NCBI GenBank assembly: GCA_039707465.1
Contig: CM077643.1
Span: 334,458,919-334,522,918 of the forward strand
Direction of reading: 5' to 3'
Source of the DNA: Rhabdophis nuchalis
Lineage: Eukaryota; Chordata; Lepidosauria; Squamata; Natricidae
Length of the DNA: 64,000 bases
Below are positions 1 through 64,000 of this stretch, in pieces. Within the stretch, counting starts at the first letter, position 1. Every line of letters starts with the position of its first letter. Both the position numbers and the translations under genes were made by a program. The notes beneath the pieces were generated by a model that saw only the letters and a list, made by a program, of their open reading frames with translations, did no database searches and had not been told where the DNA came from.

Positions 1-742
1 AGTAATGGGGAGGATTTTTCTTAGAGGCTTGGATAAAAGATGCCAGGAGAGCTTACTTGAAGAGTGTCATTAATTACAGTATATCAGTTTTGGATAGAGA
101 TCACCATTCAAAATTAAATTTTAAAGTCTCCTCCTTTACAATAGAGGTGGGCCGCCATTTCTCTAAATGTTCATCAGTTACCATTTCATTTATTCTGGAG
201 AATAGAGTATAGCAAATTATCTATTCTCCATTGCGCTGCTTGGAGAGTCCAAGGATGGGTAAAATCAGCCTCGCTGCCCTCGGACTGAGTGACAATTTCT
301 TTGACCACGCCTCCTTTGCCTTCCTGTGGTCAGTTTTAAAAAACTCAGTCCGCCACAGTCAGTACTTGGATGGATACAATGTAAATTCACAAAGCCTAAA
401 GTAAAGATCTAAATTACATTATCTGTGCCAATCTACGCAATAAAGTTAAGCTTTATGATGTCTTTTTCACACCATCAGAAGGAACCTTCATATAAACTGT
501 GTAACATTATCATATTTAATGGAAGTGAAATACTCAGTGATTGACATCACACGTATATTATATTTATTTGTTCGAGTTGCATATAAAGAACAGTGAGTAA
601 AATATATGTAGCCACAAATGGAGTTCAACTGCTTGCCCATGGGCAATACATATGTTAGTTTTTTCTCTTCTCTTTTGGATTTTGGATCATTTGCAAGTTT
701 ATTTGGCATTTTTTTTTAATTAATGGCAATTATTTATTGAAG
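1..742 (+). other. BIRC6 intron, 3' part
   Basis: Intronic sequence upstream of the first exon in view. Apart from the 131-bp dispersed repeat at 224-354 I see no gene, RNA or recognisable element. Small open frames are unsupported. Confidence 0.7.
224..354. repeat. 131-bp dispersed repeat, copy A
   Basis: It matches 3356-3486 with only about four differences. Internally it has complementary segments: AGTCC...GGACT in the first half, and GGACTGAGT...TTTGACCAC with GTGGTCAG...ACTCAGTCC in the second half. The family is not recognised. Confidence 0.75.
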
Positions 743-943
743 GCTCAATTACGTCAAGTAGTCCTACAGCCCAGCCTGCTGAAGTATTGCTTCAGGCAAC
801 TCCACCACATCGAAGGGCTCGATCTGCCGCTTGGTCTTACATCTTTCTACCTGAGGAAGCCTGGTGTGACCTTACAATTCATCTCCCTGCTGCAGTGTTG
901 CTAAAAGAAATACATATTCAGCCACATCTTGCCTCTCTTGCAA
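743..943 (+). CDS. BIRC6: BIRC6 exon a
   Basis: The acceptor is ...attgaag at 741-742 and the donor is GTATGT at 944. It enters in phase with two bases of a split glycine codon and leaves one base. It encodes a serine/threonine/proline-rich linker, then RRARSAAWSYIFLPEEAWCD, the beginning of a beta-sandwich (jelly-roll, carbohydrate-binding-like) module of BIRC6. The open frame runs on to 984, but the part after 943 is intron. Confidence 0.94.
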
Positions 944-2096
944 GTATGTATCTTCACAATACCTCATTTGTTGTTGTACAGTAAAGAAAGTCTTTTGAAG
1001 TCGTATTACTGTGAGAAAATAAGAGTGCTGTTAACACAATCTGATTCTAGGTTCCATCTTAAAGATCTTAAAGCATGCTGGGTCTAGGCCAAATAATGTA
1101 CAATTTTAAATCTATTGTAAAATTTATACTTGGAAGAAAGGATCTGACTTAAAAAAAACTAACAAAGTTCTAGAAGCTAAAGTGGACAACTTTCAAGATT
1201 CTTACCTTTATTATCAACATTATATAGAGTGTGGAAAACAAGTAAGAAGTTAAAAGTCATAAGATAGCTATAAATAGTTTACATCAAAACTATTCACCAT
1301 ATAGTACTTGTCCACACCTTTCTGTCCTCCAATCCATCCATGCTTCTGCTATGTTTATACACTATACCATTTGAAATGTAATTTTATGATCTTTATTTAA
1401 TTTTGTGTTAGTTTTAATTTTCTTGGAGAGAGAAACTCCTTACATTTAATAACTTCATTCATTGACATGCCTTTTTTAATTTGACCTATACATACCAGCT
1501 ATTTCTCTATTGGTTTTGAGTAACCTAAAAGCTATCTTATTTGGCCCTCCCTTTCATTATAGTTTTACCTACTACCTCATGTTGAGAAGATTCCTACACT
1601 CGAATATGTTAGTGCATCTAATCAGTTGCAGACATTAATAGCAGTCATTTGTGTCAGATAATCTCAAAACTTGTTTTTTACAAGGCTTAATATTTTATGT
1701 GTCAGTTTTGGAAGCGTGACATAAGGATTTATAAATCTGACATGAGCATTATAATTCCTTCCCTTTGTTAGTTCTCTAACCAACTGTTCCAGATGCTATG
1801 AGTGTGTGCAGACATATGCCACAAGATTTCATGGTTTTACTTATGCAACAGCATATAGATTTATATATCGCCCTATAGTCCTTTGCAGCACTCTCTGAGT
1901 GGGTTACAATATAAGCATTATTTGTATATTGCCCCCAACAATCTGGGCTTTTGTTTTACCAATCTTGGAAAGATGGAAGGCTATTGCCATTCCATATGCG
2001 AATATTTGTATTTATTTCATGTTTTAAAGTAATGAAATTGATGTCTGTAAATTTTGTTCTACATATAAATATATGTGAACATTCCTATCTCTACAG
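944..2096 (+). other. BIRC6 intron
   Basis: AT-rich intron with no gene. A short stretch near 1855-1960 (cgccctatagtcctttgcag, gagtgggttacaa) resembles the tail of squamate CR1/SINE consensus but is too decayed to call. Confidence 0.6.
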
Positions 2097-2376
2097 CATG
2101 CCCTTCTTCGGTATCTGTTGAAATAAGTGCAGATGGGGTGAACATGTTACCTTTATCAACACCTGTTATCACAAGTGGTCTTACCTACATAAAAATACAG
2201 CTTGTGAAAGCTGAAGTTGCCTCAGCTGTGTGTCTTCGCCTTCATCGCCCACGGGATGCTAGCACATTAGGACTATCTCAGATTAAACTACTTGGACTCA
2301 CTGCCTTTGGTAACACTTCGTCTGCCACAGTCAATAATCCATTCCTTCCTTCTGAAGACCAGGTATCTAAAACAAG
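2097..2376 (+). CDS. BIRC6: BIRC6 exon b
   Basis: The acceptor is ctacag at 2091-2096 and the donor GTATGT at 2377. It completes the beta-sandwich begun in the previous exon (CPSSVSVEISADGVNMLP through SQIKLLGLTAFG) and ends in the linker PSEDQVSKT. Phase: two bases in, two bases out. Confidence 0.95.
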
Positions 2377-3135
2377 GTATGTTTTATCAGTAGCAATATC
2401 AGATTAATTCATTTTTTCTATATGAAAAAGTTTTGCTATGTTATAAAACTTAATGGATATTATTATTCATACTGTCCCTCCAGCAAACCTCATATTTAGC
2501 AGGAGACGGGGAATTGTGTGGCATTATGCCAACTCACATTTCTCTAAATATCATTCCAAGTATGACAATAGACTTGAAAATATACTTCCAGTTGCAGTTT
2601 TTATACAGATTGCATCTGTTCCTGTAATGATATTTGAGAAAGACTTTAGGAGATAGAGCAAAGAGACTCTGCCTAGGAAACAAACAAACAGATAAGAGAC
2701 TGCATAGCCCACAATTGGATAAGTGGGTGGAGCAAGATGCTGAGAAGAGGCCCTCCCTAATTTCTCAGGCTGTAATGAAGATGGTGGAAGCAGTGTATTT
2801 TCAGCCTTGCAAAATTCTGTTAATGTAGTTTTATAATAAAGTAGATTTAGCTTATCTAATCATCTCCTCCCTGGTCTACCTGACAGTCCCCTAGACTTCA
2901 ACAAACATTTGATTTTTTTTGAAGTTTGTTGGCTTAAAATATAAGCCTTTAATGGTTATTGCCCCTCCATTGTTCATTTTCTGAAATCTCTAATATCTTT
3001 TCCACTAATTAGATTTGGGCAATAACTGTAAATGATTCTTTTCTGTTTGGGAAGCATTTGATTATAAATTCAGGCCTCACAGACAATTTGGAAGACATGA
3101 AAAATCAAACACTTGATAAGCAAATTCAAAGGATT
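2377..3135 (+). other. BIRC6 intron segment
   Basis: No gene. The stretch 2640-2895 (aagaggccctccctaatttc, ataataaagtagatttagct, ctccctggtctacctgaca) has the look of a retroviral LTR 3' part with a polyadenylation signal, but no paired LTR, primer site or coding region is visible. Confidence 0.4.
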
Positions 3136-3360
3136 ACCGTATTTTTTGGCCTGTAAGATGCACCTTTTTTTCCTCTAAAAAGAGGCTGAAAATCTGGGTG
3201 TGTCTTATACACCGAATACAGCATTTCTTTCTTTCTTTTTTTTTGCCTCCTGAAGCCCCACCCCCTTCACCAAAATGGCTGTGCATAGCCTTATGGAGGC
3301 TTTCAGAGAGCTCCTGGGGGCGGGGGAGGGCAGAAATGAGCATAAAACGGGCAGTTTCTC

Positions 3361-3693
3361 CATAGCGCTGCTTGGAGAGTCCAAGGATGGGTAAAATCAG
3401 CCTCGCTGCCCTAGGACTGAGTGACAATTTCTTTGACCACCCCTCCTTTGCCTTCCTGTGGTCAGTTTTAAAAAACTCAGTCCGCCCAATAGGACTAATA
3501 TTGGAGGGTTCTCAGGGATTTAACAATAGGCTGAATTTATCCAGGGATTCTCCAAACAAAATACAATTTCTTAATAGGATTCAAGATCAAGAATAAAAGA
3601 CAGAAGATTTAAAGTCTGTAAAGTTTAAACAAAAGTTTATTGCCTGAGGGAGAACGGAGCGAGGCTTCTGCTGGTCGCAAGAGAAATAGGCCA
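3361..3693. repeat. Insert in MITE copy 1, containing dispersed repeat copy B
   Basis: This block is absent from the related element at 30635-31115. Its first part (3356-3486) is the second copy of the 131-bp repeat seen at 224-354. The remainder (ggattctccaaacaaaatac ... tttattgcctgagggagaac) is unrecognised. Confidence 0.55.
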
Positions 3694-3983
3694 AGTTTTT
3701 TGCATGTTTTGGACCCCACGCCCCAGGAGCGCTCTGCAACCCCCCCCAGGCTATTCATGCCTTTTATTTGGAAAAAAAACGGGCCTGTTTTTGCAAAAAA
3801 CGGGCCATTTTGGGGAAGTTTGCAGAATGCAAAAACTTTTTTTTCCCCTTTCGGAAAGCTGTTTGATTAGAGTGGTTGATGAGAATTACATTGGTCAAGT
3901 GCTGTGTCAGCAAAAACAAAGTTTTAGGCTACAGGTTGTCAGGGATTTCCTTCTCCAGCACATGGATAAATACACCTGGAAAC

Positions 3984-4370
3984 ATCTACCTACCTACCTA
4001 CCTACTATATATATATCTCTCCCCCCCCTCTATCTACCTATATACCTACCTACTCTCTCTCTCTCCCCCTACCTATCTACTGCATTTCTCTCTCTCTCTC
4101 TATTTTTCTCTCTCTATCCCTCTACCTACCAACCTACCTACTCTCTCTCTCCCCCTACCTACTGTATTTCTCTCTCTTCCCCCCTATATCTACCTATATA
4201 TCTACCTACCTACTCTCTCTCCCCCTACCTATACTGTATTTCTCTCTCTCTCTAGTTTTCTGTCTAGCCCTCTATCTACCAACCTACCTACTCTCTCTCT
4301 CCCTACCTATCTACTGTATTTCTCTATCTCTCTATTTCTCTCACTATCCCTCTACTTACCTACCTACTTT
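3984..4370. repeat. Compound TACC/TCTC pyrimidine-rich simple repeat
   Basis: Alternating tacctacc, tatctacc and tctctctc runs. It produces long meaningless Tyr/Leu/Ser-rich frames in several phases. Confidence 0.9.
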
Positions 4371-4555
4371 TTTTAAAAAAATTGCCTCTTCAAAACCGTG
4401 GTGCATCTTATACTTCGATGCGTCTTATACTCCCAAAAATATTTTTTTTATGCTCTATACTTTTTTTTTTTTTTTTTTTTTTAATTTTTACAATATATCA
4501 CCCGGTGCTGTACAAAACAAAAGGAAGAGTTGGTTTCAAGTGTCGTCTATTGTCT

Positions 4556-7500
4556 TTAAAATCTCCAAAATCCACGTTCTCTCGGTACAGGCGTCGAGAC
4601 ATCCAAAGTTCCAAGTGCATAGTCCACAAATGGCTTCCAAGTCTTCCAAAAAATATCATTTTTATAAACCCCCTCTCTAAATTTAATATCACACGTCATT
4701 TTATCGTTTAAGGCTAATTTCCACATTTCACAATACCATTCTTCTATTTTAATATTTACCTCTATTTTCCAATATCTTGCTATTACAATTCTACCTATTA
4801 TAATCATAATTCTAATCAGTTCTTTCTCATATTTTGTTAACTCTAGTTCGTTAATTATCAATAACAGTATAGTTTCCGGTCTCAATATTATTATTCTTTT
4901 CATCATTTTACACATCGTTGTTTCCAATTGCTGCCAAAACTTTTTAATTTTCACACATTTATACCACATATGTTCGTAAGTTCCCAATTCCATATTACAT
5001 CTCCAACATTTATCACTCATTTTTTTATCTATCTGTGATAATCTTAAAGGGGTCCAATACCATTTCCAAACAACCTTAAAATTATGTTCTTTAATCCTTA
5101 TAGATAAAGTCTTCATAATCCGACTCTTCCAATTCTCATTCCAATCCAAATCCAATATTTTAATCTTTAAATCTTCTTCCCAATTCCTTTTCATTACCAT
5201 TTGTGGATTTCCATCAAAATTTATAATCTTGTATATCTTACTGACAAGTCCTTTTAACCCAACTTCATCCTTAATAATTTGAGATACTAAAATTTCAAAT
5301 TTAGTTTTACTTCTATCTATGTTACATATTCCCCTTGCCTTCATATTCCATTTTTCTACCTGTATTTTTTCAAACCAATTTAACTCCAGTTTTTGAATTA
5401 TTTTTTTCTTCCTACTTTCAGTTCCTGAAGCTTTTAACCAATCTACTATATTTCCTATATTTTCATCCTCAATTACTTTGTTCCGACTTGAATTAGTTTT
5501 AATCGGCCAACTTTCAATTGTCTTTCCCAAAAACGTTATATCCGGAATCAATTTTTTAACAAATTTATTCCAAGTTTTGCTCAACCCCTTTAACCAATAA
5601 CTATTAATTACCTTTTTTGTTTTTGCTCTATCTAGGAACCATGTAGACCCAAATCTCTTAATATCTTTTAACTCCAAATCTCTCCAATGACCATCCCCAC
5701 CTTTAAGTATTTTTATCACAGTTCTAATATTATACGCCCGATAATAATTAAGTAGATTGGGAATTCCCAATCCACCCTCTTTTTGATTTTGATACCACAG
5801 TTTCTTCATTAATCTTGGTCTTTTCCCACCATTACAAAATTTATCCAATTTCTTCTGATATTCTTCTATATCTTTCTCTGTCAAATTTAATGGTAGCATC
5901 TCAAATAAAAAATTAAACTTTGGTAACAACATCATTTTACACATTGCAATTCTACCAAACCAAGACAACTTTATCTCTTTATATTTATCTATCTTTTTCT
6001 CTACTTCCTTCAACATCACCTCATAATTAATTTTTTTTAATTCTCTAACTTTAAATGAGAGTGTTATCCCCAAATATTTCAGTGTGTTCTTAACTCTTAT
6101 CCCAAATTGTTCTTGCATACTCTCCCACTCCTTACCATCTTTATTTATTAATAATTCAGATTTTGACCAATTTACCTTTAAACCTGTAATTTCTTCAAAT
6201 TCTATCAAATGTTTATTTATCCTCTTTAAATCTTTCTCTATATCCTTCAAAATAATCAAAGTGTCATCCGCATATAAATTTATCTTATATCCCTTGTAAC
6301 CTTCCAACTCTTCATCTACTTCTATCAATTTAATCAAGACCTCCATAACTAACAAAAATAATGTTGGAGACAAGGGACACCCTTGTCTCGTACCTGCTTC
6401 CAATTTAATCTCTTCCGTCATTGTTCCGTTCACCTTTACCTTTGCACTGCTTTTTTGATATAATTTTGAAATAACATGTATAAATTTATTACCAAAGCCT
6501 AATGCCTCGATAATTACTTTTATAGTATCCCATTGTACAGAATCAAAAGCTTTAAAAATATCTAACGATATTATACCTAATTCATCTCCATTATTCTCTG
6601 CTACATCTATAATATTCAATACTCTTCTAATTATATCACTCATATATCTACCTTTAACAAACCCTACTTGATTATAACTTATATATTTGTCTATAAAACT
6701 GTTTAATCTATTACTTATAATTGCTGTAAATATTTTAGCATCTTGGTTGATTAAAGAAATAGGTCGGTAGGACTCGATCCTCTCAAGATCTTTATCCGGT
6801 TTAGGAATTAAAGATATTACTGTCTTATTCCATGACATCGGGACTTCTCCTCCATGTAGAATACCATTATATAATTTTTGCAGTTTTGGTATTATTAGTT
6901 CTTTAAAATCTTTATAGAATTCAGCAGGTAATCCATCTTCTCCTGGGGTCTTCCCTAATTTTAACTCTTGTATTATTTCGTTGATTTCCTCCTGTGTTAT
7001 ATCTCTTTCCATCAACTCTTTGTATGTTTGATCTATTTTCATACCATATTTTCCAAGATGATTCTTCAATTTTTCTAAATCAATTGATTTCTTTAAATAT
7101 AATTTTTGAAAAAAATTCCTGGCTACTTCACATTTATCCAATCTCTTATAACACCTTGTACCTTTTTCATCTATCAGAGAACCAATTTCTCTCTTTTGAG
7201 TTTTATTTTTCGCCATCTTTGCCAATATCCTAGAATTTTTATTACTAAATTCAAAAAAATCCCTATTCAAATATCTTAAATTTTTTTTAACCAATTCAAT
7301 ATCTTCTTCTATCAATTTAGTTTTTAGTAAGGTCAATTCCTCCAAACAATTTTTATCCTTCGTAAGTGAGAATTGGTTCTCCAATATCTTAATTTGTCTT
7401 GTATCCTGATCAATTTTAGCTTTGTATTCTCTATATTTCCTACTTGACAATTTAATACTTTCTCCTCTAAATATTGCTTTCATGGTATCCCAAACAATTT

Positions 7501-8341
7501 CAAATTTAATCTCTCCGTTATCATTCAATTCCCAACTTTCCTTCCATTTTTTGAATATCCATATTTTATCCTCCTCCCTTTTGTACAATTTTTCATCATA
7601 TCTCCAACCTCTTTCCTTTTTCTCAAAATTAAAATCTATTTCCATCATAACTTCCGCATGATCAGAATCCTTAAAAATTCCCACATCTATTCTATCTACT
7701 TTATTCAACAAATCTTTAGAAACAAAAATATAATCAATCCTTGAATATGTATTATGTACTTTAGAACAAAAGGTATACACCCTTTCAGAGCCTTTCAACT
7801 CTCTCCAGACATCTACCACACTATTTTGAAACATCCATTTATTTAAAATTTCCCCTTTATTTGTTTGACTAAAGCGGGTAGGATTATTACTATCAATTCT
7901 ATCCCTAATTAAGTTAAAATCTCCCGCCACAATTACTTTCCCTTCACTTTCTATTTCCAAAATCTTAGTAATTTTGTCCAAAAATCCCTTTTGTTTTTCA
8001 TTCGGTAGATATAAATTAACCAATGTCACTTTTTGCTCGTTAATATTCCCTATAATTATTAAATATCTGCCTTCCTCATCTCTAATTACTTGTTTTTTTT
8101 CAAAGTATACCCTATTTGATATCAATATCGCAACTCCTCTAGCTTTGGAAGTCCCAAAAGATTTTTCATAAATTTGCATACCTTTAATGTTCATTCTATT
8201 AACATCCTCAGATTTTTGATGAGTTTCCTGCAAGAATAATATATCTGGAGAGTCCCTTTTAAATTTAAGTTCCAACCTTTTCCTTTTTATATGATTTCCT
8301 GTACCCTTCACATTCCATGTCATTATTTTTATAAACCGCAT
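4556..8341 (-). CDS. L1 ORF2 endonuclease / reverse transcriptase, 1261 aa
   Basis: This is the enzyme of target-primed reverse transcription: it nicks genomic DNA and copies L1 RNA. The N-terminal apurinic-type endonuclease shows the catalytic set N in MTWNVKGTGN, E in LQETHQ, D/N in VAGDFNLIRD, D in SRIDYIFVS and SDH near residue 228. The reverse transcriptase shows SYRPISLINQDAKIF, DIFKAFDSVQWD (about 592), GTRQGCPLSPTLF and LYADDTLIIL (YADD about 689). A C-terminal Cys/His cluster CX2CX8HX4C lies near residue 1110. The length matches full-length L1 ORF2 and the stop is TAA at 4556-4558. All catalytic residues I can check are present. Confidence 0.95.
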   Translation of the reverse strand: MRFIKIMTWNVKGTGNHIKRKRLELKFKRDSPDILFLQETHQKSEDVNRMNIKGMQIYEKSFGTSKARGVAILISNRVYFEKKQVIRDEEGRYLIIIGNINEQKVTLVNLYLPNEKQKGFLDKITKILEIESEGKVIVAGDFNLIRDRIDSNNPTRFSQTNKGEILNKWMFQNSVVDVWRELKGSERVYTFCSKVHNTYSRIDYIFVSKDLLNKVDRIDVGIFKDSDHAEVMMEIDFNFEKKERGWRYDEKLYKREEDKIWIFKKWKESWELNDNGEIKFEIVWDTMKAIFRGESIKLSSRKYREYKAKIDQDTRQIKILENQFSLTKDKNCLEELTLLKTKLIEEDIELVKKNLRYLNRDFFEFSNKNSRILAKMAKNKTQKREIGSLIDEKGTRCYKRLDKCEVARNFFQKLYLKKSIDLEKLKNHLGKYGMKIDQTYKELMERDITQEEINEIIQELKLGKTPGEDGLPAEFYKDFKELIIPKLQKLYNGILHGGEVPMSWNKTVISLIPKPDKDLERIESYRPISLINQDAKIFTAIISNRLNSFIDKYISYNQVGFVKGRYMSDIIRRVLNIIDVAENNGDELGIISLDIFKAFDSVQWDTIKVIIEALGFGNKFIHVISKLYQKSSAKVKVNGTMTEEIKLEAGTRQGCPLSPTLFLLVMEVLIKLIEVDEELEGYKGYKINLYADDTLIILKDIEKDLKRINKHLIEFEEITGLKVNWSKSELLINKDGKEWESMQEQFGIRVKNTLKYLGITLSFKVRELKKINYEVMLKEVEKKIDKYKEIKLSWFGRIAMCKMMLLPKFNFLFEMLPLNLTEKDIEEYQKKLDKFCNGGKRPRLMKKLWYQNQKEGGLGIPNLLNYYRAYNIRTVIKILKGGDGHWRDLELKDIKRFGSTWFLDRAKTKKVINSYWLKGLSKTWNKFVKKLIPDITFLGKTIESWPIKTNSSRNKVIEDENIGNIVDWLKASGTESRKKKIIQKLELNWFEKIQVEKWNMKARGICNIDRSKTKFEILVSQIIKDEVGLKGLVSKIYKIINFDGNPQMVMKRNWEEDLKIKILDLDWNENWKSRIMKTLSIRIKEHNFKVVWKWYWTPLRLSQIDKKMSDKCWRCNMELGTYEHMWYKCVKIKKFWQQLETTMCKMMKRIIILRPETILLLIINELELTKYEKELIRIMIIIGRIVIARYWKIEVNIKIEEWYCEMWKLALNDKMTCDIKFREGVYKNDIFWKTWKPFVDYALGTLDVSTPVPRERGFWRF

Positions 8342-8608
8342 TTAAGCGGTAACTGTTTTATTTCTGACCCCTCCTCTTCCTTTATGTGCACACCCAACAC
8401 CAAACGAAAAAAACGTACAGAAACATAAAACTCCACAGACAATATATAACAAACAACATACACATAATACTCAAATATCAGACACAACAACCACAACAAA
8501 TAACGAGCAATCTTCATCCCCCACATCCTCAATCAGATATCGCCTCTATATAAAGAGTGTGGGGGAGTGGGACATGCCGATGGTCGGGTCACCTCTTCGG
8601 GCTGTTCT

Positions 8609-9643
8609 TTAAATTCCACTTTCAAAAAAAGAAGACAACTCTGGCTTCGCCCCGGACTCAGCTTCCTGCTTTCTACTAAGATCCTCCATCTTGTCTGGCG
8701 TTCGTTCGGTATCTTCACGAATTTTCTTATACTCAGAAACTGCCGGGGAAATTTCTTTTCTCTTTAAACTCTTGGGATCTTGGCCGCCAGTTGCACCTTT
8801 TTCTTCCGAAATTGGGGATTCCTCTTGTACTCCACCCGTCTTAAGCATATAATCTTTAATTTCTACCAAATCTTCCTCTTTCTCAATCAGCCCAAGCTCC
8901 CGAATTAATCTTAATACGTCTGTTTCTGGAGTAATAGTATGCATCCTTCCTTTATAAAAAAATTTTAGTTGCTGTAGTGGCCTCCAATTGTACTTAATAT
9001 CATTGTCTCTCAAGAGCTTTGTAACTGGTTTCAAATGATATCTCCAAGCTCTGTCTTCCCTGGAAATATCCGGAAAAACTTGGATTTCTTTCTCCTCAAA
9101 CTTAGGAACACCTTCCAGTTCCCTTATTTTTGCCATGACCTCTAGTTTATCTCCAAGGTTTGCAAATCTTACTAAAACATTTCTAATCGCTCCACCTTGC
9201 CTCTTATAACCAATTCTAAAAACACTTACTAAGTTTGCTGCTGTATATTCAAATCCAAAATCATTCAACCATTTTAACACCCTCTGCTTCAAATCATCCG
9301 GTCTATTTTCTGGAATATTACGTATAACAATATTGTATTTTCTAGCGTCTTCCTCCAAAAGACTAATTCTCTTATCTTGTTGCTGGTTTTTATAAAAAAT
9401 TCCTTCCATCTTACGATCAATTTGTGCATCGTGTGCATGGATTTGTTCAATTTCATCTTTAATAAATTTCACCTCCACGTTTTGCTTTACAAAACTAACA
9501 TTCAATTCACTTATCTGTTCTTTAGCTTTTTGAACTTCCAATGTCAAATTCGCCACATGATCCGTCAGTCCAGTTAACTTTTCTCCAATTGTATTTAAAG
9601 CTCCAAAAATCCGTTCAAGCTCTGAAGGCTGTTGAGTCGTCAT
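8609..9643 (-). CDS. L1 ORF1 RNA-binding chaperone, 344 aa
   Basis: ORF1 proteins of L1 trimerise and coat the L1 RNA, forming the retrotransposition particle. Residues about 5-120 are coiled-coil (TIGEKLTGLTDHVANLTLEV and following heptads). An RRM-like core follows (YNIVIRNIPENRPDDLKQRV near 125), then the C-terminal domain (VFPDISREDRAWRYHLKPVT, YNWRPLQQLKFFYKGR). The tail from about 285 is Lys/Glu-rich. The start MTTQQPSELERI is the first ATG in frame after the 5' UTR. It is unlike the ORF1 at 44837-45685, so two L1 ORF1 lineages coexist here. Confidence 0.9.
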   Translation of the reverse strand: MTTQQPSELERIFGALNTIGEKLTGLTDHVANLTLEVQKAKEQISELNVSFVKQNVEVKFIKDEIEQIHAHDAQIDRKMEGIFYKNQQQDKRISLLEEDARKYNIVIRNIPENRPDDLKQRVLKWLNDFGFEYTAANLVSVFRIGYKRQGGAIRNVLVRFANLGDKLEVMAKIRELEGVPKFEEKEIQVFPDISREDRAWRYHLKPVTKLLRDNDIKYNWRPLQQLKFFYKGRMHTITPETDVLRLIRELGLIEKEEDLVEIKDYMLKTGGVQEESPISEEKGATGGQDPKSLKRKEISPAVSEYKKIREDTERTPDKMEDLSRKQEAESGAKPELSSFFESGI

Positions 9644-10270
9644 TTCAATTCAAAAACAAACTTTATATTTATATTTCTTTGCCAAGAGGGTCTTTTATAA
9701 AGAATAAGGGCAAACAGTGTCCCAAATCAGATAAGGCTAAGCCGGCTTATAATGCACCAAAGGAGCCAGAAAAAAAAAGCCTAGGAGAGCTTCCCCAGTT
9801 TATTTAACTTTTTAAGCCTCCATTTTAAGTGTAATCCAAAAAGCTTGCTCGCTACATTCAGCTCACACAATCCACTTTAAAAGAATTGGAAAGTTCAAAG
9901 GAGTTATAATCCACATGCCATCACCAACTTCCTTCTTTCTTAAACTTCAGCTTGTGTTTATAGCCTTGTAGCGAGACAAAAAGCATGCAAATGATCTTTG
10001 CCAAAGACAAAGGGTAACCCCCCTTACCTCGGCCGCTCGCCCAACCCTCTGCCTCCACGGAGAAACAAAACTTTGAAATTCGAGCAGTTCGGGTTGTTCA
10101 ATCACTTTGAAAAAGCAATTTACAAGTCACACCGACCTTCCAAAACATCTGTAGACATTTCCAGCTCCCAACGGCGCGTTTTAATCACTTTAATCCACAT
10201 TTGTTAGTAAAAAAAAAGCCCTACGAGGTGGAGAAAACACCTCTCTTCACACGAGCATCGGCCACGCCCC
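9644..10270 (-). promoter_or_regulatory. L1 5' UTR / internal promoter region
   Basis: The GC-richer 627 bp between the element's 5' end and the ORF1 start. L1 elements carry an internal RNA polymerase II promoter here (family knowledge). I cannot assign individual sites. Confidence 0.6.
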
Positions 10271-10356
10271 TTATGCTCTATACTTTTAAATTTTGGATTT
10301 TAAAGTTTCATACCATTCTCATTGTAATTCATATCCAAGTGGCCTATAATATAAAC

Positions 10357-10544
10357 CAGGGGGCCCCAACCCCCGGTCCGTGGCTTGATAGTAATCGGGC
10401 CGGAGTGAGTCTCGGGTTCCACGTGACCGCCGAACACGCGGGCGGCCCACGTGACTCGAATCACCCGCTGGAGGCTCCCACCGGTCCGCAGAATTTTTTT
10501 TACATGAAACCGGTCCCTGGTGCCAAAAAGGTTGGGGACCCCTG
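10357..10544. mobile_element. hAT-type MITE with perfect 8-bp duplication
   Basis: Terminal inverted repeats CAGGGGGCCCCAACC and GGTTGGGGACCCCTG match at 14 of 15 positions. ATATAAAC flanks both ends (10349-10356 and 10545-10552), the 8-bp duplication typical of hAT transposons. At 188 bp it is non-autonomous with no coding capacity. It is the same family as 63570-63758. Confidence 0.92.
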
Positions 10545-10799
10545 ATATAAACAATCCTAGCCTATAATTTTGATTTGAGGACCTGTGAACAGCATTAATC
10601 CTAATCCTAACTTCTGAACTTCAAGTCTACATATCTTAAAGAGGGGTTTTCTTTCAAAAGAAATATTACAATTGTTTTCATATTTGTTAATAAATTAGAT
10701 AAACCTACTTTTGGTTTTGCACTCCAACTTACATAATAATTACGTTTTGTGTTGAAGTCAAGATGGAATCTCTTTAAATTATGCTTCTGTCTTTTCCAG

Positions 10800-11056
10800 C
10801 ATTGGATGGTTAAGGCTGCTGCATCATTGCCTCACTCACATAAGTGATCTAGAAGGAATGATGGCTAGCGCTGCAGCGCCTACTGCCAACCTGTTGCAGA
10901 CCTGTGCTGCTCTCCTGATGTCACCATATTGTGGCATGCATTCTCCAAATATTGAGGCTGTGCTTGTAAAAATTGGACTTCAGTCCACTAAAATAGGCCT
11001 CAAGCTAATTGACATTCTTTTAAGGAATTGTTCTGCCTCTGGGAGTGACCCTACAG
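10800..11056 (+). CDS. BIRC6: BIRC6 exon c
   Basis: The acceptor is cttttccag ending at 10799 and the donor GTAAGA at 11057. It encodes helical-repeat scaffold sequence (IGWLRLLHHCLTHISDLEG ... GLKLIDILLRNC). The 8.4-kb intron before it carries the complete L1. Confidence 0.95.
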
Positions 11057-11311
11057 GTAAGAGAATAGTTTGATCTCTTTCTAAAAGTCGTATTAGTAGA
11101 TTATCATGCATTTACATATAGTGAGATTTGAAAATGTGTCTTGATTTTTCCAATTTGATAGCTATGTTTTCAAACTGTAATTATCATGAGTAAAAACTGG
11201 GGGGGGGGAGTTGTTTCTCTTAATTAAAATTATTAAAATATTTTGGCAGACCACTGAATTATATGTGTATCGTCCTTAGTTGTTGTTTTTTACTTTTGTT
11301 TATATGAGAAG

Positions 11312-11420
11312 ATTTGAATAGCCCGTTACTTTTTGGAAGATTAAATGGCCTGTCTTCTGACTCCACAATTGACATTCTCTATCAGCTTGGGACGACTCAG
11401 GATCCTGGAACAAAAGAAAG
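11312..11420 (+). CDS. BIRC6: BIRC6 exon d
   Basis: The acceptor is gagaag ending at 11311 and the donor GTAAAT at 11421. This short exon encodes LNSPLLFGRLNGLSSDST and IDILYQLGTTQDPGTKE. The polypyrimidine tract before the acceptor is weak, but phase and protein match fix the boundary. Confidence 0.93.
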
Positions 11421-11545
11421 GTAAATATTTTCTTTTTAAATAGATATACAAATTTGAGATCTATAGATTGTATCCTTCCTTCCTTCTTCACAAACGTATC
11501 TCTGATCTAATTTGATGCAGCTGTTTTGTATGCACAGTTGCAGTT

Positions 11546-11547
<2 letters not shown>

Positions 11548-11611
<64 letters not shown>
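11548..11611. repeat. (AG)n microsatellite
   Basis: About 32 uninterrupted AG units in the intron between exons d and e. Confidence 0.98.
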
Positions 11612-11616
<5 letters not shown>

Positions 11617-12261
11617 TATTTGAATATTGTTTGATTGTTGTGAGATGCCCAGAGTCATTGAAAGTCAAGCACCGTACAAGTTTAATAAACTGTGCTTGGT
11701 CACACAGTCAGACAGATGTTTAGAATGGCTTTGATATGTTTATCCACCTATGAAGTCTTCCCCAAGAACTTAGAAAAAGCAGACACTGCTATTGGATTAT
11801 TTTGAAATAATTTTCGGATTGAGCTTATTTTTAGCTTCTGTGCTGATTTAAAATTTGTTTTTCTCCTACAATCATATTCATATTTTCTCAAAACTGTTTC
11901 ACAGTATTGTTATTATGTGTTGCTGTTGTGGGTTTTTTGTGTTTTTCTATGTGTGCCAGCAAGAGTCATTTTGATAATGGCAACATAGAAATAGATTCAA
12001 TAAATATACCTTAAAGGGCTCCTATCCTTGTAACCTCCAAAAAGCTGTGAAAACTTGTCGTTTATCCCAGATATTAGACTAGAATGGGGAGGAATGGATA
12101 TTAGGCCACCATGGTGGGAATGTATGAGGGATATTGCTGTTTAAATTGTTTTTCTGGTCAGCTGCTTGGGATTATTATATATAAAACAGGTGGCCATGTA
12201 AGTTTTACAAATGAATAAATATACCTACCATATGCCTTCTTAATGTATTTCCATTTTCTAG
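11612..12261 (+). other. BIRC6 intron segment
   Basis: No gene or recognised element; it ends in the exon e acceptor. Confidence 0.6.
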
Positions 12262-12483
12262 AATTCAAGCTTTGTTGAAGTGGGTCAGTGATTCTGCAAA
12301 AGTTGCAGCCATGAAAAAAAGTGGCCGAGTTAACTATGTCTGTCCAAACAGTTCAACAAGAGAATACGGTCTTCTCATGCCGTCTCCTTCACATTTGCAT
12401 TGTGTAGCAGCAATTTTATGGCATAGCTATGAATTGCTTGTAGAGTACGACTTGCCAGCATTGTTAAACAGAGAGCTTTTTGA
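12262..12483 (+). CDS. BIRC6: BIRC6 exon e
   Basis: The acceptor is ccattttctag ending at 12261 and the donor GTAAGT at 12484. It encodes IQALLKWVSDSAKVAAMKK and SPSHLHCVAAILWHSYELL, part of the armadillo-like helical scaffold. Phase: one base in, two out. Confidence 0.95.
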
Positions 12484-12727
12484 GTAAGTACCCAATGCAT
12501 TAGTTTTACTAAGTGATCGAGGTCTGGACTAGAATTTCGTGTTTTTTAAAATCTCTGCAGTGCTTGAGCGCCACAAACACTCAAATACTGAAACAAAAAA
12601 TTGCTGATGTAATAAAATTGTATCCACAAAAAATGGCTTTCTCAATGAGACCACCAATCCTTTGCTCTTTTTATATGTAGGTTTTACTGATTTTTTTTCA
12701 AACGTTTTGGACAAAAAGCTGGTACAA

Positions 12728-12978
12728 GTAGTCCTCGACTTACAACCATTTGTTTAGCAACCGTTCAAAATTACAACCGTACTGAACAAAGTGACATACA
12801 ACCATTTTTCACACTTGTTGCCACTACAGTATCCCCATGGTCTCGTGATCAGTTCGGATACTTGGCAACTGATGTGACCATTGCAGTGTCCCAAGGTCAT
12901 GTGATCAGCTTTTGCAACCTTTTGACAAGAATATCAATAAATATCAATATCAATTGTCATAAATCGAGGACTCCCTGT
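12728..12978. mobile_element. MITE with AGTAGTCCTCGACTTA inverted ends
   Basis: The left end AGTAGTCCTCGACTTA mirrors the right end taaatcgaggactccct. Internal text (cttacaacc, gcaactgatgtgacc, gtcccaaggtcatgtgatca) belongs to a MITE common in squamate genomes. A more decayed relative lies at 24762-25045. Confidence 0.75.
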
Positions 12979-13883
12979 ACTGTAAATTTTTTAAAAATGC
13001 ACAAAGCTAAGTGACTGTCTGTTACAATGATTATCATTCAGAAATATGGGCCTAGTTTTCCATATGCATTCATAATCTAATAGGATTTTCCTGTTTGCCT
13101 GGACAATGTCTGTATCTCTTGTGGATACAAGAGATTTCCGTTTTCACTTAAAATGTGGGCATTTTCAAGATGCAGTAAATGCTTTGATTCTGTACTAGTA
13201 CAGGCCAGTGGCAAGGGTTCTATAACTGCAATTCTAGAACAGGTCTATTTACCTACAAAAGCATGCTTTTCTTAGGAAGTATTAATTTCAGAATGTCAGT
13301 TTAGAAATTTACCATTCTTAGTTGGCAGGCCCAGGCCCTCTTAAGGCAGTAATTTATTTTGTGGCATAAAAAATATAAGAAACTTAAGTGTACAAATATT
13401 TTCAGTAGGATGTGCATTCAAATAAATCCCAAGTCCTGAATAGAAATAGGGTGGTTTGGCCTGAATCTTCAGTACCTTCAGATAATAACGAAGGAATCTG
13501 TGACAATCAAAATCAGTAGCTAAACCACAGGAAAACTTCATCAAATTTATAGCTCCAGAACCTCAATTTAATGTAAATTGGAGACAATAATACTTTGAGG
13601 AAAAAAGAATTTGTGTGTAAATGATCTGAAATATTATATTTAATTGATTTTATGTCTCCCTTTTTATTTGCCGACATAAGCTTTTTAGAATTTTCTTGTG
13701 TTGTTCTTCAACTATAATGGCAAACCACTAGCTATTGGCTTCAGTAACTTCTCTAGTGACTCAGAATCCATATTATCAATACTTAGTCATGCAGCCTGCT
13801 TTAAATCGAATGATTGAATTCAAGGCTAGCCTATATGTCATTAATATATATGGTTTTCTAATTAGTTTTTTCTTTCTCCTTAG
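12979..13883 (+). other. BIRC6 intron segment
   Basis: No recognisable gene or element. The open frame entering exon f from 13735 is intronic up to 13883. Confidence 0.6.
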
Positions 13884-14667
13884 GTCTCTGTTTAATTGGT
13901 CCATGTCTCTTCCGTGCAATGTGGTTTTGAAGAAAGCTGTTGACAGTCTCCTTTGTTCTATGTGCCATATTCATCCAAGTTATTTTTCCTTACTCATGGG
14001 GTGGATGGGTATTACTCCTCCCCCTATCCAGTTGCAACACAGACTGTCCATGACAGATGACAGCAAAAAACAGGATCTTACTTCGTCTTTAACAGATGAC
14101 TCTAAAAATGCACAAGCTCCCCTTGCACTAACTGAATCGCACTTGGCCACTCTTGCTGCCTCATCACAGTCTCCTGAAGCTATTAAACAGTTATTGGACT
14201 CAGGGTTGCCCTCCCTCCTTGTAAGAAGCCTTGCAAGCTTTTGCTTTAACCATACTTCTGCCTCTGATTTCAGTACTCCATCAACAGACAATTCCCAAGA
14301 TAGGATCAGAAGACACCACATTCCGCAGCACTTTCATAAAATGCCCATCACAGCAGATTTAGTTGCTCCTGTACTCAGATTCTTGACAGACGTTGGAAAC
14401 AGCAACCTTATGAAAGACTGGTTAGGTGGCTCGGAAGTCAATCCACTATGGACAGCACTTTTATTTCTACTCTGCCATTCTGGTGCTACTTCTGGAGGAC
14501 ATGCTGCAGCACCACAACAACAGAATAGTGCTAGACCTACTTTGCTTACTTCAGCTTCAGGAACAGGACTGACTACTCAGCAGAGAACAGCAATTGAAAA
14601 TGCTACCGTTGCATTTTTCTTGCAGTGTATTTCTTGCCATCCTAATAATCAAAGATTGATGGCTCAG
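13884..14667 (+). CDS. BIRC6: BIRC6 exon f (784 nt, largest here)
   Basis: The acceptor is tttctccttag ending at 13883 and the donor GTAACA at 14668. It encodes FNWSMSLPCNVVLKKAVDSL, then HLATLAASSQSPEAIKQLLD, a variable Ser/Asn/Gln-rich loop, MPITADLVAPVLRFLTDVGN, and ends with PNNQRLMAQ. The same frame is open upstream to 13735, but that part is intron: the human protein is continuous across the splice site chosen here. Confidence 0.96.
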
Positions 14668-15243
14668 GTAACATAAAAATTAATCTGAATATTCGATGTA
14701 GCATAAAATATCACTTTAGCTGGATTTGAAGGACTGGTTGAGAGCTTCTTTTTCTGAGAATTCCTTATGGTATGGCTAACTCTTCTATTCTGGCACCTAT
14801 GTTGAGATCAGAATTCAGTAAATGTGGTGCAGAACAACACAGTAACCTTACAGAATAAAGATCTTGGAACTGCTGAGATTCTTATGCTACTGTATAACAT
14901 GGCAAGCAACTTCAAGAACAGACGTATCAATAGCAAATTTTACTACAGATCAGAATGGGTTCTATCTGGGTTAGGGATCGAGAATGGTCTGTTTCAAGGT
15001 CTAGGCACTAGGTTGGGTTAGAATAGCCCATTCCAACAATGGAATATGAGTTTAGTGAAGTTCCTGTAGGTATACTCTGAAGGACCTGATTTAAGAGTTA
15101 TAAAGGGGGGGGGGGGGAATTGCTGAAACCGATAGATCAACAAATGTATGCCCTATTGTAGATACAACTAAGTAAATATTCATAATTATAGCTCCTAAAT
15201 ACTTATAATTCTGTCTGAATTTATTTCTCCATTCCTTTCATAG

Positions 15244-15387
15244 GTTCTTTGTGAACTCTTCCATTCCTCTCCTCAAAGAAGCAATCTCCCAACTTCTGGA
15301 AATATTTCAGGGTTTATTAGAAGGCTTTTTTTGCAGTTAATGCTGGAGGATGAAAAAGTGACAATGTTTCTTCAGTCACCTTGCCCA
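15244..15387 (+). CDS. BIRC6: BIRC6 exon g
   Basis: The acceptor is cctttcatag ending at 15243 and the donor GTAAGT at 15388. This phase-0 exon of exactly 48 codons encodes VLCELFHSSPQRSNLPTSGN and LFLQLMLEDEKVTMFLQSPC. Confidence 0.95.
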
Positions 15388-17369
15388 GTAAGTTTTCTCT
15401 CCACATTCACTAATACCAATGCTACCTGCCCTCATTGCTAGGTAAAACTCACAGTAGATATAAAAATAAAGCTTCATCATATCAGTTCCTACTAAAAAGG
15501 AAATATTAAAAAATATTTTTCCAGCCCTGATGGTATAGATTAACCTTGCCCAACCAGTAACTATAGATTACAGTTATTTTACAATATACATAGTTATTCC
15601 AAATTTATTCATAATCATTAATTCTGTAAGTTGTCCATATGCATAATCCTGTTCTATATAATTCCTTATACTAAAGTTTAGATAATAACCTTGAAATCAA
15701 AAGGCGCAAAAGGGGAAGAGTGTATGCTTCTCATATCATGATAAATCCTATATTTTACCATCTGTTAATATTAATTATGCCTCAGTTACTAGTGTAATAC
15801 ATTTCCATGTTAATTACTTAATCCAATTGCCATTCATTGCTCCTGAATAATGGGATCATCTCTATTGCTTATATTCTTATATTCATGTGCTATTCCTTTT
15901 TCCTTTTCAAGTAAAGAAGTTTGGAACATCCGTTTCATCTTGGTAGCTTTCACTGTAAATCACTGTAATTAATCTGTTTCTGAACTTTTTTTTTGTAATG
16001 CTTTAATAGAAACAGTATGCCCTATTTCTTTTAATAACTCAAGGTCACAAAACCTGTGAACAAAGATTCTGTGCTTTTCAGAATTATTAATTAGGTAATC
16101 TGGCAAACAGGGTCCTGGACTCTGTTTAATTACTGTCTCAAGATAAAATCTGGGAGTGGAATTCAATTATACTGTACAAAATGATATTTTGAGAATGTCC
16201 TAATTTAGATGTTTCTCATCTCATTTGTAAGCTGTTGAAATCCTCTGAACCAAATTGCGTTCTTTAATTAGCATCCATTACAGCTTATTTATGTATTTTA
16301 TTTTTATTTATTCATTTGTATCTCACATAACTAAACTGTGGTTGGCCTATAACAATAATATAAAATAACAAATGCAAAAATATAAAATCCACATTAAGAG
16401 ATAAATGTAAAAATGAATATATAACCCCAAAGAGCAAAGAGCGGGTAAAAATGGCTGCTTTGGCAATGGAGCCATCTAAGCATGTCTCCCGTTCCCAGAC
16501 TGATAAATATAATCAGGTCTTTAGGGATTTCCAGAATGACAAAAGGAATGGAGCTACACCAGCCCAGCAGCAAGTCTTTTGTTCCTGTTATCTCTTCTGC
16601 CACTCGGCACATTGAGATGCTAGTGCCTGGAATCGAGTTAGAGGAAGGTGTTGGCCTTTAAAGAACTATCCCTGGAATACCCCACACCTCTTAGTTTTTA
16701 TTTTTTTATAAAGAACATTTGTTTTGGGAGGTTCCTGGACAGGATACTCTTTCTATAGCTATTGGCAAATATGTCATATCACAGGTTTCCCAAAAAAAGA
16801 AAAAGTGATCTGATCAAAAGAACCAGTTCCCTCTCCCCAGTCAGCCACTCCTCAAAACAAACTTTAATGCTACCTTTCCCAAAAGCTTATCCTGTTCAGG
16901 AATCCTCAAAACAAAAGATCTTTAAAGAAAAAGGAAGTGAACTGGAGTTTTGGATATTCCATGTGCAGCTTCTTCCAAACTTGACTTGGGGCACAAGCAT
17001 TTCAGAGTCTGCCTCCTTGTTTGCCTTCTTTTTTTCCAATTCTCATTAATTTTGGCCAAGCTTTGGAAAGTGAAGAGATTCAGAAAAGCTCCCACCCATC
17101 TGTTCTCAGGTCTTGGAATGTTCAGTTTGCTTGGGTTTGATCCTTTGGGGCATGCTGTTCACTGCTGGTGTGTTGCTCCTAAGAGGGGAGGAGACGAGAG
17201 AGTGCAAAAAGAGGGAGATGGGGAGGCAGATCTGCATGCTGGATGCCTGGGCAGGTTTGGAAAGGAGACGACAGGAACAAGAGCCACAACTCAGCTGAGT
17301 GTGCATACTCAGGAGGGAGGAGGAGGAGGGAGGGGGAGGAGGCAGAAACAGGAAGAGAATGGGCATCTG
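15388..17369 (+). other. BIRC6 intron segment
   Basis: No supported gene. A purine-rich low-complexity patch lies at 17310-17345. Moderate open frames at 16762-17372 have no recognisable protein content. Confidence 0.6.
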
Positions 17370-17575
17370 TAGCTGATAACGCTTCTGGATACTCTTCAAG
17401 GGCAGCTTCGTGGAGATCATGCTGCAGTAATCCAATATGGAGGTGATCAGTGCATGAGTCACTGTAAGCAGAGCCTGCCAGTGCAGAAATGGACTCAATT
17501 GATGCACAAGATGAAACTCTGCAAAAGTCCTCCCAGCCACGGTTTCATTGAGCAGGAGTTGTGAATCTAGGAGGA
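17370..17575 (-). mobile_element. Decayed CR1 ORF2 fragment
   Basis: Reverse translation gives AGRTFAEFHLVHQLSPFL and ALLTVTHALITSILDYC, which align with [18 protein letters not shown] and [17 protein letters not shown] in the better CR1 copy at 41534. It is old, truncated on both sides, and carries no 3' end. Confidence 0.75.
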
Positions 17576-17664
17576 ATCCCAGCTTCTACACAAACACTAT
17601 GAAATGTTTATGACCTTTTTATTTCAAAATCCTTAAAGCAATTTTTATGTTTCTTAACTTTTAG

Positions 17665-17794
17665 TTGTATAAAGGTAGAATTAATGCTACCAGCCACATA
17701 ATTCAACATCCAATGTATGGGGCAGGACATAAGTTCCGTACTCTTCTCTTGCCAGTCTCAACAACCTTGGCAGAGGTTCTTGATCGTGTATCAG
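17665..17794 (+). CDS. BIRC6: BIRC6 exon h
   Basis: The acceptor is taacttttag ending at 17664 and the donor GTAAGT at 17795. It encodes LYKGRINATSHVIQHP-like sequence (here HIIQHP), MYGAGHKFRTLLLPVSTTLA and EVLDRVS. This is the start of the ubiquitin-like/DUF3643-type region of BIRC6. Confidence 0.95.
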
Positions 17795-18430
17795 GTAAGT
17801 TGCTTTTATTAAATAGGTAATTTTTTATTATAGTCTATGGAAAGTGAATGTATGCTATTTTATTTCATGTATAAATTTATTGCTCAATGCAGAATTTTCC
17901 ATGGTGGAATGTATAATAAAAGGGTGTATTTATATCAGAGCTGAAGAGTACATTTGTATTATTCGTATTATAAATACACTTTGTATTATAAATACACTTT
18001 ATTTTAACAGTCTTACAGCAGGTTCATAAAAGTGACTTAACATTTAAGAATCAGATACTGCTCAAAATTGTCATATATAGAAAGATGCAGTAAATAGAGA
18101 AAAATATTTCACCAATACAGTATATCACTACTAATTTAGAAGGCAGTGCAGCAATATGGGACTTGTTGGGCCTTATTTTCTTCCTATTTATCACTAATAT
18201 CAATACTGAATGAATCTTGTACATGTATATTAATGCTGTGCAAGACTTGCAAAAGAAATACTTCACAATGCACACACCACACAAACACACCACCTCTCTT
18301 TGATTATAGTATCTCTTTTGCAGGGTTATGTGACTATGTTGAAAGCTGTTCTTGGCCTTCTCTGCATGCATATCCACATACAGCCACTTCATTTTGTTGC
18401 AAAGCATCTCTTTCAAATACTTACTACAGC

Positions 18431-18432
<2 letters not shown>

Positions 18433-18480
<48 letters not shown>
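18433..18480. repeat. (GT)n microsatellite
   Basis: About 24 GT units just upstream of BIRC6 exon i. Confidence 0.98.
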
Positions 18481-18482
<2 letters not shown>

Positions 18483-18543
18483 ACCTTTAGATACATAAAT
18501 AATTAAATAGTAATGCTTTCTACATAATATATTTTGTTTCCAG

Positions 18544-18675
18544 ATACTCCTAGCATAACAGCAAAATTGATTAGTGAACAAAAAGAAGACAAGGAAAAAA
18601 AGAATTACGAAGAAAAAGAGAAAGTTAAAGCAGACAGTGGGTTTCAGGACAATTACAGTGTTGTTGTTGCATCTG
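18544..18675 (+). CDS. BIRC6: BIRC6 exon i
   Basis: The acceptor is tttccag ending at 18543 and the donor GTATGT at 18676. It encodes DTPSITAKLISEQKEDKEK, a Lys/Glu-rich low-complexity stretch, and GFQDNYSVVVAS. A 5.5-kb intron carrying a CR1 follows. Confidence 0.94.
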
Positions 18676-19159
18676 GTATGTCTAATTTTATGTCAAGTTA
18701 TCATACCTGATTGGGATAGTATGAGGAATAGTAAGCTAACTTTAATATTAAATTTAAATCTTTTTAAAACAGTGTTAGCCATCTTAATCCTTTGCATTCA
18801 TTGACCAGAAGATCATGGAACATGGTAATTTACAACTTGCTGAATTGAAGTTAAGCCATGTGTTCAAGCAAAGGTGAATGAGGCACTGGGTGTAGCATTA
18901 GACAAAGGGAATCCCAAACATTTTTCATCATCACTAAAGTCTACAACTCTCTCCTGCCTTCCAGAAAAGACCAAAAAAAATCTGAATGGAGATAGGCTGA
19001 GAAGAGGGATAACAAAACTAAATGAAGGTGGGGCATGGGATATTAATAATTAGATAAGGAAGAAAAATACAGTTTGCCCTTTACTTTTGTAGTCTGAATT
19101 CAATGAGATTAGACATAAGGAAAATACATTTAAAATCCTGGGATAGAAGATGCTTTGCA

Positions 19160-21534
19160 GTGAAGCAGTGGAGTTCATGGCTTCCATGGCAGCCATGGAC
19201 CTGACCCAGGTAGTTTTGGGCCCTACCCACGAGGGTGGACACACCCTGGATCTCATCTTCGTCTCGGGACAGTGGAGTCGTGATCTGGGAATAGGGGATT
19301 TAGTCATCACACCCCTGTCATGGACAGATCACGCTCTCCTTCGGCTCGACTTTCCGATCGCTACACCCCATCGTGGGGAGGCGGAACCGGATATTCCTAT
19401 ATGGTTCCGCCCCAGGCTTCTGATGGACCCGGTAAGGTTCCAAAGGGAGCTTGGGCCAATTCCTGTGGACTTGCCCCGCGACTCGACTTAGGACCTAGTG
19501 GCCTCATGGTTAAGTGCGGCCACGGGGGCCTTGGACCGAGTCGCGCCCGAGCGGCCTCTCTTGCGGCGATGATCCACCCGGGCTCCTTGGTTCACCGAGG
19601 AGCTTAGGGAGATGAAGCGCCACAAGAGACGCCTAGAGAGCAGATGGAGATCCTCTCGCTCCGAAGCCGACCGAACACTAGTGAGAACCTACATTAGGAC
19701 TTACCTGGTGGCGATAAGAGTGGCCAAACGTGAGTATTGTGCCACTCTTATTGCATCCGCAGATAACCGCCCTGCCGCCCTGTTTGGGGTGACCCGCTCC
19801 CTCCTTCAACAGAGGCCGCGGGAAGCCCCTCTACAGGGTCGAGCAGAGGAATTTGGGATTTATCTGCAGGAGAAAATCACTCGGATTCGGAGCGAGCTGC
19901 CCTCCATCGACAGTGGTCCAGCTGAGCGGTCCAAGGTTGCTCTTGAGACACCATCTTGGGAGGAGTTTGATTTTGTTACTACCGAGGATATGGACAAGTT
20001 GTCAAAGAGACTTAGGGCTACCACATGTTTATTGGACCCGTGTCCCTCCTGGCTTGTACTGGCATCCTGGGAGACGACACGAGGCTGGCTCCAGGGCATT
20101 GTCAACGCATCTTTGAGTGAGGGGTCCTTGCCTGCCGTCTTGAAAGAGGCAGTAGTAAGGCCCCTCCTCAAGAAGCCGTCCCTGGATCCAGCATTACTAG
20201 AGAACTATCGTCCCGTCTCCAACCTTCACTTTTTAGTGAAGGTTGTTGAGAGTGTGGTGGCCCAACAGTTTCCGCGACACTTGGAGGAAGTTGATTATCT
20301 AGACCCGTGCCAGTCCGGCTTCCGACCCGGGCATAGCACCGAGACGGCATTGGTCGCGTTGGTTGATGATCTCTGGAGGGCGCGGGATAGAGGATATTCA
20401 TCTATCCTAGTCCTATTAGACCTCTCAGCGGCTTTTGATACCATCGACCATGGTATCCTATTGCGTCGACTGGGGGGGTTGGGGCTGGGAAGCACCGTTC
20501 TACGGTGGTTCTCTTCCTACCTCTCTGGTCGGTCGCAATATGTGTTGGCAGGGGGGCAGAGGTCGGCCTCGAGGCCCCTCGTATGTGGGGTACCTCAAGG
20601 GTCGGTCCTCTCGCCCCTACTGTTCAACACATACATGAAGCCGCTGGGCGAGATCATCCGTGGTTTTGGGGTGGGATATCATCTGTACGCTGATGATACT
20701 CAGTTGTACATATCCACCCCAGACCACCCCAACGATGCCGTCGAGGTCATGTCCCGGTGTTTGGAGGCCGTACGGATCTGGATGGGTAGTAACAAACTCA
20801 GGCTCAACCCGTCCAAGACTGAGTGGCTGTAGCTTCCGGCACCCCGGTTCAGCCAGATTATTCCAACTCTGGCCATTGGGGGCGAAACACCGGCCCCCGT
20901 GGAGAGGGCGCGCAATTTGGGTGTCCTCCTGGATTCCCGGCTGTCCATGGAGGACCATGTGGCGGCCGTGGCCAGGGGGGCTTTCCATCAGGTACGCCTG
21001 ATGCGCCAATTGCGGCCCTTACTGGACCGGGCTGCCCTTCGCACAGTCACTCAGGCCCTCGTGACCTCTCGACTCGACTACTGTAATGCTCTCTACATGG
21101 GGCTTCCCTTGAGGTGCACTCGAAAGCTGCAGTTAGTCCAGAATGCAGCCGCGCGGGTGATTACGGGAGCGCCTAGACACTCCCACATAACACCTATCCT
21201 GCGCGAGCTGCACTGGCTTCCTGTGGTCTTTCGGGTGCGCTTCAAGGTTCTGACGACCATCTTTAAAGCGCTCCATGGCTCGGGGCCTAGTTATATGCGA
21301 GACCGCCTCCTGCCCCATACATCCCTCAGACCAATACGCTACCACAGAGAGGGCCTCCTCAGGGTGCCGTCGGCCGGACAATGCCGACTGGCGACACCCA
21401 GGGGGAGAGCCTTCTCTGTGGCAGGTCCAGCCCTTTGGAACGACTTACCCCCTGAACTTCGCACCATCTCTGACCTCCGCCTCTTCCGCAAGTGTCTTAA
21501 GACACATTTGTTCCATCTAGCCGGCCTAGCGTAG
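19160..21534 (+). pseudogene. CR1 ORF2 remnant (endonuclease C-end, RT, C-terminal domain)
   Basis: Three pieces are readable. 19160-19491 is the endonuclease end (GGHTLDLIFVSGQWSRD, SWTDHALLRLDFP). 19612-20832 is reverse transcriptase (YRPVSNLHFLVKVVES, LDLSAAFDTIDHG, VPQGSVLSPLLFN, HLYADDTQLYIS). 20899-21534 is the C-terminal region. Breaks compared with the copy at 25407: a reading-frame change with a stop near 19490, and TGG to TAG in EWL(W) near 20830. Not functional. Confidence 0.9.
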
Positions 21535-21743
21535 CCCCCTATACTGACTTTTAGATAGTTTTTAAATTTGGGGATTTTAATCTGGTTTTAGCACAGGTTC
21601 TATTGAATTAGTTTTTTAAATTTTATATGATGTTTTGTATGTATTTTAATTTTCCTGTGCGCCGCCCTGGGTCCGTTTGGAGAAGGGCGGGGTATAAATT
21701 GATTAATTAAATAAATAAATAGAATAAATAAATAAATAAATAA
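19160..21743 (+). mobile_element. 5'-truncated CR1 LINE, copy 1
   Basis: A non-LTR retrotransposon of the CR1 clade in the intron between exons i and j, same strand as BIRC6. It starts inside the endonuclease domain and ends with the CR1 3' UTR (gccgccctgggtccgtttgg, gggcggggtataaat) followed by an AAAT simple-repeat tail. CR1 elements typically have 5' truncation and short-repeat tails rather than poly(A). Confidence 0.92.
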
Positions 21744-21862
21744 GCTTGGTGAGGCAGAAGTTTCTTCTCCCTTGCAACAATCTCCTGTGTTATGAGGATA
21801 TAACATAATGCCTCCATCTATTCAAAAGTAATTATGTAAGTTATTGTCTCTCTTACAAATAC

Positions 21863-22345
21863 AGTGGTGCTTACATGTTTGGGAACCCTTTTGAATTTTC
21901 AATATTTCTGCTCAAATACGGCTTAAAATGTGATCTACTTTCCACACAAGTCCTAAAACTGAAGAAAATTCAATTAAGAACTGCACTAACATGTTTTGCA
22001 AATGGGATAAGGTTCTCATGCTAGAATGTAGCGTTCACCGTTCACGAAATATAACTCTTTGCATTTAAGCCCCAAAGTTCTGTTTTGGTCTCATCCATCC
22101 ACAAAACATTATTTCAATAGTTCCAAAAGTGCTTTTTCAAGAGGCAACTGGACTTTCTGGTTTGAGAAGCTGGAGCTGTGCTTTCTGCAGCATTCGAAGG
22201 ATGTTCATCCCAAAGTGCATAGCTAAATGGCTATGGAGATTTTTAGTCAGTCAGGTCATGGTTGTTCCAAAGGTAGAGATAACTGGACCAGAAAAAGCAC
22301 CTTTGAGACAATCATGACCTGGGTGACTGAGAATCTCCATAGATA
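21863..22345. repeat. Decayed dispersed repeat with a 42-bp foldback
   Basis: Text such as ggtctcatccatccacaaaa and ccaaaagtgctttttcaaga suggests an old DNA-transposon or retroelement remnant. Segments 22230-22272 and 22300-22342 are imperfect inverted copies centred on gaccaga. The right part (gacctgggtgactgagaatc) recurs at about 50490. The family is not assigned with confidence. Confidence 0.5.
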
Positions 22346-23010
22346 TTCTATCAATAGTCTCCTGGCTTATCCATGTGATCTTTTACAAACTGTGTTTTTT
22401 GTTTATTTGTTTGTTTGCTTGCTTTTTGAGAGGGGGGGTGAGTATTGGCTGTCTCCTTTTAGCCCAGACATGAATACCTTATTTCTCGATGTTCTCCTGA
22501 TGAGGGTCTCATGAACACTGACATTCAGAAGTGCAAAAGAGGCCTTTTAGTTCCTTAGATGTTACCCTGGGCTTCTTTGAGATTTCCCTGATTATTACAC
22601 ACCTTGCTTTTTGGTGTGAGCTTGGTTGTCCAACTACTCCTGGGGAGGGTAATAATGGTGCTAAATTGTCTCTAATTGTACACAGTCTGCCTGACATTGG
22701 ACTGGTGGAGTCCAAACTCTTTGGCAATAGTTGTTTTTTTTTAGTTTTTTTTAATAAAACAAAAATACAAAAAGGAAAAACCATCATTCTACATTGTATC
22801 CTTTGGAAAGTATGTTGACTGGTTACACATAACTCTTGTGCGTTTCTAGAACCATCATTGCTCATTAATCTCAATTCATGGATTTTAAATCAAAAAATTC
22901 ATTATATATCTTAATATCATTACACCAGAATTCTCCTCTAATATTTCATATTTAGTCTATCTTCTTCTTCAGACAAGTCTTACTTAAACGCAGGGATACG
23001 CAGGGATGTA
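22346..23010 (+). other. BIRC6 intron segment
   Basis: No supported gene; open frames here lack recognisable content. Confidence 0.5.
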
Positions 23011-23017
23011 TGCCCCA

Positions 23018-23440
23018 TACATCCCTGTGGCCGACTCGCTCCCACAGAGAGGGACTTTTCCGGGTGCCGTCCACTAGGCTATGCCAGCGGGCGACGCCCA
23101 GGGGAAGGGCCTTTTCTGTGGCGGGCCCGACCCTCTGGAACGACCTTCCCCCCGAAATTAGAACAACCACGGACCTCCGCTCCTTCCGTCAAAAATTAAA
23201 AACACACTTCTTCTGCTTGGCCGGCCTAGGGTAATTAAACTGTTTTTAGGGGCTTAGTTTTAGTTTTAATATGGAATTTTAGCGCAGGGTTTTAGTTTAA
23301 TTCATTTTAATATTGTATTATGTTGTGGTTTTTACTTGTATTTTTAAATTCCCTGTGCCCCGCCTCGAGTCCCTTCGGGGAGAGAGAGCGGGTTATAAAT
23401 TAAAATTATTATTATTATTATTATTATTGTTATTATTATT
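23018..23440 (+). mobile_element. CR1 3'-end fragment with ATT tail
   Basis: It encodes only the last 70 or so residues of CR1 ORF2 ([30 protein letters not shown]), then the CR1 3' UTR and an ATT repeat. This is an extreme 5' truncation, common for LINEs. Confidence 0.9.
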
Positions 23441-23620
23441 AAACATAGCCACATAATGGCATCCATTGTCTATTCCAAAAAAAAACCCTCCTGGTACTTC
23501 ACCCTGGAAACGTATTCTACATAGAAACCGCGTTGTTTCTAGCCCCCCTTTTTTATTAAGCAATATCTATTAATTTTCCTTGATAGTAAACATACACTCA
23601 TTACCATACTTATATACCTA

Positions 23621-23670
23621 CGTACGTACATACATACATACATACATACATATGTACATACATACATACA

Positions 23671-23706
<36 letters not shown>

Positions 23707-23714
23707 TATATATA
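23621..23714. repeat. (TACA)n / (TA)n microsatellite
   Basis: About 20 tacata/cata units followed by TA repeats. Confidence 0.97.
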
Positions 23715-24168
23715 AATAAAATCTATTTGGCAATAGTTTTATAACCTTTTCCAGGCTTTTCCATCAACATCTGTTTTTCAAAGATTCTCAGATATCTCCT
23801 TTGTTCAGGCCGTGATATACTCCCATGTACCTGTGTTGTGAAGGTTGGCTTTAATAGTGAATACCCAGGCAACTGTTCTTTAAATAAGGCAGGCTCTCCC
23901 ACACTTACACTTGATTATCATTCCATTGATTGAATTTTCCTTTGCTATCTTGCTAGAGGTTCACATAGGAATAAGTATAATGAGTTTTGTTGAATTGATC
24001 TCTCTTTATCTAGTTTTACGACTTGTATGGAGAACAGGTCGTGTTTTGGTTATATTTATGCAGAAATATTGAAAATTTTAAAAAGCTTCACTAACTTTTA
24101 AGCAAGTATAAATACTGTTGAGTTGCATTGCAAACTGTATAAAATGTAACATTTCATTTTCATTATAG

Positions 24169-24336
24169 GTTTGAAATCTCAGTCAAAAAGGGCTGTATCA
24201 TCCACACCACCTCGTCCACCTTCAAGACGAGGGAGAGTGGTGACAGATAAAGTAGGCAGCTCCGCCACAGGAAATGATTCTTCCAGCAAAACTATTAGTG
24301 TTCCTGTTTTTCACCTATATCATAAGCTGCTACCAG
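24169..24336 (+). CDS. BIRC6: BIRC6 exon j
   Basis: The acceptor is tttcattatag ending at 24168 and the donor GTAGTT at 24337. It encodes GLKSQSKRAVSSTPPRPPSR (basic, proline-rich linker) and ISVPVFHLYHKLLP. The middle (DKVGSSATGNDSSSK) is the least conserved part against human. Confidence 0.95.
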
Positions 24337-24761
24337 GTAGTTTTTGGCTCTTGTTTTTTTACTAAGACCATGTAATTCAAGAATGCTAAGGTACATAAAA
24401 TGATGTTAAGACTTACAAAGTTCTGCACATTTTCTCAGATTCACTGTAAAGAAACCTTGATTCTTACTTCGAGAAGTTTTCTAATTATATGAAATAGTCC
24501 TATAGAACATTGTATCTATAGGCTTGTAACCTTAGCAATATAAATATATCTAGTGTTCATGGATAAACTTACAGTTGAATCAGTTATTTGATTCAATATA
24601 TGATATAATGTAGTAAGCTCTTTGGGTAAATATGTGTTGATCACATTTTGTTAAACAAGTATTGTAATAACATTTAAATATTTATCCAAACTAATATTGT
24701 ATGTGTAGTTTTTAAAGGAGGTCCCTATAACCTTATAACTTCATAATCATTCTTTTAGTAA

Positions 24762-25045
24762 TTGTTCAGTTATGATGGGGCTGAAAAAAATGACTTACAA
24801 CTGGTCCTCTTACTTACAACTGTCATAGTATTCTTGTGGTCACATGATCAAAATTCATCGTTGGCAACTAGCATGTATTGGCAATGTCTCAGGGTCATGT
24901 GATTTCCAATTGCAACATTTATAGGGGACCTCTGACAAAGTTAGGAGAAGAAGCCGAGTTCACTTAATGACATTGGCAAAAAAGGTTATATAATTGGGTG
25001 TGACTCATTTAATGAGTTAGCAATGGAAATTCGAGTCCCAATTGT
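24762..25045. mobile_element. Decayed MITE, relative of 12728-12978
   Basis: It shares gttggcaacta, caatgtctcagggtcatgtg and acttacaactg blocks with the MITE at 12728. The ends are eroded. Confidence 0.55.
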
Positions 25046-25406
25046 CATTATTCTATTTATTCCATCTATTTATGAATTTTAATGTGCCAACGATGCTTGA
25101 TTTATCCATGACCCATTTTTACATTTTATAATCATTTTGTACTCTAAAACCGATTTGCTACGACTGCGAGAGTCCTCGCTCTCGCAGGTTTGGCCCTCCG
25201 CTTTAACGAGGGCCCGCCTTGATGAAGGATTCATTAATCTGGAGAGGTGGGCGAAGCGCGGCCTTAGGGGTTTTTTAGTTTCCAAATTATTGTCTATTTT
25301 AGGGGGTACCAGGGAGGGGGGAGGGTATAAGCAGTTAGGAAGAGAGGGCCAGGCCGGCAGTCAGCGGAGGGATCCGTAAGGGGGGGGGGAAACACGAGTC
25401 GTCCCT

Positions 25407-28353
25407 ATGGAGGGCATTTCCATCCTGACGGTCGTGGGGAGAGGCAGGTCCGAGGGGAGGCAAGTTCCATCCTCCCGGTTGGGGGCACGCAGCCGTTGGT
25501 TGCATACGGTTGGGTGTCACAACCCCTGCAGGCTAGGTGGTCAGGGAATACAGAGCCAGGGCCTGAGGCTGATGTTTTGCAATGCCAGGTCCGTTGTCAA
25601 CAAAGCCCCCCTCATTTGTGACCTTGCGTCAGAGGGGGAGCCGGACCTGGCAGGAATTGCGGAGACCTGGTTGGGTCACGAGGGCGGACTCCCCCTCGTT
25701 GAAATGTGCCCACCAGGTTACCGCGCTTTTCATCAGCCTCGGACCCTAGGCAGGGGTGGTGGGGTGGCGGTTATTGTAAAGGAAGGTCTTGAGCCGAGAG
25801 AGACCACTGTGCCACAGACCACCGGTTGTGAGTCCCTCTGCGTGAAGTGGGGCCTAGGGAGGCAGTTGGGCGTGCTGGTTATATACCTGGCTCCCCGCTA
25901 TGTAGCAGCAGCCCTGCCTGAGCTCCTGGAGGTGATCGCTACGGTGGCAGTGGAGACCCCCAGACTCCTAGTCATGGGGGACTTTAATCTGCCATCGGTG
26001 GGCGAATCATCCGAGGTAGCTCGGGAGTTCATGGCTTCCATGACGGCCATGGACCTGACCCAATTAATTCAAGGCCCCACCCACGAGGGTGGACATACAC
26101 CGGATCTCATCTTCGTCTCTGCCCAGTGGAAAAGTGATCTGATTATAGGGGATATAGCCATCACACCCTTGTCATGGTCAGACCACTCACTTCTCCGGCT
26201 CGACTTTCCAACCGCTACTCCCCTCCGCGGAGAGGCGGAACCTGAGTCACCAATCTGGTTCCGCCCCAGGCGCCTGATGGACCCTGATGGGTTCCAGGCG
26301 GCGCTTGGGCCACTTCCTGTACCCCTGACCCGTGCCCCGATGGAGGACCTCACGGCCGCATGGAATAGTGCGGCCGTGGGGGCCTTGGCTCGGGTCGCGC
26401 CCTTGCGGCCTCTCTTGCGGCGGCGAGCCACCCTGGCTCCTTGGTTTACCGAGGAGCTGAGGGTGATGAAATGCCACAAGAGATGCCTAGAGAGAAGATG
26501 GAGGACTACCCGATCTGAATCTGACCGGACACAGGTAAGAGCCCATTTACGGACTTACATTGTGGCGCTGAGAGTGGCCAAACGTCATCATTGTGCCACT
26601 CTCATAGCATCCGCAGATAACCGCCCTGCCGCCCTGTTTAGGGTGACCCGCTCCCTCCTTCAACAGAGGGTGCGGGAAGCCCCGCTACAGAGTAGAGCAG
26701 AGGAATTTGTGATTTATCTGCAGGAGAAAATCGCTCAGATACAGAACGAGTTAGCCCCCATTCATGGCCCAGTGGGTTGCCACGAGGCAGATCTTGTTTG
26801 GGAGGAGTTTGACTCCGTTACTTCCGAGGATATGGACAGGCTACGTGGGCGACTGCGAGCCACCACATGTTTATTGGACCCGTGTCCCTCCTGGCTTGTA
26901 CTGGCATCCTGGGAGGTGACACGAGGCTGGCTCCAAGAGGTTGTCAACGCTTCTTTGAGGGAGGGTTCCTTGCCTGCCTCCCTTAAAGAGGCCATGGTGA
27001 GGCCCCTCCTGAAGAAGCCCTCTTTGGATCCAGCTCTTTTAAACAACTATCGTCCCGTCTCCAACCTTCCCTTCTTGGCGAAGGTTGTCGAGAGTGTGGT
27101 GGCACAACAGTTTCCCCGTCACCTGGAGGAAGTTGATTATCTAGACCCGCGCCAGTCCGGCTTTCGGCCCGGGCATAGCACCGAGACGGCATTGGTCGCG
27201 TTGGTCGATGATCTCTGGAGGGCCAGAGATGGGGGTTGTTCCTCCACCCTGGTCCTATTAGACCTCTCGGCGGCTTTTGATACCATCGACCATGGTATCC
27301 TATTGCACCGGCTGGGGGGGTTGGGGGTGGGAGGCACTGTTTTGCGGTGGTTCTCCTCCTACCTCTCTGGCCGGTCGCAATTTGTGTTGACAGGGGGGCA
27401 GAGGTCGTCCTCGAGACCCCTCACATGTGGGGTGCCTCAGGGGTCGGTCCTCTCGCCCCTCCTGTTCAACACATATATGAAGCCGCTGGGTGAGATCATC
27501 CGTGGTTTTGGGGTAGAGTACCATCTCTACGCTGATGATACTCAGCTGTATATATCTACCCCAAACCACCCCAACGATGCCGTAGCGGTGATGTGCCAGT
27601 GCCTGGAAGCCGTGCGGGTCTGGATGGGAAGTAACGGACTCAAGCTCAACCCGACCATGACCGAGTGGCTGTGGTTTCCGGCTGCCCGGTTCAACCAGCT
27701 GTCTCTATCGCTGGCCATAGGGGGCGAACATCTTGCCCCTGTGGATGGGGCGCGCAACTTGGGTGTCCTCCTGGATTCCCGGCTGTCCATGGAAGATCAA
27801 GTGACAGCCGTGGCCAGGAGGGCGTTTTACCAGGTTCGCCTGGTTCGCCAGTTGCGCCCCCTATTGGACTCATGCTCTCGTGACATCCCGGCTGGACTAT
27901 TGTAACTCTCTCTACATGGGGCTCCCCTTGAGGTGCACCCGGAGGCTGCAGTTGGTCCAGAATGCAGCCGCGCGAGCAATAATGGGTACCACAAGGTATA
28001 CCCATGTAACACCGCTCTTGCGCGAGCTGCACTGGCTACCTGTGGTCTTTCGGGTGCGCTTCAAGGTGGTAGTCATCATCTTTAAAGCGCTCCATGGCTC
28101 GGGACCTAGCTATCTGCGGGATCGGATTCTGCCTCATACTTCCTCACGGCCGATTCGCTCCCACAGAGAGGGACTTCTCCGGGTGCCGTCCACTAGACTT
28201 TGTCAGCGGGCGACGCCCAGGGGAAGGGCTCTCTCTGTGGCGGGCCCGGCCCTCTGGAACGACCTCCCCCCCGATATTAGAACTACCACGGACCTCCGCT
28301 CCTTCCGTCTGAAATTGAAAACGCACTTTTTCTGCCTGGCCGGCCTAGGGTAG
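25407..28353 (+). pseudogene. CR1 ORF2, one disabling deletion
   Basis: The first frame (25407-27905) holds the endonuclease (FCNARSVVNKAPLICDL, AETWLGHEGG, MGDFNLPSVG, SWSDHSLLRLDF) and the reverse transcriptase (YRPVSNLPFLAKVVES, LDLSAAFDTIDHGILL, VPQGSVLSPLLFN, HLYADDTQLYIS). Near 27870 about 26 bp that are present in the copy at 41534 (cgggacgcccttcgcacagt) are missing, shifting the frame. The C-terminal region continues at 27880-28353. Apart from that deletion no stop is seen, so it was recently active or close to it. Confidence 0.9.
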
Positions 28354-28536
28354 CCTCTTACCATAGTATTATAGGGTTTAGGGTTTTAGTGATTGGTTTT
28401 GGGGAATTTTAGCGCAGGGTCTTATTGTTTAATGTGTTTTTTAACTGTTTTGTATATTTATGTATATTTATTGTTTTAATTTCCCTGTGCACCGCTCCGA
28501 GTCCCCTTGGGGAGAGGGAGCGGTCTAGAAATTAAA

Positions 28537-28629
<93 letters not shown>
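28537..28629. repeat. (ATT)n tail of CR1 copy 2
   Basis: About 31 perfect ATT units continuous with the CR1 3' end. Confidence 0.98.
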
Positions 28630-28630
<1 letters not shown>

Positions 28631-28862
28631 AGTCAAGGACTACCCCTAACAGATTTTTTTTTCAATATTACTGGAAAATCTGTGAAAGGAAGCTTCACCG
28701 TGCTTAAGGATCTGTTGCAACTATAGGAATGGATTGCCTAGAAAAAGAAAAAGGCAGAAGCTGCTTATTCATAATGTTAATGATAATTGCTTGTATAAGT
28801 CATGATTTGAATTTATCAGTTAAATACTAATTCAGAGCTTCTTGTAACATCATGTGATTTAG

Positions 28863-29036
28863 GTCAGCCGCTGCCACCTGAGATGACCCTTGCCCAACTT
28901 TTGACTCTGTTGTATGACCGCAAACTTCCTCAAGGATATCGATCTATAGACTTGGCAGTTAAGCTTGGCTCAAAGGTCATCTCAGACCCTAGTCTTTCAA
29001 AAACAGATTCATTCAAGCGCCTACACACTGAAAAAG
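28863..29036 (+). CDS. BIRC6: BIRC6 exon k
   Basis: The acceptor is gtgatttag ending at 28862 and the donor GTATAT at 29037. It encodes GQPLPPEMTLAQLLTLLYDR and KLPQGYRSIDLAVKLGSKVI, very close to human. The open frame continues to 29101, but that is intron. Confidence 0.96.
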
Positions 29037-29332
29037 GTATATTTAGAATTGTCTTTAAATTGTCTTTAAATTTTTGCTCTGGTTGTTTGAATGATATATA
29101 AATGTGGAAACTTACATAAACTTATTGAAAATTACTATATATATGTTTGTGTGTGTGTATACATCTGGCCTGACTTGACCCTCCCATCATAAGATCTCCT
29201 GACCACATGAAGCCCTAATAAGCAGAAGAACACCAACAGTGACATATCCTAAACTCCACTGAAAATGTTACCTAGCCTGGTAACAAAACGTTTGAAAACC
29301 AGCCTACAAGCTTGGAGAATCAACCTCCATTT

Positions 29333-29379
<47 letters not shown>
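29333..29379. repeat. (TG)n microsatellite
   Basis: About 23 TG units. Confidence 0.98.
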
Positions 29380-29381
<2 letters not shown>

Positions 29382-29399
29382 GTATAGATATAGATAGAT

Positions 29400-30634
29400 T
29401 TGTACATAATATTGAAAATAGTTGACTTTCTATTGAAAATAGAGAGGAGAAAGATTTGCCTTGTGGATTGTTTAAAATACCAGAATTAAAGGAGGAAAAT
29501 ACAAACAAAATTTTTGTTCTGTTTGTATACCCTGTTAAATCCTAATGCAGACATCAAGATAGTTATCTAATACAATTTCATATTGTTGTATACTACTGCA
29601 AAGCAAACTAAACTTGGCTCTTTGAAGTTTCAGATGTTGCATATGGTTTATATCTTGTGATTGGAAATTTTTGTGCCACTGTTTCTTTAGACTGGATGGG
29701 GTGATATGTGTGTGTGGAAGGCTGGGGGGGGGGGTGTAAAATCCCAGGGCTAAGCAACAGTTGCTACTGTAGCTTGCCACGCACATAAGTTACTACAAGA
29801 TTGGATATGTTTTCACTATGGGGGAAAAGTTCTTGTGAATTAATTGCTTGGGTGTCTTGTGTCTTGCTTTTTAATTTTTAAGAATTTCAAATAATTTGTT
29901 CTGCACTTATAATGATAAAAAAGGCTGGATTCATATGTGGAACGACAGTATTTCAAGTTCAAGACAGTACACATTTAATGCATTTTGCTCAACCCTAGAA
30001 AAGGTTTTGAGTGTTGTTTTTGTTTTTGTTTGGATCAGGTTTGAGGGAAACGTAAACAAAACAGCTCCATTTTAAAAGTTGAGTGTATTCCAGTGGAGGA
30101 AAACCTGAAGCATTTTCAGTGTTCCAGCCACAGAAAAAAAAATTGGAATGAGTTTCTTACTGCCCTACTTTCATTCCAAGAATAAGTGAAATGGCAAACC
30201 ATGTTGTTTCCTAGCAGCTGACCTATATAAATATTGTGAAAAGTAATAATTATCTTACTTTTTAATAGGAATTATAAAAGTCCTGTTTCAAAACACTATT
30301 TCAGGCTTGAATTACTTCTAAAATGACAGATCACAGAATTATTCCAGTTCAAAATAGTTCAATTCTATTAACATTTTGCAGTCTTCTTGTCCCATTTTAC
30401 GCACAATGCTATATCCTACATCATGCCTAGCAAAAAAAAAATTGTTCCAAACATTATGGCAATCCTATTAATAGGGTGACTATAAAAATAATAATAGTAA
30501 AATTTCTATATACAGAATTAAAATTCTCAAAGTACTTTCAGTGTTTTTCTCTTGCCTCAGAAGTATAGAATTTCAGAATCCTCTCATTGCTTTTTTCATT
30601 GTTTATGACAAACTACTTTCTAATTTTGCCTAAA
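29400..30634 (+). other. BIRC6 intron segment
   Basis: AT-rich, no gene or recognisable element. Confidence 0.55.
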
Positions 30635-31115
30635 GTATTTTTCAGAGTATAAGACACGCCCTTTTCTCTCAAAAAAGAGGCTGAAAATCTGAGTGCATCT
30701 TATACACTGAATACAGCATTTTTTTTTGCCTCCTGAAATCCCGCCCCCTTCAGCAAAATGGCCATGCATAGCCTTTAGGAGGCTTTCAGAGTGCTCCTGG
30801 GAGCTGGGGAGGGCAGAAATGAGCGAAAAACAGACCGTTTTTTGCTCAATCCCCCCCCCCCCGTGCCCAGGAACATTCTATAAGCCCCCTAAAGGCTATT
30901 CATCCCTTTTAAAAAAAACATGTTTTTTGCTTGTCCCCCCCCCCCCCTCGAGAACTCGACAAGTCTCCTAAAGGCTATTCATGCCCCTTTTTTGGGGGGG
31001 GGGGGAACAGATCCAGTTTTTGGGAGGTCTGAAGAGTGCAAACACTTTTTTTTTTTAATTTGCCTCTTCAAAATCTTGGTGCATCTTATACTGCGGTGCA
31101 TCTTATATGGTATTT
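30635..31115. mobile_element. MITE family 'GTATAAGAC', copy 2
   Basis: It begins gtatttttcagagtataaga and ends tgcggtgcatcttatatggt. It shares internal blocks with 3136-4447 but lacks that copy's 330-bp insert and expanded simple repeat. Confidence 0.65.
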
Positions 31116-31287
31116 CTTCAGAGATACACAAGTGTTTTGTCCAAACATATTTCTCCTACTTAATGTATACTATAGCTAAATGGTAGTGTGTTAGACTGTG
31201 TAAGTCTATAATCTCTCTAAATAAATGTTATTTAATACTATTTTTATAAGTTTGGTTATTTTTATGTATTATGCTATGCACAAATAG

Positions 31288-31484
31288 AGCATGCAGATTT
31301 ATTGGGACCTTGCCCTGAAGATGAAGCAATCACTCCAGTTGAAGAATGCATGGATACTGTGCTGGATGAATCTTTTCTTGATGCATGCCCTCTCCAGTCC
31401 CCATTGCAAGTTTTTGCTGGAATGGGTGGGTTGGCCCTCATTGCAGAAAGACTTCCTATGCTTTATCCAGATGTGATTCAACAA
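31288..31484 (+). CDS. BIRC6: BIRC6 exon l
   Basis: The acceptor is caaatag ending at 31287 and the donor GTAAGT at 31485. It encodes CPEDEAITPVEECMDTVLDE, then SPLQVFAGMGGLALIAERLP and MLYPDVIQQ. The N-terminal acidic part varies from human; the C-terminal part is nearly invariant. Confidence 0.96.
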
Positions 31485-32607
31485 GTAAGTCAAAAGATAT
31501 TGACCTAATTAAAAGTTTAAAAGTACTCAAAAGTATGCATTGTTGTTTCTATCTTGGCATTTAATAAACATTGGAATCAATATTTCAGTTAAGAATTATT
31601 ACATATAACTGTAAAACCTCTATGTACCCTGCTTAAAAAAAATCTAATGAATTTTACTTGTATAGAGATGGATTAATATAATGATTAAAAGTACTGGAAT
31701 TATTCAGGGCTTGCTGGTACAGAATCTGAGCATGTTCTAAAGCACTTTGTCTCAGTTTTATTTCTTCATATTGTAAAAATGAGAAAATTTGCTATTGATA
31801 CATTCCATGATTTTAAAGTCTTATTTATGCCAGGTATATTGGAAAATGACTCTTAACTTTGAATTAATGTAAAATAAGAAATTCAATATTGAAAACTGCC
31901 TCCAGATCTCTTAATGTCCATTTTTTATAGGGAAAGTCATAGAACCTCTTCCACCACTATGATAATTATTCTCCTGTTTTCTCACTTATATATTTAAAAA
32001 TCAGAAAAATGAAACTCTATCCTGGAACATAATTTATCATAAATATACTGATAACTTATGCATACATTGGGTTTGTTTTTCAAAAATAACTGATTTTACT
32101 AATAAATTACACACACACACACACACAGTCATTTAAACATATAGCTGTACACTAACTATGTAAGTAAAACTATTAAGTACAGCTTGCACTTTGAAAATAT
32201 ATAACCCCTTTTATATAACTGATTGAATGGGGATTTCCTGATTTTACATATTGCTCGATAATTCTCCCAAGTCTTCATAGGAAAAATGGTTCTGAATTCC
32301 TCCTTTCTAGTGTTCAGTATGGAAGGTTCCAGATTTTTAGTAAACATTATAAATCTAGGATTGTAGTTCTTAAAATATTACTTAGCGTCTATAATGGGGT
32401 GTTTTCTGTGAATAATTGCCATAAAAATGCTTTTGTAATTCATAAAATTGTCATAGTGTATGTTGCTAGTCATAAAATATGAATTTACCTGGTGAGATTC
32501 ACTACATCATTATATAGTCACTACTATACATTATATTTTTCAAGATATTCTCTACTACCTCAGCTATTTTTTTCTATATTTCTAAACAGGTAAAGGTTCC
32601 AATCACT
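31485..32607 (+). other. BIRC6 intron segment
   Basis: AT-rich; only a short CA repeat (32109-32127) stands out. Confidence 0.55.
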
Positions 32608-32839
32608 TTTTAAAAATATTTTTTAATCCCTTCTTTATTATTATTTAATATAAATAACTCAAGGCTAGAAATTTACATAATGCTACTTCCTCCGCAACAG
32701 CAAACTTGTGAGATGGGTTGGGCTGAAGAGAGCGACTGGCCCAAAGTTACCTAGCCGGCTTTTATGCCTAAGGGAGAACAAGAATTCAATCTCCTGGTTT
32801 TGAAGGCAACACCTTTACCACTATACCAGATTGGCTCTT
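32608..32839 (-). mobile_element. Sauria-type SINE
   Basis: On the minus strand it reads a tRNA-like head with A box (ggtatagtggtaaaggtgtt) and degenerate B box (gattgaattc). It then reads the characteristic gccggctaggtaactttggg and cagcccaacccatctcaca, and ends in the BovB-like tail ccttgagttatttat with an AT-rich end. This family is squamate-specific and is mobilised by BovB LINEs (family knowledge). It is the best taxonomic marker in the window. Confidence 0.85.
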
Positions 32840-33419
32840 CATTCCCCCCCCCCCTCTATTTTCTAAATATATCAATTGAGCTAAGTATGTCTTGAGGCCA
32901 AGAGGCATTCCTGTTGTAAATAAAGGTGATGTGGAAAGTTTTGCAGCATGCCAGCTTCTCATTAAGTTTTCTTAAGCTTCTAAAATGAACACATTAGGTA
33001 CATTAAACAAAAAGCAGAGTCTGGTGAGTGTCAAGGGTGGTTTCTATGGATATTGCGTTGTCTGTCTCTCTCGTGGTAAAAAAGAAGTATTTAGAAAATA
33101 CTACATTGAGTTGTCTCAAAATTCTAACACTGGAAGTAATATAAGAAAATTCCTACTGGTGTATTTATTTCCTCATATGATAAGAATATAAATGCTTTAT
33201 TTGAATATATGATTTACTTTTTAAAACATGTGGCAGATATTTTGATAGAAACTTTCAAAAATACTTACACATTAGGTAAAACTTGATTGTCAATTTAAGT
33301 TGTTAAATACGTTGTAAATAAATCAAGGAATTATTTACCAATATGGTTTTCACCTTAAATGTATTGTTTAATTCCCACTCTTAGAGGATAGTATTAAGCA
33401 TCTTCTTTTCTTTCTGAAG

Positions 33420-33720
33420 GTGAGTGCTCCAGTGGTTACATCCACCACCCAGGAGAAGCAGAAGGACAGTGATCAGTTTGAATGGGTTACCATTGAGCAA
33501 TCAGGAGAACTGGTTTATGAAGCCCCAGAAACAATTGCAGCAGAACCGCCACCGATCAAATCAACAGTCCAAACTATGTCTCCCATACCTGCTCATTCTT
33601 TGGCTGCTTTTGGATTATTTCTTCGCCTCCCAGGCTATGCTGAGGTGCTACTTAAAGAAAGGAAACATGCCCAGTGTCTACTTAGATTGGTGCTGGGAGT
33701 TACAGATGACGGGGAAGGAA
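33420..33720 (+). CDS. BIRC6: BIRC6 exon m
   Basis: The acceptor is tttctgaag ending at 33419 and the donor GTATGT at 33721. It encodes VSAPVVTSTTQEKQKDSDQF, EWVTIEQSGELVYEAPE and LLKERKHAQCLLRLVLGV. Its ATG-containing alternative frame is a shadow. Confidence 0.96.
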
Positions 33721-36570
33721 GTATGTACTGTAACTACTAAGTATATTTGGGGACTACTGCTAAACAATTATTCTGAATGTGCAATTAGACAAGTATTTGA
33801 AACAGATAAAACTGGCTTTTCTGTGGAATTTCGGATTTTTTTCTGGCTTTGGAAGCAAAGCATGTGATATTGAAAACTTGTCCTTAAAGACTTATATCTT
33901 CATTCTTCCTTCATTGCACAGGGTAAAAATTGTTCCAAGCTAAAACAATTAAGTTATTTTTTCTTATCTGAACTTATTACAATTATTTTTTTCTTATCTG
34001 ATCCAGGTTTAGATAGTCTTTCACATAATTAATGTCAAATTAATCTTAACTGGCACCTTAATCTGCTTTTGCTTCCCCTTCCCTAGGTTTGTGTTGCAGC
34101 TTTCTTATGTTATGCACACAATGGGAGAAAGTGTGACCTAAAGTTATCAGAAAGTTACTGTATTCTCTCTGTTGGTGTGCAGAAGTATACTTGATTATAG
34201 CCAAAACATTTCCCACTTCTTGACCCCTGTCATTTTGCTTGTTATTAATGTCTTTCTTTTACATATTATGAGAAATTATTGTTTGATGGAATTCAAAACA
34301 ATATAAGATTTCTACAGTTTGGTTATTATTAGGTAATAATCTTCCTTGAATGATCGGATATGATTGTGTTTGTGGTACACTACTTCATTTGCTGCAAAGA
34401 TGATTATTTCTATGACTTAGAAATTTAAGTTTTGAGAGATCCATGTGTAAAAATACATGAGAAACAATTGAATTTTATAAACAATTATTTTATTAATTTA
34501 AAGAGCAAAAAATTGATTTGTCATGCCTATTAAGCATCCTAATTTTATCTGAGAATTAAAATCTTTTATATATCATCTGTATAGGTTTTGCATCTGTGCA
34601 GAAACCCAACAATGTCTTTTATATCTGAGATATTTTTGGGTCAGAAAGCTACCCCATTTTAAGTGACTAGAGCTCTTACTATTTCCTCAGTTGCTTTTCC
34701 ATTGCTGCAGCAATCAGATTGGGACCATCCCCCATTTAGTGCTGAGGTTTTCTTTTTCAAAGTCATTTTATTTTTCTTTCATATTTTCTGTTCCTTCTCT
34801 ATTCAATCATTTTATCTAGGAAGGAAGGTTACCTATTTGTAGGTAGGCAAAATTGTCGCTGTTCCCACCATGGCATAGGTACACAACAGCAGTAAATCAT
34901 TCTTCAGTGACATTTCCTTCTTTTTGCCTTCTCTGAGGATCAGATTATGAGTGCCTTTATCCACTGTCCAAAATTCACAAAATATACTCAGAGACTTCTG
35001 CTTTGGAATAGGGAGCTTTTATTAAACAAAACATTACATGCTTTGAACATCTTAAGTGGTTTACACAGCTTACAGAGCTGATTGCTCTGATAGCAGCAAG
35101 AAATCAGCTGCTGAGCTGTCCCAGGTCACACGACTAATTACCCCCACTACTAAAAGAAAGAAATCAAGATTTCCCTCCAAACAGAAACTTCAATTGTAGT
35201 CTTAATACTATTACCTACACCTCCTCCATCATCATCACCACCCCACATAGAAGTGAATCACAACCCTTATTACTGCCAATACCTAAGAATTCTGATGAAT
35301 ATTCTTCAATTTCACTACTGTTGGCTGCATATTGGAAAGAAATAGGGATGTGTCCTGCCTCTGGGCTCAAGGCAGCCTTAATGGCAAGAACACACTGTTA
35401 ATACTATAACCCCGGTGTTATGGGTATCTATTACAGACAACGATCATCAATCCCCAACCACTGATAGATGCTTTCTTTAGGAGAAGTAAGCTTTTCCCCC
35501 CCTGAACTTCTTGAAGATAAATGAGATCTAACAGCATGCTATGACTAAGACTATTCATCTCTCAAACCCATAAATAATTGTAGCTAAGTATGAAATGGTT
35601 GTACTGCTACTTTGGTGTCAGGCACTGTAGCTTTGCGCAGATGTGCTTGGCTTTGTTCGATCGCAGAAAGCTCACAACTGACCTGAACACCTCCCTTTGA
35701 TGGGAAAGGCCTTCTCAATCAGTAGTTTCTCGTACAAAATACAAGTGTCATTTTTTTAAAATTAGGCACTTTGATTCTGGCTTGTATGGAAGCTATTAGT
35801 CATATTTCATAGTTCCGATCTAACGGAAAGCTCTAGTTGACTGTTACATCTTCAGTTGTTTTGTTATTTCTGCAAAGAGAAAGTAAAATGGCCATCTACA
35901 GCTGCTTGAAGCTTTTGCATTTTTCAGCTTGTTTAAAAAAAGATTTAGTAGTCTGATACAACAAAAATGTTCATAATGGTATAAATCTTTTAACATCTAT
36001 TCATTGATTTCATAAACTTTCTCATATACAAGAAATAAACCTTATATATTAATCGCATGCACAAAATGTATGTTCCCAAAGGAACAAGGCAATACTTATT
36101 GAATTTTTATGGCATGGACGGTTTTGGGGAAAATCTCTTTTATCCTCTTGTAAGAAATATTCTCATATAAAAACATTCTAAAAATTTGGTCTACATTCTA
36201 GACAATAGTCACATGCAAGGAGTATAATCCTCATGATGGCCTGATGTGTGAAAAACATTGAATTGGTTTAGTAACTGAAGACGAGCCTTGTTTTGTTACT
36301 TACCGTACAGCAAATGCACTTTCCTTTCCTTTCCTGCTGCATCACTTTCAAGCATATTAACATTATATTCCAGCTGCACTTCATAATGGAAGGGCGATAC
36401 ATCTGTTTTCCATTGCTTTCCACAAGTCCTGCAGTCGGTGACACTTAAATGTATAATAAAACAAAATCTGCATTTTAGACACCTAATAAAATATTTGATA
36501 TTTATTTGAAGATTAATGTGTTATGCCAAGCCATTGCGATTGAAATGTTTTCTTTCTCTCTTTTCTTTAG
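33721..36570 (+). other. BIRC6 intron
   Basis: 2.85 kb with no gene. 34970-35180 (cttttattaaacaaaacatt, cagctgctgagctgtcccag) resembles LTR text but has no supporting structure. Confidence 0.5.
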
Positions 36571-36788
36571 GTCACATTCTCCAGTCTCCTTCAGCTAATG
36601 TTCTTCCAACTCTTCCATTTCACGTGCTGCGCAGCTTGTTTAGCACTACCCCTTTGACTACTGATGATGGAGTACTTCTGAGGAGAATGGCCCTGGAAAT
36701 TGGCGCAGTTCACCTTATTCTTGCTTGTTTGTCTGCTCTTAGCCACCATGCTCCAAGAGTTCCCAATTCTGGTTCCAACCAAGCAGAG
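36571..36788 (+). CDS. BIRC6: BIRC6 exon n
   Basis: The acceptor is cttttctttag ending at 36570 and the donor GTGCGT at 36789 (non-A at +3, still a normal GT donor). It encodes HILQSPSANVLPTLPFHVLR and LTTDDGVLLRRMALEIGA. A GATA microsatellite starts 60 bp past the donor. Confidence 0.95.
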
Positions 36789-36838
36789 GTGCGTTTGACT
36801 CCAGAATAATGGTTTCAGAATTATAAAGATGTTGAACG

Positions 36839-36849
36839 GTGTGTGTGTG

Positions 36850-36919
<70 letters not shown>
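36839..36919. repeat. (GT)n(GATA)n compound microsatellite
   Basis: Six GT units followed by about 17 GATA units, 50 bp downstream of BIRC6 exon n. Confidence 0.98.
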
Positions 36920-36921
<2 letters not shown>

Positions 36922-36942
36922 TGTTTTCACAGCTATATATAT

Positions 36943-37145
36943 GTGTGTGTGTGTGTGTGTTAGTTTTATGAGCTGATCAATAAATTTAAATTTGAGACCA
37001 AGATAGATCTATTTCGAGCTTATTAGCTCTCATCAGCTGGCCACATCCCACTGGGATTCGAACCGGGGCTGCAATGCATCCAAGGCAGAACCCTAGCACT
37101 ACAGCCTAACCAGGCTCTACCCATTGCATCAGCTAAGACAGGAAT
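36943..37145 (-). mobile_element. tRNA-derived SINE, copy 1
   Basis: In the minus direction: head ttagctgatgcaatgggtag, a consensus B box GGTTCGAATCC, then a body gctgatgagagctaataagc and cgaaatagatctat. The tail ttgatcagctcataaaacta leads into an AC repeat. The perfect B box and head layout indicate an RNA polymerase III tRNA-derived SINE distinct from the Sauria SINE. Confidence 0.7.
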
Positions 37146-37280
37146 ATTTAGTATAGATAATTGTTTTCACAACTTCCTGTTAGGGCCCCATGTGAAAACT
37201 ATTATATATACACGGGAAAATCCCCGAAGCCAGCTATGCCAGCATACCTACAACCGTGAAAATCTACGAAAACAAATATA

Positions 37281-37760
37281 CAGTGGTACCTCGGTTCACG
37301 AACTTAATTCGTGAACTGACTCTGTTCGCGAACCGAATTGGTCGTGAAGCGAGGCACAATTTCCCATAGGGTTCAATGTAAATCCGGTTAATCCGTTCTG
37401 ACCTTGTTTTTTGGTCGTAATTCTTGAACTGACTCTGTTCGCGAACCTAATTGGTCGTGAACAGAGGCACAGTTTCCCATAGGGTTCAATGTAAATCCGG
37501 TTAATCCGTTCTGACCTTGTTTTTAAAATGTCCGCGGCTCCGGTTCGTGAAGCGAAACGGAGTTCGTGAACCCGAGCATTTTTACGAACTTTTCTGTTCG
37601 TGAAGCGAGGCGGAGTTCGTGAAGCAGAGCATATTTTTACGAACTTTTCCGTTCGTGAACCGAAACGGTGTTCATGAACCGGAGCACATTTTTTGGAAAA
37701 TTTCTGTTCGTAAACCGAATTGGTCATGAACAGAGGCGTTCGTGAACCGAGGTACCACTG
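37281..37760. mobile_element. Tc1/mariner-type MITE with TA target
   Basis: Exact inverted ends CAGTGGTACCTCGGTTC and gaaccgaggtaccactg are flanked by TA on both sides (37279-37280, 37761-37762). The interior is built from repeated gttcgtgaaccgaa-type modules, including a duplicated block (ttcccatagggttcaatgta occurs twice, at about 37360 and 37470). The open frame across it (225 codons with the TA repeat) is not a gene. Confidence 0.9.
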
Positions 37761-37816
37761 TATGTATGTATGTATGTATGTATGTATGTATGTATGTATG
37801 TGTGTATATATATATG
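37761..37816. repeat. (TATG)n microsatellite abutting the MITE
   Basis: It starts at the TA duplication itself. Confidence 0.97.
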
Positions 37817-37840
37817 GCCCATTTCTCTCATATATTCTCT

Positions 37841-37961
<121 letters not shown>

Positions 37962-38136
37962 GCTCCACAGCACCCTGTTAGGGCCCCAATTAAGGGAGGA
38001 GACATACTGTTTCCTTTTCTGCCTTTCGGCTCATCACCAGAGACGATCTAGACAAAAAGCTATGAGTTCCGTTGTGTGATTTTTTTAATATGTGTGTTAG
38101 TTTTATGAGCTGATAAATAAATAAACAGGGAGACTA

Positions 38137-38375
38137 GGATAGATCTATTTTGAGCTATTTAGCTCTCATCAGCTAGCCAAACCCTTACTGGGATTCGAAC
38201 CAGGTCAATATTACATGTGAGGCATCTGTAATTGCCACCAGTCTCAGCTGATCAGGATAGAACCAGTGGTCTGGTGGCAATTACAGCTGCCTCACATGTA
38301 ATACTTCCCTGGTTCGAATCCCAGTAAGGGTATGGCTAGCTGATGAGAGCTACATAGCTCGAAATAGATCTATCC
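38137..38375. repeat. Head-to-head SINE pair forming a 104-bp-arm inverted repeat
   Basis: The arms 38137-38240 and 38272-38375 are reverse complements with about 7 mismatches (93%), separated by 31 bp. Each arm contains the SINE B box (GGTTCGAATCC or its complement) and the gctagctgatgagagct body. The left SINE (about 38095-38265, minus) has the full tail cagctcataaaactaaca; the right copy (plus) stops near 38390. Confidence 0.88.
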
Positions 38376-38390
38376 CGCTATGGATTTCAG

Positions 38391-39657
38391 AGCATTGCTA
38401 GTTATTTAAAATAATATTTGTTTTGCTTTATGATCCAGAAGAGTAGCATGATATTGAAAGGAAGGTACAGTAATCAATTTCCACAGTAGTGTGCTTGCTA
38501 GAGGATTGTTTTTCAAGATTATTTTACAAAATAAAGCTGTCAACATGAACAGTGTTTTTATCTGCCATGTCCTGAAGTGTCTATCCCAAATTTCTTCAGT
38601 CTTTCTAATAGCAGTTCTTTGTTTATTATAAAGGCATTATTATGTCCAGTTTTTGTAATCGAAGCTTACATAAGCATTGTGTGCTTTTGGGAAGTTCAGT
38701 GGCCTGGAACTTGGTGGAAAGATGTCAACTTTGTCTGAGTTCCAGAAACAACAGCCAGTTCATATAAGGAGTCCCCCCCCCCCCCTAAAAACTGACTGAT
38801 AATATTTCCTAGCTTCATAGCCTTTCATGATGTGACTTTTCCCTATTTGTGAGGTGGAGACCTAATTAGCACATGCAGATATAGATGACAATGTAAAAAC
38901 ATTATGGAAACTGTCCAGTCTTGCTTTTAAATCAATATAATTGCTTCAAAGACACATGATAATATAACTTTGTACACACAAAGTATTTTGTACTGTAGAA
39001 CAGAATGTTTGCTACTTAGGTGATAAGTTGTGATTATCAATTTATTCTCAGAACTGAAAGCTGTTGATAAAGAATATTCATGAACTTAATAGTCATTCAG
39101 CTCAAACTTCCAGGGAATTGGCATTTTTCCAATTAATATCACAGATGTCTTAAGTAGTTACTTAACGTAACACAATAAATTATCTAAATGGATGGATGGG
39201 TAAATAGGTTAGATTAGCTTTCGGAATCATTAGATTTTTAAAAAGAATTTTCTGAGAAACACAAGCCATTATACCTGGTGGACATTTCTATAGAAAGCTG
39301 CACCCTCATTTTTGTTAAACAGAAAAGCAGATCTTTTTTTAATCTAACTTTTGTTTACTGTATGTGTTTGTCATTGTTAAGCAATAGAAGCAGATCTGTC
39401 TTACTAATATACAGTATATAAAACATTTATATTCAGCAAAGTAGATAAATGTCATTCTATAGTTCAGGTACAATAGATAAGCACAAATTGTAAAGACCTG
39501 TTAGAATCTTTGCTAAGCAAGCTTTCAACGTATCCCTTCTTATCCATAAGCCAGATACCAAAATAAAGACGGCTTATTCAGTAGGATTTTGTTGACTATT
39601 TTGATCTAGAATATGAATCAATGCAATTCCAAATGATAGTTGGTTTTTTTTAACTAG
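38391..39657 (+). other. BIRC6 intron segment
   Basis: No gene or clear element. Confidence 0.55.
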
Positions 39658-39822
39658 TCGCAGATGTCAAGCACACACAATAGTGCATCAACAGAAGAAC
39701 AGCAACTTTACTGGGCTAAAGGCACTGGATTTGGAACTGGTTCTACTGCTTCAGGATGGGATGTGGAACAAGCTCTAACTAAACAAAGATTGGAAGAAGA
39801 GCATGTGACATGTCTTTTACAG
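39658..39822 (+). CDS. BIRC6: BIRC6 exon o
   Basis: The acceptor is tttttaactag ending at 39657 and the donor GTATTA at 39823. This phase-0 exon of 55 codons encodes STEEQQLYWAKGTGFGTGST and EQALTKQRLEEEHVTCLLQ. Confidence 0.95.
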
Positions 39823-40242
39823 GTATTAGAACAATATAATATTCATATACATTAGTTTACCAAAAAGTAAATCTTTCATTTGGGAGTTATACTGAATTTC
39901 CCTTTGATTAGTATTGAATGCCATTTCTTCCATTATTGAAAACTTTCCAACATTAACATGTGCAATGTGTTTTGAGCAGAGAAGTATGAGGTTTAATTAA
40001 ATCTGATCATTTCTATAGTGACATAGGAGTTCCTATATTGTTCACTAAATGGGCTTTTGAAGTTGATGAAGAATGCTTATTAATTTTATTTTAAATATAT
40101 TATTTTTCTGTAGTAATGAAAATAGATTTTTAAATAGTTTTCCTACATATTCTATGTAGTAAGAAATACTACTACTGTGTAGTTCATATCCTTTATGTGC
40201 ACATCTCAGTAAAATTCTTAATGTTTTTGTCTTAAATTTCAG

Positions 40243-40411
40243 GTTCTAGCTAGCTACATAAATCCTGCAGGCAGCACATCAAATGGAGATATCCAGTCTA
40301 GCCATGAAAGTAGAGGACAAAACAGCAGTGCCCTTCCATCAGTTTTGCTAGAGCTACTTAGTCAATCATGTCTTATTCCAGCAATGTCATCTTATCTCCG
40401 CAATGATTCAG
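40243..40411 (+). CDS. BIRC6: BIRC6 exon p (last in window)
   Basis: The acceptor is taaatttcag ending at 40242 and the donor GTAGTG at 40412. It encodes VLASYINPAGSTSNGD, then LPSVLLELLSQSCLIPAMSS and YLRNDS. One base of the next codon is left over. No continuation (human VLDMARHVPLY...) was found in the remaining 23.6 kb. Confidence 0.95.
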
Positions 40412-40521
40412 GTAGTGTATTGCTCTTTGTTTTTCAAAACAACTTGTTTTGCAATCCAATGTAGAAATGCTAGGGGTGTGTGTATGTGTATGTGTGTGTA
40501 ATATGTTGCATCAAAGCATAT

Positions 40522-40779
40522 TACCCTGTTTCCCTAAAAATAAGACCTCCCTGGATAATAACCCCAATCGGGCTTTTGAGCACATGCGCTAAAATAAACC
40601 CTCCCCCAAAAATAAACCTTCCCCAAAAATATTGCAACATGGCAGTAGCCATGAGGTGACTACGCTCACCGCCTCCTGCACCTCAAAAATAATAAGGCCT
40701 CCCCGAAAATAAGGCCAAGCGCTTATTTTGAAGGTCAAAAGAAAATAAGACCCTGTCTTATTTTCGGGGAAACACAGTA
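40522..40779. mobile_element. MITE family 'TGTTTCCCCGAAAATAAGAC', copy 1
   Basis: The left end taccctgtttccctaaaaat mirrors the right end ttttcggggaaacacagta. The interior includes ccaatcgggcttttgagcac and gaggtgactacgctcacc. Another copy, interrupted by a retroelement, is at 44483-46716. Confidence 0.8.
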
Positions 40780-41340
40780 TGAAATTCAGATGCATTGAAG
40801 TTTCTGTAAAATGTGAGAAACTAGCAGCTTAAAGATGAATACAATTACACTTCAAACAATGAGATGTATAACTTATCTTCTGTGCTTTGGATGTTAATAG
40901 ATTATACGTATTCATTTCTTTTATCACGTTATATAATAAAAATAACTGCTTTTTGGTTTTCTGTAAATTGTGTTTTATATACATTTGTAAATGTGAAAGA
41001 TGAATATTTAAAACTTCTATAAAGTATGATGCTGTGTGGCGCAGAGGTGTTTCAGGATAATAATTATTTTTTCATCATGTCAATTCAGTATTGGCTGAAA
41101 CTGCACAAAGTTGAATCCAATTCAGTACAGTTTGTCAAAGGCTAAAATTTATTTACTCAGTTGTAAAGTAGGATTCTGCCTTTTCTGATTACAAATCCTA
41201 CAAAGTCTTTCTAAATCTCACTGGCAAATTATTATGATTCATAGGGATAGCAGAAATTATTCAATTGCGAGTTCTCAAAAATCTAGATGTCAGTTGAGAA
41301 TGAGTTAAAGTGATAAAACTATAGCCAAGAGTTCCTAAAA

Positions 41341-42994
41341 GATAGATAGATAGATAGATTTATTTTTCTATACCGCGTCCTCTCCCCAGGGGGACTCGGA
41401 GCGGTGCACAGGGAAAATTAAAACAGCATAAAATGTATACATAAATAAATACAATAAAAACAAATTAAATCAACTGTCCCTGTACTAAAATCCCCATTTT
41501 AAAATTAACATTCCCTAACCCCTGAGGTACAGACTAACCTAGGCCGGCCAAGCAGAAAAAGTGAGTTTTTAATTTCTGACGGAAGGAGCGGAGGTCCATA
41601 GTTGTTCTAATGTCGGGGGGAAGGTCGTTCCAGAGGGCTGGGCCCGCCACAGAGAAGGCCCTTCCCCTGGGCGTCGCCCGCTGACAAAGTCTAGTGGACG
41701 GCACCCGGAGAAGTCCCTCTCTGTGGGAGTGAATCGGCCGGGAAGATGTATGGGGCAGAATCCGATCCCGCAGATAGCTAGGTCCCGAGCCATGGAGCGC
41801 TTTAAAGATGAGAACTAACACCTTGAAGCGCACCCGAAAGACGACAGGTAGCCAGTGCAGCTCGCGCAAGAGCGGTGTTACATGGGTATACCTTGCGGTA
41901 CCCATTATTGCTCGTGCGGCTGCATTCTGGACCAACTGAAGTCTTCGGGTGCACCTCAAGGGGAGCCCCATGTAGAGAGAGTTACAATAGTCCAGTCGGG
42001 ATGTCACGAGAGCATGAGTGACTGTGCGAAGGGCGTCCCGATCCAATAGGGGGCGCAACTGGCGAACCAGGCGAACCTGGTAAAACGCCCTCCTTGCCAC
42101 GGCTGTCACTTGATCTTCCATGGACAGCCGGGCATCCAGGAGGACACCCAAGTTGCGCGCCCCATCCACAGGGGCAAGATGTTCGCCCCCTATGGCCAGC
42201 GATGGAGTCAGCTGGTTGAATCGGGCAGCCGGAAACCACAGCCACTCGGTCTTGGTCGGGTTGAGTCTGAGTCCGTTACTTCCCATCCAGATCCGTACGG
42301 CTTCCAGGCACTGGCACATCACCGCTACGGCATCGTTGGGGTGGCTTGGGGTAGATATATACAGCTGAGTATCATCAGCATAGAGATGGTACTCTACCCC
42401 AAAGCCACGGATGATCTCACCCAGCGGCTTCATATATGTGTTGAACAGGAGAGGCGAGAGGACCGACCCCTGAGGAACCCCACATGTGAGGGGTCTCGAG
42501 GTCGACCTCTGCTCTCCTGCCAACACAAATTGCGATCGGCCAGAGAGGTAGGAGGAGAACCACCGTAAAACGGTGCCTCCCACCCCCAACCCCTCCAGCC
42601 GATGCAATAGGATACCATGGTCGATGGTATCGAAAGCCGCCGAGAGGTCTAATAGGACCAGGATGGAGGAGCAACCCCCATCTCTGGCCCTCCAGAGATC
42701 ATCGACCAACGCGACCAATGCCGTCTCGGTGCTATGCCCGGGCCGAAAGCCGGACTGGCGCGGGTCTAGATAATCAACTTCCTCCAGGTGACGGGGAAAC
42801 TGTTGTGCCACCACACTCTCAACAACCTTCGCCAAAAAGGGAAGGTTGGAGATTGGACGATAGTTGGTTAATAAAGCTGGATCCAAAGAGGGCTTCTTAA
42901 GGAGGGGCCTCACCATGGCCTCTTTTAGGGAAGCAGGTAAGGCACCCTCACTTAAGGATGCGTTGACAACCTCTTGGAGCCAGCCTCGTGTCAT
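41341..42994 (-). mobile_element. 5'-truncated CR1 LINE, copy 3, GATA tail
   Basis: The minus-strand CR1 begins inside the reverse transcriptase (MTRGWLQEVVNAS at 42994) and ends with the 3' UTR (ctccgagtccccctggggag) followed by AATC/TATC, i.e. GATA repeat on + at 41341-41360. It lies in the large last intron, antisense to BIRC6. Confidence 0.92.
41534..42994 (-). pseudogene. CR1 ORF2 RT and C-terminal part, open
   Basis: 487 codons without stop or frameshift: YRPISNLPFLAKVVES, LDLSAAFDTIDHGILL, VPQGSVLSPLLFN, YADDTQLYIS and the C-terminal [10 protein letters not shown] ... [11 protein letters not shown]. The endonuclease is missing, so the element cannot move itself. The frame appears to extend to 43039, but those first residues come from the neighbouring MITE, not from CR1. 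Confidence 0.9.
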
Positions 42995-43300
42995 ACTGTG
43001 TTTCCCCGAAAAGACAACATGGCCTGAAACTAAGGCCATGCCACATATTTCGGGTGGGCAAAAATATTACACCCCCCCAAAAAATAAGCCCCCTGGACAA
43101 TCCCCCCCCCCCGGCAAAGCGGCCCTGCGGCCCAGGAGGAGGAAGAGCCGCTGCCGCCGCCTTCTCCCACCACCGCTGCCGCCATCCTTAAACACTGAGA
43201 GGAGTCTGAGGGAGCCAGGACACCACAATAACAATCCTCCACCAGCGCCTCCAGCCCGCGGTGCAAGGCAGCCTGGGAGTGAGTCCCGCATAGCTTAATT
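42995..43300. mobile_element. Divergent 'TGTTTCCCCGAAAA' MITE with GC-rich interior
   Basis: It starts actgtgtttccccgaaaa exactly where CR1 copy 3 is truncated, then reads aaaataagccccctgg and a GC-rich segment (gaggaagagccgctgccgcc). The right end is not clear. Confidence 0.45.
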
Positions 43301-44482
43301 TGTTTAACTGACAGCCCTGAGAAACCGAATGCCCTTTTGACTTTGTCAAAAGATTCTCTAGTGCCTAAAGGCCTGATTCCTGCCACATTGAACTAAATTA
43401 TATTCTCCATGGAATCTTTGTTTTGTTTTGTTCAGTTAACTTTTTATAAAATATAAATAAGGTATCTGTGTATTAGATGGTGTAACATTTGCCTGGTATT
43501 AAAGTTCAGAATGCATAGCTTGCATTCCCTAGAAATGTTTTGAGTTCTACTATGCTTCGAGGTCTACCTATAAGCAAGTTCTTGTTACAAGAACAAATCT
43601 TTTTAGATTTACAGCTTTTTTAAATTTGATGTTACAGTAAAAGTTAAAATGTTCATTAGTCATGTGATAGCAGGTAATGTAGTTAATAGAATTAACCTTT
43701 CTGATTAGATTAATTTGTATGCATGAGGTGGAGAGGATGAAATACTACCTTCCTTGTGCAATGGATCCTTTGAATTAAACATAGAGGTCTAAAAATTGGG
43801 TCTAAGCTGTTGCTTTAACTTAGCTTCTATCTAAAACTATTGAATTCCCAGTCCTACTTGTTACTTCTTTATGGCGGTGCTTGAATTCCTGCAGTTCATA
43901 TTCACCAATCTTATTAGCAGTTTGCTATGTTTGTTGTGGCTTAGAATTCCAAGTGCCTAACTGTTTTTACTTCTAATATTGTTTATTCAAAAAATTGAGT
44001 TAGAACTCTGAGATGGAAGCCTCAGTATTTCTTGACTTCTGGGGAATCAGTGACAGACAGCTCTGCAAGAGGGAGCCAATGACTATAACAGAACATTGAG
44101 TTCGCCAACTTTCTCTCTTAATCATTTCCACTAGCAGTTGTTTGTAAGTTACTTTTTGCATACTAAGAGCCTTCAGAAGGACACATTTTATTATACTAAT
44201 GGGTAATTTTCCTTGAAACCTCAACTAAAGAAGTTTCATGTAAGTTCAAGAACTTAAAAATCTTTTTTGGAAATAAGCGCCAAAGGGTTTACTTTGGAAT
44301 GTTTTAAACAGATAAAGAAGCCAAATTGACTCTGGATAAGCTTTTGAAATAATTATAAAAATACTTCCTGTGATTTGTTTAAAAATGCGTGAAGATTTTC
44401 AATTTAAGTGTAAGAGATCTATCCCTTGGAAAATGTTGTGGCTTAGAGAAAACAATAAGAGGCAATCTTGAATGGAGGCTAT
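43301..44482 (+). other. BIRC6 intron segment
   Basis: No gene or recognised element. Confidence 0.5.
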
Positions 44483-44574
44483 CATGTTTCCCCGAAAACA
44501 AAACAGGGTCTTATTTTCTTTTGACACCTGAAATTAGCACTTGGCCTTATTTTTGGGGAGGTCTTATTATTTTT

Positions 44575-46541
44575 TATATTGAAAAAGTTTTATTGGTTTT
44601 ACAATTTTTCATTGGGGTAGGGTAAGAGATACAAAGAAATTTTGAGAGCTTTCGCATCAAAGTCGTCGGCCCTTCCGGAGCTTCATAATAAATCATTAAC
44701 AAAAAACATTTTTCATAATACTACAAAGTGAAAACAAGTACATATTTCTAAGTTCTCAATTCAATGCTGTCAGTCATTTGCAAAAATCCAGATACACATG
44801 TTATACAATATTACTCAAAAAAAAATCAAGGCAAAGTTATTTTTTAGATCTAAGTCTCTTGGCAATTGTGTCTTCTGTCCCTCCTTCCAGGCCCCCAGCG
44901 GGCGGGGCCGCGGCCCCCCCTGCCCCCCCTGGATCTTCCCCCAGGACAGAGGAATGTTTTTTAAGAAAGGCTTCCGCCTCAGCAACTGTTTTAATCCTCA
45001 CTCTTCCTCCTTCCCAGAACACCAGCATCCCTTCGGGCATCACCCACTTGAACCAGATCCCGTGATCAAACAATTTTCTAGACAAGAAGGAAAATTTCCT
45101 TCTCGCTTCTCTAATCTTTCTTGGAATCTGCTTCAAGATGACAACCTCCTTTTGTTGGTAAATTAACGGTCCTCCTCTTTGCACCTTCAAGATTTCCTCT
45201 CTGGTTGACCTTCTAACAAATTTCACATGTATCTCTCTGGGTACTTCATTTATCCTGGCATATGCAGAGTTTATTCTGTAGGCTAGGTCAATGTCCCCTC
45301 TGATCTCATCCTTAGGTTTATGTAAATAATCTGCTAAAATTGTGCTCATGAGTTCAGGGAGACATTCACCAGATTCCTCAGAAACGTTCTGAAATCTCAA
45401 AAAATATGTCATCCTTTCCATATCAATCCTAGACACATGCCTATTTATTTCTACAACCTCATTAGTAACATTTTTAATCTCTCCCTTAGCCCCCGCCAGC
45501 CCCCCTTCCAGTTCTTCATTCTTCTGTGTATTCTCCAGCACTTGTTTCCGTGTGTCCAATAATTCCTTTTTAAAGTTGATATTTTCTGCCCTCTGTGCCT
45601 TGATTTCTTGTACCAAAGTTTGTATAACAGATTCAAGAGAGGCCATCCTTAGTTCTAAGCTTGCCAGTGCTGATTCTTGTGCCATGATTAGCTGTTAAAA
45701 TCAGTGCCACTAAAATGGCGTTTTTTGGGTGGGGCTGTTGAGGCAAGTCAGGAGCCAAAAGTTCAGTTCAGGGTTGTAAAGTTCAGGAACCAAGAGAGAA
45801 ACAATTTTCCAAATCAATAAGTATAATAACGAAGGCACTCCAGAAAAGAAATCACAAATCCAAAAAAAAATTCTTCTTTAGTAACCAGAGGGAGTCCAAA
45901 TCACAAAGAGACGCTGGAAATTTTCCATAAGCAAAATAGTCATTCAGGGACAAAGAGAAGCCATTTTCCACCGCCCAGACTCAGAGCCAGAAGGAGAGAG
46001 TGGTAAAAAAAAATGTTTCAAGTCAGCCAGACCTAGATACTTTGTTTCAAAGACAAACCGCAGATCACTTTCCCTTGTTTCAAACAGTCCGGATTAAAGA
46101 TATCCGCTTCCTCGCAGCGAGGAGCCATTCTTAAGTGCCGCTTTAGTCCGAGGGGGGGTTTAACAAGCAGACACCCCCCTCCAAGTTCTTTCAGCCCAGG
46201 CTGACAGCAAAAAAAATGTTTAAAACCACTCACTTTCCCCCTCGCAGCCGAAGCCCCGGGAAGCCTTCCGACTCAGACGGCCAGCTCTCTCCATGTTCTC
46301 AAAACGATGCCGCCCGCCATTGGCGAAGGGGAAACCCCCCGCAGCATGTCCTCCTCCACCTAAGCCGAAGACAGGGGTCGCTTCCCAGCTGCCGCTGGGG
46401 GAGGGCGACCCAGGCAAGCCGGCTTTACGGAAGACCCCCAAAAACGGGGCGTCTCGCCCCCGTGGGGGGGCAGGAAAAGAAACAAAGCGGCGAGCGAGCC
46501 CTAGGCTCGCCCGTCGCCGCTGGAGCCGGAACCGGAAGTCC
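44575..46541 (-). mobile_element. ORF1-only L1 derivative (HAL1-like), copy 1
   Basis: A 1.97-kb element flanked by a perfect 19-bp duplication GGGAGGTCTTATTATTTTT (44556-44574, 46542-46560). In the sense (minus) direction it has a GC-rich 5' UTR of about 856 bp starting at the GGACTTCCGGTTCC end, one ORF of 282 codons that is an L1 ORF1, and a 3' UTR of about 260 bp ending aaaactttttcaatata. There is no reverse-transcriptase ORF and no gap where one was: copy 2 at 60849 has the same layout. The organisation matches mammalian HAL1 ('half-L1') elements. It presumably uses ORF2 from another L1. Confidence 0.85.
44837..45685 (-). CDS. L1 ORF1-type protein of the HAL1-like element, 282 aa
   Basis: L1 ORF1 architecture. 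Residues about 1-90 are a coiled coil (LASLELRMASLESVIQTLVQ; ENTQKNEELEGGLAGAKGE). An RRM-like core follows (MTYFLRFQNVSEESGECLPE). The C-terminal domain follows (EVPREIHVKFVRRSTREEIL, IPRKIREARRKFSFLSRKL, GMLVFWEGGRVRIKTVAEAE). A Pro/Gly-rich tail ends KRLRSKK. The frame is fully open and starts at the first ATG after the 5' UTR. It differs strongly from the ORF1 at 8609-9643. Likely role: nucleic-acid chaperone binding its own RNA. Confidence 0.85.
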   Translation of the reverse strand: MAQESALASLELRMASLESVIQTLVQEIKAQRAENINFKKELLDTRKQVLENTQKNEELEGGLAGAKGEIKNVTNEVVEINRHVSRIDMERMTYFLRFQNVSEESGECLPELMSTILADYLHKPKDEIRGDIDLAYRINSAYARINEVPREIHVKFVRRSTREEILKVQRGGPLIYQQKEVVILKQIPRKIREARRKFSFLSRKLFDHGIWFKWVMPEGMLVFWEGGRVRIKTVAEAEAFLKKHSSVLGEDPGGAGGAAAPPAGGLEGGTEDTIAKRLRSKK

Positions 46542-46739
46542 GGGAGGTCTTATTATTTTTGAGGTGCAGGAGGCGGAGCATGGTCACCTCATGGCTGCTG
46601 ATGAGTTGCAACATTTTTGGGGAGGACTTATTTTTGAGGGAGGGTTTATTTTAGCGCATGCACTCAAAAGCCTGATTGGGCTTATTATCCGGGGAGGTGT
46701 TGTTTTCGGGAAACAGAATAGTAGAAAAACAAAAACTCT

Positions 46740-47760
46740 AAAGATTATAATTAAAGGAGAAGATCCACTAATTCAGAATGGAGAAAGGAATTTTAACTCT
46801 GGAAGAATTTAAAGATATTTGGCAATAATGCACTCAGAATTTTCTTTAAGATTGTCTAGAACAATAAAAATGGATTCAAAGGAGGAGATAGAAGATAGAA
46901 TTCAGAAATAGACTATTTTGAATATGAACTTAAAATTGACTGGATACAAGAAAAAGAAAAAGATTTTATACAAGATTTATAAATTAAATCAGCTGATGTT
47001 TTAACAGCTAAAATGGAGATACAATTAATAAAACAAGGCTTTGGGATGTGTGGATTTTAACTCAGAAGTGTGTCAGCTTTCATATTTTGAACAAGAGAGA
47101 TGTGTTTTATTTATGAAGAAAGAAAGAAATAGGATTTTGAGACATTATTTGAAAGGAATAAACAAGACTTTTAAAAGTAAAAGGAAGGTAATTATAAAGT
47201 TGGCTTATTGGATTAATGTTAAAATATATGTAATTTTTCTCTAACAGCTTAATTTTTTTTTTTACCCAGGACTAACTAAGGAGATTTTTAACGTTCAGTT
47301 ACAGATAAGATATGGGAAGAAAATATGTCTTCTTATATTTTTTACAGAAAATGGCAATCTATAGTATTAAAATTGAAGAAAAGTGTTACAGTTAGGGAGA
47401 CGTTTCTGAGAGGAGATGGAAAGATGATAATACATTAATTTATGAGACATTATTTGAAGAGATTAAAAATTATTTTATTGCTTTTTCTGGTAAATCTTAA
47501 AAGTTATAATCTGATTGAATGATAAGGCTTTAATGATTTGTTTTTAGATATAGACGTAGAATGAAGAGGTTTTATGCTATTGCAGTTTGCAAGAAAATAA
47601 TAAATTGTGTAAATGAAAGGAATATGAAATTGATTTGCTTGTTTAAAGATTATATATAATGAAGGGGAGAGTTATGTTTACGTTATAAAGAGGCAGAAAT
47701 TCCTGAGATTTCTTTGTCACAGAGACATAAAGTATTTAATTTTGTAGAATTAAAAGAATG
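46740..47760 (+). mobile_element. Possible decayed L1-like remnant
   Basis: A-rich, gene-poor sequence with phrases reminiscent of L1 ORF2 3' parts (e.g. cttatattttttacagaaaa followed by tggcaatctatag) but many stops. Identification is tentative. Confidence 0.3.
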
Positions 47761-48664
47761 AATCAGGTAGTGTTAATTGGGAGTGAGAGATTCTGCAGTG
47801 TTTTTAATTAGATTCCCAAATTAGGTGTCCCAAATAAAATTATCAGAAGTAAAATTGCAGTTTTTTGCTGTATATTTTATGTCCTTTCAGTGTCATCTGG
47901 GGCAAGAATACCTTCTAATGTGGTTTTCAAGAGCTACCACTAGCAGGTTGTCCACATACTGTATTAGTTTTCCTTCTTCAGGAAGGGTTAATGTTTCTTG
48001 TGAACTCATTCCTGTTTGTTTGTTTATTTGTTTGTTACATTTATATAGCTGCCCCTCTTTCAATAAACTCTGAGCAGCTCCTAAGCAAAATAATATTGCA
48101 AATATTCAAAATCCCTGGAGTAAACATGTCCAAGTGTACTTGTTCTCTGAGAGGTAAAAATAACAGGTACAAGTGGATTTTGATTAGTGTGGCTAATTAA
48201 GCCTTCAAAATGGTTGCATTATTTGAAGTGATATTTCTATAGAAAATATGGCAATTGGTTCCAGCTCGATAGAAATAGACAGCAAAATTTAAAGCATATT
48301 TTATATCTATATTAATGAAATATTATGGTAAAGGGTAAAAATATGAATGTATGGTTAAGAAAGTCACAGGATATTTTTATATATATATATATAAAGTATT
48401 TCTAAAGGTAAACCTATCCTGACAAAAATATCTTAATTGCCTCTCAAAATATTTTAACAGCATAGACTGAACTGTTTTCCCTTTATTTAAATCTTTATAA
48501 TATGCTGGTAGATGAAGAGTTCTCTAGCCACATCTCAGCGAATTTGCATGCTCCAATTCAGGTTAGGATCATAATTAGCAGTGTCTAAAACCCCAGCCAC
48601 AACCACTTATAAGATAGCCTCAATTGTGCTTGTGCTAGCCTGAGATTAACTGAATTTTAGGTTG
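47761..48664 (+). other. BIRC6 intron segment
   Basis: No gene or recognised element. Confidence 0.5.
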
Positions 48665-48672
48665 CCTTAAAC

Positions 48673-48857
48673 GAGGGGTCTCAAACTCAGTTTACCTGGG
48701 GGGCGCTGGAGGCAGAGTCTGGGTGAGTCTGGGCCGCATAAGGGATTCCACAGAGGTCCACTCCCCCTGCGGGCTGCACTAATATACTTCCATATCACGG
48801 TGGGGGCCAGTCCTGCGGGCTGCAATTGGCACGCGGGTCGCGAGAATGAGACTTCTG
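48673..48857. mobile_element. hAT-type MITE, second family
   Basis: CCTTAAAC flanks both ends exactly (48665-48672 and 48858-48865). The ends gaggggtctcaaactc and gagaatgagacttctg are imperfect inverted repeats (11 of 16). The 185-bp interior is GC-rich and non-coding. Confidence 0.82.
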
Positions 48858-48865
48858 CCTTAAAC

Positions 48866-50340
48866 ACAACCTGGTATCAATTTATAATTTTTACTAAGTC
48901 AAATACCATAATATTTGAATTCATGTTAATTGCAACCTATAGAAATCTTACTTCTGTTTATAAAGATAAAATGAAGGACACAGAACAAAGATTTATGACA
49001 GTAAAATTAGTGGTTTGGCAGGGATAGTAACAAAGTATTTGGAACAATGGGAGAAAAAGGAATTGCTTAGTGATTAATGGTTCTATAATCCCAAACAAAG
49101 CGACATAATTTCTTTCACGTTTGTCCATCCTGCCACATTTTTGATTGGGAAAAATAGGAATGTTTACATAAGATAGTGTACAAGCTAAGATTCCCACGGA
49201 CAAGGTAGAAGGTTATTAAAGGTGCCAGTCCTCGTCTATTTCAAGAGATATTTGATATTGTGAAAGTTATTCTAATTCAGAAATGGAATAAGATACATGT
49301 AGTCTCCCTGCTTCCATGTTCAGATTCCACTGAGGCAGAAAGGACAAGAAAAAGGTTTGCAGGACACAGTATGTTGCACATGTATGTATTATCAAAGTAT
49401 TCAATCCTGAGAGGGGGTGGACCATACTGATCAAAAGTAGAAAGAAGGCCTTGGCTGTGCAAAAAAGCAGGATTAAAGTTTTCCTTTAGTGTTTCAAATT
49501 ATAGAGGGTGAGATAAAATATTAGTAGTTTGGGAATGAGTTGATATAGGAATGTAAAATAATGGCCTATGAGTATTGTCTCTGCATTCGAGACATTAAGA
49601 TTTCTATCATTTGTGGTTTTTACAATAAAAGTGGGCAGTATATGGAATTTCATCCTATAGTTGACCATTCCATTTTCTGTTCGTAGGGGAGAATTTGGTT
49701 TTAAGTTGTTAAATCTGTAAAGCTAACAAGTGGTCAGTCTGCATATTTTGTATTGCTGCACCAGTTCCCAGTTCTAAGTACTTACTTCTACTGATGGATA
49801 ACATATCTGTGTTTTCCAGTCCAGAACTGTGTCATCAGTTTGTTTTGAATGTCCCCTAGCATTATTAGGGACTGCAAGATGGTCAATTCCAAAACTATAA
49901 TGGAGGGAATCTGGTTTGGTAATCTCTGACATGTTGTTCTGGACCTTGGACTGCTTCCATTTCTTCTCTTTTTATCTGCCAGGAAGTATTGGGGCCAGAT
50001 CTTAGGTTTGGTTTGGTTTTTAATGTTGATGCAATGGGCATAAATCTGGGCAGACTCAGAGAAACAGTGGAGGATTGCTTGGCATGCTATGATCCATGGG
50101 GTCATGAGGATTCAGGCACGACTTGGTGACTGACAACAATTTCAAATAAACTAATTTACAGAATGTATCCAAAACCCAGGACCCATGCCTGCCATAAGAT
50201 TGAAATTTTGTGAATTTTATAAAACATTTTATGATATAAACATTATCCTAAAACATTTATGACATAATACAAATGTTCATAAAACATTTTCTCTGCTGAT
50301 GTTTGACTATGGTACAACATGGGTTAGTTTCAAGGCAGAA
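48866..50340 (+). other. BIRC6 intron segment
   Basis: No gene or clear element. Confidence 0.5.
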
Positions 50341-50344
50341 TTCA

Positions 50345-50525
50345 AAGAATTCTGGTAGAAGTGACATGTCTGACTGTCCCAGAGGTGCTTTTCAAAAAGC
50401 AACTGGGCTTCCTTTGTTTTTTCCTTGAAGACAGAACTGAAGAAGCTTTTTGGCTGAGAAGTGAAATAATTTCAATGTTTATAACCATGACCTGGGTGAC
50501 TGAGAATCTCCATAGACATATATCT
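50345..50525. repeat. Dispersed repeat related to 22117-22345
   Basis: It shares ggtgcttttcaaaaagcaac and gacctgggtgactgagaatc with the earlier copy. The phrase actgaagaagctttttggct marks a repeat widespread in reptiles and fish. Family not assigned. Confidence 0.55.
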
Positions 50526-51254
50526 CTGAATGTATCCCAGATTTTTCTCTAAAGCAATACATTAAAAGCTTTATCACTGTTGAAGGCATTGAGGAATTTG
50601 GTAGGAAATATCTCTGAAAGGATGATCCAGCGGGTTACAGGTTGTCCAATTTTGCTTTTAAAGTTCAAACTAATTTAGGGCAATATAAAAGAGTATATCT
50701 CTTTTGTTGTGATATGAGGACTCTTTCAGAAATGTAGTGAATAATTAGTCATTATATCCCAAGAATGTATCTATTGTGACAAATTCCACCTCCTCCCTAA
50801 TTCCAATGGGTCTAACTTTCAAAAGTATTATAAATAGTCACCATATCATAGCCCTTTAGAAAAAAAAATATTCTAATAAATAATTAGAATATTCATCTAA
50901 GCCACTCAGTAGTGTATTTCCTGAAATGCTGAATAGAAGATGTGGTATTTAATTTATGACTGATTAGGTGCCATCAAGGTATTATCAACTCTTAACAACT
51001 GCATAGGAAGATTTTCTCCATGATGATCTGTGTCTAATCTGGTTTTCCATGTCTTTTTTTTTTTTTTAATAGATATTTTTATTTTATTTTCGATTTTCAA
51101 AGTAAATAACAACATATATACTGTTACATAGCCAGCATCATATTATATTATTAAATGTTTACATCATTCCATTTTACCATCATTTCATTTTACCATCAAC
51201 ACCCAGAAAACTCCCAGAGGGCTCTTCTGCTCTCCATACACCATATTTGTGCCT

Positions 51255-51455
51255 TATCCATCATTTTCTTTCCCCTTTCTCCTCCTCCTCCCTACCTCCT
51301 TTCTTCCCTCTAACGCCCTCCCCTTCTCTACTTCCCCTTCTTCTCTCCTTCTCCTCTCTCCCCTTTCCACTCCTCCTTTCTCTTCTCCTCTTCTCCTCTT
51401 CCCCCTCTTTGCCCTCTCTCCTTTCTCTCTCTTCTTCCCTTACCTCTCTACTCCA
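51255..51455 (-). repeat. Polypurine tract (pyrimidine on +)
   Basis: About 200 bp of nearly pure CT on the + strand, hence GA-rich on the element's sense strand. L1 3' UTRs often carry such a tract. Confidence 0.85.
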
Positions 51456-52019
51456 CACTCTTCATCTCATTTACATGGTGTATTTCGGCCTCGGAGCCAG
51501 TTCTATTTTGTGTTGATGATATTTTATAATTTCAGATTTAAGATTTATCGCTCAATTTTCATATCAATTATTACAATTCTTATGTCTCAGTCCCAAATCT
51601 TGCTAGTTGTTTTAATACCCTTTTAAGTAAAGCCTAATTGTATAATAATGTTCTATTTATAAAACCAAACAAAAAAGAACAAAAAACATTATAAATAAAT
51701 TTAAATAAATTTAAATATAAGAAGGCCTAATTGGGTATCCATAAATTCTGTGTCTTCCAGGAGTGGTTATTATTCATGGGTTATCTCATTTTATTAATTT
51801 TAAATCTAACAATTTATCCTGTGAGTCAATATCAGTATCCACAAGTCTTATCAAGTATTCTAGCCTCAATCTATTTTTTCTTTAATAATATCTTTAAATC
51901 CTATTTACTATTAATATCCCTTATTTAATCCCTTCATATCTCTATAGATTCCATATAATTATCTAAAATTTTATGTAACTATTAATTGATTGATCATTTA
52001 CCAAGAGTGATAGTATTCT

Positions 52020-52326
52020 ATAACCATCTTAATCGCCTAATTCCCCATCTATAGATAAGCAAATATATATCATTCACTAACACATAATCTTTCTTTAACC
52101 ATCTAAATAGCATAATTCCCCATTGATAGATAAACAAATATATATTATTAACAAAACCTTTACCAAGAGTATTCTATAACCATCTTAATAGCATAACTCC
52201 CCATCTTAGATAAGCAGATATATATCATTCATTAACACATCATTTTTCTATAACCATCTAAATAGCCCAATTCCCCATCTATAGATAAACTAATATATAT
52301 CATTATCAAAAACCTAATCTTATTAT
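52020..52326 (-). repeat. Four tandem repeats of about 75-80 bp
   Basis: The motif ataaccatcttaatagcata ... ccccatctatagataagc ... atatatatcatt recurs at about 52020, 52096, 52169 and 52249, inside the 3' non-coding part of the third L1-like element. Confidence 0.85.
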
Positions 52327-52428
52327 AAGCATCTATAGTTATTACTAACAATCAATTAATTAATAATCCTTGATGGTAATTTAAACCCAGCCTAGTTATT
52401 GCTCATCAAGGGATAAAAGTTCCTCTTT

Positions 52429-52920
52429 TCAGCCGTTGTCTCTCCAAGGATGAATTAAATTTGCCTCTTTTAAAATCCACATTCTCCATCGACTTTTTTT
52501 CCTCTTCTCATGTTCTTTATAAACTTCCATTGGCACATTGTGATCCTGTATAGCTATACAATCATAGTGCTGACCAATTCTTTTCCTCAAATTTGATTTA
52601 TTTTCAAATATCAAGTGTAACTCTGGTGTGATTTCCTCTATCTTTTGTTCTCCTTTTCCTTCCTTTTGCCAGACAGGTTGAAATTCAAATTTCTGATGAG
52701 GTCTTGATCTTATCTCCTCTCCTGGATCTTCTCCCTTGTCTTCAGTTAAATCCAGTCCACAAACAGCCTCATTTCCATTTTCTTCTTTAATTTCTCTAAT
52801 CTGTTCAATTTCTTCACTTGGTGTAATGTCGAGTATTGCACGAAATTCTCTCAATTCCCTCAAGATTTCAGCCAAAAGCTCCTGGTTTTCTGCAGTGTAT
52901 ATATCTATGTGCGTAGACAT
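52429..52920 (-). CDS. 163-aa ORF of the third L1-like element
   Basis: Not recognised with certainty. Residues 1-40 are helical and acidic with a coiled-coil look (NQELLAEILRELREFRAIL). The middle is Glu/Lys/Gly-rich (EDKGEDPGEEIRSRP). The C-terminal half is basic (NKSNLRKRIGQHYD; HEKRKKSRWRMWILKEANLI). It occupies the ORF1 position and could be a degenerate or alternative ORF1, but I see no RRM core. It is an open frame in a structurally intact element. Confidence 0.5.
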   Translation of the reverse strand: MSTHIDIYTAENQELLAEILRELREFRAILDITPSEEIEQIREIKEENGNEAVCGLDLTEDKGEDPGEEIRSRPHQKFEFQPVWQKEGKGEQKIEEITPELHLIFENKSNLRKRIGQHYDCIAIQDHNVPMEVYKEHEKRKKSRWRMWILKEANLIHPWRDNG

Positions 52921-54495
52921 TTTGGCGAATCCGCAAACTAGGAAAAAGTAGCTCCAATTACCTTGTTAACACTTAGTTTATCTCTGTTAGTTTGTTTCTA
53001 GACAATATTTCCAGTAAATCTGTTCATATATGTCCGCCCACTGTTTTTCCAAGAGCGATACGATGTAGGAAATAGTTTAGATAGTTTCAAAGTGTTACAG
53101 TCCTTTTTGTTGGAAGGAAAACAGAGACAAAAAAAGGATAAGATATAGTCCTTATTTAAGTTTAAAGATGCGCAATAGAGTGTCCAAATAATTGTAGGAT
53201 TGTGGAAGTGCTCCAAGTTTCAAAGTTTTGAGTGAAATAAATCAAAAAGACAGAAAAAAAGAATTAGAGAAGTCAGTCACAATCCAATCCTTTTCAGCGC
53301 AAACATAAGTAACTCTTATCAGTTCAGTCGGCCATTTCAAAACATTATGTGAAACTGAGGAATCTCACACTTCAATCCAAGCTCGCCGCTTATCTTCAAC
53401 TTCAAAGCTTTAGTAAAAGAAAAAGGTTTCCCAGCAGAGTGTTTCAGAGACCAAATAAAGTACTTTCCCGAAGTATTCCAGCAGATTTTTCCCTTTCTTG
53501 TTTCAAAGATTCTCCTTCGCCTATGGTCCACCCTCCAGAAAGGGGGGGGGATGCGATTCGTCTCCCTTCAGAGATGTTGCTTCGTGTCGGGCAGGGATCT
53601 TGCGTGGTCCCTGCACCCAGCGAAGATTTATCTCCTAATCACCACCTCTCCGGGGCGGCTTAGATTCCTTATAGAATCACGGGGGAGGCGAATTCCAGCC
53701 GGGTCCCTGCAGTTTAGGGAGCCCGGTTGTGTCGGCTCGGGAGGCTCCGCCTTCTGTCCTGGTTTTCCATGTCTTTGATACACCTGGCTGCTAATCACCC
53801 ATGTCGTTTTTCCTTCCAATCTTCCCAGCATTCTTCAGAGAGCTAGGTTTTTCCAATAATGTGCCTGAAATAACATAATTTGAACCTGGCTCAATCTGCC
53901 TTGAATGGGAACTCGGGGTTGATTTGTGCACTTATTCTTTTGTTTTTTTTAGATATTCATGGTATTCTCAGGAGTCTTTTTCAACCAATGTTCAAAAGCA
54001 ACAATGCTATTTTTATCCTACCAACAGTGTAATATTCTCAAGAATGCCTAACCTCAGTTAATTATTGGCCCAGATTAGTAGCCTGCTGAGTCCTTATTTT
54101 AAGAACTTGATTCTAATATTCAATTGCCAGATTATTATAGAGATCAGTAGGCCAAATTAATTAAACAACAAGTGCTTCAGATCAAGCAAATTCAATAGCA
54201 ATTTCCTTCCACCTATCCAAGCATCATGAATTTCTCAAGAGAGCTGGTTTTCACATAATGTATCCAGAATATAATCTAAACCTGGACATTTGTTTTAGTG
54301 AGAACTTTTAACTGATTTGTTCTATGATCCATTTGTTTGATTTCTTACCAATTTATGGTATTTTCAATAGTCCTTTCAAATATCAAAGTTCAAACATATC
54401 AGTGCTCTTTTTTTCCTATTTTTTAAAGTCCAGCTTTCACTTTCATAGAGCGAAGAACCATTGATTAACCAGTTCTGATCTTTGTAGGAATAGAC

Positions 54496-54865
54496 CAGTA
54501 GTGGGATTCAAATAATTTAACAACCAGTTCTCTGCCCTAATGACCAGTTGGGTAGGCAAGGTTCGGTGACTGGGTGGGCATGGCCACCTCAACATCACTC
54601 ACATCAATGGGCGCTTCGCCTTAGCTGTTACAATATAATGAGGGTCAACCGGAGAGGCAGTTTCTGTAAGCAGGGCAATAAAGATTAGGCTGGAAACAAC
54701 ACCAGAATGTTTCCTTCCTGCCTTCCTTACAGGATTAGCCCTGTAAAGTGGGGGGGGGGGGGGGAATAAAAGGAGATTTCTTCCAACAACTGGTTCTCGG
54801 AATTGCTTAGAAAGTTAACAACCGGTTCTCTCAAATAAGTGCGGACTGGCTGAATCCCATCACTG
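54496..54865. mobile_element. MITE with CAGTAGTGGGATTCA ends
   Basis: The inverted ends CAGTAGTGGGATTCA and tgaatcccatcactg match at 13 of 15. Internal aacaaccagttctc / acaaccggttctct blocks are present. The flanking duplication is eroded. Probably hAT-type by its ends. Confidence 0.72.
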
Positions 54866-56987
54866 GTATGGGACATCATGACATTTGACTAACTTTCCAT
54901 AGCCTTTCTGGCTGCTCTAGTGAGTGCAAATACTAAATGTAAGCACGTATATTTTAAAGATCTCTTGATTCAAAGTTATTTTGCTAGAACTGTATGTGTA
55001 TGCCTGTGCGTGTGCAGGCATGCCACTTTGCGTCAATTTAAGACTTCTTGAGACTGCCTGGAAAAAATGTAAACATTTTAAATTGATCATAACTATTGTC
55101 AAGTTCAAATGCTAATCTGAAGAGACATTTAATTGTACCAGATAGTTTGACAAGAATTGACAAATACCTTGCTACGATCTATACTTTACTGATTTTCTGT
55201 TTTTCATTACTTATCGTGGACTTCCTTCCAAAAATAGTCATAAAAATGTATTTGCCCTATACTGTCCTTTCTCCTATATATGCATCTTTACCCAAACACC
55301 ATGTGTTCATTTTTCATTTCTGCTCTAATACTCTTCTGTTTTTCTTTTCATTTACGTCAGTCCTGTTAGCTTTTGTCAGTTCTTCATGTCCAATTACTAT
55401 TTGTATCCTTATTCCATATTCCTTTGTTTGCATCCGATGTCCAAGTATAGGTCTCCTTTCATTTTAGAGAAATAAAACTCTTTTGTCTTCTTAATGTCCT
55501 TTTATAAGTCTGAGCATTTGGCCAGTCTCCCAAACATTAATTTAGTTCTTAGCAATATACAGTACGTGTTTTAAATTAAAAATGGGTCCTTATGGTGGAT
55601 AAAAACTTTGACTTCAGCTTAGATGTTAGGTTCAACCTACCTGTCCGTTGGACTTAGTTTTTCATCTGTTTAGTGTCCTATTTCCTGTTTTAGAAATTAG
55701 AGTTACATCAGATATTAAACAGTAATAAAAGACAACTGCCGTGTTATATTGTCACATCTAATATTCAAAGACATTACATTTTTTCAAAGATTATTTACTC
55801 AAATATTAATGATGTTTCTTATAATTAAAATGTTCTTAAAAATACAGGCAAAATAGGAAAGGCAACATCATGGACCATAATTCTTTAAATGATTGGTTTA
55901 GTTGGCACATGGAATAGGAAAACAGTGTGGTTGATGTTCATTTAACAGCACAGTTCTTTTAAAAAAATATATAAATAAATCCCATTGGTTTCATTATGGT
56001 TTCCCCCCAATAAGTATTATAGTCCAAGAGACACTTTAAAACTGTAAAAATGTTTATTTAGATCAATTAAGTGGAATTTTAAGTAAATGCATGAAAGGTT
56101 TCCCCAGGTTATTGGCCATGGAGAATATATTGTTTGGAACCAATATAATACCATAATACTTTAAAACCATCTGTTTTTAAATCATACATGATTCAAATTT
56201 CAATAACTCAATGTATTTCTTTCCAATATTCTGTTAAAGTCAGACTTAATAGTAGATTGCAATTACTATGTTTTCTTCAAACCGTGATCTTCTCTTTTTT
56301 AATGAAAATTGCCCTTGAAATAACATTTTGCAGTACAAACATTGTTTTACAATTACATGTTGTATAGAGTGTAGCTTATAAGCATGGATATAAATTAATA
56401 CCTACAAGCATTATATTGCAGTACCTGACAGAATTGTCAGCAGTATAAGAAATAAAAGTATCATGGAAGCTAATCAATGAAGATTTTATTTATTCATAAT
56501 ATGGTGCTTAACAGTGTTCTTCTTTCTACATTCCATGTATAGTTGTATAAATTTTAGCACTTAATAATAGTAGAAAGTGCACTGGATTCCAACCCAGGTG
56601 TTATTTAAATGAATCCAGAAGCTTAATGGGGATCAGGTAAATAAAACAAGTAGGTTTCATGGCACCATTATCTTTATTTGTAACCTGCTTATATTATCAA
56701 TGTCCCCATGTTCACTGGCAGAAGAACACTGTATGCATTTTAGAGTTTGAATATTGACACTCATCATTTAGAAGTTGAATACTGTTTTCATTTACATGTA
56801 ATAAGCTTAATTAGATTCAAAGATATATATTGAATATGGTCAGTGGTGCTGGGCCTTTATCTGGGCAGTTCTGTCTGGAATGTGTATTTTCTTTTGAGGC
56901 TTTGTTTCCTGTTGGATAGAGTTCTCTGATCCTATTTGTCATTGCTGGCCTTTGCACTCTGTGCTTTTCTGGATTTCTAGAAAACCA
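54866..56987. other. Transposon-poor intronic stretch
   Basis: No recognised repeat. The part just below 56988 would be the 3' UTR of the microprotein gene on the minus strand. Candidate minus-strand AATAAA signals are at 56673-56678 and 56485-56490. Confidence 0.5.
56673..56678 (-). terminator. Candidate polyadenylation signal of the microprotein gene
   Basis: AATAAA on the minus strand about 310 nt past the TGA. A second candidate is at 56485-56490. Neither is proven. Confidence 0.35.
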
Positions 56988-57179
56988 TCAAAGTGTTGTG
57001 TAGATATACACAAAAATTATTACAAATAGATTAAGCACTGTTCCAATTATTCCCAACAGAGCTAAAACAGATTCCTCTTTTTCCTCACTTTCTTCTTGCC
57101 TTTTCACATCTTCTAACGTTGTAATGGCAGCGCTCCTCATTTTTTCTGCAAAGACCTTCACCAGTGTTTGGACTGCTGG
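56988..57179 (-). CDS. Membrane microprotein, coding exon 2 (TUNAR-like)
   Basis: 63 codons plus TGA. The acceptor is an ideal pyrimidine tract ending ttctttctag at 57180. Encoded: PAVQTLVKVFAEKMRSAAIT, a charged linker DVKRQEESEEKEES, and one hydrophobic segment LALLGIIGTVLNLFVIIFVY ending IYTTL at the C-terminus: a tail-anchored single-pass protein. From memory, the last 30 residues (from KEESVLA) are about nine-tenths identical to the TUNAR/BNLN microprotein, an ER protein reported to interact with SERCA2 and tune calcium. This would be a paralogue with a longer N-terminus. It lies antisense inside the last visible BIRC6 intron. Function is inferred only from the membrane segment. Confidence 0.8.
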   Translation of the reverse strand, partial: PAVQTLVKVFAEKMRSAAITTLEDVKRQEESEEKEESVLALLGIIGTVLNLFVIIFVYIYTTL

Positions 57180-58047
57180 CTAGAAAGAAGGGAAAAAATT
57201 ACTTACTTTGTGGATCCTCCCTCCCTTTCACACATATACATATACACACAAATCCAACATGTACATAACCCACATATTAATGTACATGTATTTTATTTTG
57301 TTTATTTCCTAGTAAAACAAGAGAAATGTATAGTTCATTCCAACCTAATTTTAATTTTTGAACTGAATAGTCCCCCCCCCCCCCAATCAGTACCAGTACT
57401 TTACATAGTAAACATATGTGGCTTACTGAAAAACAGATAAACAGGAAATAGACAGGTAGTTAAATTAGTATACGTTGATATATCAATAAGCAAGTTTGAT
57501 CACATAGCCCAAATTAGGTTAGCCTTTTATATAAAAGGTAAAATGGTTTTAGTGAATTTTATATCTAAAAATCTGCATTTAAACTGGAAAGAAAAAAAGA
57601 GAAAATTGTATAAATGTTGCCATGTAGTGTGGCAACAGATAGCACGATGCTGTTAGGAAGGTTTTGAAGAAGTGCTATATATACAATTTATGGTAGATAC
57701 CAGCTATTGTCTTTTGTTTGCTTTTTGTTTTGTGGTGTTTAATATAGATTTAATGTAACTATGGTTCACTTTATAATCTTTTGGTGTTAAAAATGAAGAT
57801 GTATTTATGCTGGGATTTGTAGTTTGTTGCATTTAAATATTACTCTGTTTGGGAAATAAAATTTTCAGTCTAAGCTGAATGGAATGCCAGACAGTTTACA
57901 CACAGTATCCAGAAAGGCATATAACTGAATGCCTATTGAAATTACATGTTTTTGAATATTTTAATTACATTTAAAATTACAGTGATTGCAGCAATCAAAA
58001 ATTAATAAACTAATTTACGCTTAAAGATTTGTAAAAGCCTCTCTTAC

Positions 58048-58083
58048 CCTACATTGCATCAGGAATAAAATCTCATCAGACAT
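58048..58083 (-). CDS. Membrane microprotein, coding exon 1
   Basis: The start codon is at 58083-58081, with A at -3 and an in-frame TGA five codons upstream, so this ATG is a credible start. It encodes MSDEILFLMQCR and stops at AGG followed by the donor GTAAGAG (58047 downward). Joining to 57179 removes an 868-bp GT-AG intron and keeps the frame, giving a 75-residue protein. A strong acceptor-like tttttccactgcag ends at 58099, so this may be an internal exon of 51 nt (58098-58048) with a 5' UTR exon further upstream. Confidence 0.72.
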
Positions 58084-58098
58084 GCTGCTTACTCCTCA

Positions 58099-60830
58099 CT
58101 GCAGTGGAAAAACAGCCTTATCTTCATGGAGGGCTGTTCCTTTCAGTCAGAGCAGAAATTGTATGCATGCATGAACAATTTCTTGATAAATTAGGCTGCA
58201 GATGCAATAATGTTATAATATCTTCCAAGAAATGCAGGCCGTATGTCGGTTAGCCATTGAAACAATGTTATGTTTGGAAGGAAAACCTTGCTCTTCTTAT
58301 CCAGGTTTGTTCCCCTTTTAAAATTTTTTGAATCTTCGATCAGACGAAGCACATTCTGTACCAACAGTGGATACACAGCTGAGGCTTCCAGTTAAAATTT
58401 AATCTCCCACTCTTTGTCATATACATGTAGCTGTTAGCCCAAGACATTCCAGAGGCATGTTTTGGTAACGTGCTCTCGATCTTGCTAATTCTCTGAAGAC
58501 GTTTTCTTCGTGTCGCTGAGTTGTAAATCCAAACGTAGTAGATGCAGTTATATTGCCCTGTTTATATTTTTATCCAGAAGGAACAAAGTTAGTTGTTTTG
58601 CGACAAGGATAGGAGTATTATACACCTGCATTCAGAGCATCTGACAAATAATCCCAAGGCATTCTTCAGAGCATTGCATAACTTAGCAGCCAGTCAGATC
58701 TGAGGAGTGGAATGTCAGTGGCTTCAGTTGCATACGGTAGTGAGTGGTGACATTGATTAAACATGCAGTTGGCACTTGCTGAATAAAGAACAGCTACAAG
58801 TCCCCCTTGCAGACAATGAGTTGCATAACAATGCACGATGGTTGTGCTGTTTCATTGTCAGGCTAGGCACATTTTAATCCAGCAACACTTGTAAAAGTGT
58901 GCTGTGTAGAAGGAAGCCAAATTGACAAAGTACTATGCTACAAATAACAACCTTAAGGCATTTGAGCCGCAACAGGGTTTTCGGTCCTTTTGCTTTTGAG
59001 TTCTTTTTCATTTCAACAGCTTTTGGTAGACTGTTGATTCAAAATGGAACTGTCGTTTTGAAATCTATTCATTCCCCTCCTGTTCTCTCTTTGAAGAATA
59101 CAGGTCAGTGTGAAAATAACTCGATGTACAAAAGAAATGTTCCCAGCCTTTTGTCATAGGAAGTAATTATCTGATATTCTGAGCAGGAATTACAGAGCTG
59201 TGCTAATGCAATTTAGTGTATTAAGGTGTATGTAATACCTTTTTCAGATAAAAACAGAATGAATACTTTCTGTTTATAATTCATTATTATATATATTTCA
59301 TTATTAAGAAATTGGTAGACAATGATTTTGAATGAAAACAGTTTTTGCTTGCATGTTTGCATCCTTTATCCATAGTAAAAAATTCTTTCTGTGAATGTCT
59401 TTTCACTAAATTTGTTTCCGGTAAATTGTAGTATTTTTATGGTATTTTTTAAAACTTTAAAAACCTCAGAGATGTATTTAGCATAAAAGCAGAGCATATT
59501 ACAACATAAAGCCTGATTTGCAAGATGGTCTCTATGCTTTGAAATAATTTTGGAATTAGTATGTACTAATTGTAGGGCTGTTTTGAAGAAAAGTTTTTGA
59601 TTGACAAATTGCTTTGATTATTACATAGCTTCGCGTAGAATATTTTCCAATCTGAAGACATCTGGGGGAGTGTGGTGACAAATATATTTATTGTTCACAT
59701 AATTTTATATTATTTCAAAAATTCTATTATTTTCAACAAAAGTTGTGTATTTTTAGATTAAGTTCTGCTACTGACTCCACAAGTTGATTTCTGACTGATT
59801 CTTGTTGATCTCTCACTGATTCTTAACTGACAAGATACAATGTCAACAACTGGTATATGTGTGGTGTGTTTTTTAGAAATAATATTTTGCTACTCATTTG
59901 AAAATATTATTTTACAATAATCCAATAAAATTATATACTGTAATAAAGTATCTACAGTAGATCTGAATACTTCTATTTTCAGTCCATTAGTCTTCCTACA
60001 TATAGATTACTGTTTTCTATTTTTCTTACCACTTTTTGATTATTTTTACCTATTATAGTTTGAATGCTTTGCATTTTGAAACACTGTAATTTTTTATATA
60101 TGCAAGAAATATTAAAATCAACAGGAGCTTTTAGTATCTTCTATGGAACTACACAAAGTTCTTGATGCTACAGTATAAGAAACTTCATTAGTGCTGTGTG
60201 TGGTCTTAAAATTTCTGCATTATAAATATAACTTGAGGGCATTCAACTCTCTATTCCACTATGTTATTTATATAAAATATAAATATTTTTTTTCCATATT
60301 GTGAAAGGAATCCTTACATTTTCAAAAGGAGCAATCCTACAAGTGGTTATTATGGTTTTGTTTTTATGGAACATATACCACCAAGAAAGAAACATTCATT
60401 GTCATTAGAGGGTAATTTATAATAAGAAAGGCATATTGCCTTCCAATGGTTTTGAGATACTTTAATCAGTGCATTTAAGGCATTTTCTGAAGGAATTTTA
60501 CGTTATCCTAAATTATTTTGATTTTTACATTCACCAGCTTTGTTTCCACAGGGTGTTTTAACATAGGGATATTAATCAATTTGTTCTACGTTTATAATAG
60601 AAATATAAAAATAATTCACAAGCATTTGAATTATATTTTAATCCAAGTGCTTTAAAGGATTAAAATTGGCTACATAAAATAATCTATTGGAATTCAGCGT
60701 TGTGTTGGTAGTAGTATTCCAAAACTTATATCTAGTTCAAAGAAAAGGGGAAACAGAATTTGGATTTAAATCAATTGTATTAATTAAAGCACTAACCTAA
60801 CAAAATGTAATTGCAAAATGTAGGTAGTAT
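58099..60830. other. Transposon-poor stretch upstream of the microprotein gene
   Basis: No recognised repeat or convincing exon. It includes a 61-codon minus-strand open frame (58376-58191, MYPLLVQNVLRLIEDSKNFK...) of unknown status that could be a leader ORF or chance. The promoter of the microprotein gene should lie here or beyond, but no motif is clear. Confidence 0.4.
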
Positions 60831-60848
60831 GGTTCGATAAGTCTTCTT

Positions 60849-62818
60849 CTTTTTTTATATTGAAAAAGTTTTATTGGTTTTTACAATTTTCCAAAGGGGT
60901 AGGGAATACAGAAACATTTTAAGAACTTTCGCGTCGGAATCATTGGCCCTTCCAAGGCTTCATAATAAAATATTTAAAAAAAACGTTTTTCCAAAAAATA
61001 CTACAAGGTGAAAATAAGTACATATTTCCTAAATTCTCAATTCTATGCTAGCAGTCGTGTGTAAACATCCAGATATAAAGGTTATAGAATATTAATAATA
61101 ATAAAAAAAAGCAAAGTTATTTTTTCGATCTAAGTCTCTTGGCAATTGTATCTTCTTTTTCTCCTCCCTGGCCCCCAGCGGGCGGGGCCGTGACCCCCTC
61201 CGTCCCCCCTGGATCTTCCCCCAGGATAGAGGAATGTTTTTTAAGAAAGGCTTCCACCTCAGCAACTGTTTTAATCCTTACTCTTCCTTCATCCCAGAAC
61301 ACCAGCATCCCTTCTGGCATCGCCCACTTAAACCAGGTCCCGTGGTCAAACAATTTTTTAGATAAGAAGGAATACTTCCTTCTCATCTCTCTAATCTTTT
61401 TTGGGACCTGCTTCAAGATGACGACTTCCTTTTGTTGGTAAATTAACGCCCCCCCCTCTCTGCGCCCTCAAAATTCCCTCTCTGGTTGATCTTCTAACAA
61501 ATTTAATATGTATCTCTCTGGGTACTTCATTTATCCTGGCATATGTCAAATTTATTCTGTAGACTAGGTCAATGTCCCCCCTGATCTCATCTTTAGGTTT
61601 ATGTAAATAGTCTGCTAAAATTGTACTCATGAGATCAGGAAGGCATTCACCAGGTTCTTCAGAAATATTCTGAAATCTTAAAAAATATGACATCCTTTCA
61701 AAATCCATCCTAGACATATGACCAGACAAATCTGCAATTTCAGTGTTGGCATTTTTAAGTTCTCCCTTTGCCCCAGCCAGCCCCCCTTCCAGCTCCTCCG
61801 TCTTCTGTGTGTTCTCCAGCACTTGCTTCCGTGTTTCCAGAAGATCCTTCTTGAAACTATTATTATCTTCTCGCAAAGCTTTAATTTCATGCACCAGAGC
61901 TTGTAACACTGATTCCAAAGATGACATTCTTTGTTCCAATCCTGCCAGTTCTGATTTAGATGCCATGGTAAGCTGTTAAAGTCAGTGCCACTAAGATGGC
62001 GTTTTTTGGGTGGGGCCGTTGAAGCAAATCAGGAGAAAAACAGTTCAAATGGATGTAAAAAGTTCAGGACCCAGCAGAGAAACACTGTTCACAGTCAATA
62101 ATTATAGCAAAGAAGGCACTCCAGAGAAGGAATCAATTAATCCAAAAACGTCTTCATTAGTATAGAGAGAGTCTCCAGTTCACAAGAGATGTTGGTAATT
62201 TTTCAAAAATAAAAATAATCATTCAGGAACAAAGGGAACCATCCTCCACCGCCCAGTCTGAGAGCCAGCCGGAACAAAAGAAACAATTGTATCAAGCCAG
62301 CCAGACTTAGTTACATTGTAAAAAGAAACAAGCCGCAAATCACTTTCACTTAGTTAAAGCCGTCCGGATACAAAACTTCCGCTCCCTCGCAACTGGGAGC
62401 CATTTCTAAACGCCGCTTTAAATCCGAGGGGGGGTTTAACAAACAAACACCCCCCTCTACGTCTTTCAGTCCAGGCTGCCAGCACAAATAATGTTACAAA
62501 TCACTCACTCTTCACCTCGCCGCCAAAGCCCCGGGGGAGCCTTCCAACCCGACACTCAGCTCTTTTTAAATCCGCTGTGCGTTACCATCCTCCATTGGCG
62601 AAGGGAAACCCCCCCGCGGCATGCCTTCTCTTATCTAGGCCGAAGACAAGGGCCGTTTTCCCGCCGCCGCAGGGAAAAACAAACCCAGGCGAGCCAGCCC
62701 TACGGGAGGCCCCCAAAAGGGGGTGCCTCGCCCCCGTGGGGGGGGGGCAGAAAAAAGGACAAAGCGGCGACCGAGTCAGAGACTCGCCCGTCGCCGCTGG
62801 AAGGCGGAACCGGAAGTC
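60849..62818 (-). mobile_element. ORF1-only L1 derivative (HAL1-like), copy 2
   Basis: Same structure and length as copy 1 (44575-46541): GC-rich 5' UTR (right end ccgctggaaggcggaaccgg), ORF1, a 3' UTR of about 260 bp, and the end ctttttcaatataaaaaaag. It is flanked by GATAAGTCTTCTT (60836-60848, 62819-62831), up to 15 bp counting two ambiguous bases. The whole element aligns to copy 1, so both are full-length members of one family. Confidence 0.88.
61117..61966 (-). pseudogene. ORF1 of HAL1-like copy 2, frameshifted
   Basis: The first part (61966 down to about 61441) reads like copy 1 (QRMSSLESVLQALVHEIKAL, MSYFLRFQNISEEPGECLPD). The frame breaks at a C-run (gcccccccctctctgcgccc) where copy 1 reads RGGPLIYQQKE. 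It resumes at 61416-61117 (MKQVPKKIREMRRKYSFLSK to KRLRSKK). A one- or two-base length change in the run explains it. Confidence 0.85.
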
Positions 62819-62831
62819 GATAAGTCTTCTT

Positions 62832-63569
62832 AAAGTTCCATCTATTAGAGTTTTTAAAAATCATCTATTGTATTAGAATCCCTTTTAAAAATACTACTAC
62901 TTGTGAAATTTTAAATAAAACATAATTTTTCTTACACTTTTCTCCTCACTTTAAATCTCAGCAGCCGCACATCATAATTTGAATAGGATTAGAATTAGTT
63001 GGCCATTTTCCAGAAAGAGTGATTTAGATGAATTTGAAGAGCAATATTAAATAAATAGTGGTAGTAAAAAAGGAATCAATAAAGAAATGATTATAGACAG
63101 AACATGAATGTAAATAACAATTCAAAGGAGTCCAATACTTGACAGAATTTCATATTCTAAGAATTTAATTTCATTTTTTTTACTTTTGCTCATTTTTGTA
63201 ATGACGTGTCCAGTTATAACCAATGTGTCAAAGTGGGATGATATTTAATGAAATCTCAGAAACTAGAATCATTGAGAGGTGCTTTATATTTTTTTCTTTT
63301 GAAATGTCAGAAGGAGAAATAATTATGTAGAATATAGTGGGTCAAAAGATATGTGCAAATATATTTACATTTTTATTATAACTACATTGAACTACTAAGA
63401 AAAGCAACTAATATCTTAGACAACCTTGATTTTGTCTTAAGCTAGTTGACTTTCTTCCCCAAAGAGTGAAATTAAATCATTTTTTCTATTAGATAATTAA
63501 AATAAAGTAGAAGTAACTTATTTAATCTTTTTTTACCTGTGTGGATAAAAATCTGTTTTCATAGTGGAG
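62832..63569 (+). other. BIRC6 intron segment
   Basis: No gene or recognised element. Confidence 0.5.
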
Positions 63570-63758
63570 CAGGGGTCCCCAACCGCCGGTCCAGGGCCCG
63601 GCATCAATCTATGGCATGGCAGTAACCCAATCTGCATAAGCAAGCAAAGCCCCATCTGCAGGATGCAGGCAGCATGCAAAATTGTACCCCCTTCAGTCTG
63701 TTGAAAAACTCTTCTCTACAGAGCTAGTCCCTGGTTACCAAAAGGTTGGGAGCCACTA
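63570..63758. mobile_element. hAT-type MITE, second copy of the 10357 family
   Basis: It starts CAGGGGTCCCCAACCGCCGG and ends caaaaggttgggagccacta (eroded end). The flanks TAGTGGAG (63562-63569) and TTGTGGAG (63759-63766) agree at 7 of 8, consistent with an older 8-bp duplication. Confidence 0.8.
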
Positions 63759-63766
63759 TTGTGGAG

Positions 63767-64000
63767 AATAAAAGAGAGATTTTGAATATAATTGATCCCG
63801 TTTGTTGGGAGATTCTGCAAAATTTAGGAGAATCGTTCAGACATAATGCATATCAACTGCAGGAATCAAAATTTGGTAAATATAGTTAGGATTCATCTAT
63901 CTCATTAAGACATACAATAGTTTATGTAGTTTTGACTTAGTATACTGTTTAAACTTGATGAATTATGATTTATTCAATAATCCATAACTAAGCTTGATGT
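63767..64000 (+). other. BIRC6 intron, window end
   Basis: Nothing recognised; the intron begun at 40412 is still open here. Confidence 0.6.

Follow-up and report, generated by a model that had tools for sequence, protein, structure and literature searches.

A two-exon gene antisense to BIRC6 in the snake Rhabdophis nuchalis is very probably a squamate copy of an ancient second TUNAR gene

We analysed a 64,000-nucleotide stretch of the Rhabdophis nuchalis genome (hereafter the window) and found that its minus strand carries an intact two-exon gene for a 75-residue protein. This gene very probably represents, in squamates, an ancient second TUNAR gene (TUNAR-like), nested antisense within a BIRC6 intron towards the 3' end of that gene.

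Results

An intact two-exon gene on the minus strand

The coding sequence runs from 58083 to 56988 on the minus strand. Coding exon 1 (58048..58083) holds codons 1-12 (MSDEILFLMQCR), with Met1 at 58083 and Met9 at 58059; it is followed by a phase-0, GT-AG intron of 868 nt (57180..58047; GTAAGA...CTAG) and by coding exon 2 (56988..57179), which supplies codons 13-75 (63 codons) and a TGA stop. The first exon ends in AGG before a GTAAGAG donor, the acceptor reads TTTTTTCCCTTCTTTCTAG, and the frame stays intact over the splice, so that MSDEILFLMQCR is joined to PAVQTLVKVFAEKMRSAAITTLEDVKRQEESEEKEESVLALLGIIGTVLNLFVIIFVYIYTTL in a product of 75 residues with the C-terminal end IYTTL. An in-frame TGA stands as the fifth codon 5' of Met1, and in the unspliced reading of the exon 2 frame a TAG immediately upstream closes the frame. 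The structure given in the preliminary description (a minus-strand, two-exon coding sequence with its ATG, upstream in-frame stop, donor, acceptor, 868-bp intron, kept frame and IYTTL end) was confirmed base for base.

As a chance control, an HMM made from the last 48 residues of 14 TUNAR-class proteins, with the TUNAR-like class left out, was run against the 2033 six-frame stop-to-stop segments of at least 20 aa in the whole window; the exon 2 segment ranked first (E 3.5e-24) and the runner-up reached only E 0.8, which rules out a chance ORF. A candidate polyadenylation signal, AATAAA, lies ~310 nt past the stop (56673..56678, minus strand) and a second at 56494 (minus strand), both identified by motif only. 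When the minus strand is read past the stop, with TGA taken as W (56940-56990), the window gives HRVQRPAM and its relative P0014 gives HTVQRPAM, a likeness that hints that the start of the 3' UTR may be conserved as DNA.

BIRC6 exons lie on the plus strand in order, with residues 3523-3786 at ~13.88-14.67 kb and residues 4200-4275 at 36.57-36.80 kb (residue numbering follows PDB chain 8atm_A), and the last one found before the TUNAR-like gene (40228..40410, plus strand) encodes residues ~4324-4383. A human BIRC6 C-terminal segment that starts right after the residue-4383 exon gave no credible match in the window among the best 30 rows, the best being a reverse transcriptase ORF at E 1.1. Since the next part of BIRC6 is absent from the window, the TUNAR-like gene would lie in the intron that follows residue ~4383 and spans 23 kb or more, provided that BIRC6 continues colinearly beyond base 64000. 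With BIRC6 exons on the plus strand at ~13.88-40.41 kb and the gene on the minus strand, the nested antisense placement that had been proposed at the outset holds on that proviso.

The window also contains several repetitive elements. A minus-strand ORF of 1261 residues at 4556-9649 encodes an intact endonuclease-reverse transcriptase (RVT_1, E 1.5e-39; Exo_endo_phos, searched without the first residue) and is preceded on the same strand by a 346-residue ORF with no Pfam match; together the two look like an L1-type LINE, apparently complete, within a BIRC6 intron. An 841-residue endonuclease-RVT ORF (25380-27905, plus strand; RVT_1, E 4.3e-34) and similar-looking pieces at 19573-21534 (plus) and 41534-43066 (minus) are CR1-like elements by look. 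Two related minus-strand ORFs (44837-45694, without a Pfam match, and 61391-61975) look like pieces of LINE ORF1, and a long simple repeat tract at 37730-38051 yields (IY)n ORFs on both strands.

A TUNAR-family protein with one membrane helix and an invariant inner methionine

Pfam TUNAR (PF21954) matches residues 41-75 of the predicted protein with E 1.1e-19 and 70.5 bits, against a curated cut-off of 27, and the last 35 residues are nearly identical to TUNAR, in line with the near-identity of the C-terminal part given in the preliminary description. As in TUNAR there is a single C-terminal hydrophobic helix and the protein ends in VYIYTTL. Kyte-Doolittle hydropathy peaks at 2.74 in the 19-residue windows 50-68 and 51-69, the one strongly hydrophobic stretch, as first noted, and together with AlphaFold it predicts a single transmembrane helix at ~residues 49-72 (57000..57071, minus strand). 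The AlphaFold model, computed for the Pituophis protein P0001 with 26 rows, places a helix at 46-74 (block pLDDT 77-85 from residue 51 and 58 for residues 41-50); it is weak overall (mean pLDDT 65.7, pTM 0.37) and of low confidence outside the helix.

Exon 2 contains a sole Met, Met26 (57138..57140, minus strand), which has A at -3 and as an inner start would yield a 50-residue short form. This inner Met is invariant in 21/21 aligned TUNAR-like rows, is likewise invariant in a 22-row TUNAR alignment, and is lost in P0141 and P0142, which stand outside the 21-row alignment. Because the inner Met is invariant in those rows, though lost in these two, a 50-residue product would be at least as likely as the 75-residue one. 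By analogy with human TUNAR, which also has a 65-residue long form and whose 48-residue form has been put at three times more translated (PMC8758570, in the part of the paper available), the main product of the window gene is probably the form that starts at Met26. P0141, P0142 and P0146 are TUNAR-like proteins of decayed look with changes in the helix, and their sources are possibly lineages that are losing the gene; a search from P0141 for further relatives at E 1e-6 returned P0141 and P0142 only.

Relatives from sharks to snakes, some of them already named

The best database match is the NCBI 'protein TUNAR-like isoform X1' of Pituophis catenifer annectens (P0001; 97% over all 75 residues), which has 73/75 residues in common with the window protein and differs once, I5V, in the 12 residues of exon 1. 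This search, started from the window protein, returned 102/102 candidates at E 10 or better, and 26/26 members of alignment A3 match Pfam TUNAR. Another relative, P0002, matches at 81% over 75 residues without gaps across the exon junction, the alignment that a spliced transcript would give; its source, 'lgn', which we take to be assembled public reads, comprises 25 contigs of up to 4901 bases, with the protein prediction method unstated. A profile search gave 381 matches at E 0.001 or better among 8000 scored, and the 120 of these that were listed place the TUNAR-like class in Bombina, Xenopus laevis, Pelodytes, Anomaloglossus, Lissotriton, Huso, eels, several other teleosts and two sharks; no mammal, bird, turtle or crocodile of this class appeared among the species-named rows to P0145 of the matches listed. 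Pelodytes has both genes, P0105 on a 212-Mb contig and P0161 on a 53-Mb contig, and a separate TUNAR is present in the snakes Pituophis (P0032), Vipera (P0020) and Liasis (P0042).

The protein is thus conserved in other vertebrates, as the preliminary description had predicted of the ORF. The preliminary description also called the gene easily missed and knew of no annotated mammalian gene at this position; in reptiles it is not unannotated, since automated annotation in Pituophis already carries it as 'protein TUNAR-like isoform X1' (NCBI/UniRef), and the 'TUNAR-like' name is attached to relatives in Bombina, Pelodytes, Lissotriton, Anguilla and Cetorhinus. NCBI naming is loose, however: the Danio aesculapii and Osmerus proteins called 'TUNAR-like' sit in the TUNAR group, and a Scyliorhinus 'TUNAR' sits in the TUNAR-like group. 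A literature search for 'TUNAR-like' found no paper, and among the papers listed no title or abstract opening mentions a paralogue of TUNAR, although Ulitsky 2011 and Li 2021, the founding papers, may already describe a BIRC6 copy.

Could the locus act mainly as a noncoding antisense RNA on BIRC6, with the peptide secondary, as the name of zebrafish linc-birc6 (megamind) might suggest? Both linc-birc6/megamind and mammalian Tunar have been treated as lncRNAs (PMC5300904, PMC3877055, as far as the available text of each goes), mouse and human RNAs partly rescued the megamind knock-down in a manner dependent on conserved sequence, according to the accessible part of a review (PMC4047558), and the 3' likeness to P0014 described above would fit a conserved RNA. 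Against this, the ORF is conserved at the residue level from sharks to snakes, an Rfam search at 56.0-59.5 kb gave 0 matches to E 1, by which we rejected an Rfam RNA element there, and later work, in the available portions of these papers, attributed the knock-down result to a non-specific action of the morpholino and reported that the megamind mutant shows no function (PMC6347452, PMC7155256). We therefore regard a mainly noncoding role as improbable.

Considerably less probable is that the gene is a decaying or untranscribed remnant in Rhabdophis nuchalis. The decayed look of P0141, P0142 and P0146 lends this some plausibility, but in the window the ORF, donor and acceptor are all intact and nearly every residue is common with Pituophis.

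The window gene belongs to a separate and ancient TUNAR-like group

A maximum-likelihood tree was built on 63 columns from 59 rows, namely the window plus 58 proteins picked from the 182 returned to cover both classes. One branch of it, with support 91/95, parts 28 TUNAR-like rows, the window included, from 31 TUNAR rows. Class labels had been assigned by eye beforehand, the root is the midpoint, and many inner forks are weak. The split between the two classes is a single change in 89% of 200 bootstrap trees, and both sides hold snakes, frogs, ray-finned fishes, and sharks or a chimaera; a tool warning marks long branches that meet between the Heptranchias/Callorhinchus pair and the TUNAR-like side. 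The window falls outside the TUNAR group, with frog, fish and shark TUNAR-like proteins and apart from snake TUNAR, and the tree with TUNAR that had been proposed as a check thus bears out the initial view of a TUNAR paralogue.

This placement weighs against the idea that the gene is TUNAR itself, with the one-to-one orthologue of the gene on human chromosome 14 having relocated to BIRC6 in squamates. The near-identical C-terminus and the similar exon layout would be expected of it, but Pituophis, Vipera and Liasis each have a separate TUNAR, and the coexistence of both genes in Pituophis contradicts such a move, which we consider very unlikely indeed. Least probable of all is a recent squamate-only duplicate or retrocopy of TUNAR: many retrocopies do sit in a foreign intron, but this gene has an intron at the common position, its class also occurs in frogs, a newt, a sturgeon, teleosts and sharks, and, under the tree model, forcing the named squamate rows of both kinds together (8 rows) cost 46 log-likelihood units and was rejected (p-AU 2.89e-5; 5.19e-5 with the nearest relatives P0003 and P0005 added and 3.89e-5 with P0002 and P0006 too, the squamate sets having been chosen once the tree had been seen).

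A splice point and a first exon common to both groups

The window intron lies 13 codons before the inner Met, at the splice point that isoform pairs indicate in both groups. In Anolis TUNAR the first part is 12 residues long, and isoforms X3 and X4 part where 13 residues remain to the inner Met. At the same 13-residue distance, one Q distinguishes the isoforms of Alosa TUNAR, of Sardina TUNAR and of Scyliorhinus TUNAR-like, the pattern expected from alternative CAG acceptors. Exceptions are Huso, where by reading 11 rather than 13 residues separate CR from the inner Met, and the four TUNARs of Pituophis, Petaurus, Sminthopsis and Discoglossus, whose first part has 13 residues; a Pituophis/Pantherophis pair, taken from different species, gave no clean splice point.

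The exon-1 peptides of the two groups resemble each other more than in 5000/5000 order shuffles (10 vs 13 peptides; Huso was out, and a Xenopus row off register and the four 13-residue TUNAR rows cut at the splice end were kept), and the outcome was the same with 9 vs 9 peptides of clean 12-codon register. Given the common splice point and this likeness above shuffles, the two-exon long form is, on these comparisons, most likely older than the duplication. The longer N-terminus, which had been put forward as a mark of the paralogue, loses that role, since lizard and fish TUNARs share a similar first part and the same apparent splice point, and human TUNAR has its own long form.

Discussion

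Our results argue that the snake Pituophis carries two TUNAR-family genes and that the window gene is the copy of an old duplicate. With snakes, frogs, fishes and sharks or a chimaera on each side of the tree and the squamate grouping rejected, the split reaches back to jawed vertebrates, provided that the long-branched shark and chimaera rows are well placed, and otherwise at least to bony vertebrates. The two genes would then have parted before living jawed vertebrates arose or at about that time, and the early vertebrate genome duplications would be the simplest route. Such an origin would fit the known whole-genome-duplication paralogon that links human 2p, with BIRC6, to 14q, with TUNAR (VRK2/VRK1, TTC7A/TTC7B, CALM2/CALM1).

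As to function, pTUNAR, a transmembrane microprotein of the ER, co-precipitates with SERCA2 and reduces cytosolic calcium, and, under the name BNLN, the same protein was reported by another group to act on SERCA3 in beta cells (PMC8758570 and a report cited there, in the part available). By homology to pTUNAR, with a membrane helix almost the same, the window gene likely encodes a one-pass ER membrane microprotein that tunes SERCA. We envisage that a short spliced mRNA would be made from the strand opposite BIRC6 and translated mainly from Met26, giving the 50-residue form, and partly from Met1, giving the 75-residue form. Both forms would span the ER membrane with a single C-terminal helix, leave the charged linker in the cytosol and bind a SERCA calcium pump within the membrane, as pTUNAR does, and so shift the uptake of calcium into the ER; neural or endocrine cells are the probable site. 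What sets the protein apart from TUNAR would be the linker typical of its class (ITTLEDVKRQEE..EEKEES, vs MVITSGNDEDRG.QEKESKEES in TUNAR).

These considerations matter because pTUNAR has been described as an ER calcium regulator of the nervous system and, under the name BNLN, of beta cells. With a second ancient copy, loss-of-function work on fishes, frogs and reptiles would have to take both genes into account, and, with the gene nested antisense in BIRC6, BIRC6 alleles or deletions might hit the TUNAR-like gene as well.

Among known systems, the name of zebrafish linc-birc6 (megamind) ties it to birc6 and suggests the locus found in the window, whereas the available text of one paper calls it the orthologue of Tunar (PMC5300904). 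Conceivably the BIRC6-nested gene, and not TUNAR, is the counterpart of megamind, with megamind and TUNAR being whole-genome-duplication paralogues and the BIRC6 copy lost in mammals. We find this doubtful: the accessible part of the review describes the mouse and human megamind counterparts as syntenic, which would favour TUNAR (PMC4047558), and the one Danio protein in the tree, that of Danio aesculapii, sits in the TUNAR group. If it were true, results that share one name would refer to one SERCA-tuning microprotein gene in fishes and another in mammals, and the mammalian gene matched to the zebrafish lincRNA that bears the name of birc6 may be the wrong one.

The regulins (PLN, SLN, MLN) and DWORF are likewise single-pass, SERCA-tuning microproteins by function class; the portion of the source available describes pTUNAR as lacking the regulin xLFxxF motif (PMC8758570). 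The motif is missing in the window protein too, whose LFVIIF is one residue longer by reading. The proteins that NCBI names 'protein TUNAR-like' in Pituophis, Bombina, Pelodytes, Lissotriton, Anguilla and Cetorhinus, which are known by name and sequence rather than by position, fall in the same tree group as the window protein. With TUNAR itself (pTUNAR/BNLN, PF21954) the window protein has in common nearly identical C-terminal 35 residues, one C-terminal membrane helix, a charged linker and the inner Met, and its 50-residue form from Met26 would be the equivalent of 48-residue pTUNAR. It differs in its linker (LEDVKRQEE..EEKEES in the window class vs GNDEDRG.QEKESKEES in TUNAR), in its locus antisense in BIRC6, in its separate tree group, and in residue 64, where F is usual in TUNAR-like and I, V or L in TUNAR, with F in sturgeon and Synaphobranchus TUNAR and L in shark TUNAR-like as exceptions.
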